Of a stretch of 64,000 nt of DNA, positions 1 to 64,000 are shown in pieces. Numbering within the stretch: the first letter of the stretch is position 1; each line of letters opens with the position of its first letter. The notes below the pieces were generated by a model. It saw only the letters and a program-made list of their open reading frames with translations. It did no database searches and was not told the DNA's origin. The translations under genes were made by a program, and so were the position numbers. The DNA comes from Styela clava (Eukaryota > Chordata > Ascidiacea > Stolidobranchia > Styelidae), in assembly GCF_964204865.1 (NCBI RefSeq), contig NC_135251.1, positions 16,120,001 to 16,184,000 on the forward strand. The letters run 5' to 3'.

Positions 1-1670
1 AATATTCTTTCAGTAATGATTTTGAAACGTAGTATCATATACGAGATATCATATATATCGTAATATGATAGAATGAAGAATGTCGTGATCGATATTCCTT
101 ACTGTAACTTTTCTAAAATTTTGATTTCGAAAGGCGTTAATTTCAGAGTGATTTTTATTTTCTGAATTATATCCTGCCGTTTTTTTTTGCGAAAACCTAA
201 AGCTTTACAAATGTAAAGTACACCTAGAAAATGTGCAGATATATAACAGTACATGGAAGAGAATTGTAAACAAAGCTGTAGAAATCATGTAGTATCTCTT
301 GAAACGTCATTCCCTATCCCGTCTGATATCTATATGGAATGACTTACATCTGACGATATAAATCTGAAAATCTTGCTGGAAGAAGGTTGTATAAACTGCA
401 TTATGTTGACATGCGGCCTATTTCTAACAGCGTGCATTACTGTCGGTTATAGATGTCCATAGCCATCCAACCTCGTTCATTTAAGACAAATGTGGTTTGA
501 CACCAAAAGAGAATGTAGACTGGTCTCAGGCAAGTATTTATGAACGTATTTGATGTATGAAGTATACATGCTAAACTAATGGAATACTTCAATAAGTGAT
601 TATGAGAACACTTGCCCTTCGAAATGGGGTGCGGCAATTTTGGGAAACTGTTTAATACCCAATTGCAAATAAGATCAAATTATATATAACTTATTTTGAT
701 AGATACCTCCTTCAGTCTGGTATCTGTCATCTAAATCTCCAGATGGAATGTTTTCGAGAGTAGTCAATTGTCAAGCTATAAAAAAAAATCACAAATGACC
801 TCCAAGTCATTTCGACCCGGCGTACTGGTTTCTAAGATTGCACCACAATTTTCAGATTGGTTCAACGTTTCTTTTCTACAAAAACTCTTTGCGATTCCGA
901 GGATTTTTTTCGTTAAATATGTCATCCAAGAAAATAACTTGGTCTGATGACTATTTGCAGTATGGCTTTACCTGCTCAACTGAACGTGACTCCAATGCGA
1001 GAATGGCGTGAGAACTGCCCCTTTTGAATCGAAGCCACGTATCTCTCAATTGGTTACCGAGAAACAGTAGCAGAAGTATCACTAATAAATCTAATGAATA
1101 ATTGAAGTTTACTGTTTGTTGCAATTTATTCTGCTACAACCAATGGAGCAACCAGTTTTTTTTTTTTTTCAGTGGTGGATACTCTCTTGACAAAGCATTT
1201 CTTTCACATTTAACTCGCAAAAACAACCTATGCTCAACAGTAAGGCAACGAATTCATATTTTATCAATTAAAGGCGGTCAAATTTTCTATAAATTTGTAC
1301 AAAATCGACTTACCCTCAATAAGTTCAGTTTGCGCTCTTAGTTCAAATATTTGGGGTTCGACAGAAGCTTGCGGAATAGCATAGGGGTTCGGCAGGCTCA
1401 CAAAGTTAAAGAACCAATGACTTAAGCGGTCCTCGAAAATTCCTTCGTCGTGGAAACTTTGTGGAAACGTTAGGCGCTACGTTCTAAACAATTATATAGA
1501 ATCAATTTCCCCAAATACATTTTCCGTAATACCCCGCCTTTGAAATAGAGTGAAAGAGAGAGTGATAGAGAGATCCGATAGTAAATAAAGCAAGTATTCC
1601 AAACATTGTCTATCAAACAAACAGTGAAATTGGTGAATATTTTTTTGTTATGCGTCTGAATATTTATTTG
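1..1670. other. Non-coding, with blocks repeated elsewhere in the window
   Basis: I see no supported gene here. Bases ~90-560 are a diverged copy (very roughly 80% by eye) of 10,330-10,775 in the left arm; both contain the phrases CCTATCCCGTCTGATATC and CAAATGTGGTTTGACACCAAA. Bases ~720-830 resemble 14,570-14,690 and 19,340-19,440 (shared TATCACAAATGACCTC-like core). Short open frames here lack domains or splice support. The blocks look like old segmental duplications of the locus that also holds the lipocalin-like exons. Confidence 0.6.
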
Positions 1671-2295
1671 CTATATCGTTTCTATAATAGGATGAGTGAT
1701 TATAATATTAGTCAAACAATCCAATTTTCGGCCGTGGCATTGAGAAAAATTTAGAGGCGATGTCACATTCAAACCAATCAAAGTATTTCTGACGCCAAGA
1801 AGATCTTCCGCTGTTGGATATGGTGTTGGTGTAAACACTCCGATCCATCGAATCCCTGAAAAATTTGAGACTATGTTGTAATTAACGTTGTATTATGAAA
1901 ATAATTACTATAGGGAATATTGGTAAGAACTGATCAAAACTAAGTACACCAAGGTATCCGTTTTGGTATCAAATTTTACACATTTTGGATTTTATTTCAT
2001 TTTATTAGATTATGACATCTGTTATTTTGTGCGTGTCTGATTGCGCTGGAAACACAATGCTACTATGTTTTTTTGTCTCATTTAACGCATTTGATGTTTC
2101 TCGAAACGGGGACTTAAAATATAGGATTTCTACTCCCGTTTACTTTCACGCAAAGTAAAAACTAATTTGTTCCCTGCAATTGTTACACTTCAAAAATTAC
2201 CTTCAAATTTATTACAATCAACAGCAAGAATATATGTTAAATACCGTAATCTGATGCAAATAAGATCTTTGTGTTGCTATTCGCATGAGATTCAA
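1671..2295 (-). pseudogene. Lipocalin-like gene, last two exons, broken copy
   Basis: Two exons on the minus strand match the lipocalin-like exons in the palindrome arms. The upstream one (2295 down to 2201) has an acceptor (TTCTTACAG) and a donor (GTAATT), but is 95 bp instead of 90. The extra 5 bases shift the frame and give a stop just after the ASDYG stretch, which corresponds to the ATDY motif of the intact copies. The terminal exon (1855 down to 1671) still reads through: WIGVFTPTPYPTAEDLL, then a cysteine near NFSQC, and a stop followed by AATAAA about 5 bases later. Lipocalin C-termini have this shape: a hydrophobic strand, a short helix, then a disulfide cysteine. Earlier exons, including the GxW motif, were not found. 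The frameshift argues for a pseudogene, though an unseen alternative splice site is possible. Confidence 0.55.
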
Positions 2296-4829
2296 CTGTA
2301 AGAAAAAACACATAAGTTATACAAATGTTTGTGTTACAAGTGGTCACAATAGAAAGTAATGTACAAATATTGAATAAATCAGATCATAAAATAGAATTTC
2401 CATTAGATTTCTTCCGTTTACTAATGGGTTACTTGGTATATTTTATACAACAGTATCGCATATCGCTTTTTTGTTATAGCGATAGTTTGCAACAGTGCTT
2501 AGTTTGTTTTATTAAAAAGGCATAAGTTTCGGTATTTTGTCAAATCTATGACTTTCTATTTTTTAAAACTTTTCCTTAAAGATGCTAAGCTATTATAGAA
2601 TATCACAAAAACTGTGTTGACGTGCAATATATAGTAAAACTTTTTCAAGATATTTTCTTCAAGATATATTATCGCATGATGTTTGCAAATTCTCCTTGTA
2701 GAACTTAGGTTCATTTGTGCATATACTGTGTCCATGTCTATTTGATTTCGATTGAAAAAGCCTTGGCATCGAAATTTCGTAGACCTTTTCTGAAAAAGTT
2801 CATACGCGCAAACCTAAATTTTTCCAACCAAGAGTTAGTTATCGTAAAATTACATCCTCACGTAAGCTCGTTTCGGCAATTGAGCAAACGTTCGTTGTTG
2901 CAAAACTATATTGGCGAAAAAATCCGGGTTGACAGTAGTTTTATTTTGGGAAATGTAATTCGTGCTCGCGAAACCATATTCTCGCTTTTCGCATAAAGCT
3001 ATATTTTCAAAATTTGGCAGCTACATTTGCCCACGGCCTGCGAACCTGAATTTCGCGAGCCTATCAGTAATGTATTGTGATAAATATTAGTTGTGCAGGC
3101 GAATCCTTTTCTAATCGGAGTTGGGTCGATAACACAGACACATTGGTGTGGCATGTGAATAGAGTACATGCATCTAAAATACATTGACTGTTTATGTAAA
3201 TCATTCGAATGACTCTCTCTCTCTATATATATATACATATGCTATATTTTGCTGCAGTTGGGCCACTCGTTTTCTGTGGCATATAATGAGCTACTCGCAG
3301 CGTTATTTTTAGCGGTTTTTAATAAAAAATGGTATGACAAAATGTCACGCAAGTAATACAGTTCGTTTAATATAGTCAAGTTGGTGCCCAATCGTGGCCG
3401 GAGTGGTTTCAATTGCATATTTGACCTTTGACCCCCCCCCCCCAATAAATAAAAATTGTTCTGTTGAAGCTGTACTGAAAATTCTAGTATTCTCAAATAT
3501 ATTTCAATGAAACACAACTAATAATAGTATTATAATCAAAATTCATTGAATAGTTTTCGATAAAATTGGGTTCAACATTTTTTTTATTCATCGTTTTTTG
3601 GTCATAACTTTTGATATAATTAAAACAAACCAAAAATGTTGTTACCATTCCATTGGTATTTGAGAGACGCATTCAACGATATATTACTTAATGATTGGAT
3701 AGCTAGAAAAAAAAATTTGAAATTTGCAAATAAATGGGGTTGGGAAACTTATCATCGCATATCGAATTAAGTTACTAGGGTTTCATTGATTATAATTTAA
3801 TTTTCCGCCTTTGATGTTCGTTTTTTTGTTGTTGTTGTATTCAAATATCGCTTCAAGATGGATGGTGATATTATCGAAAACGCAATTTTCGCCGTAATTA
3901 TTAGGTTTTCTAGCTATAATATAATGTATTAGCAATTAAAAGTATTTATATGAGCAGGTTAAAACTAAACCTAGTATTTTGGTACTTCACATCATTAAAT
4001 CGAACCTTCACCTGATTCATTAACCATTTTTTAAACAGATATAGTTACCATTTCGGGAACGGGAAGAAGAATCGGCGATGTATGTATGTATTCCCGCAGA
4101 ATTAAATCCAATAGCCCGGTCTAGGAAGGCAATTAACCTTTCCTTTCCCATTGAATGCAAAGTTTCGTGTTCTGATGACCGTGAGTTTGCTTAATCGTAT
4201 AGTTCAAACTGGAGAACAAAGGGAATGAAATTGGAAAACGAAATACCTTGGTACCGGCATGAGCGACTTAGATTTGCGGTATAGAAAGTTGTCCTAATTC
4301 CTACATTTCCACGGGTCCCAATAACAAGTTGTATCCCATTTTTTAATTAGGAATACAGCCGCTGAAAGGTCACAGAGCTTTCAAATATGTCACAGTTTGT
4401 TAGAATATATTTTAGGGCTAATTAGCTCCTTGTAATCTGAATTTCAACTGTGCAGCATTCAATTTCCGATTCTCGGGTAATGTATTTTTCCGAGTGGGAT
4501 TCGTCCAAAATAGCCACTGAACTGAAAATATATGGAACGATCATCTCTCGTTTTGTGTTGTCTCGCCGCGGGATCTTGGCATCTATGCTGCCAAAGTTTA
4601 TTCGTGTTGTATATGGTTTTGGCCAGTTTTTGTCTATTTTACTACCCAGTGCGCCGCATATGAAAGTATATGCGACACTTTGTGGGTATTCAAATACAAT
4701 TGTATTCGAGTTGTATTTTTAGAGCCTGATGTGGATCTCGTTCTTGAAAAAATTTGGTTGTTTAGGTTTAGGCGATTGCACAATAGGTATAAGTGGAAAC
4801 AATTGTTTTTGCCTGGTATCATAAAATGC
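2296..4829. other. Gene-free stretch with low-complexity tracts
   Basis: Bases ~2,296-2,420 continue the homology to 32,200-32,340 next to the lipocalin-like exons. After that I see no supported gene. There is a (CT)n(AT)n microsatellite at ~3,213-3,238 and a C homopolymer at ~3,431-3,443. A 93-codon open frame at 2,715-2,996 matches no family I know and has no splice or codon support. Confidence 0.55.
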
Positions 4830-6287
4830 CAGTGGCGTCGCGTCAATAGGGCCAACCGGGGCAATGCCCCGGTTGTTTTTTCGGTATAATAAAAAATATT
4901 CGAAAAATACCTCAATATCGGTTGCAGAGACTGTCTACACTAGCCATATTCTCTCGACATGGTTCATTTTGCGCTCGCAAAGCATTCGCCGAACGTCGAC
5001 GGGGCGACGCCGATTTTGCCCCGGTTGCTCATTGTATATCGTATTCTCTCTTTTATCTTCCACTCGCCGCGTTTGTCTCGTTTGTTTTCTGTTTCTTTTA
5101 CTAAATCATCGGGGCCGATCGGGGCTAGCCCCGAAATTATGACGACACAATGCCGACGTTTCTTACAACAACGTGTTGACATATTCAAGCATTCCTTCTC
5201 GTTCGTTGGTTGCTTGAAGAGTTGATAGTTTCCTCGCCTTCGTTTTTGTCGCTTGTTTCGCTATTTGAATCAGTTAGAGACCTTTAGTTCATTTGCTTTC
5301 GATTTTCCACATTCCTTTTGAGCTCCTCACTTCTTTCCGGCTTCGCATTTCTTAGCCTTAGACCTCATAATGAATAAGGTTGATGCACTACTTCGCACTC
5401 CGTTTTCGCAGCTGCCGCTGGAACAAAAATTAGAGGTACAACGTCTTGGGCCTTATCAACCAAAAAATTGTTCACTGGAACAATCCCATGACGGAGGAAA
5501 GCGTCGGCGTACATTCTGCGCAGAAACTTGGTATAAAAAACACGAATGGTTGTGTTACAGCGAGGACAAAAATGCACTTTTTTGTTTTTATTGCCTACTT
5601 TTTGCTACCGCCCCTGACTCACGTTGGTGTAAATTTGGTTTTAGAGATCTTAAACATCTTTCCGAGCGTGCCAGGGATCATCAATCTTCTATGGAGCATC
5701 TGGACAATGCAGTAAAATACCGAACATTCGGAAATGTTAATATTGCAGCACAGTTGGATGAAGGACGCGCGGTTTCTATTCGTCGGCACAACCAAAACGT
5801 CGAGAAAAACCGCCATGTTCTCGGTCGATTGATAGATGTTTTGAAGTTCATTGGTTGTCACGAGCTGTCCCTCCGTGGGCACGATGAACGGGCTGGCTCT
5901 TCTAATAGAGGGGTATTTTTGTATATGGTGGAATACAACGCATCCCTAGATACAGTATTGAGAGATCATCTTGATGCCGCAACTGTTTCGAAAGGGACAT
6001 CTAAGGATATCCAAAATGATTTGCTCGACTCAATGTATAAAATTTATTTACAACATTTGGCTCTGGAAATTGAGAGTTGCCAGTTCCTTTTGATTCAGTC
6101 TGACGAGACAACTTACATCACGTGCGTTTCCCAACTGGCTGTGATTTTTCGGTTTGTGAAAGATGGTAAACCTACCGAGAGATTTCACAGCTTTGTACCA
6201 ATCGTTGATCGCACGGCTTGCGGGATATCGGCTGTACTGAAAGAAGTGTTACAGCCTTACAACGCGAAGTCAAAACTGTTTTTATAA
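4830..6287 (+). mobile_element. 5' part of a hAT transposon (TTF-zinc-finger/DUF4371 type)
   Basis: The left end starts CAGTGGCGTCGCGTC at 4830, a typical hAT terminus, and is followed by a GC-rich short palindrome (CCGGGGCAATGCCCCGG). About 500 bases on, the transposase reading frame begins. The frame stops before the C-terminal dimerisation domain, and I found no matching right terminus within the next few kb. The copy therefore appears truncated at its 3' side near 6,280. Confidence 0.6.
5370..6287 (+). CDS. hAT transposase, N-terminal half (truncated)
   Basis: This 305-residue frame opens with ATG at 5370. Residues ~48-115 form a TTF-type zinc finger: FCAETWYKK, then a CFYC pair, a WCKFGF stretch and a histidine-rich HLSERARDHQ segment. 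Residues ~130-290 match the DUF4371 part of the hAT transposase catalytic region, with an SDETTY motif where relatives carry the first catalytic Asp (usually ADETTD). In the family the protein continues for some 300-400 more residues, including the hAT dimerisation domain. Here it ends right after QPYNAKSKL, where relatives keep going, so the gene is 3'-truncated and presumably inactive. It matches ZMYM1-like and TTF-domain proteins of animals, which derive from such transposases. Without the dimer domain a domesticated host gene is unlikely. Confidence 0.75.
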   Translation: MNKVDALLRTPFSQLPLEQKLEVQRLGPYQPKNCSLEQSHDGGKRRRTFCAETWYKKHEWLCYSEDKNALFCFYCLLFATAPDSRWCKFGFRDLKHLSERARDHQSSMEHLDNAVKYRTFGNVNIAAQLDEGRAVSIRRHNQNVEKNRHVLGRLIDVLKFIGCHELSLRGHDERAGSSNRGVFLYMVEYNASLDTVLRDHLDAATVSKGTSKDIQNDLLDSMYKIYLQHLALEIESCQFLLIQSDETTYITCVSQLAVIFRFVKDGKPTERFHSFVPIVDRTACGISAVLKEVLQPYNAKSKLFL

Positions 6288-7157
6288 CTGTTTCATGAAG
6301 TATATGACTAATTGCCTCTGATCAGTAACTTGTAGAATTATCACATTGTTCACGGTAGGGATCGCAAACTGGGGATCGCTATATCCAGCAAAGAAGCGAG
6401 CAACGAATTTTGTGGGTCGCAAAGAGTACACCAATTTGATACAAGGTACTATATTTATAGTACTTTTTCGGACTTCTGCTCCAAAACACAATTATTAAAA
6501 CTTTTACAAAATCTAAATCTTACAACTTCGATAGAATGCACAGGATCAAATAGGCGGAATAACAATATTTGATTGCATCGAACTATTTAGCATTTTAAAC
6601 GTGAACGTGGGTTTTACTCTTTTGGACTTTTGATTCGAAAGACAATTATTAAAAGTTGTGAAAATATAAATCTTACAATTTCGAGGGAAAAAACACGATC
6701 AAATAAGTGGCATAACAATGCCGACTTTAATCGCAAGACCCGAGACGCGGTGCGCTCGCATCTAATTGTTTAGCATTTAAACAAAAACAGTGGTATGCAG
6801 GAATAAAATAGGCGTCGAAAGTCAAATAAAATGTTTAAATGATATTTACTCGTTCGTTACTTTGTGTCATTGAATCTTCAACCTTTAATTGTTCTGCATC
6901 TGAAAAAGTTAAGATATTGTTAAATAAACTGTCGCAGAATTCTCTTGCATAATAAATGAACAGTGGGGGCTCTATCTGATCTTTTGCACAAAGCTCTCGC
7001 CACGTTTTAGAATGACATATTAGTAATTATCCATTTGGGATTAGGAATGATTAAGAATTTCTAGCGCAATCTGCATTCCTAACTTCAACTGGATAATTAC
7101 TAATTCTCTTATGTTGAACGTCGGTAGGGTCTTTGTACAAAGATCCAATCTATGCAC
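6288..7157. other. Gene-free stretch
   Basis: No supported gene. Two short similar segments (around 6,450-6,560 and 6,600-6,720) share phrases such as AATCTTACAA and ACGATCAAATAAG-like text, so this may be a decayed local duplication. One contains a GTGGGTCGCAAAGAG string like the ends of some hAT elements, but no partner was found. Confidence 0.4.
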
Positions 7158-7267
7158 GGCGATCCGGTAGTATTCGTACCAAGATGGCGCACAACCTGAA
7201 CCCTAACCAGGTACACATACTGTGTTCAGGTTGTGCGCCATCTTGGTACGAATACTATGGGAGCACC
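7158..7267. mobile_element. 110-bp foldback MITE, copy 1
   Basis: This is an almost perfect hairpin: CAAGATGGCGCACAACCTGA is mirrored by CAGGTTGTGCGCCATCTTG around a short loop with a CCTAACC-like core. Ends read GGCGATCCGG and (reversed) GGTGCTCCCA. Flanking 8-mers CTATGCAC (7150-7157) and CTATACAC (7268-7275) match at 7 of 8, consistent with an 8-bp target duplication. Related copies lie at 9,763, 35,802, 62,981 and, more diverged, at 55,021, 55,608 and 57,613. It has no coding capacity. Confidence 0.8.
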
Positions 7268-8157
7268 CTATACACAATAAAATATGAAAAAGAAACGGCT
7301 ACGGCGAATCTCTAATAAACCATTGATTTTGCGCTACATTTGCGAAAGTTATGCATTGCATTCATGTAAATCTTGCCGTGTTGAATGCAGCTTACGTAGT
7401 GACGTAGATCAGTATATTACGTTTAAGTTTTGTAATATGATAAGTCTGTGTATTGCCATATAGCTTTTAAGTTCGACCAGTTGTGAGAAAGCGATGGAAC
7501 CCGATGTTAGTGAGTTCGATACAAAAGAGAATCATCCATCAATCTAGACTTCTGTATTTGGTTAATAATTCCAATTCGTATAGGCCCGAAAACCTCTAAT
7601 TTACCACTTGTACAATAGAAAAATGAAAGCAATAGAATAGCAATGAAAACAATAAGTATAAAGAACATTTAGCTTACCTGAATATTGTTTCTTTTTTTTT
7701 TTTTTTTTCAAAGGTCCACGTTGTGGATTCATAACAGTTTTGTAAAAATAAATAAATAATGAAAAAATAATAATCATAGAACATAGTTACATATAATAAA
7801 CAAATATATTCGTAAACATCATCCAGTATTGTTTCGAACTCGCTGTCATAACCCAACAGTCAGCTTATCCATTCATCCTACACAAAATCAAACCTCATCC
7901 TACGACGAACATTTGTGACTGCGATGTCGCTTGCGGCTTCCCGCGCACAAATATTTGACAAAAAAAGCTAACTGATTGTTGTAATCAAATATTTTAACTG
8001 ATTACTTTAATTACTCCAGGTTGCCGTTACGAGCCGATCACGCTTCTAACGCGTGATCTCAAAGTTGCAGAATGAAGATGACGGTTGGGATTTGCTTTAT
8101 ACATTTTCTGATCCTATAATACCTAGTTCATAGTATTTTGGGGGGGGGGGGTTATCT
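7268..8157. other. Gene-free stretch
   Basis: No supported gene. It contains a T homopolymer at ~7,690-7,709 and a G homopolymer at ~8,140-8,151. Confidence 0.5.
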
Positions 8158-8409
8158 CGGTGACCGTACATTTGAACCCACGTACATTTGAACCCACGTA
8201 CATTTGAACCCATGTGTATATCCGCGGGTTTAATCTATATGGGGGTGCTAAAACTCATGGGTTAGGGTTAGTATGGGTTCAAATATCCGAAAAACAAAAT
8301 AATTTCCATAGGTGCAATAGTATGCAGGTGCAATTGCCGTGAGTTCAGATGTACGTGGTTCAAATGTACGTGGGTGCAAATGTACACGGGTTCAAATGTA
8401 ATGGAACCG
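8158..8409. mobile_element. ~250-bp MITE with multiple inverted ACATTTGAACCC motifs
   Basis: The left end carries three copies of TACATTTGAACCCA; the right end carries the reverse complement several times (GGTTCAAATGTACGTGGG, GGGTTCAAATGTA). Ends align as CGGTGACCGTACATTTGAA and CGGTTCCATTACATTTGAA. Flanks (GTTATCT and TTTATTT) are only a weak possible target duplication. There is no reading frame of note. Confidence 0.65.
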
Positions 8410-8634
8410 TTTATTTCAGATCTCACATTTTTGCATCAGTGACGGGAGCTTAGTACAAAGAATCCAGCATTTCCATTATATTTGTCTGTTTATATTTGTC
8501 GAGTAAACGCGCACGTGGATGTCATCAAAAATGTAACCTTCCTTCCACTCAATGAAAGAATAACGGCGTGTTTAGCGTTATATCAATGCATTCTCTAAAT
8601 TGACGTACAAATCTTATCTCATTGACTTTTGCAG

Positions 8635-8730
8635 CCAAGAATGTTTTCATACAATAACGTGCCGGCGATGTCCTTAAAAGTGGAGTCACAATGTGACGTT
8701 GTTTCGATGCCTACTCACTCTACTGTAAAG
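8635..8730 (+). other. Exon-like open segment between splice sites (orphan)
   Basis: A pyrimidine-rich tract ending TTTTGCAG precedes this 96-bp segment and GTAATTTC follows it. It is exactly 32 codons, open in one frame (begins PRMFSYNNVPAMSLK). I see no partner exons, and the product is not recognised. It could be a chance match or an exon of a gene mostly outside recognisable sequence. Confidence 0.2.
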
Positions 8731-9136
8731 GTAATTTCTCCGCACAAACCAAACGGCAGAGACATAACATCAGCAACAGCATTAATCACGGTTCTATGTG
8801 AAGTAAATACGGTAATTGACTGCTCAAGACGAGAGCATACCGACGACAACGACTGATTCACATATTTGGTGTTATGGAGCTCGTGAAGAGGTAAACTGTT
8901 ATTTACGGAGCCCCACAATAAGAACGTAACAAAAACAAATTGTTACTTACCGATTAATTTCAATGAGTGATTTGAAATTACTCTATTTAATACCTCGGAT
9001 GTATTTGCTGCTTCTTAAATTTTATTAATGTCATTTTGAGTAAACGAATAGTTCGCGGAGACTCTATAGTTCTGCATGAAGCACTTTGAGTCTGTCTCTA
9101 CAGTAGACCTCTTGGTAAAAAGCGATCATGATACAG
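8731..9136. other. Gene-free flank of the palindrome
   Basis: Nothing supported. The inverted duplication begins at its right edge. Confidence 0.4.
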
Positions 9137-9334
9137 CATGATTTAACCTTATGTAATCACTATGTATAAAAATATTCCGATAATATTTATTTCTCATCTG
9201 GATTGTAGAAGACAGACAGGATGAAATAGTTTTCTGCAAACTATATTTATAGTTATCATTATTTCAGATTGACGAACAGGTATTCCAGAACATATTAAAT
9301 TGATATTTGTCGTGTCTCATTTGTTCCACGTATG

Positions 9335-9525
9335 TAGGATAAGTGGGGCAAGCGGGACACGTGGGATAAGCCGAGCTTGTAGGACAAGTGAGATACGTCC
9401 GACAAGTGGGGTAGGAAATAGGACAAGCGGGACAATTAGGCCGGCAAATGGGACACGTGGCACAAGTGAGGCAATTGGGATACATGGCACAGGTGGGAAA
9501 ACTAGGACGAGTGGGACACGACATT
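9335..9525. repeat. 9-bp minisatellite (TGGGACAAG-like)
   Basis: About 20 degenerate copies of a 9-bp unit such as GTGGGACAA. The reverse strand reads as a run of Cys-Pro-X tripeptides (CPTCPT-like), a consequence of the repeat and not evidence of a protein. The mirrored copy lies at 36,149-36,340. Confidence 0.8.
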
Positions 9526-9762
9526 TTTGAGACGTCCTCCTTTTTACTGCCTCATGTTGGGTAGGGTCTATACTGCGATCTTTGAAGTGACTGCAATCGA
9601 CTTTTACTTAATAAAATTTTACCTCAATTGGCCAAGCCAACATTCCATACAGCGGCAATTCAATGATTCGTTCAGGTGAAGTCCTCATTTAGATCGCCTC
9701 TTGTTGTTCAGGTATACCAGTATAGGTCGAAAAAGGCGCTTCACTACTTTGATAATAATTTG

Positions 9763-9872
9763 GGCGCTCCCGTAGTATGTGCACAAATATGGCGCACAAC
9801 CTTAACCCTAACCTGATACACATACTATGTTCAGGTTGTGCGCCATCTTGGTGCACATACTACGGAAACACT
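9763..9872. mobile_element. 110-bp foldback MITE, copy 2 (left arm)
   Basis: It starts GGCGCTCCCGTAGTATGTGC and ends with the mirrored GCACATACTACGGAAACACT. Perfect 8-bp target duplication ATAATTTG at 9755-9762 and 9873-9880. The related block in the palindrome loop (~20,470-20,484) has a single ATAATCTG at this point and no insert, i.e. an empty site. Confidence 0.88.
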
Positions 9873-9880
9873 ATAATTTG

Positions 9881-11349
9881 ACCCCACACTTTGTGATATC
9901 TCTCATCAATTTATGCTACGAATTATTTTTACGACTCTTATAAAACTTTCAATTTGTCAACAGTGTGTTTGACAAACATAAATTTTCGAGATAAAACTTT
10001 ACTTAACTTGTGATTCATTAATTTAGATATTTTTTATGGAGAAGGAGGAAAAGTTTAAAGAAATAGGCAAAAATATATGCTTAAAAGTTAATTAGCCTGA
10101 GGAATTAACAAAATTTTCCACGGCGTGACTGAATTTTTCTATAAATCTCGTTCGTTTCAGTTGCATACCGTCATTATGTTTAAAGATTTTCCGGTGTTTG
10201 ACAATGTATATCCATGACGTCGTTTCACTCGTTTTCGCTTAATTAATTTTATGGGAATTTCTCCTGTTTGGGTATTCATTCCAAAGCATAGTAAAATATT
10301 TGAGTCCGTTTGAGTCCGTGATACAAATTCCTGACTGTAACTTTTTTAACATCTTCAATTTCAAAAGGCGCATATTTCGGAGTGAATTTGTTTTATTTCT
10401 GAATTATATTTAGCCATTTCTATTCTATAAAAATACCCAAAACTTTACAACTGTAAAGTACACATAGAAAATGTACAGATATATCCGAGTACATGGAAGA
10501 GGATTGTAAACAAAGCTATAGAAATCATGAAGTATCTTTGGAAACGCCCTTTCCTATCCCGTCTGATATCAATATGGAATGGCTTGCATCAGCCGATATG
10601 ATTCTGAAAGTGTGCTAGAGGAAGGTTGTATACTGCAAAATAATTATGTTGACATGTAGCCTATTTGTATTAGTGTATATAACTGTGGGTATAGATGCTC
10701 ATAGTCAATCAACCTCGTTCATTCATGACAAATGTGGTTTGACACCAAAGAAGAATGTGGACTGGTCGCAGGCAAGTCGTTGTGGCCTGAAGAGTTAAAA
10801 CATGAAAATGACTCTGTATGAAGCGATATACTGTATTAAATATATAGGCCAAAATAATAAAATACTTCGAAAAGAAAAAACGAAATACAGAGTTACCTAA
10901 AAAACAGAACCCTTAAATTTCCCAATTACTTCTTCGAAATTTGAGAAAATTTATCTAATTTTTTTACAGAACTTTTTGCAGAAACCACTAATCCTCTTAA
11001 TCATCAACGTCGTTTAAATAATGTCCAGCACTTCTCCAGCACTATCACATAATGTCCCATATTCACCGTTTGATATTCGTTTCCATATTCGTACTGAACA
11101 TTACGTACGCAAATGTCTACACATGCCGCGCACTGGGTGTGGCGTTCTCTGTAAGACTTGCCAATGTTCCCCTCCCTGTAAACAATATTTTTGCTATTGA
11201 CATGCCCAGGTAGCAGGAAGTGCGCTTCAGCATAAAACCAATGAACCAAGACCACAAAACCAAGACAATCTGCGCAGCGTATACAAGTCTGTCACCAACA
11301 TCATGAAGATAGCTTAGATTATATAACATATATATTCTAGAATCTAGGG
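9881..11349. repeat. Arm sequence with diverged copies elsewhere
   Basis: There is no supported gene. Bases ~9,640-10,340 have a diverged same-orientation copy in the loop (20,370-20,950). Bases 10,330-10,775 have one at 90-560. From ~10,727 onward the sequence is absent from the right arm. Short minus-strand open frames at 11,004-11,524 are unsupported. Confidence 0.6.
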
Positions 11350-11650
11350 CAATGGTTTTAAACCTTTTTTCATTCGTGGCACAGTTTCGCTGCACAATAT
11401 TTCTGTGGCCCACTAACTTTTTCATGCTGGGATAAAATATCACGAAAAACATAAAAAAAAATTTGCGAAAATTGACACTTTCACTTTGATAATAATTAGA
11501 TGGAGTAACAAAAAACAGCATCATCCGCTGCTACTACCATCAAATTTTACTAACTTTATCAGCAACTCTAGCAATTTTTAATAGGTCTGTGGCCTACTTT
11601 TAAATGTTCTTGTGGGCCAGTGGCCATGGCCCACTGGTTGAGAACCAGTG
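11350..11650. mobile_element. 301-bp non-autonomous hAT element
   Basis: It begins CAATGGTTTTAAACC and ends GGTTGAGAACCAGTG, imperfect inverted termini of hAT type. Flanks ATCTAGGG (11342-11349) and TTCTAGAG (11651-11658) agree at 6 of 8 around TCTAG. No coding potential. Confidence 0.65.
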
Positions 11651-11658
11651 TTCTAGAG

Positions 11659-14320
11659 CAGGGGTCCGCAACTACGGGGTCGCGACCCAAATTTGGGTCG
11701 CGAAGCCCTCCGCTCTGGGCCGCGAAACAATTTAAATTTTCCATAAATATGAGCATCGCGTCTGTGCAGCGTATTTATGTATACCAACTTTATAAATCTC
11801 TGATTATAAATGTTTCCCCGAATATACACTTCCTTATTTACTGCCGTAACATTGGCCAATCAGCATAAGTGCAAAATTGAAGTAACAATAAACGTTTCAG
11901 AAGCGCTGTGATATTACCTCGTTTTGTCGGTTTTCGCGTGTTATTTGTTAGATTTTAGTTGTGTTTTGGTAAATATAAGTCCTAAACTCGCAAAACCATT
12001 CTTGAAATAAGTACCAATATTTTTGCAATGGTAGAGTGTAAAGAGGAAGAATTCAAGAGATCAAAAGTCGGCGAAACATTCGTTACTTAGTTGTACGCAT
12101 TGTTATATCCTACTACGTAGACTTTGGATTCTCAAAGTGCTGCGTACGGAGCCTCAGGACTCCGTTAAAGACACTTAAAACTGCTCTCGACCCACTGCCC
12201 TATCTCCATCTACTTACCTATACTCGACCCAGTGCCCGACCTCCCTCAACTTTCCTATCCTCGACCCACTGCCCCATCTCCCTTAACCTTCCTATCCTCG
12301 ACCCACTACGCTATCTCCCTATCCTCGACCCACCGCTCTATCTCCCCCACTTTCGCATCCTCGAACCACCGCTTTATCTCCCTCACCCTCTCTCTTCTCG
12401 ACCTACTGCCATATCTCCCTCAACCTACCTATCCTCAGACTCACTGCCCTATCTGCCACAACTTACCTAACGTTGACCTACGGTGCTATACCATTCGGTA
12501 CCTGACCTAACGGCGCTTTATTCACGACCCGATCGCCACACTGAACTTTACTATCTTGCGACCAACTTCCATGGGTTATACTGGTCGTGTATGCCAATGA
12601 GATGGATGATTCAATCGTACGTCGACAAAACATGATTGACAGCATTCGTATATGTAGACTGGAATCTCAAATAGTAAACAATAACCTTAATTGGCAGTTT
12701 AAAAATGTTTTACTAATTGGGCTACTGATGGTTTTTTGTTGGGACTAACAGTTTTCTAAATTTTAACAAGCCGTTTAATGTCTTTAATAATTTGCCATGT
12801 CGTGAGTCTTGTGACAATATGATGCTGATCCGAAATAAGCAATAGTGCTCTGGTCCGTATAAAGTATTTTTCTTCAACATTTTATAGTAAAAGCGATGTC
12901 AAACATTACGTACTAACTGCGTCCTTTCCAACTTCATTAAGTTGCAGATAAGATAAGCTCAATTTTGGGTCTATACGCTGAATTAAAGGGCAGTTGGCAA
13001 CGCTAGCTATGACAAAAAATAGCCATGGCTTAAAAATAGTTTGGAAGGGATTACACTCACTGAGCGACTTATATTTTTGACTTTTCAGCCTTCTCAGTAA
13101 CGTAAAAGAAATTTGTATATACAACAGAATATGGCATAACATTCGTTGAAAATGACTAAGCGTGCAAATATTCGATTATTTCCTCATCGTTTTGCCTTGC
13201 ACGGAAATACAGGCGACATTGAATGAGTTTCTGAAAATGAACTCAGGTATGTCGATATCGAATGGCCTTTCAAAATTTTGAAAACAGTCACCTCAAACCC
13301 GATGCCATCAGTAGCTTAATTAGTAGCACATTTTAAGCCACTAATTATAGTTATTGATTACCAATTGAGATTCCAGCCTACATTTACGAATGCCGTCAAT
13401 CATGTTTTGTCGACGTACGATTGAATCATCTCATTGGCATACTCGGGCTATGAGTCGAGGATAAAGAGGTTGAAGGGGATAGGAAGGTTGGGGGAAATAG
13501 GACAGTCGGTTAAGGATAGGACGGTTGGTCGAGGATAAGAAGGTTGAGGGAGGTGGAGCAGTTGGCCGAGGCGAGGGAGACAGGGCAGAGGATCGAGAAT
13601 AGTAAAGTGGAAGAAGATAGGGCAGTGGGTCGAGCATTTGAGTTGTGATGACTGTATTACTTCACTGTCTCTAAAGTCTAAACCAGAGGTCGGCAAACTT
13701 TTGTCGTTTGTGGGCCAAAAATAAAGGTTGCAAGTCATTGGCGGGTAGCACGTATTTTAGAAAGTTAAAAACCAAAGGAATGGCCAATGAATCACATTTT
13801 TTCACCCAGAAATTTCAAGCAGTGCGCGAAGACTGATCATTTGAATATTTTAAGCGTCATAAAACCATTTGCGCTCAGCATCAACTTTTTTACGTTCTGT
13901 TGCCATTTCTCTAATTATAATCAATTATAGGCTCATTAAACGAGTGATTGTGAATTATATACTTGTTAGTTTCTCATATCAAATTTTGTCACGTAAAGAA
14001 TATATTCGTCAATAAAGCTGTTTTGTTGATATAATTCAGTGAAGCGTCGAAAAATATCTTCGAGTTGCCGTCTCCCAAATTAAAACTCGATTTGATATGT
14101 TGTGTATTATACACAAAGCTTATAATTTGCATTAGTCATAATAAACGCTATTATTCGCAATTTTATGTGATAAGTTTCATATAATTTTGTGCAAGAAAAA
14201 TGCTAGTGTCGACAATAGTCTCAAAATCGATAACTAATTACATGTTTACCAAATGCTTGGGTCGCGAGAAGTTAGAAAATTTTTTTTTAGATCGCGCTAA
14301 AAGGTAGTTGCGGACCCCTG
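11659..14320. mobile_element. 2.66-kb hAT element with perfect 8-bp target duplication
   Basis: Termini are CAGGGGTCCGCAACTAC and the exact mirror GTAGTTGCGGACCCCTG. The flanking duplication TTCTAGAG (11651-11658 and 14321-14328) is perfect. The 5' flank begins immediately after another hAT element. No transposase frame is visible. The interior holds inverted minisatellite arms (12,183-13,640) and, at ~13,684, a second hAT-like terminus (CAGAGGTCGGCAAACTTTTG). The right palindrome arm keeps only its right portion (33,583-34,950). Confidence 0.85.
12183..13640. repeat. Foldback-like inverted repeat with ~37-bp minisatellite arms
   Basis: The left arm (12,183-12,520) has about eight units of CTCGACCCACTGCCCTATCT plus ~17 bases; the right arm (13,440-13,640) has about six in the opposite orientation. 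Inside both lies a matching inverted segment (12,588-12,690 against 13,340-13,443) sharing TCAATCGTACGTCGACAAAA. The core is ~12,800-13,260. Array-in-arm architecture resembles foldback elements, here nested inside a hAT element. Confidence 0.65.
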
Positions 14321-14328
14321 TTCTAGAG

Positions 14329-15678
14329 AGAACATGACTTTTGTGCAAAGCGTCCTGGACTACTGTAACTTTCTGGTATAATCATACACAAACAGAAGTT
14401 CATGGGTAAACAATGTTTAATAAATTTACTTCATTTTTGTACAAGTATGTGTTCTCGCTGCAATATGGTGCTGCAATGCGTGCTCAGTCTCACAATCATT
14501 GAAACTATGAAAATATGGTAATTCTGGAAGATAACAAAAATATATTTTAATTGATATTCGATAATATTTAACTTTGTTTCTTTCGTTCAAATCATCAGAT
14601 GAAATATTTTCGAAAGTTGTCAATTGTCAAGTGGTAAAAAAATATCACAAATGACCTCGAAAGCATGTGAAATTTCATTCTAAGAACTATTTTTATTCTG
14701 GGTAAGTTACTATGATAATGATATTGTTGGGTTTAATGGGCATTTTGACATCGCATTTCCGCGGCAGCAACATTCTGTTATTAGGGCGCCAAAGCATATC
14801 GATTGTGCAGATGAATAAATTTTGAGTGTATCCTGTGAAGGATTGTGCGAAGCACATTAACAAAATTGGATGTTCACCTGCTATTTCTTTTTGAGTAGAT
14901 AATGAGAAACATTGTTTTAGAAAGCTTAATATAATATGAATCTGAAGCAGCTTCATAATTCTATTTTAACAATGCAGTCTATTACACGTTATTTATATTT
15001 TCAAACATAGATCTGAGCCTAAAGAATTCGTGGTCGCACTTTTCAAAACCAAGGAAACAGCAACATATCGAGGAATTCGTGAGATCTCGGTTGTTAAACA
15101 CTACCTGATTTATTAGTTGTAAATTGGAACTATTTCTATAAATACAGAAGACGAAGATCATAGAGAAGCCGACTCTCGAGTTTCTTCTCACGTCCATGAC
15201 ACAGCAGCTGCGCAAGAAGGTATTGTGTTATTTTCAAAAGGAATTCATCAGGATTTCACAGCGATTAAGTTTTACAAACTTATAGTTACCATGAGGCATT
15301 TCAGATAAGTACACAAATTATATATACATGTTCGAAAGCAGCAGACAGGGGGAGCTGAAGAATGAGCTTTTTTCGTGAATACAGCCCTGCGTGGAAATAA
15401 GTATGTGAAAACGTGGTATAGGGCCAACGGACGAGATACTAGAATATTCGATTTATTAAAAAAGTTACTATGGACTGGAGTCCATTTTTAGCAAAAAAAG
15501 CAATATCTGATATCTAATAAACCAAGCAACTCAGTAGTCAACGAGGGCAGTTTTAAGAAATAACATTTTATAATCTGATCGATTCAATATTTCTATATAG
15601 TGTGAACAATTACTTCGATTGTGATCACTATGATAACACAGCCGTTTGTATAATCCATGTGTGTACGTACGGTTACAG
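14329..15678. other. Arm sequence upstream of lipocalin-like exons, no certain gene
   Basis: Two minus-strand open frames, 14,693-14,956 (begins MKLLQIHIILSFL, signal-peptide-like) and 14,982-15,215, are mirrored in the right arm at ~32,921 and 32,661. The first carries an in-frame stop in the right-arm copy (TGC to TGA), which argues against a conserved gene. On the plus strand a 72-bp open segment between CTATAAATACAG and GTATTG (~15,149-15,220) could be an upstream exon of the lipocalin-like gene, but shows no lipocalin signature. Confidence 0.35.
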
Positions 15679-16286
15679 TTGAATCTATTGAAAATGGCGA
15701 CACGGAGATCATGGTTGCAACCGACTATTTAACATACATCGTTTGTAGTGATTGTGATATATTTGAAGGTAATTTGTTTATGATTTGGAAATGGCAAGAA
15801 ACGAATTAGTTTTTTATTCATGCACAACCGTAAGTTTATGAAAACGAGTAAAGCATCTTATTTGTAAATTAACTGTTTCAAGTTACAGCAAATGCGTTAA
15901 CTGAAATCGAAGTATAACTTTGAAATGTGGTTTTGAGTATTGTGCTGCCAGGGAAATCAGACAAGCACAAGAGAACAGCTGCCATAATCATCTTTTGTTA
16001 CGTAAAATGGCATCGCACTTATTGTTGATTATTTCACAATAGTTAATATATTGCAGGGATTCAGTGGATCGGTGTGTATACACCAACACCATATCCATCA
16101 GCAAAAGACCTTCTTGACATTAGGAATGCTTTGATTGATTTAAACGCCATTTCACCTCTAAATAATTCTCAATGCTCAGATGTTATGGGCGCTTTCGACA
16201 TCCCAACGAAATGTAATGCAACGACGCAAATATTACATTATCTGACAGTTATTAGGACTTATATTTATCTACTCATTTTATTATAG
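15679..16286 (+). CDS. Lipocalin-like protein, last two exons (left arm copy)
   Basis: The exon at 15,679-15,768 (90 bp, acceptor GGTTACAG, donor GTAATT) reads ESIENGDTEIMVATDYLTYI, then VCSDCDIFE. The exon from 16,057 (acceptor ATTGCAG) joins in phase and reads IQWIGVYTPTPYPSAKDLLD, then a helix-like stretch and NNSQC. Lipocalins such as apolipoprotein D carry a TDYxxY motif followed by a strand, an Arg/Pro-rich turn, a C-terminal helix and a final disulfide cysteine; the order and spacing fit. Lipocalins are usually secreted carriers of small hydrophobic ligands. In this copy a 2-base insertion after the PTK codons replaces the stop used by the right-arm and loop copies and adds about 25 residues, ending at 16,286. 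A polyadenylation signal follows at 16,299. The first exons (signal peptide, GxW) were not identified, so the gene may be partial or not functional. Confidence 0.6.
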
Positions 16287-16298
16287 AATAATGTAACA

Positions 16299-16304
16299 AA
16301 TAAA
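16299..16304 (+). terminator. Polyadenylation signal AATAAA after lipocalin-like exon
   Basis: AATAAA lies 13 bases after the left-arm stop codon. The same context (CAAATAAATATTCAGAC) follows the loop and 1.67-kb copies, which supports this being the true 3' end of the gene family. Confidence 0.55.
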
Positions 16305-16661
16305 TATTCAGACGTAGTCTATAGTAGAATGTTTATTTTAGAATAGTAACTTTGCTTTCGACAGGCCTGGGAAGCATTATTTTTATATTTTGTATAATCT
16401 GATGCGATCGCTTAATTGTGGAAGTGGAAATAAGTTGAGAGCCAACAAACGAAAGTCGAGAACTCGGGAGAAATAACAAAATTCGTCGCAATACCACAAA
16501 AACGCTAAATATTGCTTTACATAATATCAGTGATTCGCTATATCACAATCCGAAACATATTGAACATAATTGCTTTTGGGTCACCGATTTTAATGCTCGT
16601 TCGATATACATTGTTTAGAATAGCCTACTTTCAATATTTCAAAGAATTTGATTGGTTTACA

Positions 16662-16666
16662 CAAAG
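16662..16666. other. Empty target site of the BEL element (left arm)
   Basis: CAAAG here is the single, unduplicated counterpart of the CTTTG duplication flanking the BEL element in the right arm (23,308-23,312 and 31,219-31,223). The flanks GGTTTACA and TCGATCAAG read straight through. Confidence 0.9.
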
Positions 16667-17360
16667 TCGATCAAGTTTCCAAGTAATGAATTTTTGAAGG
16701 ACACGGAGGGAAAAGTGTGCGAAATGAACTAGATTACATAGGTTCTCAAAGTGCTCCGTACGGAGCACCAGGGCTCCGCGAGAGAAACCCAGGGGCTCCG
16801 CGAGCTATTTGATTACTCTTCGAAATACTGACTCAAAATTTTGTAACTGTTGAAAGAAGCAATAACAGCGTTGATAAAATCTGACAACAATACAGCCTCG
16901 AAATATGGTAAAGAGGCTGAATTAAAAATGACATTATTTATAAGCAGGAGCGCAGCCAGGATTCTTAAGAGGGAGGTGGTTCAAAATTGGAATCGGAAAT
17001 TTCCGCGCAACATTCTTCGCCATTAAAAAAACGGATATCGAGATTTCTGTTGCGTGAAATATTCGATCCATGACCGATGCGAGCATTCAACGTGTCTCTT
17101 CGTTATAATGTAATTGTGATCATCGTTACTCAAGTTTGATTCGAGATTAGTATTAGGATTACTAAAATGAAAGAATACTATTCTAAAATAACATAAAATA
17201 TGTAATAAACTGCCAACAATAAATAAAGTGGAGTCGTATTTTCGCAAACAAACTTGATTTGTTCTTTCGCACCTTAGATTATTTTTAAGCAGGATATCGC
17301 CGTTTAAAAAATCACAATGTCTGGGCAAAATACGAACAATTAGAATTTATTTTATTGCAT

Positions 17361-17490
17361 TCGGCTCCGTCGGTAGTTTCAGAATGAAAAAAGGTACATC
17401 GTGGATCGCGCGCACAATTGATTGCGTGCGGCTCCGTCGGTAGTTTCAGAATGAGAAAAAAAGGTACATCGCGCGCACAATTGACTGTGT
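17361..17490. repeat. Imperfect tandem duplication inside hAT element
   Basis: Two copies of a segment containing CGGCTCCGTCGGTAGTTTCA, then a run of A, GGTACATCG and GCGCGCACAATTGA. Present in both arms. Confidence 0.75.
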
Positions 17491-17940
17491 TTCGATTTCG
17501 CAGTTACTACGACGAAAACCTAACATAACACCAAATTTTGTGATTTACAATGTCTATAAAAGCGTTTTCAATCTGAGGTGAGTCTGCTGAAGCCAAACGT
17601 GTGATCTTCCATTTTAAGTTTCAGTTTTAATATTTTAGAATGCCGTTTTTCAATCAAGAAATTTGAGTTGCGGATTTATCTCTTTATTAATTATAATTTT
17701 TAACATTTCGTCGCAGATGACTATTATATGGTAACATGTTTTTCACATTGAACTCATAATTTCCCACGAGAACAAAAAAGGAATTAACGTCGTCATTGTG
17801 TAACAATACATGTATATGCCGAGGGAAATTTTTGATTTAGGGAGAATAAACACCGGCGTAAAGATGTTTAAAACACGCCATGCTGACGAAAAAAATCGGC
17901 GATTGTAACAAAATAAAATCGCGCACGTTATTAGCGGCCT

Positions 17941-18090
17941 GTTAAGTCTTCCAAAAATGTCAAAAGAGAAAAGATTCGACCCCTAATTTATTAATATGTT
18001 CGTCGAGTGTCGCACGTTAAGTCTTCCAAAAATGTCAAAAGAGAAAAGATTCGACCCCTAATTTATTAATATGTTCGTCGAGTGTCAAAT
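17941..18090. repeat. 75-bp tandem duplication unique to left arm
   Basis: The unit GTTAAGTCTTCCAAAAATGT... occurs at 17,941 and again at 18,016. The right arm has it once (~21,960-22,045). It therefore arose, or was lost, after the inverted duplication. Confidence 0.9.
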
Positions 18091-18428
18091 TTACAGCTTT
18101 AGTATAAAATTCAGCTTCATTTATGGCTTGTGTTAATCCTATTAAAAAAGGTTCAGCATTTTAAATAAGTAAAGTACTTTTAACTTGCCCAAGAATATTA
18201 ATCTGAAAGTAACAATTTTAACATTTATCTTGGGGCTCCGCGAATAATATTTAACTTTTCAAGGGCTCCGCAACACCAAAAGTTTGAGAACCCCTGAACT
18301 AGAAAGTGCTTTACTATATGTAAACAGCAATGTTCTAGGTGAAGTATAGGGTCCTATAATAATCGGGGAAAAATTAAAAAAAAATGAATAAATTTAATAT
18401 AGTTGCTGCTGCTGTTGACCATCTAGGT

Positions 18429-19119
18429 TAGGGTCGTCCAACCCGTGGCCCGCGGTCCACATGTGGCCCGCCGAAAGTTTTCGAGTGGCCCGCGCGGTAT
18501 TATTCGAATCCCAATGTCTTTCACAAATCTGAGCCCTTATTGGAACCGCTAATGAAAAATTGTCGTTCAAACGCGCAAGAAGCACCACCTATTGAAAGCT
18601 ATTGAAAGCTTCTTTTATGTCCATTTATGGTCGTTATTGCTAGTGGGACATATTTGAATTTATTTTTATCGTCTGTCATGTATTTCAATCTGTTTTCCCC
18701 CCTTTTTTCATGTGAAGCTAGAAAAGGCAGCTTTATGATCTCAATATTTGACAACATTTACTTTTACGAGCATTTTTTTTCACTGGATGAGCCAAGTAAA
18801 ATCCCCGTGAGACACTAATTTCTGACAGCCACGTGAAAACTCCGCTCCGCATTGCTACATCGTTCATTGCACCTATGATTGACAAACTTGTCGGATAAAC
18901 GCAGTGCCATACTTCCCATTGAAATATTTATGTGTGATTAAAACTTTTGACTTTACTGTATCTTCGTATTATCATTGTTCTTATAATTTAGGTGCCCCAT
19001 TTGTGTTTTTCATTGATCTGTAGTCGGTGAAACTAGAATATAACTACCATGTCAAGTGGACCGCGCAATCATTCGTAAATTAAATGTGGCCCTTTGTTCA
19101 AAAAGGTTGAACAACCCTG
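18429..19119. mobile_element. 691-bp non-autonomous hAT element spanning the arm/loop boundary
   Basis: It starts TAGGGTCGTCCAACCCGTGG and ends AGGTTGAACAACCCTG. Flanks ATCTAGGT (18,421-18,428) and ATCTAGAT (19,120-19,127) agree at 7 of 8. The subterminal GTGGCCCGCGG region is typical of this hAT type. Only its first ~198 bases occur in the right arm (21,425-21,622), so the inversion breakpoint lies inside it. Confidence 0.75.
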
Positions 19120-19459
19120 ATCTAGATTATGAGCCTATGTGCCTCAATGATTTATGTTTCATAAGCTGAGTGAAGCCACACTTCAATGATGAAAAAGATG
19201 ATGCACCCCGGAAAAGTTTGAGAATAATCATATTCATAACTCATTTGATATTGGTCATGGAGGCTAATAACAGTATGGGAGCACCAGCACAAATGTGGCA
19301 AAAATACTTCATAATAGACTCTATCTTCAGATTGGTATCTTTCGTTCAAATCCTCAAATAAGGTATTTTCGAAAGTTGTCAGGTGATAAAAATTATCACA
19401 AAATTACCTCGGAGGCATTACAAAATTTTAAAGAATTATTATTATTATGGTTGAGTTAC

Positions 19460-19725
19460 TAATCGTCCTAAGCGTTAGGAATACGCTCGCCAACGCTTCT
19501 CTGATTACTCTGTATGGGTTCGCTGGTTCGAATCCCATGCGGGGATAGTTATGTGCGAGAGGATTGCTGAACTCATCGCCGCCGTAAGATGAATCACGTA
19601 ACCGCTGATCGGATACGCCTTCTTCCACCACCAAGTCCATGGTACCGAAGACAAATAACTAACTAATCCCATACCCGACATGGAATGGTAACCGGACGAG
19701 AGGCCGTTGTTCGTCATATGGTTTA
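19460..19725 (+). mobile_element. tRNA-derived SINE, 5'-truncated/diverged
   Basis: It shares CTAAGCGTTAGGAATACGCT, the promoter B box GGTTCGAATCC (19,525-19,535) and the body ATGGAATGGTAACCGGACGA with the longer copy at 59,839. The A-box end is eroded. Confidence 0.75.
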
Positions 19726-19775
19726 AGCTTATTTTAAAATACAATGTTGATAATGACATAGTCAACATCTCGCAG

Positions 19776-19940
19776 GGATTCATGGGATCGAAGTGTACAC
19801 ACCATTCACCAACACTATATCCATCGGCAAAATACCTTTATGACAATAGGAATACTTTGATTGATTTGAACGTGACGTCGACTCTAAATAATTCTCAATG
19901 CTCAGATGTTATGAGTGTTTCCGACTTCTCAACGAAATAA
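19776..19940 (+). pseudogene. Lipocalin-like terminal exon, broken loop copy
   Basis: After an acceptor (CATCTCGCAG) the sequence follows the arm exons but has a 7-base insertion near GTGTACACACCATTCACC that shifts the frame. Downstream the original frame is kept (LYPSAKYLYDNRNTLIDLN, then NNSQCSDV) to the stop at 19,938-19,940. A CAAATAAATATTC signal follows at ~20,010. The matching upstream exon is not found here; a SINE lies in its place. Confidence 0.55.
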
Positions 19941-20339
19941 TGCAACGACGCAAATATTACATTATCTGACGGACTAATTATCTACTCATTTTATTATAGA
20001 ACAATGTAGCAAATAAATATTCAGACATAGGCTATAATAGAATGTTTCTTTTAGAATAGTAACGTAGATTTCGACAGGCCTGGAATGCATTGTTTTTAAC
20101 TTTTGTATGATCTGATGAGATCGCTTCATTGTGGAAGTGGGAATAATTGAAAGCCATCAAATGAAAGTCGAGCACTCGGACGAAGTAACAAAATTTGTCG
20201 CAATGCCGCAGGAACGCTTATTAATGCTTTACATATTATCAGTGATTTGTTATATCACAATCCGAAACATTTCTAGTGTAAATACTTTTGGGTCACCGAT
20301 TTTATTGTTCGTTTGATATACTTTGTTTGAAATATTTTT

Positions 20340-20950
20340 CATATTTACTGCGCCAGCGCAAATGTTGTAACGATACTCCATACAGCGGCAATTAAGTGAA
20401 TAGTTCAAGTAATGCTCTAATTTCCAATCATTGTTCTATTTGGCTTAAAAAGGGCCCTTCACCTCTTTGATTATAATCTGAACCAGACATTGTAATATCT
20501 TTCATCAAATTATGCGAGGAATTGTTTTTGCGACCCATATATAAATATACAACTTTTAATATTATGTCCACAATATATTTTACATACAAAGATGTCTGAC
20601 ATGAAACGTTACTAAACTTGAGATATATGAATATTGACAGCTTTTATCCCGAACGTTATTGACATCGTTATGAATTAATTTAGTCCGAAGAAATGAGTAA
20701 ATATATATATTATGGTTAAAATAAAACTAGCTTCGGGAATGGAACAAAATTTTTCTTTTTCGTGACTGAGTTTTCCTTTAAATTATATCCTTGCCAATTG
20801 TATACCGTCATATTATTAAAAACTTGCTGCGTGTTATCGTTGTTTTTATTTGATTTCATGAGCATTACGCTTTTTTTGTTCATACAAAGCATATTGAAAT
20901 ATCCAAAATAATATTCTTTCAGTTGTGATTTTGAAACCTAGTATTGTAAT
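20340..20950 (+). repeat. Diverged copy of left-arm block 9,640-10,340
   Basis: Shared phrases include CCATACAGCGGCAATT and a TCATCAAATTATGCGAGGAATT-like stretch. This copy lacks the MITE present at 9,763. Confidence 0.65.
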
Positions 20951-21424
20951 GTAGGACCTCGAAGCAATATATCTTGGGAAAACCCGAAAATATAATTGCA
21001 ATTAAGATTCGTGGTACGATTCAGCGGGTTCGTGCGAACTCGTTATTGGAATGAGAGCGTTCTTGTTTCACCGTTCCATTTTTTTTTTCTACTTTAGCCT
21101 TTCCAACATGACAAACCACCGTCTGATATTTTTCAGCTTTAGTCCACTGTAAAATATTCATAACGTTGGCGGGTGGATGAGCCTTCCGAATTTCGCCGTG
21201 GGATGGTCTGAAAATATTTGTTTCCCATGGGGAACAATGGACCGGGGTTCAGTGGGACAAGTCCTACAGGGCACAATTCGAGAGTGTTTGATACAATAAG
21301 TGCTGAGAGACCTAGAGATGCGGTATATTTTGTGTAAGATTATGGTTTCTTTCGACCCATGGCCCAATATGGAATATATTCGAGAATCAATAATATTTCC
21401 AGATTCAGACATGGATTCATGATT

Positions 21425-23312
21425 CATGGACATAAAAGAAGCTTTCAATAGCTTTCAATAGGTGGTGCTTCTTGCGCGTTTGAACGACAATTTTTCATTA
21501 GCGGTTCCAATAAGGGCTCAGATTTGTGAAAGACATTGGGATTCGAATAATACCGCGCGGGCCACTCGAAAACTTTCGGCGGGCCACATGTGGCCCGCGG
21601 GCCACGGGTTGGACGACCCTAACCTAGATGGTCAACAGCAGCAGCAACTATATCAAATTTATTCATTTTTTTTTAATTTTTCCCCGATTATTATAGGACC
21701 CTATACTTCACCTAGAACATTGCTGTTTACATATAGTAAAGCACTTTCTAGTTCAGGGGTTCTCAAACTTTTGGTGTTGCGGAGCCCTTGAAAAGTTAAA
21801 TATTATTCTAGGAGCCCCAAGATAAATGTTAAAATTGTTACTTTCAGATTAATATTCTTGGGCAAGTTAAAAGTACTTTACTTATTTAAAATGCTGAACC
21901 TTTTTTAATAGGATTAACACAAGCCATAAATGAAGCTGAATTTTATACTAAAGCTGTAAATTTGACACTCGACGAACATATTAATAAATTAGAAGTCGAA
22001 TCTTTTCTCTTTTGACATTTTTGGAAGACTTAACAGGCCGCTAATAACGTGCGCGATTTTATTTTGTTACAATCGCCGATTTTTTTCGTCAGCATGGCGT
22101 GTTTTAAACATCTTTACGCCGGTGTTTATTCTCCCTAAATCAAAAATTTCCCTCGGCATATACATGTATTGTTACACAATGACGACGTTAATTCCTTTTT
22201 TGTTCTCGTGGGAAATTATGAGTTTAATGTGAAAAACATGTTACCATATAATAGTCATCTGCGACGAAATGTTAAAAATTATAATTAATAAAGAGATAAA
22301 TCCGCAACTCAAATTTCTTGATTGAAAAACGGCATTCTAAAATATTAAAACTGAAACTTAAAATGGAAGATCACACGTTTGGCTTCAGCAGACTCACCTC
22401 AGATTGAAAACGCTTTTATAGACATTGTAAATCACAAAATTTGGTGTTATGTTAGGTTTTCGTCGTAGTAACTGCGAAATCGAAACACAGTCAATTGTGC
22501 GCGCGATGTACCTTTTTTTCTCATTCTGAAACTACCGACGAAGCCGCACGCAATCAATTGTGCGCGCGATCCACGATGTACCTTTTTTCATTCTGAAACT
22601 ACCGACGGAGCCGAATGCAATAAAATAAATTCTAATTGTTCGTATTTTGCCCAGACATTGTGATTTTTTAAACGGCGATATCCTGCTTAAAAATAATCTA
22701 AGGTGCGAAAGAACAAATCAAGTTTGTTTGCGAAAATACGACTCCACTTTATTTATTGTTGGCAGTTTATTACATATTTTATGTTATTTTAGAATAGTAT
22801 TCTTTCATTTTAGTAATCCTAATACTAATCTCGAATCAAACTTGAGTAAAGATGATCACAATTACATTATAACGAAGAGACACGTTGAATGCTCGCATCG
22901 GTCATGGATTGAATATTTCACGCAACAGAAATTTCGTTATCCGTTTTTTTAATGGCGAAGAATGTTGCGCGGAAATTTCCGATTCCAATTTTGAACCACC
23001 TCCCTCTTAAGAATCCTGGCTGCGCTCCTGCTTATAAATAATGTCATTTTTAATTCAGCCTCTTTACCATATTTCGAGGCTGTATTGTTGTCAGATTTTA
23101 TCAACGCTGTTATTGCTTCTTTCAACAGTTACAAAATTTTGAGTCAGTATTTCGAAGAGTAATCAAATAGCTCGCGGAGCCCCTGGGTTTCTCTCGCGGA
23201 GCCTTGGTGCTCCGTACGGAGCACTTTGAGAACCTATGTAATCTAGTTCATTTCGCACACTTTTCCCTCCGTGTCCCTCAAAATTCATTACTTGGAAACT
23301 TGATCGACTTTG
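21425..23312. repeat. Right arm of inverted duplication, inner part
   Basis: Reverse complement of 16,662-18,626, ending in the CTTTG target duplication of the BEL element. It includes the truncated hAT piece (21,425-21,622). Confidence 0.9.
21754..23238. mobile_element. 1.49-kb non-autonomous hAT element (right arm)
   Basis: Mirror copy of 16,737-18,296 with a single copy of the 75-bp unit. The 101-codon frame reappears at 22,647-22,952 on the plus strand with a few substitutions. Confidence 0.75.
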
Positions 23313-24163
23313 TGTAACAGCCGTTCTTTGTGACCTGGACGACACCGACTGCACACTAGATATTTATTAACAGTTCAATAACGCGGTCTTTCAAGCCCCA
23401 AGTTTGTATCCTCAATCCAGAAAATCACACAACTCGAAGTATACAGTTGACTCGGTTATCTTAATACAAACGTAAAAACAAATCAATACAAAATAATTGC
23501 AATAAATAAATAATCGCACACAATTCGGCCTTTAGAAAGCCTACTCAAATTTATGAACACAATTATCAAACATAGTTAATTATTAAGTCGAACCAAATTA
23601 CTATTAAATAACTTGCAGCCTTCACATCAGAAAGAGTTGCAAAGTATAACATACCGAATTTGTCTGCTCTTCCAGGCTTAAATTATCATAAGTTGAACAT
23701 GAAATCATTCGTCAATGAAATCCGAACAAATCAATCAAATAAACTATAACTGTAAAATCAATCACAAAAGGCCATTTAATGCTCATAAAATATCCCTAAA
23801 CTAGGCCTGTGGGCAGCCATAATCTACATTATTTAATCGTCCTACAGTCAAAACAGAAAGCCAAGGTCGCTGAACAAGTTTAACTTATTTACAAATTACA
23901 ACGAAACGAGCGCCATTCTCTGCAAAAGTAAAGCGCTATCTAAAGCAAATTACCGAAACTATCCATGTCTAAGCGAGACATGTCTGGGCAAGCAATTGCC
24001 ACGGAGACTCTCTCAATTGTTTCGTAACAAAGTGTGTGGAAGCACACTGTCAATCAAGGGAACTTACGGCGTCAACAATAACAAATAAATTACTACACAA
24101 GTTAAACGGACGCAATGTTTAAGTCAATACAAAAATCAAGTGAATGCGATTCTCGATGTAACA
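23313..24163 (-). repeat. BEL element 3' LTR
   Basis: 851 bp, from TGTAACAGCC to GATGTAACA as read on the plus strand. It differs from the other LTR at about four sites (e.g. AATCAATCAAAT versus AATCAATTAAAT). On the coding strand AATAAA lies ~50 bases before the LTR end, a possible polyadenylation signal. Confidence 0.95.
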
Positions 24164-24175
24164 TTCCCCCAGCCA
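24164..24175 (-). other. Polypurine tract
   Basis: On the coding strand GGCTGGGGGAA abuts the 3' LTR, where plus-strand DNA synthesis is primed in LTR elements. Confidence 0.7.
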
Positions 24176-24248
24176 GATGTTGGAACCCAGTGGAAACATC
24201 TTACTCACAAATTTCTTACATCGAGGATATCACACACTTGAAAACATT

Positions 24249-24484
24249 TTACTCAATAACTCTATGAATCAAGCACAACTTTGCAATTTGCCTTCTCAAT
24301 AAACCCCTGGATGTCTTCACAGTAACTTGACGCACAGCTCCAAGTTTATCAGGTGTAGTTTCCATAACACGTCCAGTCTGCCACTTCCCTCTGGGTATAG
24401 TATTGTCTACAAGTAGCACAATATCACCAACTTCCATATTACGTTCTTTAGAGGTCCATTTCTGTCGTGTCTGAAGTATTCTTT
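24249..24484 (-). pseudogene. BEL pol C-terminal tail in shifted frame
   Basis: This frame carries the usual end of BEL pol (MEVGDIVLLVDNTIPRGKWQ, then GRVME and a basic tail ending IHRVIE). It lies in a different frame from the main pol frame. The change falls near 24,484 and is consistent with a single-base deletion. It corresponds to the DUF5641-type domain that follows the integrase core in this family. Confidence 0.75.
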
Positions 24485-27400
24485 GGTCCATCTGATCCAA
24501 AACTGATCAGCTAAATACTGAATTTGTCGCCATCTTCGTCGAGTGTAACAATCCTTTTTGTCGAATATGCCAGGAGGTAAATTACTTGTAGGACTCAGTA
24601 ACAGCAAGTGATTTGGAGTGAGTGGCTCATCATCTTTCGGATCGAAACTTATTGGAGTGATGGGTCTGGAATTCAACTGTGATTCCACTTCACAAAAAAT
24701 AGTAGCCAAAGCTTCATCTGACACCAACTGATCGTGTAAGAGAGCAACCAAAATCTTTCGAACTGATCGAATTAATCTTTCGTAACATCCTCCAAAATTA
24801 GAAGCAGTAGGTGGATTGAATTGAAATTTAATATTCTCCTGACGCAAAAATTGTCCAACTTTGCTTGAATTCCAAACTTCTATTTCTTTACGTAGGATTT
24901 TATTTGCTGCAACGAAGTTACTACCGTTGTCACAGATGAACTTGAATGGTCTACTTCTACGTGCAATAAATCTTCTTAACGCATTTATGAATGAATCTGC
25001 ATCCATCGAGTATGCAACTTCCAAGTGTACGGCACGAGTTGTCATGCATGTAAATATACAGCCCCACCTCTTGACAGTATTTCGTCCTTGCTTCACAAGA
25101 AAATGTCCAAAGTAGTCCACTCCAACATACGAAAATGGTCTTTCACCTGGTGTGACTCTTTCTTTCGGAAGATCTGCCACAATCTGTTTACTCACAGGTG
25201 AACTTCTTCTTAGACAAAACATGCATTTTCCGATAACAGATTTCACCATAGCGCCTCCTTTAACAATCCAAAATCGTTGTCTCAGAGAAGTCCATGTACT
25301 CCCCATACCAGAATGATGTGTAGATACATGATGTTCTCTTATAATCATCTCAGTCACATGATGCTTATGTGGAAGTATAATCGGATGTTTAACATCAAAA
25401 TCAACCGGTGCATTTCTCAATCTCCCACCAACTCTGATGAAGCCATCTTTCATAATCGGATTGAGTTTATGCAGGAAATTTGCAATCTTCAATCTCTTCA
25501 GTACTTGTTTCCCAGATGTACTTTTATGATTGGCTTTCTGCAATGCATCAATAACTTCGCCAAATTCTTGTCTTTGTATGTATTTCAAAATGTCGTCTCC
25601 AGCAACTCGCAATTCTTCAACTTCAAGTTTCTCATTGCACTTATATTTCTTCTTCTTCTCATGAAGGTATTCTTTAAATCGAATCATCCATGCACTTGCC
25701 TTTTTCAATTTATACCATGTTGAGAAATATGAAATGAATTTATCCATTGGCTTCAAAGCAAACTCAGAAACATAATTCGCAACAACTCGTGGCTTGCATC
25801 TTACAAATTTATCAGGAAGCTCAGGTAACTGTACTGGCGGTTTAGGCCAATGTTCCTCTTGCTCTTGGAGAAATGATGGTCCTTTTAGCCATCGTCCATC
25901 CATCAATGACTGTACCGACAACCCTCTGGATGCATCATCTGCCGGATTCAAATCTGTAGGTACATATATCCACTGCAAAGCATTCGATCCCTCTTCAATC
26001 TTTGCAAGTCGATTTGCCACAAATGTTGGAAATCTTCGTGATGTATTGTTAATACTCAAAAGCACAGAAGTCGAGTCTGTCCAAAACATCGACTCTATTT
26101 CTTCGAAGTCTAATTCACGTCTCGGAAATAAATCTAATTTAACTGCAAGAGCTGCAGCAGTCAACTCCAGTCGTGGTATTGAAACAGTTTTGATGGGTGC
26201 AAGTCGAGCTTTTCCTAAAAGAAACGCAACATGAATCTTCCCATCTTCATTGATTAGTCGCAAATACGATACAGTTCCATAGGCAACTGCAGAGCCATCT
26301 GCAAAATGGTGTATTTGACGAGTCACAATATTGCCAAAACCAGAAGGCGCAAAACATCTTTGCATGAATATATTCTCAAGTCCGGGAATATCTTTGAGCC
26401 ATCTGTTCCACAATAAATTTTCACTATTCGATATTTCATCGTCCCATCCATAATTATTTCGACATAACTGCTGCATCAATATCCTTGCCTTTAGTATTAC
26501 AGGTGCCACTATTCCCATCGGGTCAAATATCGAACTGAGTACAGACAAAATCCCTCGTTTTGTTGCGGGTTTTGATTTCACATTAACATCAAATCCAAAA
26601 CAATCTTCTTGGATATTCCACTTTATTCCGAGTACTCGATCGATCTTTTCAGGTTCTAAATTTACACTTGACGCAGAGTCTGCTCTGTCTTTAGCAGGAA
26701 TCTCCGACAGAACTTCAGGATTGGAACTTTTCCACTTTGCTAGATGAAATCCTTTTTTCTCCAGCAATTTATTCGTTTCTCGAACAATATGAATTCCCTG
26801 GTTTACAGTAGATGAGCCATTCAGGTAATCATCAACATAAAAATTTCGCTCAACTCCTTTGACAACTTTTTCGTCAAATTCATCTTGGTGATCTTGAGCC
26901 GTCTTCTTCAAACTCCAATTAGCGCAAAATGGAGATGAGACGCTTCCAAATATGTGCCTGACCATAAAATATTCTGATGGATCCTGTGACAAATCACCTC
27001 CAGGCCACCACATAAATCGCAATACATTCCAATCCTTTGGGTGCACTTTCACCTGATGAAACATTGCTTCGATGTCAGCCACAATAGCTATTTCGTGTTG
27101 TCTAAAGCGGAGAAGTGTTCCAAGTAGAGAATTTGCCGAATCCGGGCCTCTCAATAGTTGGTCATTCAAGGAAGTATTCATACAACGTGATGCAGCGTCA
27201 AAAACAACGCGTACCTTGCCTGGCTTTTGTTCAGAAAACACAGGGTGATGAGGCAAGTACCAAACTGCACCTTTATTGCCAACTTTATATTCATTCGGGA
27301 TACGTTTTGCAAATCCAAGACTAATATATTTCTCCATAGTATCACAGTACTTCTTTTTCAAAACAGGATCACTTTTCAATTTTCGTTCAATGTACTTTAA

Positions 27401-27514
27401 GCGTTTCATCGCAACACTTCGATTGTCTGGCAAATCAGGACATCCTGGCTTCCATGGAAATGGTAACTGATAATGTCCGTCCACGATCTCAACTGAATCT
27501 TCCATCAATTGCAA
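24407..27514 (-). CDS. pol: BEL/Pao pol: reverse transcriptase, RNase H, integrase
   Basis: About 1,035 residues. The RT region covers residues ~60-300, with the catalytic YVDD at ~226. RNase H-like elements follow: FADGS (~404), RLELTAA (~450) and WTDS (~479), then NPADDASRG. An H2C2 zinc-binding region (HHVSTHHSG, then CMFC) lies at ~728-767. The integrase core has D in VGVDYFG (~800), D in ICDNGSNF (~862) and E in GGCYERL (~912). The frame is continuous with the protease frame upstream except for one TAG at 27,518-27,520; no new ATG is required by the family, since BEL elements normally make one polyprotein. At the far end the frame shifts and ends early with KLVILCYL. The product would copy the element's RNA and insert the DNA. 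As it stands the copy is probably inactive. Confidence 0.93.
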   Translation of the reverse strand: MQLMEDSVEIVDGHYQLPFPWKPGCPDLPDNRSVAMKRLKYIERKLKSDPVLKKKYCDTMEKYISLGFAKRIPNEYKVGNKGAVWYLPHHPVFSEQKPGKVRVVFDAASRCMNTSLNDQLLRGPDSANSLLGTLLRFRQHEIAIVADIEAMFHQVKVHPKDWNVLRFMWWPGGDLSQDPSEYFMVRHIFGSVSSPFCANWSLKKTAQDHQDEFDEKVVKGVERNFYVDDYLNGSSTVNQGIHIVRETNKLLEKKGFHLAKWKSSNPEVLSEIPAKDRADSASSVNLEPEKIDRVLGIKWNIQEDCFGFDVNVKSKPATKRGILSVLSSIFDPMGIVAPVILKARILMQQLCRNNYGWDDEISNSENLLWNRWLKDIPGLENIFMQRCFAPSGFGNIVTRQIHHFADGSAVAYGTVSYLRLINEDGKIHVAFLLGKARLAPIKTVSIPRLELTAAALAVKLDLFPRRELDFEEIESMFWTDSTSVLLSINNTSRRFPTFVANRLAKIEEGSNALQWIYVPTDLNPADDASRGLSVQSLMDGRWLKGPSFLQEQEEHWPKPPVQLPELPDKFVRCKPRVVANYVSEFALKPMDKFISYFSTWYKLKKASAWMIRFKEYLHEKKKKYKCNEKLEVEELRVAGDDILKYIQRQEFGEVIDALQKANHKSTSGKQVLKRLKIANFLHKLNPIMKDGFIRVGGRLRNAPVDFDVKHPIILPHKHHVTEMIIREHHVSTHHSGMGSTWTSLRQRFWIVKGGAMVKSVIGKCMFCLRRSSPVSKQIVADLPKERVTPGERPFSYVGVDYFGHFLVKQGRNTVKRWGCIFTCMTTRAVHLEVAYSMDADSFINALRRFIARRSRPFKFICDNGSNFVAANKILRKEIEVWNSSKVGQFLRQENIKFQFNPPTASNFGGCYERLIRSVRKILVALLHDQLVSDEALATIFCEVESQLNSRPITPISFDPKDDEPLTPNHLLLLSPTSNLPPGIFDKKDCYTRRRWRQIQYLADQFWIRWTKEYFRHDRNGPLKNVIWKLVILCYL

Positions 27515-27517
27515 TGC

Positions 27518-28375
27518 CTATTTGTCTTCCTTAGACATTGATGGAATAGGCGACAGTGAAACATCTTTAAAATCACTTTCCCACAAACATTTGATTTGCT
27601 GACTCAGCAGGTCTTCCTCTTGCACTTGAACGCAATGAATGTGAACATCACTGTTTCTCTCGTGAGATAAAGCTGGTCCAACCAATGACCATCCTAAAAT
27701 GGATTTCTTCGCCGAAGGTTCATTGTGTTTCCCTCGTTTCTCATCCATTGTCCAAAACACTTTAGGGACATTTACCCCAATCATCAACATCACATCTTTA
27801 CACGGCAGAGTAGGAATCTTCAATCCCTCCAAATGTGCATAACTTTGTACATCAAATTGTGCTTCATTAGCTTTAACAGGCAGTCTATTCACAGTTAGCA
27901 CATGAGATAAATCAACACTTTCTCTACCATCAAGTGATTTTACAGTAAAATCAACCGCATAACCATCTTGTGATGTTGGTACCGAATTCACAGTTGTCAA
28001 CGAAAACTGCGTTTTCTTGCCTCTCAAATTCAATAGATCAAGAAGTCGCTCATCGCATAAGCAAGCAGTAGAGCCTTCATCTAGAAATGCATACGTTTCT
28101 ATTTCTCTTCTGTTGGCACAGAAATTGACAGGTACAATATTCAAAAAACATTCTGCTGAGCTTTTTGAAGTCGCATATGCTTCAACTTTTGACTCATGCA
28201 TACCAGCAGCATTTTCTGTCTGGGTACATGTCTCTTGTTCTCTTCTGTGCAATAAAGTATTATGTTTCAACCTACATCCGTCAACAGTACAAGCAGGTGG
28301 TTTATGACAATTTCTCGACAGATGACCATATACAAAACAATTATCGCACAATCTTGCCTTTCTAACAATCTTCAA
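27518..28375 (-). CDS. pro: BEL/Pao nucleocapsid zinc knuckle and aspartic protease
   Basis: The frame starts with a zinc knuckle (CDNCFVYGHLSRNCH, residues ~10-24) followed by a second Cys/His group. The retroviral-type aspartic protease (DUF1758 type) follows, with active-site motif FLDEGSTACLCD at ~97. The DEGS form replaces the DSGS of other retroelements and occurs in several BEL lineages. A GWSLVGP segment leads toward RT. It is offset by one base from gag with about 24 bases of overlap and no classical slippery heptamer there. It ends in TAG, after which the same frame continues into pol. Confidence 0.88.
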   Translation of the reverse strand: MKIVRKARLCDNCFVYGHLSRNCHKPPACTVDGCRLKHNTLLHRREQETCTQTENAAGMHESKVEAYATSKSSAECFLNIVPVNFCANRREIETYAFLDEGSTACLCDERLLDLLNLRGKKTQFSLTTVNSVPTSQDGYAVDFTVKSLDGRESVDLSHVLTVNRLPVKANEAQFDVQSYAHLEGLKIPTLPCKDVMLMIGVNVPKVFWTMDEKRGKHNEPSAKKSILGWSLVGPALSHERNSDVHIHCVQVQEEDLLSQQIKCLWESDFKDVSLSPIPSMSKEDK

Positions 28376-30180
28376 GCGGTCACCGTAACACTGCTGTCAA
28401 CAGCTGAAGTCACAGCAGTAGAATGAGCGTGAATCTTTCGCCTATTCGATGATTGAAATCGTGAACGATATTGCTGTTCTTGCTCCCTTCGAGCTCTCAA
28501 GGCTTTTCCATAAGGCGTATTTGCAGCCGCAGCCTTTTTCTTCATAAATCGAACAAGATCTTTAAATCTCACTTCCCTATCTTGTCCATCTAATTCTGCC
28601 ACTGATTCTTCCCAGTTGTTCTGCAACTTGAGAGGAAGTCGTAATACGATGGACAAAATAGTATCAAAATTATCCAAATCCCCAAAATATTTCAAATGTG
28701 TCAAAGTGACTAAACATTCTTCTAATGTTTGAGAAAGACGTAACAAACCTTCGTTATCTCCAGGTTTCAACCATGGTCCTTTAGTCAACTTTTCTGAATA
28801 TTTTCTAGCCACAAGCATTGGTCGACCGTATGTCTTTCTGAGCAAATCGCATGATTCTTTATAACCTTCATCGGGTGGCAACATTGTACAGTGCATAATC
28901 AGTTCCCTCGCATCACCTTCGCAGTATTGTACCAAATATGACAACTTTGTACTTGTATCATGTACTCTTCTATCAATATTTAAGTTGAAGTTAGTGATAA
29001 ACCGGACATATTCAGTCTCTATTCCACTAAAATGCAATAATTCAGGTCGAGGTCTATCAATTCCGTCTTGCAACATAGATGCCATATTGCCCAATAAACT
29101 TTCCACATTCGGTGACGATTGATCATGTGTGTTTCTTTGTTGTGGGATGTGTGGTTCTGTGTACGGAGGTCGGTCCACTGATTCATACTGATCAGGAATA
29201 TTCACATTCACATCATCTCGCACATTATCAGTAGAAGCAGGTCTTCTAACATTTAGTACAGGATTTTCCATTCTGACTCGAGATTGTGATAACAAATCTA
29301 ATGCTGGCAATTTAGGTCTCACATCAGGAGGCTTTAACACCGACACTCCTATTTCATTCACTGGTACTTCTTGGTTTTGATTAGGTGAATGTGAACGAGA
29401 CATATTTTCATATAATGACATACCTTCGTCTCCCTGCGAAGCATTTTCCCATACATCGGCTGCTATACAGGCTGATTCATATGCATGCTGCAATTCCAAA
29501 CTCTTTGTTCCACTTTGAGCATCTTCTTCAATTTGTCTAGCTCTTATTTCAGCATCGCGCTTCAGCTTTTCAGCCTTCATTCGAGCTTCTCGCTCTTGAT
29601 GTGCAGCCTCTTGTTTAAGCTTTTGTGCTTCTTGCTCTAGCCTTTCGGCTTCAAGTTGGGCATCTAATTTCATTTTCTCCGCTGCCATTTTCGCATCGTC
29701 TTTTCGCTTTTTTGCGGCATCTTTTTCTACTTGCTGCCAAATACTAGCATGAGCAAGTTCTCTGATGGCAATGGCTTCTGTACGTTTAGTACTCGAACTT
29801 GAACTGGCACACGAACGACGGGAACTTTTCCCAGAAATTACAGAACGTGCTTCAGGGCTATGTGTCGATGATTTATGACCATCAGCGTCACTCTTTTTGA
29901 ACCAATCACGTAAGTGCACATTAAATTCTTGAAACTCGCGCAGTTCACACTGGAAAAATTCGCTGACATTTCTCCGATCTTCTTCAGAACGTAAAGTACT
30001 CACATGAATTTCATGAGCATTTGAATACTCGGTGAACCGTTTGTCAATGTCAGCACTTTTCAATTTCAACAAATCTCGATTTTTGTAGTCTGTCATAAGT
30101 CTCTCAGCATCTTGATATAATTCCTTCAGACGAGCACGTAACTCTTCTAAATTTGATTTCGAAACAGATTCTGCGTCCAT
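28372..30180 (-). CDS. gag: BEL/Pao Gag
   Basis: The first ATG of the frame is at 30,180 (MDAESVSKSNLEELRAR). The protein is about 602 residues: an N-terminal helical part (~1-100), a Ser-rich linker (SGKSSRRSCASSSSS), a long Lys/Glu/Ala coiled coil (~150-230, repeats like AEKMKLDAQLEAERLE), a polar linker, and a DUF1759 Gag domain (~375-560; LLHFSGIETEYVRFITNFNL). Gag would form the particle that packages element RNA. The frame ends in TGA at 28,372; the zinc knuckle lies in the next frame. Whether this is programmed shifting or a break cannot be told from one copy; the lack of a slippery site favours a break. Confidence 0.88.
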   Translation of the reverse strand: MDAESVSKSNLEELRARLKELYQDAERLMTDYKNRDLLKLKSADIDKRFTEYSNAHEIHVSTLRSEEDRRNVSEFFQCELREFQEFNVHLRDWFKKSDADGHKSSTHSPEARSVISGKSSRRSCASSSSSTKRTEAIAIRELAHASIWQQVEKDAAKKRKDDAKMAAEKMKLDAQLEAERLEQEAQKLKQEAAHQEREARMKAEKLKRDAEIRARQIEEDAQSGTKSLELQHAYESACIAADVWENASQGDEGMSLYENMSRSHSPNQNQEVPVNEIGVSVLKPPDVRPKLPALDLLSQSRVRMENPVLNVRRPASTDNVRDDVNVNIPDQYESVDRPPYTEPHIPQQRNTHDQSSPNVESLLGNMASMLQDGIDRPRPELLHFSGIETEYVRFITNFNLNIDRRVHDTSTKLSYLVQYCEGDARELIMHCTMLPPDEGYKESCDLLRKTYGRPMLVARKYSEKLTKGPWLKPGDNEGLLRLSQTLEECLVTLTHLKYFGDLDNFDTILSIVLRLPLKLQNNWEESVAELDGQDREVRFKDLVRFMKKKAAAANTPYGKALRARREQEQQYRSRFQSSNRRKIHAHSTAVTSAVDSSVTVTA

Positions 30181-30367
30181 AATGTACAATTACAGTGCTC
30201 ATCAAACAAGCAACCCAAAAGTTTAAATGTTCAACAGTAGGATGATTTCTTCCAATTTGACGTTATACCGAACTCCTGCCGGCATTCGACGATACTTTAT
30301 TTATGCAATATCAAACGTTATATGCATAAATTCGATAACTTTATTTGCGGAAATTCGATAACTTTAA
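30181..30367 (-). other. BEL 5' leader
   Basis: 187 bp between the 5' LTR and gag. It contains a repeated AAAGTTATCGAATTT motif. A canonical primer-binding site (TGG...) is not visible directly next to the LTR. Confidence 0.5.
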
Positions 30368-31218
30368 TGTAACAGCCGTTCTTTGTGACCTGGACGACAC
30401 CGACTGCACACTAGATATTTATTAACAGTTCAATAACGCGGTCTTTCAAGCCCCAAGTTTGTATCCTCAATCCAGAAAATCACACAACTCGAAGTATACA
30501 GTTGACTCGGTTATCTTAATACAAACGTAAAAACAAATCAATACAAAATAATTGCAATAAATAAATAATCGCACACAATTCGGCCTTTAGAAAGCCTACT
30601 CAAATTTATGAACACAATTATCAAACATAGTTAATTATTAAGTCGAACCAAATTACTATTAAATAACTTGCAGCCTTCACATCAGAAAGAGTTGCAAAGT
30701 ATAACATACCGAATTTGTCTGCTCTTCCAGGCTTAAATTATCATAAGTTGAACATGAAATCATTCGTCAATGAAATCCGAACAAATCAATTAAATAAACT
30801 ATAACTGTAAAATCAATCACAAAAGGCCATTTAATGCTCATAAAATATCCCTAAACTAGGCCTGTGGGCATCCATAATCTACATTATTTAATCGTCCTAC
30901 AGTCAAAACAGAAAGCCAAGGTCGCTGAACAAGTTTAACTTATTTACAAATTACAACGAAACGAGCGCCATTTTCTGCAAAAGTAAAGCGCTATCTAAAG
31001 CAAATTACCGAAACTATCCATGTCTAAGCGAGACATGTCTGGGCAAGCAATTGCCACGAAGACTCTCTCAATTGTTTCGTAACAAAGTGTGTGGAAGCAC
31101 ACTGTCAATCAAGGGAACTTACGGCGTCAACAATAACAAATAAATTACTACACAAGTTAAACGGACGCAATGTTTAAGTCAATACAAAAATCAAGTGAAT
31201 GCGATTCTCGATGTAACA
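30368..31218 (-). repeat. BEL element 5' LTR
   Basis: 851 bp, the same length as the 3' LTR. The LTR pair differs by about four substitutions, which suggests a recent insertion. Confidence 0.95.
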
Positions 31219-31661
31219 CTTTGTGTAAACCAATCAAATTATTTGAAATATTGAAAGTAGGCTATTCTAAACAATGTATATCGAACGAGCATTAAAATCG
31301 GTGACCCAAAAGCAATTATGTTCAATATGTTTCGGATTGTGATATAGCGAATCACTGATATTATGTAAAGCAATATTTAGCGTTTTTGTGGTATTGCGAC
31401 GAATTTTGTTATTTCTCCCGAGTTCTCGACTTTCGTTTGTTGGCTCTCAACTTATTTCCACTTCCACAATTAAGCGATCGCATCAGATTATACAAAATAT
31501 AAAAATAATGCTTCCCAGGCCTGTCGAAAGCAAAGTTACTATTCTAAAATAAACATTCTACTATAGACTACGATATATTTGTTACATTATTCTATAATAA
31601 AATGAGTAGATAAATATAAGTCCTAATAACTGTCAGATAATGTAATATTTGCGTCGTTGCA

Positions 31662-32197
31662 TTATTTCGTTGGGATGTCGAAAGCGCCCATAACATCTGA
31701 GCATTGAGAATTATTTAGAGGTGAAATGGCGTTCAAATCAATCAAAGCATTCCTAATGTCAAGAAGGTCTTTTGCTGATAGATATGGTGTTGGTGTATAC
31801 ACACCGATCCACTGAATCCCTGCAATATATTAACTATTGTGAAATAATCAACAATAAGTGCGATGCCATTTTACGTAACAAAAGATGAGTATGGCAGCTG
31901 TTCTCTTGTGCTTGTCTGATTTCCCTGGCAGCACAATACTCAAAACCACATTTCAAAGTTATACTTCGATTTCAGTTAACGCATTTGCTGTAACTTGAAA
32001 CAGTTAATTTACAAATAAGATGCTTTACTCGTTTTCATAAACTTACGGTTGTGCATGAATAAAAAACTAATTCGTTTCTTGCCATTTCCAAATCATAAAC
32101 AAATTACCTTCAAATATATCACAATCACTACAAACGATGTATGTTAAATAGTCGGTTGCAACCATGATCTCCGTGTCGCCATTTTCAATAGATTCAA
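31662..32197 (-). CDS. Lipocalin-like protein, last two exons (right arm copy)
   Basis: Exon 32,197 down to 32,108 (90 bp) and exon 31,819 down to 31,662 (158 bp, stop TAA) use the same splice sites as the left-arm copy. The VATDYLTY motif and the terminal helix and cysteine (NNSQC) are kept. It ends with PTK and stop, as the loop copy does, so this looks like the ancestral ending. One visible change is PYPS to PYLS. The BEL element lies about 440 bp downstream of the stop. Upstream exons are unidentified, as in the other arm. Confidence 0.58.
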
Positions 32198-33582
32198 CTG
32201 TAACCGTACGTACACACATGGATTATACAAACGGCTGTGTTATCATAGTGATCACAATCGAAGTAATTGTTCACACTATATAGAAATATTGAATCGATCA
32301 GATTATAAAATGTTATTTCTTAAAACTGCCCTCGTTGACTACTGAGTTGCTTGGTTTATTAGATATCAGATATTGCTTTTTTTGCTAAAAATGGATTCCA
32401 GTCCATAGTAACTTTTTTAATAAATCGAATATTCTAGTATCTCGTCCGTTGGCCCTATACCACGTTTTCACATACTTATTTCCACGCAGGGCTGTATTCA
32501 CGAAAAAAGCTCATTCTTCAGCTCCCCCTGTCTGCTGCTTTCGAACATGTATATATAATTTGTGTACTTATCTGAAATGCCTCATGGTAACTATTAGTTT
32601 GTAAAACTTAATCGCTGTGAAATCCTGATGAATTCCTTTTGAAAATAACACAATACCTTCTTGCGCAGCTGCTGTGTCATGGACGTGAGAAGAAACTCGA
32701 GAGTCGGCTTCTCTATGATCTGCGTCTTCTGTATTTATAGAAATAGTTCCAATTTACAACTAATAAATCAGGTAGTGTTTAACAACCGAGATCTCACGAA
32801 TTCCTCGATATGTTGCTGTTTCCTTGGTTTTGAAAAGTGCGACCACGAATTCTTTAGGCTCAGATCTATGTTTGAAAATATAAATAACGTGTAATAGACT
32901 GCATTGTTAAAATAGAATTATGAAGCTGCTTCAGATTCATATTATATTAAGCTTTCTAAAACAATGTTTCTCATTATCTACTCAAAAAGAAATAGCAGGT
33001 GAACATCCAATTTTGTTAATGTGATTCGCACAATCCTTCACAGGATACACTCAAAATTTATTTATCTGCACAATCGATATGCTTTGGCGCCCTAATAACA
33101 GAATGTTGCTGCCGCGGAAATGCGATGTCAAAATGCCCATTGAACCCAACAATATCATTATCATAGTAACTTACCCAGAATAAAAACAGTTCTTAGAATG
33201 AAATTTCACATGCTTTCGAGGTCATTTGTGATATTTTTTTACCACTTGACAATTGACAACTTTCGAAAATATTTCATATGATGATTTGAACGAAAGATAC
33301 CAACCTGACGATGAAATCTATTAAAACAAAGTTAAATATTATCGAATATCAATTAAAATATATTTTTGTTATCTTCCAGAATTACCATATTTTCATAGTT
33401 TCAATGATTGTGAGACTGAGCACGCATTGCAGCACCATATTGCAGCGAGAACACATACTTGTACAAAAATGAAGTAAATTTATTAAACATTGTTTACCCA
33501 TGAACTTCTGTTTGTGTATGATTATACCAGAAAGTTACAGTAGTCCAGGACGCTTTGCACAAAAGTCATGTTCTCTCTAGAA
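32198..33582. other. Arm sequence, mirror of 14,329-15,660
   Basis: No certain gene. The signal-peptide-like frame starting at 32,921 is interrupted by TGA, unlike its left-arm twin. Confidence 0.4.
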
Positions 33583-34950
33583 CAGGGGTCCGCAACTACT
33601 TTTTAGCGCGATCTAAAAAAAAATTTTCTAACTTCTCGCGACCCAAGCATTTGGTAAACATGTAATTAGTTATCGATTTTGAGACTATTGTCGACACTAG
33701 CATTTTTCTTGCACAAAATTATATGAAACTTATCACATAAAATTGCGAATAATAGCGTTTATTATGACTAATGCAAATTATAAGCTTTGTGTATAATACA
33801 CAACATATCAAATCGAGTTTTAATTTGGGAGACGGCAACTCGAAGATATTTTTCGACGCTTCACTGAATTATATCAACAAAACAGCTTTATTGACGAATA
33901 TATTCTTTACGTGACAAAATTTGATATGAGAAACTAACAAGTATATAATTCACAATCACTCGTTTAATGAGCCTATAATTGATTATAATTAGAGAAATGG
34001 CAACAGAACGTAAAAAAGTTGATGCTGAGCGCAAATGGTTTTATGACGCTTAAAATATTCAAATGATCAGTCTTCGCGCACTGCTTGAAATTTCTGGGTG
34101 AAAAAATGTGATTCATTGGCCATTCCTTTGGTTTTTAACTTTCTAAAATACGTGCTACCCGCCAATGACTTGCAACCTTTATTTTTGGCCCACAAACGAC
34201 AAAAGTTTGCCGACCTCTGGTTTAGACTTTAGAGACAGTGAAGTAATACAGTCATCACAACTCAAATGCTCGACCCACTGCCCTATCTTCTTCCACTTTA
34301 CTATTCTCGATCCTCTGCCCTGTCTCCCTCGCCTCGGCCAACTGCTCCACCTCCCTCAACCTTCTTATCCTCGACCAACCGTCCTATCCTTAACCGACTG
34401 TCCTATTTCCCCCAACCTTCCTATCCCCTTCAACCTCTTTATCCTCGACTCATAGCCCGAGTATGCCAATGAGATGATTCAATCGTACGTCGACAAAACA
34501 TGATTGACGGCATTCGTAAATGTAGGCTGGAATCTCAATTGGTAATCAATAACTATAATTAGTGGCTTAAAATGTGCTACTAATTAAGCTACTGATGGCA
34601 TCGGGTTTGAGGTGACTGTTTTCAAAATTTTGAAAGGCCATTCGATATCGACATACCTGAGTTCATTTTCAGAAACTCATTCAATGTCGCCTGTATTTCC
34701 GTGCAAGGCAAAACGATGAGGAAATAATCGAATATTTGCACGCTTAGTCATTTTCAACGAATGTTATGCCATATTCTGTTGTATATACAAATTTCTTTTA
34801 CGTTACTGAGAAGGCTGAAAAGTCAAAAACAGTCAAAAATATAAGTCGCTCAGTGAGTGTAATCCCTTCCAAACTATTTTTAAGCCATGAAATGTTTTGT
34901 CATAGCTATCGTTGCCAACTGCCCTTTAATTCAGCGTATAGACCCAAAAT
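33583..34950. mobile_element. Truncated copy of the 2.66-kb hAT element
   Basis: It starts CAGGGGTCCGCAACTAC at 33,583 but lacks the opposite terminus, lost with the right-arm deletion. It retains one minisatellite arm (34,260-34,460). Confidence 0.8.
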
Positions 34951-35801
34951 GAATGAACGAGGTTGATTGACTATGAGCATCTATACCCACAGTTATATAC
35001 ACTAATTCAAATAGGCTACATGTCAACATAATTATTTTGCAGTATACAACCTTCCTCTAGCACATTTTCAGAATCATATCGGCTGATGCAAGCCATTCCA
35101 TATTGATATCAGACGGGATAGGAAAGGGCGTTTCCAAAGATACTTCATGATTTCTATAGCTTTGTTTACAATCCTCTTCCATGTACTCGGATATATCTGT
35201 ACATTTTCTATGTGTACTTTACAGTTGTAAAGTTTTGGGTATTTTATAGAATAGAAATGGCTAAATATAATTCAGAAATAAAACAAATTCACTCCGAAAT
35301 ATGCGCCTTTTGAAATTGAAGATGTTAAAAAAGTTACAGTCAGGAATTTGTATCACGGACTCAAACGGACTCAAATATTTTACTATGCTTTGGAATGAAT
35401 AACCAAACAGGAGAAAATCCCATAAAATTAATTAAGCGAAAACGAGTGAAACGACGTCATGGATATACATTGTCAAACACCGGAAAATCTTTAAACATAA
35501 TGACGGTATGCAACTGAAACGAACGAGATTTATAGAAAAATTCAGTCACGCCGTGGAAAATTTTGTTAATTCCTCAGGCTAATTAACTTTTAAGCATATA
35601 TTTTTGCCTATTTCTTTAAACTTTTCCTCCTTCTCCATAAAAAATATCTAAATTAATGAATCACAAGTTAAGTAAAGTTTTATCTCGAAAATTTATGTTT
35701 GTCAAACACACTGTTGACAAATTGAAAGTTTTATAAGAGTCGTAAAAATAATTCGTAGCATAAATTGATGAGAGATATCACAAAGTGTGGGGTCAAATTA
35801 T

Positions 35802-35911
35802 AGTGTTTCCGTAGTATGTGCACCAAGATGGCGCACAACCTGAACATAGTATGTGTATCAGGTTAGGGTTAAGGTTGTGCGCCATCTTTGTGCACATACT
35901 ACGGGAGCGCC
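35802..35911. mobile_element. 110-bp foldback MITE, copy 3 (right arm)
   Basis: Mirror of the 9,763 copy, with target duplication CAAATTAT at 35,794-35,801 and 35,912-35,919. It was present before the arms duplicated. Confidence 0.85.
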
Positions 35912-36148
35912 CAAATTATTATCAAAGTAGTGAAGCGCCTTTTTCGACCTATACTGGTATACCTGAACAACAAGAGGCGATCTAAATGAGGACTTCACCT
36001 GAACGAATCATTGAATTGCCGCTGTATGGAATGTTGGCTTGGCCAATTGAGGTAAAATTTTATTAAGTAAAAGTCGATTGCAGTCACTTCAAAGATTGCA
36101 GTATAGACCCTACCCAACATGAGGCAGTAAAAAGGAGGACGTCTCAAA

Positions 36149-36340
36149 AATGTCGTGTCCCACTCGTCCTAGTTTTCCCACCTGTGCCATGTATCCCAAT
36201 TGCCTCACTTGTGCCACGTGTCCCATTTGCCGGCCTAATTGTCCCGCTTGTCCTATTTCCTACCCCACTTGTCGGACGTATCTCACTTGTCCTACAAGCC
36301 CGGCTTATCCCACGTGTCCCGCTTGCCCCACTTATCCTAC
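36149..36340. repeat. 9-bp minisatellite, right arm
   Basis: Mirror of 9,335-9,525. Confidence 0.8.
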
Positions 36341-36537
36341 ATACGTGGAACAAATGAGACACGACAAATATCAATTTAATATGTTCTGGAATACCTGTTC
36401 GTCAATCTGAAATAATGATAACTATAAATATAGTTTGCAAAAAACTATTTCATCCTGTCTGTCTTCTACAATCCAGATGAGAAATAAATATTATCGGAAT
36501 ATTTTTATACATAGTGATTACATAAGGTTAAATCATG

Positions 36538-39500
36538 TACAATTCACCTATACGCCAATTCTCATCACCTTGGGAAAAGTATGACATCGTAACCCGGAAA
36601 ATCTGGGTAATACAACTAGGTTCATTACTCACGAATCCACGATTTAAGATATCGTTAACACTAGGCTCTTATTTATTTGTTCTCATATCCACAACCCAGA
36701 CATTCATGGTGCAACCTTTCGGTCATACTGATTTCAAGCACTATAAGCTTCTAAGCAATATATTCAAGTCATACTTGATCCCTTCTGTAGGACTTCTATT
36801 GCACATCATTCCGCTCTTGTTACTATTTCCCTATTCGTCGCCACTTATCCTGTTATCATACTCACGTATTTACCCGATTTTCAAAATTTCGAAATACATA
36901 AATTATATCAATTCAAAGCAAAATTAAGACTAATATGATAGCCCTGTAGGTGAAATCAGTACGCGTAGGGTAATATTCTTTAAAACGGCTCCGAGTTATA
37001 GGGTATTACTGAAGCCTTGTCCTGTCATTAGGACCCCCAAATAAAAGTCTTCATGCAATAACTTCTGGCATTCTGAACACCTTACAATCTCGCATCACAC
37101 TAAATATGATGTGAGCATGTAGGCGGCGCACGATGCAATCTCCAAGGACGGTGCGGTATACTTTACGTTGGAAGTAACTTTACTATGTACACAGCTTACA
37201 AGCCGAAAAAGAAACCCCAAACTAATTACACAATCAGCACTTCAGAACCCACTCTCCTACCAAAACGTACTTCACATATATGATATATATATATTATAAC
37301 ATGCGTCCTTCCGTGAATTACTTTCTCTCTTTACTCTCCACCTACCTACGCGAAGAGAAGCTTCAATCAAATATGGAAAATAATGGTACCTTACGAAGAC
37401 ATATATATAACTTGAATCAAAGTTTGGGATCGGACTCTGCTTCCAGCGTCATCTAAGGTCAGCTCTTTTATTGAAGTGGCTGTAATCGATTTCTGCTGAT
37501 TCAAACCCTACAAATAATGCCATGAAAACTAAGCCGATTTTATGTAAATGTTAATTTTTGTTTACCTTTTAAATAGACAAAAATACAGATAGAGAGAGCT
37601 GATAGAAACTAAAGAAAGTATATTGTGCACTGTGTAAGAACATCTAAAAACGATTGGTGACTCAAAGGCAAATGGGCTCAATAGAGTCCCTGGTTTATCA
37701 TAGCTAGTAAAAGCAGGAAAAACGGTTTTAATGGATTTATTTGCCACAGGTCTCGTGTCTCAGCGTTCAGCTTTTGTTTGATAGAATTCCACTCATCTCT
37801 AGTTCCACAGAGAAACAAATTGATCAGATTGAACGAGAATGAAAAACACCGTTTTTCTCTGAAATATGCAGAAGTCTTCGTTTTTATTCTAAAAAGGTAT
37901 TTATTATTTATTCCATTCTAAAGGAGCAATGTCCGAAGATGGGTACGAATGTACAATGACTAACAATGACACAGTACCGGTAGCCTACGGTGTCTACAAA
38001 TGCCGTTTCTAATTTGTGTCATTTTAGGGCATTTGTCTCACATATAACAAATGTCTCACTATTCCAACTGTTACCATATAGATTATAGAATATATATTAT
38101 ATATATATATTGCTGGAGGGCTTTAACGTTTATTTATTTTAAAAATCTCTGTGGGTTCTGAGGGATTCGTTTTTTTTTGTGCGATTTTGTCTCCTGTGAC
38201 AGATTGGATACCCATACTACTTAGTTTCGGCATTCTTGTCCGTCCAGAATTTGAACATCGTGCTCTTGTTGGACACGTTTAGTGTGGTATAACGATCGTT
38301 TCAAAATTTTGTTATTATTGTTATTGTTATTTGTCTCCGTCTCCATTTTTAAAAAATTGCTTTTCTCTTCGAATACTGAACCAATTGCTTTGATATTTTC
38401 AGTGGTTAAAGATAAAAAAAATTTTCTCCAGAAGGCTATAACTTTTTTTTTCGCTATGACGTCATCAAAATTATTGCCACTGGGTGGCGCTACGTGTCCA
38501 TATATTTGAGCATAGCTCTCTTGTTTGATTTCTTATGGTATTGCTTAGGTGGGTATGTTTTTTCGGTAAGATATGTCGAGGAATCGAGATTCGGAATAGA
38601 TAATTTAGAAATCGGCTAAGAATCGAATACTTGTAAGTACTCATACTTGGCATCCTTAGTTACACATCAACTTTGAGCGAAGAAAACAAATATTTGAAGT
38701 AAAGGTCGTGTGGTTCTTTCATTTTAGTTTACCCGCGCGCGTTTTGTTCAGCTCAGCGTTAAATAGCGCAATGACTTCTTCTTCTTTAAAACGAGGATCA
38801 TTGATGCTATTGTATTACACCGACGTTACAGTCGACTAGTAACTCTGTGGGATATGCTGAGCAACTCGAGCCTTGCTATAGTTATTTTACTATGGTAGAA
38901 ATTGTAAACAGGAAGTATTGAGCAATACTCATACGTCGGTACTGTTAACGTGAAAAGATACGATTCGAAAGGACAGATCAGTTCCGAGTAGTAATTAGTC
39001 AATTCGGCAATATTGTGTATTGAAATTATATACGGCGTAGGCCGTAGAGGATACTGGCAGTAGTAGCAGATTAACTCAACTTTTAAACAAGCTTAAACGG
39101 TATCACTTGTTGGTCTCCTGTACAAATTATGATGAGGTTCACAAATTTATGGTAAATGGCATTTACTAATCAAATTTTAGCTACGAAAGTGACTGAATTC
39201 GTACTACCTTGTTGTCCTAAACCGAGCAGGTTAGTGCTTGTAAAACTGTAAGTGATCTGAAAGGTGACCCACCTTTGTCTAGCAAATGCTTTATACACGA
39301 AGGCTATCAGCGTAAAGTTCCGTGCCGTATCGTCAAACATATTGTTTGTATTAGATTCAGATTCAGATATTTATTTTCGTCATGCGAAAAAAACAATGCG
39401 CGATAAGAAAAAGGAATAAATAATATATATAATGTAACGAAATGACAAACAGATATCGGCTTGTTGCAGTTGACGCGGGGTCGCGAAAAGACTCGGAGAG

Positions 39501-40124
39501 TCATCTAGTCAGCGACATCTTGCAGCTAAATTAAGCAGGAAATATAGCAAACAGGACTCTCAATATTACACATTAACTTAATTGGAAACGATCATACAGA
39601 AATGGAAGGACAAAAAAATAAATAAAACTCAATAATACACATTGGCTTAATTGTACACAATCGTTCAAAAAAGGAAAAACAAAAGAATTCGAGTAACTAC
39701 GGGAAGCCACACACACCGTGGAATATCAAACATTTACTCAATTAAATACAATTATTTAATATTTAATACAATTAATTTGCTCTTCTCTTCAGATTCAATT
39801 CCTTTCAAGTCGAACCGATATTATACGCAAACAAGGCGCCATTTGAGTAACGGTCGATAACACCTTAGTAATAGCAGTCCTTTTACGACAAAAAACCCAT
39901 GTGTTTGCTTTACCATAGCCTTAAGTCGTTTAACTGATTGCATGATGTTTTGTTACGATACACTGAATACGGGTTAAAGTTTATTCAAAAATTGTAGGTC
40001 TAAAAGCCTATAGTTTCCGACCGAGTTGACCCGTTCAAATTAGGGAAATACAGTACAATTTTTTGTTTCAATTTAAATGACATTGCGTTTCTTCTACTTG
40101 ATTGTATAGGTTAGCAATAGCAGC
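36538..40124. other. Gene-free stretch between palindrome and fucosyltransferases
   Basis: The longest frame (36,535-36,927, 130 codons) is hydrophobic toward its C-terminus (LLLHIIPLLLLFPYS) but begins on the palindrome edge and matches no family I know. TA-rich microsatellites lie at ~37,276-37,300 and ~38,090-38,110. No other supported feature. Confidence 0.45.
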
Positions 40125-43100
40125 ATGTCGTGGACTATTCCGCGTATGACGACAAAAAAGCTGTCGCTGATAATAATCGTTTGTCTGGTGATAACTTTCA
40201 CATGGTTTGTTGGATATTGGCAAAGCTCATCGTTCTTTAGTAAATATAGATATGGGAACACAGGAATACAACCCATTAAATATATACCGAAAACCACAAA
40301 TGTTACCAAGACATCGACAGTCGGACCTATGCTCTCCCCAGCTCAGCAAGACGAGTTGAAAGTTCGACTGAAAAAGGCAACAGATAAGAAGGTTACTTTT
40401 ATTATCGTTATTGAACACTGAGTTGGCATCTGAATCCTTTGCTTAACTGCTGCTTGTGCTTTTATTATTGGTGGCGGAAATCCTTTTCCATTTAGCAACT
40501 TGATAGATAGTTTCAAATTATGCATAAAGTATTTTAGAAGTGTCTCCAATGGAAGTGGAATTGAGGCTTATTATATTTATTGTTTGTCAATTTTTTTTGG
40601 TTTGCTGAATTTGAAAAACTGATATGCTAAAATTTGTATTCGTTGTTAATAAGAAGTGGTTTCACAATAATTCAAATGAAATTCGGTGAGCTGAAAGAGT
40701 AATAAATGAAAGGATCCCGAAAAAGCCAATAAAGCATAGTTTGTTACTCCTACAGCAATCGAGCTAAGGACTTATGACCAATCTCAAACTTATTCAAGTG
40801 AACGCTTTATAGATAATACTTGTATGGATTAGCGGCTTCGGAGCAAAAGTCACAGCTACAGTAGACCCTGAGAAATGTGGCAACTGCGAAGTAACTCAAG
40901 ATCGAGGATTGGTAATGTCAATTTTTTTTTCCATATTGAAATCTATATTTGTGATGGTTTGTGAATCACCAAAAATCCGGTATATTTGATCTTTTATTGC
41001 GTCTGTCCGGCATTGACATATCTAGTAGAAACCTACTTTTATTTTAGAGGGATTATAATATAACATCTTTGAACTATCGGCAAATTTAGTGTCTGCAATT
41101 AATTGACAGAAGATTATCTGTGAAAAAGTTTCCACAAAATCTTGAATATTTACGAATCGATTGTGTCAACAAATTTCATCGATAAAAGGTTACTAGAAAT
41201 TGCCTGATGTCGGGTATTGGTTACTTAGGTAGACCATTTAAAATAGTTTTTATCATTCTGTGCACTGTGCATTGCTGTTAAGTGAGGCTGGAACTTACGC
41301 TTCAAGATGGCGTAGTCAATTTTAATAATCTTTCGCTAACATTTTGGTTTTACAGTTGAATGACGAGAGAACAGGAGCAATTATTCTCCATTTTGACGCT
41401 TTGAGATCGAATAACGTTCCGCCAACCAGGTAGAGTAATCTAATTCGAGATCACAAAAATCTCTCATTTTCCTCTTTTGCATAGACATAGTTTGTATTCA
41501 ATTCTCCGTCAGTTACACAAATGAAATAAAACTAGTGACTTCTCTGTAAAGCAAGAAAACCCTCGCTTGAAATCAAATAAATAAATAAACAAATCAAAAC
41601 AAATTATACTTTCCACTAATGAAATATGAATGTGTCCAAAAATACTCTGATATGATGAAGCTACTAATCAATTATACAGAAACAAAACCGTAGACCCAGA
41701 ACGTGTGAACGCATGTGTACACCGCCCTATACCGCCTCATAATTTAATTATATTTTTTGAAAATGTACTTGTTATAATGAAATTCCGCGAAATTATAACT
41801 TTATCATAAATTGCCAGGTATTTAAAAAAAAAATTGTACCTGAAAAAAAAATTCGCCCAATAATTTCAGTCGATCCTTTTCGACCGTGGTTGTATTTCTT
41901 TCCGGTATTGCATCGGCAGTCAAATATATATTTGTCTAAATAGGAATAAATGTAATTTATGTCGTTTCAGGAACCCAAATCATCTTTATCTATTCTGGGT
42001 AATGGAAGCGACGGTCTATGTAAGCAAGTTGTACTCAAAAGTTATTGAGTTTGCTGATCAGTTGATATTCAATGGAACATATACACACAGGTAAGCATGA
42101 CATGCTCTTATCGTGCCACAACTGTAAAAAAAACTCTTATTTGTATTGTTTCGGCAAAGCGAATCTGTTGCAAACACAATCATTATTACAAATTATCATC
42201 ACAATAACTTGTTTTGTATATCCCAGAAGAAAAGCTAAGACCTTTCGTATGGTAAGCCCTTTTTGACTCCTTTCTGAAAGTTATTCCTCGCAATCTTTCA
42301 ATGTAAGACATAGTCATTTAAAAAAAACTTTGTTCTCTAAATAACTAAATTTATCCAAAAATTTTAATTTTCATCTGTTCAGTTTTGCAGAATTCGAAAC
42401 ATTACATATATTGTATTGTTACCTACACAAATGTGCTATCGTACAAAATATATAGCACTTGTCCGCGGTTGCTACTTGCCGAGACTATAATCTAACTCAT
42501 ATATATAAACTATAAATAGAACTTGGTGCATCAGTGGACACTTGCAATTCCTCCTTCTAACAGTGAATTATCCACATTTAGTTAACAGTCTAAAGCTTTA
42601 CTTTTTAAAACAAAAACAAATTAATTTTTTATGCCTGTTTTGTATTATTTTGTGACGTGAAACGTCATGAAACTTTCAGTTGAGATGCTACAACTAATTG
42701 CATCTGTTAATATGATCTTTAAGTTTTTGAAACCCATGACTTGTGATATTACAGAAGAGACGCAGATTTTTATTCACCTTATGGTAACGTGGAATCAATG
42801 ACAAATACTATATTGGAAGGGAATAAAATGACTCCGAAGCAATTGCTTCAAATGAAGAGCAAACTGGCAGTTGCAATTGCGTCCAATTGTGATGTAACGC
42901 CTGGTGCTAAAACACGAAAATCGATGCTCCAAGAATTAATTTCGTATGGTGTTCTTGAGGGATTTGGACGTTGTTTAGGCGGGGCGAATTTTGCCAACGG
43001 TCATCGGCGCGATGCCACTCACCACGAAGAAGTTAGAAAGTACAAATTCTATTTCGCTTTTGAAAACTCTCATCACTGCAAAGATTACATTACAGAAAAA

Positions 43101-44014
43101 TTTTTCGATAATGCCCTTTCCGGATTTGCAGTTCCCGTAGTCTGGGGAGCAAAGAGGGAAGATTATGAGGCAATTGCTCCGACCGGTTCTTTTATCTACG
43201 CTGAAGATTTTTCTTCAATGAAAGAGCTTGCTGAATATATTGTATATCTTGATCAAAATGATGACGCATATTTAGAATATTTAGAGTGAGTTGTTATATT
43301 TTTTTTCTCTAACAATTGTTTGCGTGCGAATTACAAGACTTGTATAAAACATTTTGGATGTCACTTTGGTATCTGATCTCAGCGCCATAAAATTACTTTG
43401 GTACGTGTTCTCACTTGCTTAACGTGATCTCAATCGCATAATTATATTATCATAGAATTCAGTTTCTAGTCCTAACTCTGTCATACTAGAATCACTGAGG
43501 TCAACACTACCGCTGAAAAGTATTAAGTTTTTACTCAACTTATTCTCCCCGAGGACTAATCAGAAGAAAATTGAAATAGATTCAAAAGTAAAGTTTCCTC
43601 ATTGCAAATCTGATAAAATGCTGTCCTAAAGCTTATCGACGACTTATGTCTACTCTGATTTATGTAGAGCAATTTAATATTGAATGTTAAAATTGTATTT
43701 TTAGGCAAAAATCTTACAGGCCGACCGGCGAACAGAAATTTAATTTGAACCAACACTGCATTTAATACTGTTTAAATTTCAGGTGGACAACAATGAAACC
43801 AAGTGAACTGCCTGAATACGGTCGTCAAACTGGATGGTGTCAGATTTGTCGAGCATTACACGGAATTAATGTTGACGATATTTTTAATCCAAATTACGAT
43901 TCAGAAAAGCCAGAACGGCCTTTATTCACTAATGGGATTGCAAAGCGAACGGTAACGCCTAGTTTAACTGGGTGGTTTGTCGACGGTGAAAACTCTAATT
44001 GTTTTCGTGGTTGA
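40125..44014 (+). CDS. Alpha-1,3-fucosyltransferase (GT10), gene A, six exons
   Basis: Exons: 40,125-40,391; 40,813-40,911; 41,356-41,429; 41,971-42,090; 42,755-43,285; 43,783-44,014 (total 1,323 bases, 440 residues plus stop). All introns have GT/AG ends, and the frame closes without a gap. The protein is type II: short cytoplasmic MSWTIPRMTTKK, membrane anchor residues ~13-32, a stem, then the catalytic region. Exons 2-4 give the GT10 N-terminal domain (CGNCEVT, then LYLFWVMEA and FNGTYTHR). Exon 5 carries SNCDVTPGAKTR and the donor-binding motif FENSHHCKDYITEKFF (~289) with VPVVWG. Exon 6 has GWCQICRALHG. The enzyme should move fucose from GDP-fucose onto GlcNAc of glycans in the Golgi. 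NxS/T sites occur at NVT and NGT. The neighbour downstream is a tandem paralogue. The exact linkage cannot be told from sequence. Confidence 0.93.
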
Positions 44015-44329
44015 AATGACGTTTTAATAACATCAGAAAGGAGCTTTCGATGAAAGATCCTGATATTTGTACTTTTCTGGGCGAAATACGCTATAAATAC
44101 GCTGCCATTTGTGCGACGAAAATGATTGTCACATTCCAAAGAAAACTTGAAAGATGCAATTTCAGTGCTGCAAAATAACGTTGTATTATTATTTATTAAT
44201 AGGACTGAAAATCATTGACTGAAAAGTACACTCATTCTAATTCACGTTTACCTAAAGAAATGAAGATGCACATGTTTTTTACTCGTGATTGTCCATGGTT
44301 TAACCATAATTGAATGACGTTAGTTTTAA

Positions 44330-44335
44330 AATAAA
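44330..44335 (+). terminator. Candidate polyadenylation signal for gene A
   Basis: AATAAA 316 bases after the stop codon; another lies at 44,451-44,456. Which one is used is unknown. Confidence 0.4.
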
Positions 44336-44456
44336 TATTGAATGTCATTCAACAAGGTGATTCTGTTGCAGGAACATAAGCATATCAAATTTTCAGGTAG
44401 TTTCAAGTGGTGTCGAACCCTTCGAGTTTACAATGTGTCCCACCGTACTAAATAAA

Positions 44457-46810
44457 GAGTTGATAACTTATATATCTTTATACAAATATATAGTAGAAGC
44501 TTACATATATATTTGTTTTATAATGGACCTTCGAAATAAACATCGATTAATAAGTACTTTTTCTGGTTAGCTGACAAATTGTTTTGATAAAAAATTCCAT
44601 CTATTTTATTACTATAAATCCACTTCACAAGCTCTTATCGCTCAGGTTCTGCATATTGTAGGAGTTTAAGATGGATACTCGAAGTCCGATATTCAGTATG
44701 ACTTTTGACATTTGTAGCCTATTGAACAAAGAAACGATTTCTCTAACTACATGCGGTCCATTTATATTAACAATACATATAGCTGCCCACGCACGACCTA
44801 TCTATGATATGTATATTGCTAAGTATGTTTCGACAATATGTCGCAAATAATGAGGTCTTTCCCGCAACTGTATTTGATAAAATGTAATTTTCCCGTCTAT
44901 GTTTCGGCCCAATACTAGGAAGGCCATTCAAACCACGATGGGGACAATTATTCATCTCCATCCACAACTCCAGTTGTCAAATAATGACACCTAACTGCCA
45001 AATTTGCGTCTCAGCAACCCCGATCCAGTATTACTGCGGAAAGCAGTAGACAATACAAACAGTTGATAGCATTTTGTAGATTTTATGGCACTTTGTATAA
45101 GCGCATTGTTGGCACTTGGTGGAATTGCGAATAGATTTATGAGTTTAGACGGTATGTATTTAGACAAGTTCAACTGTCTAGTGACAACTAAGACAGACTT
45201 TTGGTGAGTGTCTGTTTACCTGTGGTCAATCTTGAGCTAATTAAATATGAAATGGGTATTATGTTTAGAGCAGCAAAAATCCGCTCCACATACAAAATTC
45301 CATCTACATGATCCCGCGTGCCTTGAATATAATGTTATAATATGAAAGGTAGTATGTATATAAGTAAAGGTATTATGTATTTGTAAAAAGTAATAGGTTA
45401 GTTTCCTACACGAGCGCAATACTATGCGTGCCAAATCCCATACGCACATAGCCTGCAACGCATACGCTTATAAGCAAGTATGAACGAACTATAGGGCCTA
45501 TTCAGGAGCGAGCTTTTTATTATTATTATTAAATGATTACCGTCGTTTTGAAACGCACAATGTGTTGCCGTTAATATTATTTTATTTATTCTTTGATCTG
45601 ATGTCGTGCGAATCAAGATCGTGGCCATAACACAAGAGAAAATTTCGTTTGTTTCAATAGTCAGTTGCCTGCCTCATTCTTGCTGTCACGCTCACGCGCG
45701 TCGCATGGCTTGACTCATTCGCGATGCAACGCTGCTGTTAAATGGATCTGTTCAATCGATCAATTCATTCATTAGTCATACGCTTGTATCGTAGATGCGC
45801 TACTTGAGTGTACAGCACATCCAATATGTTCTTAGTTTATAAGTAATAAAGCGCAAGAACGTTGTGATTTTCAGGGCACAACGTCGGTGATAAAAAAGCC
45901 TATGTAAAATCGGACTCAAAAATTTAGACAGGCGAGCGCAAAGCATCGTTGACAATGAAGTGTTATAGCCAGCATACAAATTTATTGACATAAGTGTGGT
46001 CAGGTGTGTGTAGTGTAGTAATAGGCTTGATTCAAAAGGAACTCTCAGTCAGAATAATCTAGACCTTATACAAAGTTATATAATTCTTTCAGATTAGTTG
46101 TGTGGTCATGGGCATAATTCTAACTTGCGGGAAATAGTACAGTACTATACCAAACGAAAGGCTATAAATATACATTTTGCCTTGCCACATGTAGAATGGA
46201 ATATGTTCTACGAAAGTTGTTCTTAGCGTGGGTTATGTCATGTATTACGATAACTAAACAACGGGCAATTTAATTCAAAGTACGTTCATGGTTCAAATTA
46301 CTTATTGATTGGTACTAAAATTATAAAATATCATTTTGACGTTCCTGTGTTTACTTACAATAAACGGAAATTTTGAGACCCACCACCTGGAACGTACGCG
46401 TGTTATTTGAAACACGGTTTTTATGCTATAAATGCGGCGTGCGATTGATATTAAATTATCGAATAATAATTGCGGTTTATCGCAAACCAGTAAAAGTGGA
46501 CCGCAACAACAACACCGCTTCCATTTACATACGATAACCGTAAATTAGGCTTGTTATATGCAGTCATACTTAATTTTCAAATTTATATACGCAGTAATGG
46601 AATGGCCTTTCGACACCGCGCGCTTGTTTGTTTGTTGCTTCCTATTTGATCGCGCAGGGTGGTATCATATGTTGCAGCATGCATATACTCTATCAGGACT
46701 TCCGAAATCCTTGCGGTCGCATTTTCTGTTGGTTGATTGCAGGTTATATTGTCGAATTCTAATGTTTTTATTTCAACTCAAATGCAGGTCCTATCGCTTG
46801 TGCATATATA
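44457..46810. other. Intergenic region between the two fucosyltransferase genes
   Basis: No supported gene. A short TTATTATTATTATTA run lies at ~45,519. The frame at 46,558-46,836 overlaps the start of gene B out of frame and has no support. The promoter of gene B must lie here, but no clear TATA box was identified. Confidence 0.5.
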
Positions 46811-49800
46811 ATGGAAAACGAATACAATTCAACTAGTTTGTCCATACGATGTAAAATAGCTGTTATTATAGTAACGATATTCGTGTTATTGGAAATTACC
46901 ACTGTGAGTCATTGGGAAAATAAAAACTTGAAATACTCCCCGTGGAACCTAAACCACCAGTTTTGGAAGAGTGTATACATGGGCATAAACCCGATAAATA
47001 TTTCCGACATTGTTCTGTATAACCAACGAACGGCGGGATTACTTTCTGAAAAAGATAAAGATGAACTGAAAATAAGGTTGGCAAATGCAACAGACAAAAA
47101 GGTATGATTGTGAAAAGTTCTTAGCTAAACGTTAGTCAGTATGTAAACGATTTTGTAAAATAACGTTACCTAGTAGCATGGTGGATTTATGAGTGAAGTG
47201 AATTTTATTTGTTTCTATGCTACGGCCGTGGGCTTCCAGATAAATATAAACGAGAAAACAATTGGCGATCTCTTCATCTAATCACCAAGCGGTATCCGGT
47301 CGAATTTGTCTTGTAATACGCCTGTCCCAATAAATGATATTTGTACAACCATCATGTTTCCCTCTCGACTTCAAAATTCGTTCCGAAAATTCAATGTTTA
47401 ACAAGGATTACTCACATGGCTTATTTGTCAATATGGGATGGTTATGAGTATATTTGAGATTTCAATAATGGTTAATATGTGTCCCATATTTTCTTTACAT
47501 GGATTTATTTGGGAAATAAAATGAGGTTTAATTCGTTATCGAGTGCTTTTTCATTCACGTCGAACCAACGTCGTTCCTCAGTCAAAACAAATGTTGCGAC
47601 ACTGAGAATGTTTATTGAACAAATAATTATTACTATTCTGTGGTAAGATTCGTTAAATCGGTCTATTGGGAAATCTGTGTATATAGCAAACCATAATTCC
47701 CATGAGGACGTTATAACTTCGTCTTAAAGTCAGGTTCATAGATAATCGAAGTTAGGAACTTTATCTTGGCGCAAATGATCTAAAAAATTTCATTAACAAA
47801 TATTTTCACGAATATGAACATTATTACATTCGAGAAGCTTTTTGCTGAACACATGGATTGTTATAATCTAAAACTTCCTGACAATGGTGAAATAGGTAAA
47901 TTTAATCTCTTCAGCATCGTTGTATCATTTAGAAGGGGGGGGCGGGGAGGGCTTATAACGACGTCTAAGAAACGTTTCGCACTATTTCTTTAAAACAACT
48001 CGTTTGAAATATTTGAAATGAAACTGAACATTTTGTTTTCATTTTGATTCAGGTTATTTTAGTATGGATCCCTGGTTTTGGGGTGAAGGGTGCAGTCAGT
48101 ATCGACGCGGTGAAATGCGGAAATTGCGAAGTGACTTACGATAGAGATAAGGTAAGATAAGTTGTTTTCTACTTTTATTGTTATTGTTGACACAATCGTC
48201 AGTAACCCAGTTCTCTTCACGAGAGATAAACAGAAAACTTGAACGCCTAACCGTCCTTGAAACAGAATGCTTTGGTTTATTACGTTACAGTTCTATTTAT
48301 TCCAAGCAAACTGATTCGTAAACTGTATGTTAGCTCTCAGGATATGACAAACGTTCATCTTCGTATTCAGTGGGATTTAGTGCGACAAGAATTCACATTG
48401 GTTGAATGATATTCAATAATTATTTTAAATTTAATGTTATTCAATTATCTTTGAACGTTCGGTAATATATCGGGATTGGTAACTGACTTCGAAATTGACC
48501 TTTTTAACGCCAGCAGTCATGTTCCCAATTATTCAATGGGTTCACCAAGTCTGGTAGCGATCGTATTCTAATATGGGCAATTTAATTTTTAATTGACTAA
48601 ATTTATACCAGAAAGGCATTTCTACCTCTATAGCCTAATCCATCACAAAACATAAATAATTGAAAAAGCCGCATGATCGCTCACCACGGATTTGAATGGA
48701 TCTTGAACTGAATTGAATTAAATAATAGTCTCGAACCAAACGATGAACCATTGTTCGGTAGTCGAGAAACTTTTGAGTTCCTTTTTTCTGCTTTCATCAC
48801 ATTTAATATTGATACATTATTTTAGCTTAATGACGAAAGCACTGCCGCAGTTATCATGCATTTCGACGCAATAAGACCTGGAAATGTTCCTACCACAAGG
48901 TATGTGGCCCTTTTATTTTTTCATTCCAATCAAAATTCTGATATTCAAATTTCAATATTCCACGGAACGATAGTAATATATTACCATAAATGACAAAGGA
49001 GGCGAATTTTCTATATAACATTTGTGTGAGAACTTGTTTGAAACGCCTGCATTTTTGTTGCAAGTCTGTCCTTGGCCTATGATTGAAATAGTTCATACTG
49101 AATATTGTCTTTACATTACAAGTGGCATCAGTGCTATCGCGCTCACAGACAGTTCTACTAGTAAGACAGATATTTATTCATTTTAGAAATCCGAAACATC
49201 TTTATATATTTTGGGATATGGAATCGACTGCGACACTTAAAGTAGTTCGAGGAGTATCTCTTCAGTTCGAAGACTCTATTCAATTTAACGCTTCATGGAC
49301 ACACAGGTAAAATACTCAATTTTGGTCATCGATATCATTGTTTTGTGCATTTTGTATTATTTCACTTGCTATATGTTCCAAAATAGCTGCGAAGCATTCT
49401 AATTTCAATGTTTTAACGTGTTTCACACTCTCACTCCGAACAGTTTTTCGCCATATTTTCTGTTGGTAGTCAACTGGCTATACTGTAGAAATTTGCCTTA
49501 TTCTGACAAGAACAACTACTATTCTCCGTAGGTTTGAATTTTGAATGACAATGAAACTATGTATGATTATATCCTACAGGTAATTCTGTTTTTGTCAGAA
49601 AATTCATTAGAACGATACTACTCATTCCGTTTGATCACATGTCTCATAATATGTATATATTCTTTCTACTCAAAAATTTCAGACGAGATTCAAGTTTCCA
49701 CGCACCGTATGGAAATTATCACACGTTGACTCAAATTTTGGAAAGCAATAAACTTACACCTGAAGAGTTACTCAAAAAGAAAACGAAAACCGCCGTCGCC

Positions 49801-50803
49801 ATTGTATCAAATTGTGCCATTACTCCGGGTGCTAAGACACGAATTAGATTATTACAAGAACTTGAGAAAATGGGATTTAATTTAGAAGGATATGGAGGTT
49901 GTTTTGGAAATAAAAATTTTCCCAACCACGGTGATAAAAATTATCACGATGCGGTTCAAAAATACAAGTTTTATTTTGCCTTTGAAAATTCTTATCACTG
50001 TAAAGACTACATCACTGAAAAATTTTTCAACAACGCCCTAATGTCTAATGCTGTTCCAGTTGTCTGGGGACCCAAGAGAGAAGATTATGAAGCTATTGCT
50101 CCCCCCGGTTCTTTCATTCATGTGGACGATTTTTCATCTTTGAAAGAACTTGCGAATTATATTAAATATCTTGACCGAAATGATACCGCATATTTAGAAT
50201 ATTTGAGGTGAGTGTTTATTTTATCAAGATATTTTTGAATCCTAATATACATGATAAAACACTCCAACGCTTCAATTTGTTAATATCTAATTATGAGCTA
50301 CGGCGTTTCATAACATAGTTTAGTTTCTATTTGCCATAATCCTAACTGATGCTTTCGGTCTGTATTTTAAAATAGGCCAAATATTTGGTGACATCAATAT
50401 TTTCCCAATCTTGCTTTTTTGTGTGATCCAATTGCAATTACGCATTTTCACCCACTATCCTGTTTGCAAGAACCACTTTTGCTATGAGCATCTTTGTCAA
50501 GCATGATTTGGTGATAAAACGAGCATTTGTATGTGTCCAACAAAGCATGTAAATGATAAGTTTACTTTCAGATGGCTGACCTTGAAACCAAGTGATATGC
50601 CACGATACGGACTTGAAGGAGGATGGTGCCACATTTGTCGAGCATTGCACGGGATAAATGTCGACGATATATATCATCCAAAATATGATCCGGCCAACCC
50701 TGAAAGGCCTTTGTTTACAAAAGGGTTAGCACCGCGAACGATAAAACCAAGTCTCAGCGGATGGTTCTATGGAGAAGAAAATCCAGAATGTTTCAATACG
50801 TAA
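46811..50803 (+). CDS. Alpha-1,3-fucosyltransferase (GT10), gene B, six exons
   Basis: Exons: 46,811-47,101; 48,053-48,151; 48,826-48,899; 49,187-49,306; 49,683-50,207; 50,572-50,803 (1,341 bases, 446 residues plus stop). Exons 2, 3, 4 and 6 have exactly the lengths of gene A (99, 74, 120, 232), with the same intron phases. Features: cytoplasmic MENEYNSTSLSIRCK, membrane anchor ~16-35, a stem, then CGNCEVTYDRDK, LYIFWDMES, FNASWTHR, SNCAITPGAKTR, FENSYHCKDYITEKFF, VPVVWG and GWCHICRALHG. It has the same predicted role as gene A: Golgi transfer of fucose from GDP-fucose. NxS/T sites include NIS, NAT and NAS; the NAS site aligns with NGT of gene A. Tandem duplication is the evident origin. Both copies are free of breaks, so both are probably active, perhaps with different substrates or expression. 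Confidence 0.93.
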
Positions 50804-51430
50804 ATGAAATGAGTGATTGAAAATGGATTGTTCCTCATGTCAATTGCTATACGCTTACCTTTGTTACATGAGAGCAACCCACACCCTGGTACACTATTTA
50901 TTCAAGTGTCCACCATCCAGCTGTTAGACGAGTATTCTTAACATCAACATGCTAAACAAAACTAGTGATTGATTTTCACTCAAGAAAATATATATGAAGC
51001 TGTACTCGTCAATTCATCCACTGTGTTATTCTTGCATGGTGCCCACGTTATTATGGGCACAAAGATCACTCGAGGCGTTAACAAAAATAATATATCTGGG
51101 CTACAGTGAAACTGCCATTTTGTGTAACTATTCTTCTTGTGGCGTGAATCACTCCTTTCCTAAATATTGAAACTATCTTTTTGCAGTTGTTTTAGACTAA
51201 GTAGTAAATATATATTTAAATTTTCTGCGATTGTTTGATTCTGTAAAATGTGAATCAGCAATCTATTATTTCCAGAAATTGAAAGCAATCTATTATTTCC
51301 AGAAATTGAACAATGAAACCTAGATTGTCCTTGGGCGAGATATTCGACGCTGTAATTTATTTCTTCTGCTGTGTCGATGACTGAAGCTTCCTGTACCAAA
51401 AGTTAGTAAATGTAATTCAATGTAATTTTG
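50804..51430. other. 3' flank of gene B
   Basis: No gene is supported and no clear AATAAA was seen soon after the stop. It contains a perfect-looking 27-bp tandem pair at 51,258-51,311. Confidence 0.45.
51258..51311. repeat. 27-bp tandem duplication
   Basis: GCAATCTATTATTTCCAGAA plus seven bases, twice in a row, differing only at the last base. Confidence 0.9.
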
Positions 51431-52206
51431 ATGGCCTCCCGAGTGAAAGACCTTGAAGACCGTGTCATCGATTGCACTGATGGTAGCTACGATCATCGGA
51501 TTAGGGATTATTTTGTTGATTTTTATGAACGATACACAAAATTTCTAACGGTTAGGACGATTCCTATTTATTCTGAAGATAGTTATTTTGTAACTTGGTC
51601 ATGTCCTGCTAAACTGTGTAGCGACAAAGAAGTTCGCCAGTTTTACAAGTTCTCTGCGATTAAAATACGAGTGTCGCTCTGGCGCCGAAAACCTCTGGCT
51701 CCTACATATCCGCATTTACGCGTATCTAATATTTGGCCCTTCAAAATTTACCAGGTAATCCATATTTCAATAGCCTGCTTCAACTGCACGCGTTCCTCGA
51801 TGTATTAGCCATGTTCCACTGAGAGAAGGTTGGATATGGCCATTCATGCTAGGAAAGGTCCACTTCATATGCGGATAAAACTAAACGTTTCTGTTCATGT
51901 GCTGATTTTCATGACTGTAATTTGAAGCCATTCTAGGTGTCGTCGTCCATCAGCAGTGATTTTACAACTTGCTTTCTTCTATTTCTGTTCGTAAATTTAT
52001 CGCGGTCGACTTGTGTAAATAAAATTCGGCAAGCTCATAATTCGATGTCTGAATACACAACTGGATTTAGTGCAATGTTGATTGTAAGAAACACGATGGC
52101 TGCAAGGACTTGTGTAGTATTGGGTCATCACTTCCTTAAGCAATTTAGGAAAGCTGGTTTGAGATGGGGGAAAAATATTTCTCCCGCCGATTTTTTGAAA
52201 GAGTAG
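51431..52206 (+). CDS. Unrecognised two-exon candidate gene
   Basis: Exon 1 (51,431-51,754) starts with ATG (MASRVKDLEDRVIDCTDG) and is 108 codons, ending at a CAG|GTAATC donor. Exon 2 (51,937-52,206) follows a TTCTAG acceptor in the same phase and is 89 codons with stop TAG. The 197-residue product has an acidic/basic N-terminal half rich in aromatic residues (YFVDFYERY, NIWPFKIYQ), then a hydrophobic stretch (TCFLLFLFVNL) early in exon 2 and a basic end (KQFRKAGLRWGK). I recognise no domain. The matching phase and long open frames support a gene; the lack of homology, and a hydrophobic stretch in the middle of the protein, are reasons for doubt. It could be part of a longer gene or a decayed one. 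Confidence 0.35.
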
Positions 52207-53360
52207 TAATAAAGACCAAATGGGCATTTAATTAAATTTAAATTAAGCAAATGTTACGTTTATATGAAAGTCTATTTTTGAGGCAGTCAATGATGAACTG
52301 ACTAAAAACAGAAATGAGAATTGTACACCTAATTTGCCTAAACTTTTTTAAATCTTGAAATAATCGCGAAGAAAATATTTGGTTTATTCCGATTTAATAT
52401 CTTGCTATGACTGAAAATCATTCACTGCGCCACTCTAAGAAATGTTCGGTAAATTTTACCGTCATTTTAGGGGTAAAAAATTAAAAAATAAGGTCGGTAA
52501 ACTGATTCACCGACAAATGTCGGTATTAATCACCGACATTGGAGGCGTGGCATTAGTCAATGTTGGGCGCGCACACTGGTAAAGAAGAGCAGCCAATCAG
52601 ACGCTATATTTCAAACGCGTAATTTATCACGCGCGGTTTTTTGTTGCTTTACTCCTTAATTTGTCCGTTTGATTTGACGAATTCCAGACTTTTGGACTTC
52701 GATATTTGGTCAGCCGACATTTATATCTTGGTCGCTTTTGTTCTTACTGCAGTAATGCGTTGGCAGTATTTCTCTAAGCCTAAGGCAATGCATCTTGGAT
52801 TCAATAATGTCAGTGCAGGTGTTGTGTTATTTAGTGCTGGTTATTAATGTATTGTTCAGTGTGATTATGGGGCAGTCTGGAAGTAGGGTAAGATCTATAC
52901 CGTACCAATTACTGAATTAATATATATATGAATACATACAGACATATGTACTGCTGTACTGGCTACAACAGTCTGACAGTACAGTAGACTATACGGTACT
53001 GGTATAAGGTTGATTGGATGCAGATCCATGTTACGCCTGTCGATACTTAACACAGCCAGAGCTTAATTCGTATTACCAAGTCTGAATTTTTTTTTGTCTG
53101 TAGACTGGCAAATGTCAGAATGTTGAAATGACAATACAATATCTGAATATGCCCTCTTTACAGCTCTAGACTTGAAATGTTAACATCTAATTACTGAATC
53201 AAGATAAACCGTCAAATTACCAACAGCTTTATGATGATCGCAAACCCAGACTGGACTACAGGGAACACATGAACAGGGGAAGGGGTGACGTTGCTCTACA
53301 CCCAGAAACCGTGGCTTGAAGAATATGGCATTAGAATAAACAGGTATCAATGGGTCTCCC
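52207..53360. other. Gene-free stretch upstream of foldback elements
   Basis: No supported gene. At 52,445-52,560 there is a locally self-complementary region (GGTAAATTTTACC, then two ACCGACAnTGTCGGT-like inverted motifs), which may be a small unknown MITE or structured element. The 68-codon frame at 52,641 has no support. Confidence 0.4.
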
Positions 53361-53389
53361 TAAAACCAGGCACTTGCGAATTCAGGCAC
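53361..53389 (+). repeat. Fragment of the ~424-bp repeat left of the foldback element
   Basis: CTAAAACCAGGCACTTGCGA matches the ACTAAAACCAGGCACTTGTG line of the 424-bp units at 60,474 and 60,895. The 6.1-kb foldback element is therefore inserted in the 424-bp repeat near its outer edge. Confidence 0.65.
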
Positions 53390-55020
53390 CATTTCAGGAC
53401 CTAGGTAAAGCTAGCGGACACTTCCAGCAGACAGTTACCAATTTTTCCAAATTTGAACCCGCCATGTTCCACGACAGTTGTCGCGAATTCACTTAATTGC
53501 GGCTACATTGATGCAAAAAATTAGGCGATTCTCCCTTTTAGAAACTGACGACAGACCTGAAACATAAAAAAAAAAAAAAATGATTGAAACAACACATTTT
53601 TTCCTCGGTAAAATGAATTATTGCTCAGAAGCTCATTTATCGACAAAATCTAAAATTTAACTGAGTTGAAGCGTAATTTATGCAAGAAATATTTTTTTCT
53701 CATGCAATTCATTAATACAGTGTATTTGATGAAGATATATAAAACATATATTAAATTTTAAAAAAATTCCACCATGCGGAAAGTTGGGAAATACCCCCCA
53801 ATTTAAGGAAAATTTTTAAGAAATCGTCAATATAACTCAGTTAAAAGCGTAATTTATGCAGGAAATAATATTTTCTCATCCAATTCAATAATACAGTGTA
53901 TTTGTTGGACAAATATAAAATACATATTGAAATTTAAAAATAATCCACCGTGCGGAAAGTAGGGAAATTCCCCTCAATTGAAGAAAAAAATATAAGAAAT
54001 CGTCAATTTGACTCAGTTAAAGCGTAATTTAGGTAAGAATGAATTTTTTCTCATCCAATTCATTAATGCAGTGTGTTTGGTAGACAAATATAGAATACAT
54101 ATTAAAATTTAAAAAAAATCCACCGTGCGCAAAGTAGGGAAATTCCCCCCAATTGAAGAAAAAAATATAAGAAATCGTCAATTTGACTCAGTTAAAGCGT
54201 AATTTAGGCAAGAAGGATTTTTTTCTCATCCAATTCATTAATGCAGTGTGTTTGGTGGACAAATATAAAATACCTATTAGAATTTAAAAAAAATCCACCG
54301 TGCGGAAAGTAGGGTAATTCCCCCCAATTAAAGAAAAAAATATAAAAAATTGTCAATTTAACTCAGGTAAAGCGTAATTTAGGTAAGAAAGAATTTTTTC
54401 TCATCCCATTCATTAATGCAGTGTGTTTGGTGGACAAATATAAAATACATATTGAAATTTAAAAAAAATCCACCATGCGGAAAGTAGGGAAATTCCCCCC
54501 AATTAAAGAAAAAAATATAAAAAATTGTCAATTTAACTCAGGTAAAGCGTAATTTAGGTAAGAAGGAATTTTTTCTCACCCAATTCATTAATGCAGTGTG
54601 TTTGGTGGACAAATATAAAATACATATCAAGATTTAAAAAAAAATCCACCGTGCGGAAAGTAGGGAAATTCCCCCTAATTAAAGAAAAAAATATAAGAAA
54701 TCGTCAATTTAACACAGTTAAAGCGTAATTTAGATAGGAAGGAATTTTTTCCCATCCCATTCATTGATACAGTATATTTGGTGAATATATATAAAACACA
54801 TAGTAAATTTAAAAAAAATTCCACCGTGCGGAAAATAGGGAAATTCTCCCAATTTGATGAAAATATTTAAGAAATAGTCTAATTAACTTACTTAAAGCGT
54901 AATTTATGCAAGAAAGAATATTTTCTCATCCAATTCATTGATACAGTGTATTTGGTGGACAAGTATAAAATACATATTAAAATTTAAAAAAAATCCACCG
55001 TGCGGAAAGTAGGGAAATTC

Positions 55021-55125
55021 GGTACTCCCGAAATATGAGCACAAAGATGACGCACCACCTGAAAATAGTAGGTGTACCAGGATAGGTTTAGCTTTAGAAT
55101 CCAGATTGTACGCTTTCGGGAGCGC
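55021..55125. mobile_element. Diverged 105-bp foldback MITE within satellite unit (left arm, first)
   Basis: Ends GGTACTCCCGAAATATGAGC and (mirrored) GCGCTCCCGAAAGCGTAC. It is related to the 110-bp MITE family (interior AAGATGACGCACCACCTGAA). It sits exactly after a GTAGGGAAATTC unit segment. Confidence 0.8.
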
Positions 55126-55607
55126 AGGAAATACCCCATTTATGCAAGAAATAATTTTTTCTCATCCTATTCATTAATACAGGGTATTTGATAAAGATGT
55201 ATAAAACACATATTGAATTTAAAAAAAATTCTATCATGCGGAAAGTTGGGAAATACCCCCCAATTTAAGAAAAAGTTTTAAGAAATCGTCAATTTAACTC
55301 AGTTAAAACGTAATTTATGCAGGAAAGAATATTTTCTCATCCAATTCATTGATACAGTGTATGTGGTGGACAAATATAAAATACATATTGAAATTTAAAA
55401 AAAATCCACCGTGCGGAAAGTAGGGAAATTCCCCCCAATTAAAGAAAAAAATATAAAAAATTGTCAATTTAACTCAGGTAAAGCGTAATTTAGGTGAGAA
55501 GGAATTTTTTCTCATCCAATTCATTAATGCAGTGTGTTTGGTGGACAAGTATAAAATACATATTAAAATTTAAAAAAAATTCCACCGTGCGGAAAGTAGG
55601 GAAATCC

Positions 55608-55712
55608 GGCGCTCCCGAAATATGAGCACAAAGATGACGCACCACCTGAAAATAGTAGGTGTACCAGGATAGGTTTAGCTTTAGAATCTAGATTGTACGC
55701 TTTCGGGAGCGC
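55608..55712. mobile_element. Same MITE, second copy in left arm
   Basis: Nearly identical to 55,021-55,125 and in the same position within its repeat unit, ~587 bp further on. It was therefore copied together with the satellite, not independently inserted. Confidence 0.8.
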
Positions 55713-55768
55713 AGGGAATACCCCATTTATGCAAGAAATAATTTTTTCTCATCCTATTCATTACAAGT

Positions 55769-57329
55769 CAATAATGAACTGTGACATCATAAACATGTCT
55801 GGCGAGAAATGAAATTTGATAATTCAAGTTTATTTATTTTTTCCAACCAGTAAAAAATAAATAAATAACACAGGCACAAATTACAAGAAAATAGTACACA
55901 GTTTTATTAGGGAAGGGAAGTCGCGGGGAATCAAGAATGGTTCGAACACCGACAACCGAAGTACTACTGTTATTATTGAATGAACAATGAATAAGGTGAA
56001 CAATAAACACAATGAATAAGGGGAACACTAAACACAATAAAAAAAGTGAACACTAAAAACAAATACGTTACGGCCAGCGGTTCCCAAACTATGGGTCACG
56101 ACCCACTGGTGGGTTGCAAAAGGAATCTTAGTGGGTCGTGAAAAGATGTAGAAAGATATGATTAATTATATACTGTATACTGGTTATTAGGATCGGTAGT
56201 GACTCGAGTACGTAAATCTTCGAAAAAACAAAAGAAATTAAATCAAATTTAAATTCTAATATGTGAAAGTTTCCGTTTTACGATCTTCTCAAAGGAACAA
56301 AAATATGCTACACAATGTGGCTTTTTTACGCATAGCAGTTTTGTACACTGTACAGCACTTCTTACCGTGTTTTCCCGAAATTTAGACAGGATTTAGATTT
56401 ATTTTCTTTTGAAGAATAACACTATGTTTTTTTTTTTGGAAGAGGTCTTTTGTGTTCATTTATCAAAAATAAAATTACATTGTAGAAAATCACGAGATTT
56501 TTTTAATAAACTTTATATAAAAACCGACATCCATTCCGACATGCAATTCTTTTTATAATTTGAATGTTAGACGGCTGTTTTTCTAATTGGGCACTAGTTG
56601 CAGAATTTGTTATTATATGAGGGAAATTATTATCAAAGTTATTTGAGATTTGGGCAAAAAGGTATAGTGCATGGACATAGCAGCAATACAAAAATAATAT
56701 AACTTGAATACCTAATGAAATAAACGTTTATTTCTAATGCAAATCAAATGTACCGCGATGACAAAATTATATGAATTATGAAATACAATTCCATTGCTAT
56801 TAATGCTCGTCGAATATTGAAAAAGAAATCATAAATATTTTACGTATTAAATTAAAAAGATCATAAGATCTTCGTGTCAGTCCAAGAAGTTTAAACAATG
56901 AATCAGGAACCACCAGGACGAAGACACATCATTTATCACATCCTTTGACTTGAATGAGATTTTTACATTCCGTATTTCGATGTTAGTATTGACTCGTGAA
57001 TACATCATATAGAATTCACACTGGTGTTCAAAAACACGACCTGAAAAACAAAGCATAGAAAAATAGTTTGCGAAAAAATTGCGTCATAACCAGTGGTGGG
57101 ATTAAGCCGGTTCGCACCGGTTCTATAGAACCGCTTCACGAAATTTTATGAGATGAGCGAACGGGTTAGAATTACTGGTTACTGTCAATGTTCTGTTTGC
57201 AACAGAACCGGCCGAAAAATATGACTTTTGTGATGGAACCGGCTGACAAAAAATTTGAATCACACCACTGGTCATAACATAATTAAATACAAAGACCTTG
57301 CATGATTTTATTATATTATTAAGTGCGAA
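55769..57329. other. Core of the foldback element
   Basis: 1.56 kb without a supported gene. A hAT-like left terminus (CAGCGGTTCCCAAACTATGG) lies at 56,075 without a visible partner, and a small complete hAT MITE at 57,091. Poly-T and AT-rich tracts fill the rest. Confidence 0.6.
57091..57270. mobile_element. 180-bp hAT MITE with perfect 8-bp target duplication
   Basis: It starts CAGTGGTGGGATTAAGCCGG and ends TTTGAATCACACCACTG. GTCATAAC flanks it on both sides (57,083-57,090; 57,271-57,278). The repeated word GAACCGG occurs inside. Confidence 0.9.
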
Positions 57330-59339
57330 AGAAATTTTTTTAAATTTTAATATGTGTTTTATATATGTCCACCAAATACACTGTATTAATGAATTGGATG
57401 AGAAAATGTTCTTTCCTGCAAAAATTACGCTTCAACTGAGTTAAATTGACGATTTCCTATATTTTTTTCTTAAATTGGGGGGAAATTCAACACTTTCCGC
57501 ACGGTGGATTTTTTTTAAATTTCAATACGTATTTTATATATCTCCATCAAATACACTGTATTAATAAATTGAATGAGAAAAAATAATTTTTTACATAAAT
57601 GGGTTTTTTCCTGCGCTCCCGAAAGCGTACAATCTAGATTCTAAATCTGAACCTATCCTGGTACACCTTTTATATTCAGGTTGTGCGTCATCTTTGTGTC
57701 CATATTTCGAGTGTAACGAATTTCCCTACTTTCCGCACGGTGGATTTTTTTTAAATTTTAATATGTATTTTATATTTGTCCACGAAACACACTGCATTAA
57801 TGAATTGGATGAGAAAACATTCCTTCTTACCTAAATTACGCTTTAACTGAGTTAAATTGACGAATTCTTATATTTTTTTCTTCAATTGGGGGGAATTTCC
57901 CTACTTTCCGCACGGTGGATTTTTTTTAAATTTTAATATGTATTTTATATTTTTCCAACAAACACACTGCACCAATGAATTGGATGAGAAAGCATTCCTT
58001 CTTACCTAAATTAAGCTTTAACTGAGTTGAATTGACGATTTCTTATACTTTTTTCTTTAATTGGGGGGAATTTCCCTACTTTCCGCACGGTTGATTTTTT
58101 TTTAAATTTTAATATGTATTTTATATTTGTCTACTAAACACACTGCATTAATGAATTGGATGAGAAAAAATTCCTTCTTACATAAATTACGCTTTAACTG
58201 AATTAAATAGACGATTTCCTGAATATTTTCATCAAATTGGGGGGAATTTCCCTACTTTCCGCATGGTGGATTTTTATTAAATTTTAATATGTATGTTATA
58301 TTTGTCCACCAAACACACTGCATTAATGAATTGGATGAGAAAAAATTCCTTCTTACCTAAATTACGCTTTAACTGAGGTAAATTGACGATTTACTGAATA
58401 TTTTCATCAAATTGGGGGGAATTTCCCTACTTTCCGCATGGTGGATTTTTTCTAAATTTTAATATGTATTTTATATTTGTCCACCGAAAACACTGCATTA
58501 ATTAATTGGATGAGAAAAAATTCCTTCTTACCTAAATTACGCTTTAACTGAGTTAAATAGACGATTTGTTAAATATTTTCTTCAAATTGGGGGGAATTTC
58601 CCTACTTTCCGCACAGTGGATTTTTTTTTAATTTTAATATGTATTTTATATTTGTCCACCAAACACACTGCATTAATGAATTCGATGAGAAAAAATTCCT
58701 TCTTGCCTAAATTACGCTTTAACTGAGTCAAATTGACGATTTCATATATTTTTTTCTTCAATTGGGGGGTATTTCCCTACTTTCCGCATGGTGGATTTTT
58801 TTTAAATTTCAATATGTATTTTATATTTGTCCACCAAACACACTGCATTAATGAATTGGATGAGAAAAAATTTCTTCTTACCTAAATTACGCTTTAACTG
58901 AGTTAAATTGACGATTTCTTATATTTATTTCTTCAATTGAGGGGAATTTCCCTACTTTCCGCAAGGTGGATTTTTTTTTTAATTTCAATATGTATTTTAT
59001 ATTTGTCCCCCAAATACACTGTATTAATGAATTGGATGAGAAAATAATATTTCCTGCATAAATTACGCTTTTAACTGAGTTATATTGACGATTTCTTAAA
59101 AATTTTCCTTAAATTGGGGGGTATTTCCCAACTTTCCGCATGGTGGAATTTTTTTTAAATTTAATATATGTTTTATATATCTTCATCAAATACACGGTAT
59201 TAATGAATTGCATGAAAAAAAATTATTTCTTGCATAAATTACGCTTCAACTCAGTTAAATTTTAGATTTTGTCGATAAATGAGCTTCTGAGCAATAATTC
59301 ATTTTACCGAGGAAAAATGTGTTGTTTCAATCATTTTTG
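57330..59339 (-). repeat. ~177-bp tandem array, right foldback arm
   Basis: Reverse orientation of the left array (CCCTACTTTCCGCACGGTGG, then ATGAATTGGATGAGAAAAAA, then TAAATTACGCTTTAACTGAG). About eleven units with substitutions. Some units have a variant ending GAATATTTTCATCAAATTGG not seen on the left, so the arms have diverged or been shuffled unit by unit. Confidence 0.9.
57613..57715. mobile_element. Same MITE in the right foldback arm
   Basis: GCGCTCCCGAAAGCGTACAA at its start mirrors the left-arm copies. It occupies the equivalent place in a unit, so the insertion predates the inverted arm arrangement. Confidence 0.8.
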
Positions 59340-59524
59340 TTTTTTATTATGTTTCAGGTCTGTTGTCAGTTTCTAAAAGGGAGAATCGCCTAATTTTTTG
59401 CATCCATGTAGCCGCAATTAAGTGAATTCGCAACAACTGTCGTGGAACATGGCGGGTTCAAATTTGGAAAAATTGGTAACTGTCCGCTGGAAGTGTCCGC
59501 TAGCTTTACCTAGGTCATTTCAGG

Positions 59525-61480
59525 CACTTTGATATTTTTTATTTTTACCGTACGTCATTGGGATTTCCAATTTACCTGACAAGATAATTAGACTTTAAAT
59601 AATTTTTTGCATCCCTATATTGCAATAAAACAATATTATTTCCAATTTATTAGGGTATAAATTATTTTTCAATAGTAAAATGTGGCAACATTGATTACAA
59701 AATATAGAAATCAGGCACTTGTGAAATTTCAGGCACTTGGTCAAAACCTATTTTACAATGTATCTGATTACTCTAAAACAGAAAATTAAATATATACACT
59801 TTGTATGGTTGAATTTACAACATTTTGGTAAAATACATGGCGGTGTGGCTCAACGGGCTAAGCGTTAGGAATACGCTCGCCACCGCACCTCTAATTGCTC
59901 TGCGTCGGTTCGCAGGTTCGAATCCAATGCAGGGATGGTTATGTGCGAGAGGATTGCTGGACTCCTCGCCGTCGTTGGGTGGTTCACGTAACCGCTAGTC
60001 GGCTACGGCTTCCTCCACCACCAAGTCCATGCTTCCGAAAACAAACAATACAGTAAAAAACTAAATCCCATACCCGACTTGGAATGGTAACCGGACGAGA
60101 GGCCGTGGTTCGCCATATGGATAAGCCGTCTTATCGGCTTTCCTCTCCCCCGGGATAAATATGTAAATCCTATCCTATACAATACCGTTTGTGACTGATG
60201 GAGACGTGTCATATTTCGCAAGTGCCTGATTTTTCATTTTTCTCGGTGACAGTTGCCATATTTTTTCGCAATTATTTTTTTGAATTATTTGCGTCAGCAC
60301 TTACTATTCTTTGCTTTCTAACGCAAATTCATTGTTCCACAACAATTTGAGCGTTTTTAATATGGCAATGAGCAATACTATTTGACAACATATGGTCAAC
60401 CATTGTACTTTCTGGATTTATTTGAAATTGAATATGAGTAATAAAATCTGGCAACATCAAGCACAAAATACTAAAACCAGGCACTTGTGAAATTTCAGGC
60501 ACTTCGTAAAAACCTATTTCTCGATGTTTTTACTTACTTTGAAGCAGAAAACTAAAATATAAACTCTTTTGTATGCTTGAAATGACGTCTTTTTGGTAAA
60601 AAACAAGAACGATTGGGACTGGTGATGAGGGGTCAAATTTCGCAAGTGCCTGATTTTTCATTTTTTTCGATAACAGTTGCCATATATTTTCGCAACAATT
60701 TTTCTAGATTATTTGCTTCAGCACTTTCTATACTTTGCTTTCTAACGCAAATTCATTGTTCCACAACAATTTGAGCGTTTTTAATATTGCAATGAGCAAT
60801 ACCATTTGACAACATATGGTCAACCATCGTACTTTCTGGATTTATTTGAAATTGAATATGAATAATAAAATCTGGCAACCTCAAGCACAAAATACTAAAA
60901 CCAGGCACTTGTGAAATTTCAGACACTTTGTAAAAACCTATTTCTCGATGTTTTTACTTACTTTGAAGCAGAAAACTAAAATATACACTCTTTTGTATGA
61001 TTGAAATGACGTCTTTTTGGTAAAAAACAAGAACGATTGGGACTGGTCATGAGGGGTCAAATTTCGCAAGTGCCTGATTTTTCATTTTTTTCGATTACAG
61101 TTGCCATATATTTTTGCAATACTTTTCATAAAATCTTTTTCGTCAGAACTTACTAATCATTGCTTTTTAAAGGAAATTCCTAGTTCTACAACAATTTCAG
61201 CGTTTTTAATAATGCAATGAGCAATATCATTTGACAACTTATAGATTTGAAATTGAATAGGAATGATAAAATCTGGCAACCGCAAGCACAAAATACTAAA
61301 ATCAGGCACTTGTGAAATTTCAGGCACTTTGTAAAAAACCATTTCCCGATGTTTTTGATTACTTTAAAGCCGAAAATCCAAATATACATATTTTGTATGA
61401 CTGAATTTGGTATTTTTATTGTTCAAAACAAGAAGAACTGTCACTGGTAGGAATGTGGCAAATTTAGCAAGTGCCTGATT
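59525..61480 (+). repeat. ~424-bp tandem repeats (about four units)
   Basis: The landmark GCAAGTGCCTGATTTTTCAT recurs at 60,218, 60,641 and 61,066, with a variant at 61,467 (spacing 423, 425, 401). Each unit also has CAGGCACTTGTGAAATTTCA, GAACGATTGGGACTGGT and TTTGAAATTGAATATGA. The first unit is diverged and carries a SINE. There is no coding potential. Confidence 0.88.
59839..60178 (+). mobile_element. tRNA-derived SINE, complete-looking copy
   Basis: The tRNA-like head GGCGGTGTGGCTCAACGGGC has an A-box-like segment. The B box GGTTCGAATCC is at 59,915-59,925. A body shared with 19,460-19,725 and a tail with short TCCTA repeats follow. It interrupts a 424-bp unit at TTGGTAAAATACAT; the unit resumes at ~60,179. 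It should be transcribed by RNA polymerase III if active. Confidence 0.85.
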
Positions 61481-63544
61481 TTTTGGTTTTGTCAATGGTA
61501 GTTGCCATATCTCTATAATTTTTGTCTTTTTTTTATATGTTGTTTCCCTATTGCATTATTTTATAAAAGTCAATGTTTGTATGAGAGCTCCACTTAGCAT
61601 AAATGGAATTAAACTTTTAACATCAGTATCTACTCCGGAAATTGGTATTTAATTAAACCAATCACTATTTGAATATTGTAAAGTTTGAATGACATTGTGT
61701 TGTTTATTTTTATTAATTCAAAAGTATTACATATGTATTATTTAAATACGGGTTTAAATTTGACAGATCTGTAAAGAATATTAGTTATTCAGACGACATC
61801 TTTATAGTAATGTTCGGAACCCTTGAAATTGGTTCAAAACTTCTTCTAATTTGTTATAAACATTTCGACGTAATATATTACCCAGGTAGCAACAATCGCA
61901 TTGTTTTAAAGAACCTAATTTGTCTTCTGGCAATATTAGTTCGAAATTCCAGTTTTAATTGTTATCGGACGACGATTTTAATAATGTAATTCGGCCTATG
62001 ACTTCATATAAACTACATAACAGAAACAATTGACTTATGTCGTATAGAATTTTTTATAATACGTATCCAAGTCACATTATCCCCTAATAGAACATAATTT
62101 ACCGTTCACAAAATGTATAAAAGCCTGTGCAAAATCTATATTGACAACCAGCGGTGTTCAACCACGGCTACAATAAAGATATTCAATCACTTGACGTTGC
62201 TGTTGTATAATATTCTTTACAACCTGAAGATCTGACTGTAATATCTTTTCATGGATAGTTTATGGAATGGATTTCATGGATAGTTTACGTAGAATTATTT
62301 GTACATTATTTCATGCTGTAACAGCTAACTGTAAAACACGTAGTTCCTAAATAAGAAGAATGGCTACAGGATGGTAAATACGAGATGGCAATGTCACCTA
62401 AACAAAATTCGCTCGGCGAATGACATCAGGTAGCTGATATGCCCAAAGTTAGGCTTAAAAGCATCGTTAAACGAATGTTACAATAAAAATCCTTCAATAT
62501 TCAACACGCCAGTAGTCAGTCAACGATTTTTTTTGCATTATTCAAAAAGTTACAAATATATAAAAACGTAAAACAGTAATTGTTTTTAATGTCACAGAAG
62601 CCGTATTAAACTCTCGATTATAGATCTTTCTTCATCAGTAATTGGGGATATAAATTTGAATTTATTAAGGAGATAAAACATTAAAAACACAACTTCACAA
62701 AGGAAGTGTATGAGTGAACACTAATCGAAGCTTTCAATTTGAAAATTATTAGAAATATTGAGTATCCAATGAAAATCCTTACTATTTGTTCTATTTTGAC
62801 ATGATATGATTTACGTATCTTGCAATCAGGTAAAACCACAGATCTAAGAATTGAAAATTTTAAATGTCAGTTCTGAAATTAAACATGAAAAGGTTTTGTG
62901 TATTGTTTGCTACTCTTATATGTCGGGCGTATAGTTTCTTCATGTCGCGAATGAGCATCAGAATAGGTTGTGCAGAAAATGGTGCTCCCGTAGTATGTGC
63001 ACAAAGTTGGCACACAACCCGAACATAGTATGTGTACCGAGATAGAGGTAATAGGTTGTGCGCCATCTTGGAGCACATAGGCTACTACGAGAGCGCCCTG
63101 AAAATACCCACATTTGCAACACCGACTTACCGAATACAAGTTTTACACTTCCACAATTTCGCTTTGATAATTTCTCACATGTATCATGATACCAACGCTT
63201 GCAAACGAAGCATTGATATTGTACGTGCTCCCGTATACATTTCGCACTTTAACAGACACTCCAATTATTATTTTCCAGAAAGCAAAATTCATGCATCGGA
63301 ATGTCAGAGTATATGAGTGGCGACGATGCAGTGCGACAACGTTCCAAATGTGATTGAATTTTTGTTGACTCCGACTTGTTCAATCTTCCATCTGGGCGTT
63401 TTGAAGAGGTATGTACTCACTTCAAATATAAATACTTGCACCACCTTCGGGCAGACGTCGAATTGAAATTAGCGATAAGAATAGCACTCAATATACATCG
63501 GATTGTCTTAAAAAACATTTTACCGAGAAAGCAAAGTATAGTAA
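61481..63544. other. Core between inverted 424-bp repeats
   Basis: No supported gene. It holds one 110-bp MITE (62,981). A TATAAAAG ... AATAAAG arrangement at ~62,117-62,178 resembles an LTR, but no target duplication was found. Confidence 0.5.
62981..63097. mobile_element. Foldback MITE, copy 4
   Basis: GGTGCTCCCGTAGTATGTGC at the left, mirrored GAGCGCC end at the right. Flanks CAGAAAAT (62,973-62,980) and CTGAAAAT (63,098-63,105) match at 7 of 8. Confidence 0.8.
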
Positions 63545-64000
63545 GTACTAAGTTCTGACGAAAATGATTTTATGAAATATATTGCAAAATATATGGCAAC
63601 TGTAATCGAAAAAAAATGAAAAATCAGGCACTTGCGAAATTTGACCCCTCATCACAAGTCCCAATCGTTTTTCTTTTTTTACCAAAAAAGACGTCATTTC
63701 AATCATACAAAAGAGTGTATATTTTAGTTTTCTGCTTCAAAGTAAGTATAAACATCGAGAAATAGGTTTTTACAAAGTGCCTGAAATTTCACAAGTGCCT
63801 GGTTTTAGTATTTTGTGCTTGCTGTTGCCAGATTTTATCATTCCTATTCAATTTCAAATAAATCCAAAAAGTACGATGTTTATGTATATGTTGTCAAATA
63901 ATATTGCTCATTGTAAAAACGCTGAAATTGTTGTAGAACTAGGAATTCCTTTCACAAAGCAATGATTAGTAAGTTCTAACTCAAATAATTTAGAAAAATT
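63545..64000 (-). repeat. ~424-bp repeat in reverse orientation, runs off the window
   Basis: AAAAATCAGGCACTTGCGAA, then ACCCCTCATCACAAGTCCCA and TTTTACCAAAAAAGACGTCA are reverse complements of the units at 59.5-61.5 kb. The inverted arrangement around a ~2-kb core suggests a second foldback element continuing to the right. Confidence 0.85.

Follow-up and report, generated by a model that had tools for sequence, protein, structure and literature searches.

A region of the Styela clava genome in which two long arrays of tandem repeats face each other across a short core raises the question of whether it is a complete mobile element, which transposase could have moved it, and how its arms have stayed alike. 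Within the 64-kb stretch of DNA analysed here in full (the window), the region at 53399-59515 (6117 bp, unstranded) is a structurally complete, apparently non-coding foldback element, and its best reading is that of a non-autonomous foldback transposon. Read inward, both ends are ACCTAGGTAAAGCTAGCGGACACTTCCAGC, with 0 mismatches over 30 bases, and the unique terminal segments (left, 53399-53660, plus strand; right, 59255-59515, minus strand) align over their first ~246 bp with 6 mismatches and 2 gap positions, that is at 97.6% identity. Each tip is the perfect 8-bp palindrome ACCTAGGT, which opens the left end at 53399-53406 (unstranded), closes the right end at 59508-59515 and occurs nowhere else in the window, in which 398 of 63993 8-mers are palindromic. 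Further in, the left end carries a subterminal direct repeat, AGCGGACACTTCC / AGCAGACAGTTACC (53413-53439, plus strand), the second copy of which is one base off that of the right end, where the palindrome is followed by AGCGGACACTTCC and then AGCGGACAGTTACC. When the 60-base tip of the right end, the end to which this test refers, was letter-shuffled 20000 times, 119 of the shuffles contained an exact 8-mer repeat like this one; the 41-base tip folded as single-stranded DNA was unremarkable (z -0.62).

Directly abutting the element on either side is the 9-bp sequence CATTTCAGG (53390-53398 and 59516-59524, both plus strand), which is found twice in total on either strand of the window, both times as a flank of the element. 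The probability of a chance match of a random 9-mer pair in the window is 1.5e-5, and among 57860 pairs of 9-mers at the spacing of the element a single one was identical, namely the CATTTCAGG pair itself. The unit of the arms is 175 bp long, both as TRF period and as consensus, and profile searches matched 12 units on the left and 11 on the right, full and partial ones taken together. The left arm consists of an outer array of units L1-L8 (53661-55032, plus strand; ~175 bp each, L8 partial), an inner array of L9-L11 (55123-55619, plus strand) and a partial unit of 53 bases at its inner end (55710-55762, plus strand), this last fragment being left out of the comparison of 11 left with 11 right units; the right arm runs in mirror image from R11 (partial) and R10 (57332-57615, minus strand) to an outer array of R9-R1 (57706-59254, minus strand). 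The arms are thus about 2.2-2.4 kb long, and two hallmarks of a foldback element are present: long inverted arms made mainly of tandem repeats (the 11 + 11 compared units, mirrored) and a target-site duplication of 8-10 bp (here the 9 bp of CATTTCAGG). A preliminary description of this DNA had proposed a complete element with mirrored ends, long facing arms of tandem units, a 1.5-kb core and a 9-bp target duplication, and in all of these respects it was right, down to a duplication that is exact and unique to this site in the window; its figures of ~180 bp for the unique ends and ~177 bp for the repeat unit give way to about 250 bp (246-262 bp, reaching ~53660 and ~59255) and 175 bp, respectively.

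The core (55763-57331, 1.57 kb, unstranded) contains a 25-bp tandem repeat in 3.2 copies at 55984-56062 and a nested 180-bp hAT-type MITE, which occupies 57083-57278 (unstranded) with its duplications and 57091-57270 without them. The ends of this MITE, CAGTGGTGGGATT and AATCACACCACTG, match at 12 of 13 bases, and it is flanked by a perfect 8-bp duplication, GTCATAAC, of the length typical of hAT elements. Around 56074 the core also resembles what we take to be another hAT end, for which no partner was recognised. Of 46 stop-to-stop frames of at least 45 aa that overlap the element, 13 touch the core; a Pfam scan of these 13 and of seven others, taken from the arms and the left end (20 of the 46), returned no match above cut-off, either among the core-touching frames or among the 20, and the matches below cut-off (Sarcolipin, E 0.035; DltX, 0.059; RTTN_N, 0.1; YaiA, 0.22) were disregarded. 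The 175-bp arm units likewise appear to be non-coding. Searches with Rfam (50-64 kb) and with ARAGORN (the window, for tRNAs) were both negative. As to other genes, the window holds a Pao retroelement, a DUF4371 piece and GT10 fucosyltransferases.

Such an element would presumably be moved by a transposase encoded elsewhere. Mobilisation in trans had been suggested in the preliminary description, and the core-touching frames (at least 45 aa), all 13 of them free of Pfam matches above cut-off, support it indirectly. The further suggestion that the enzyme is Mutator-like fares less evenly: it is plausible, and somewhat strengthened by a palindrome and subterminal repeat arranged as in Muta1, but no transposase turned up in the frames scanned, and neither a Mutator nor a P transposase was found in the 20 scanned of the 65 frames of at least 85 aa in the window. 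Terminal inverted repeats of more than 100 bp with a duplication of 8-10 bp, the signature of Mutator elements as given in PMC5225508, are both seen here. Duplications of this length recur among related systems: 8-10 bp, most often 9 bp, in 45 of 53 complete elements of Tm1 (PMC3169594), 8 or 9 bp in Muta1 (PMC5225508) and 8-10 bp in Tetris (PMC4079207). Muta1, a MULE of Aedes aegypti referred to as a 'type2 Foldback', shares with the present element a palindromic terminal motif, subterminal direct repeats, an 8-9-bp duplication and the existence of non-coding derivatives; it differs in its 145-bp terminal inverted repeat, its nine 12-bp repeats and its imperfect 10-bp palindrome, in that it encodes a transposase, and in that no 175-bp units are described for it (PMC5225508). 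The Muta1-like traits found here are the ACCTAGGT palindrome and two subterminal repeats, the second left copy being altered by one base. They may add modest weight to a Mutator assignment; the weight is modest because they were picked post hoc and the repeats number only two. Against the assignment stands that a family is being argued from one element, and from one in which the scanned frames revealed no transposase.

On balance we consider it probable that this is an animal-genome, non-autonomous, cut-and-paste foldback transposon whose transposase is most likely Mutator-like, and we infer the following course of events. A transposase from elsewhere, most likely Mutator-like, would recognise the ~250-bp terminal segments, with their palindromic ACCTAGGT tip and subterminal AGCGGACA-type repeat; the element would then be cut out and joined to a 9-bp staggered cut, leaving the CATTTCAGG duplication. 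Within each arm the 175-bp units would multiply via unequal exchange or slippage, and the likeness of the arm tips would be preserved either by repair that copies one arm onto the other or by constraint on the ends that the transposase binds.

Of the alternatives, the one that fares best is a foldback-like element driven by another transposase that makes 8-9-bp duplications, be it Merlin, hAT or an unrecognised superfamily, and we regard this as rather unlikely. Merlin-type elements, too, are compatible with a 9-bp duplication, which is one base longer than the 8 bp made by hAT and P elements, and the same window contains, at 5322-6287, a DUF4371 piece that we take to be a hAT-type relic. However, the ACCTAGGT termini are unlike those of the nested MITE, which read CAGTGG; Merlin ends are GG, again unlike ACCTAGGT, and hAT would leave 8 bp. 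Thus 9 bp and ACCTAGGT ends are found where a hAT element should have an 8-bp duplication and CAG(T/C)GG-type ends. More generally, foldback arms are held to arise independently under different transposases (PMC4079207, PMC3169594, PMC3573991).

A foldback of the P superfamily, with its 9-bp duplication a matter of happenstance, seems improbable to us. Other P elements duplicate 8 bp. The model for such an element is Galileo of Drosophila (PMC3573991), which has long, internally repetitive arms of variable length, non-coding copies, growth by tandem repeats and exchange between copies, all under a P-type transposase, and such arms therefore arise in other superfamilies too. Yet Galileo makes 7-bp duplications (PMC3573991), which leaves the 9 bp seen here outside the P signature, and no THAP or P transposase match appeared in the scanned frames of at least 85 aa (20 of 65 in the window).

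It is important to note that ATTTCAGGCAC is a repeated host motif within the window, and a chance origin of the duplication therefore needed weighing. The sequence ATTTCAGG occurs seven times, with CAC next in five of the seven, the right flank of the element included, and from 59617 onward the right flank is a diverged copy of a 424-bp repeat at 60.2-61.5 kb. A C precedes ATTTCAGG at only two of the seven sites, namely the two that abut the element, and the notion that the duplication is a mere host repeat was accordingly ruled out. Fusing the flanks around a single 9-bp copy yields an uninterrupted ATTTCAGGCACTTTG, as is present in the host repeats at 61317 and 63787; the empty site before insertion would read CAGGCACCATTTCAGGCACTTTG. 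The recurrence of ATTTCAGG with CAC, the repeat-derived right flank and a second inverted duplication in the window (9137-36537) with no evident flanking duplication would all suit a locus that is no transposon copy at all, only a satellite inverted duplication whose flanks share CATTTCAGG by chance via ATTTCAGGCAC, and this we hold to be highly improbable in view of the C carried by the abutting sites alone, the exact abutment on both sides to a 30-base perfect mirror, which is unexpected by chance, and the unbroken motif that the fused flanks restore. From that unbroken ATTTCAGGCACTTTG, the uniquely C-preceded sites and the single identical pair in 57860, we conclude that the transposon inserted into a host repeat or at a position beside one.

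Facing tandem-repeat arms with short repeat units are also the design of Drosophila FB, which has a 9-bp duplication, and of sea-urchin TU. Both are mentioned as foldback systems in the account of Tetris (PMC4079207), the Drosophila virilis element to which, compared by architecture and not by sequence, the present one appears closest. The two have in common a unique outer domain leading to tandem units (~220 bp in Tetris) and on to a non-coding middle, as well as 8-10-bp duplications and no known transposase; they differ in the length of their repeats (terminal inverted repeats up to 1735 bp in Tetris, arms of about 2.2-2.4 kb and a 175-bp unit here), in the palindromic tip, which is a feature of the Styela element, and in that no inner domain like the TIR-ID of Tetris was recognised (PMC4079207). 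Tm1, a Mutator/foldback element of Meloidogyne, is likewise described as having composite tandem-repeat foldback arms, mostly 9-bp duplications and non-coding members, and it differs in its 13-15-bp units, its asymmetric 7-bp end motifs (CGGTTAA, CCTACCC) and the Phantom-type Mutator transposase that some members encode (PMC3169594). Set against the descriptions of Tetris, Muta1, Tm1, Galileo, FB and TU, the design is a known one, and the family may be undescribed. A text match of fragments of the terminal letters in a library of open-access papers returned only an unrelated heart-defect paper, and nothing relevant on foldback elements in Ciona or other tunicates was among the literature matches listed. 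Prokaryotic and viral contigs, scanned for the pattern, held 0 exact matches, which is expected and says little for an animal element. No second copy of the element is present within the 64-kb window; complete foldback elements can be few, also where the genome has been sequenced, with three Tetris copies reported for D. virilis (PMC4079207).

The likeness of the two arms is not uniform along their length. In 100-base bins, with bins of 10 or fewer aligned columns set aside, identity between the arms is 94-99% in the outermost ~900 bp; deeper bins give 82-95%. The outermost units are mutual best matches (L1-R1, L2-R2 and L3-R3), and when L1-L3 were paired with right units at random, only 4 of 5000 trials reached the observed mean identity. 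Further in, L4-L6 are nearest one another, R3, R7 and L3 being tied or nearly so; R4-R6 in turn are nearest one another. The pattern looks as though each arm had enlarged its inner array on its own. The gradient is uneven: the bins at 54399 and 54599 stand at 94-95%, the latter holding a 175-column gap, and the MITE-anchored pair L6-R7, at 93.7% identity, counts against a clean gradient. The contrast in identity between the tip with L1/R1 and L2+L3/R2+R3 reaches only p = 0.052, and the rank correlation of mirror identity with position (rho -0.95, p = 0.0004) is given no weight because its eight values are non-independent. That identity is lower inside than at the tips nonetheless suggests homogenisation directed to the ends, or constraint upon them. 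Template switching within repetitive terminal inverted repeats has been proposed for Drosophila FB4 (PMC8277862).

Additional information on the history of the arms comes from a MITE-like relic of ~92 bp that they contain three times, twice on the left (55033-55122 and 55620-55709, both plus strand) and once on the right (57616-57705, minus strand), all edges being approximate. Its sequence is akin to that of a palindromic MITE, of which the window holds four more copies, at about 7.2, 9.8, 35.8 and 63.0 kb; those at ~9.8 and ~35.8 kb are two halves of one inverted duplication. A target duplication around the arm relic was considered, but its edges fall where unit sequence is missing. The right relic lies at the same unit position as the left, and we infer that the relic predates the present form of the arms. 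It offers a comparison independent of the tandem units: the two left copies differ from each other at 1 of 92 positions, and from the right copy at 9/92 (copy 1) and 8/92 (copy 2). Compared with the 6 differing sites among the 246 of the tips, the 9/92 of the relic is an excess (Fisher p = 0.0065), and the tips may have been copied onto each other, or maintained by selection, more recently than the inner arms, or the relic may simply evolve faster. It is tempting to go one step further and to picture an undescribed, probably Mutator-type family in which the outer ~900 bp of each arm are repeatedly recopied onto those of the other from the tip inward by gap repair linked to transposition, with the inner arrays left to drift and expand in each arm; this picture we offer only tentatively, as a possibility that falls short of even chances.

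Apart from its exact ends and the internal marker in its arms, there is nothing unusual about this element as a representative of a known design. The transposases of foldback elements are often unknown, and the exact ends defined here provide a probe for the partner transposase. The relic, as a marker inside the arms, allows a test of how inverted arms stay alike, and if recopying from the tip inward is what occurs, then a single element would hold a readable clock of arm homogenisation.

The window contains a large inverted duplication, with its left half at 9137-18624 and its right half at 21426-36537, in which pieces of the two halves are 98-99% identical across a 2.8-kb spacer and the outer ends have no evident flanking duplication. 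This arrangement may reflect either a segmental duplication that arose recently in inverted orientation or an assembly effect. The right half carries a BEL/Pao LTR retrotransposon (23313-31218) with LTRs of ~850 bp that start TGTAACAG and end TGTAACA, and with gag- and pol-like frames inside 24407-30189; its insertion is marked by a CTTTG duplication, and the left half retains the empty site. Present in the left half only is a 2235-bp stretch (10727-12961), in which a search for terminal inverted repeats at E 1e-3 found none.

Outside the duplication lie two pieces of GT10 fucosyltransferase genes (42747-43289 and 49567-50211), whose DNA is ~72% alike in an alignment of 501 columns, and a DUF4371 piece (5322-6287) that we take to be a relic of a hAT-type transposase. 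A dispersed repeat with copies at 59858-60120 and 19468-19721 (84% alike) is probably a SINE, and contains a tRNA-like B box, GGTTCGAATCC; an ARAGORN scan of the window returned no tRNA.

Palindromic MITE copies with GCGCTCCCGTAGTATGTGCAC-type ends occur at 7158-7267, 9763-9874, 35800-35912 and 62979-63098, and the relic inside the arms of the foldback element (53399-59515) is related to this family. Beside the foldback element, an array of ~3 units of 424 bp (60179-61510) is opposed by an inverted array of such units that reaches the window end (63526-64000), the two being up to 93% complementary. These facing arrays possibly represent a second arm-of-repeats element, and the foldback element may have inserted at the outer edge of this putative neighbor.
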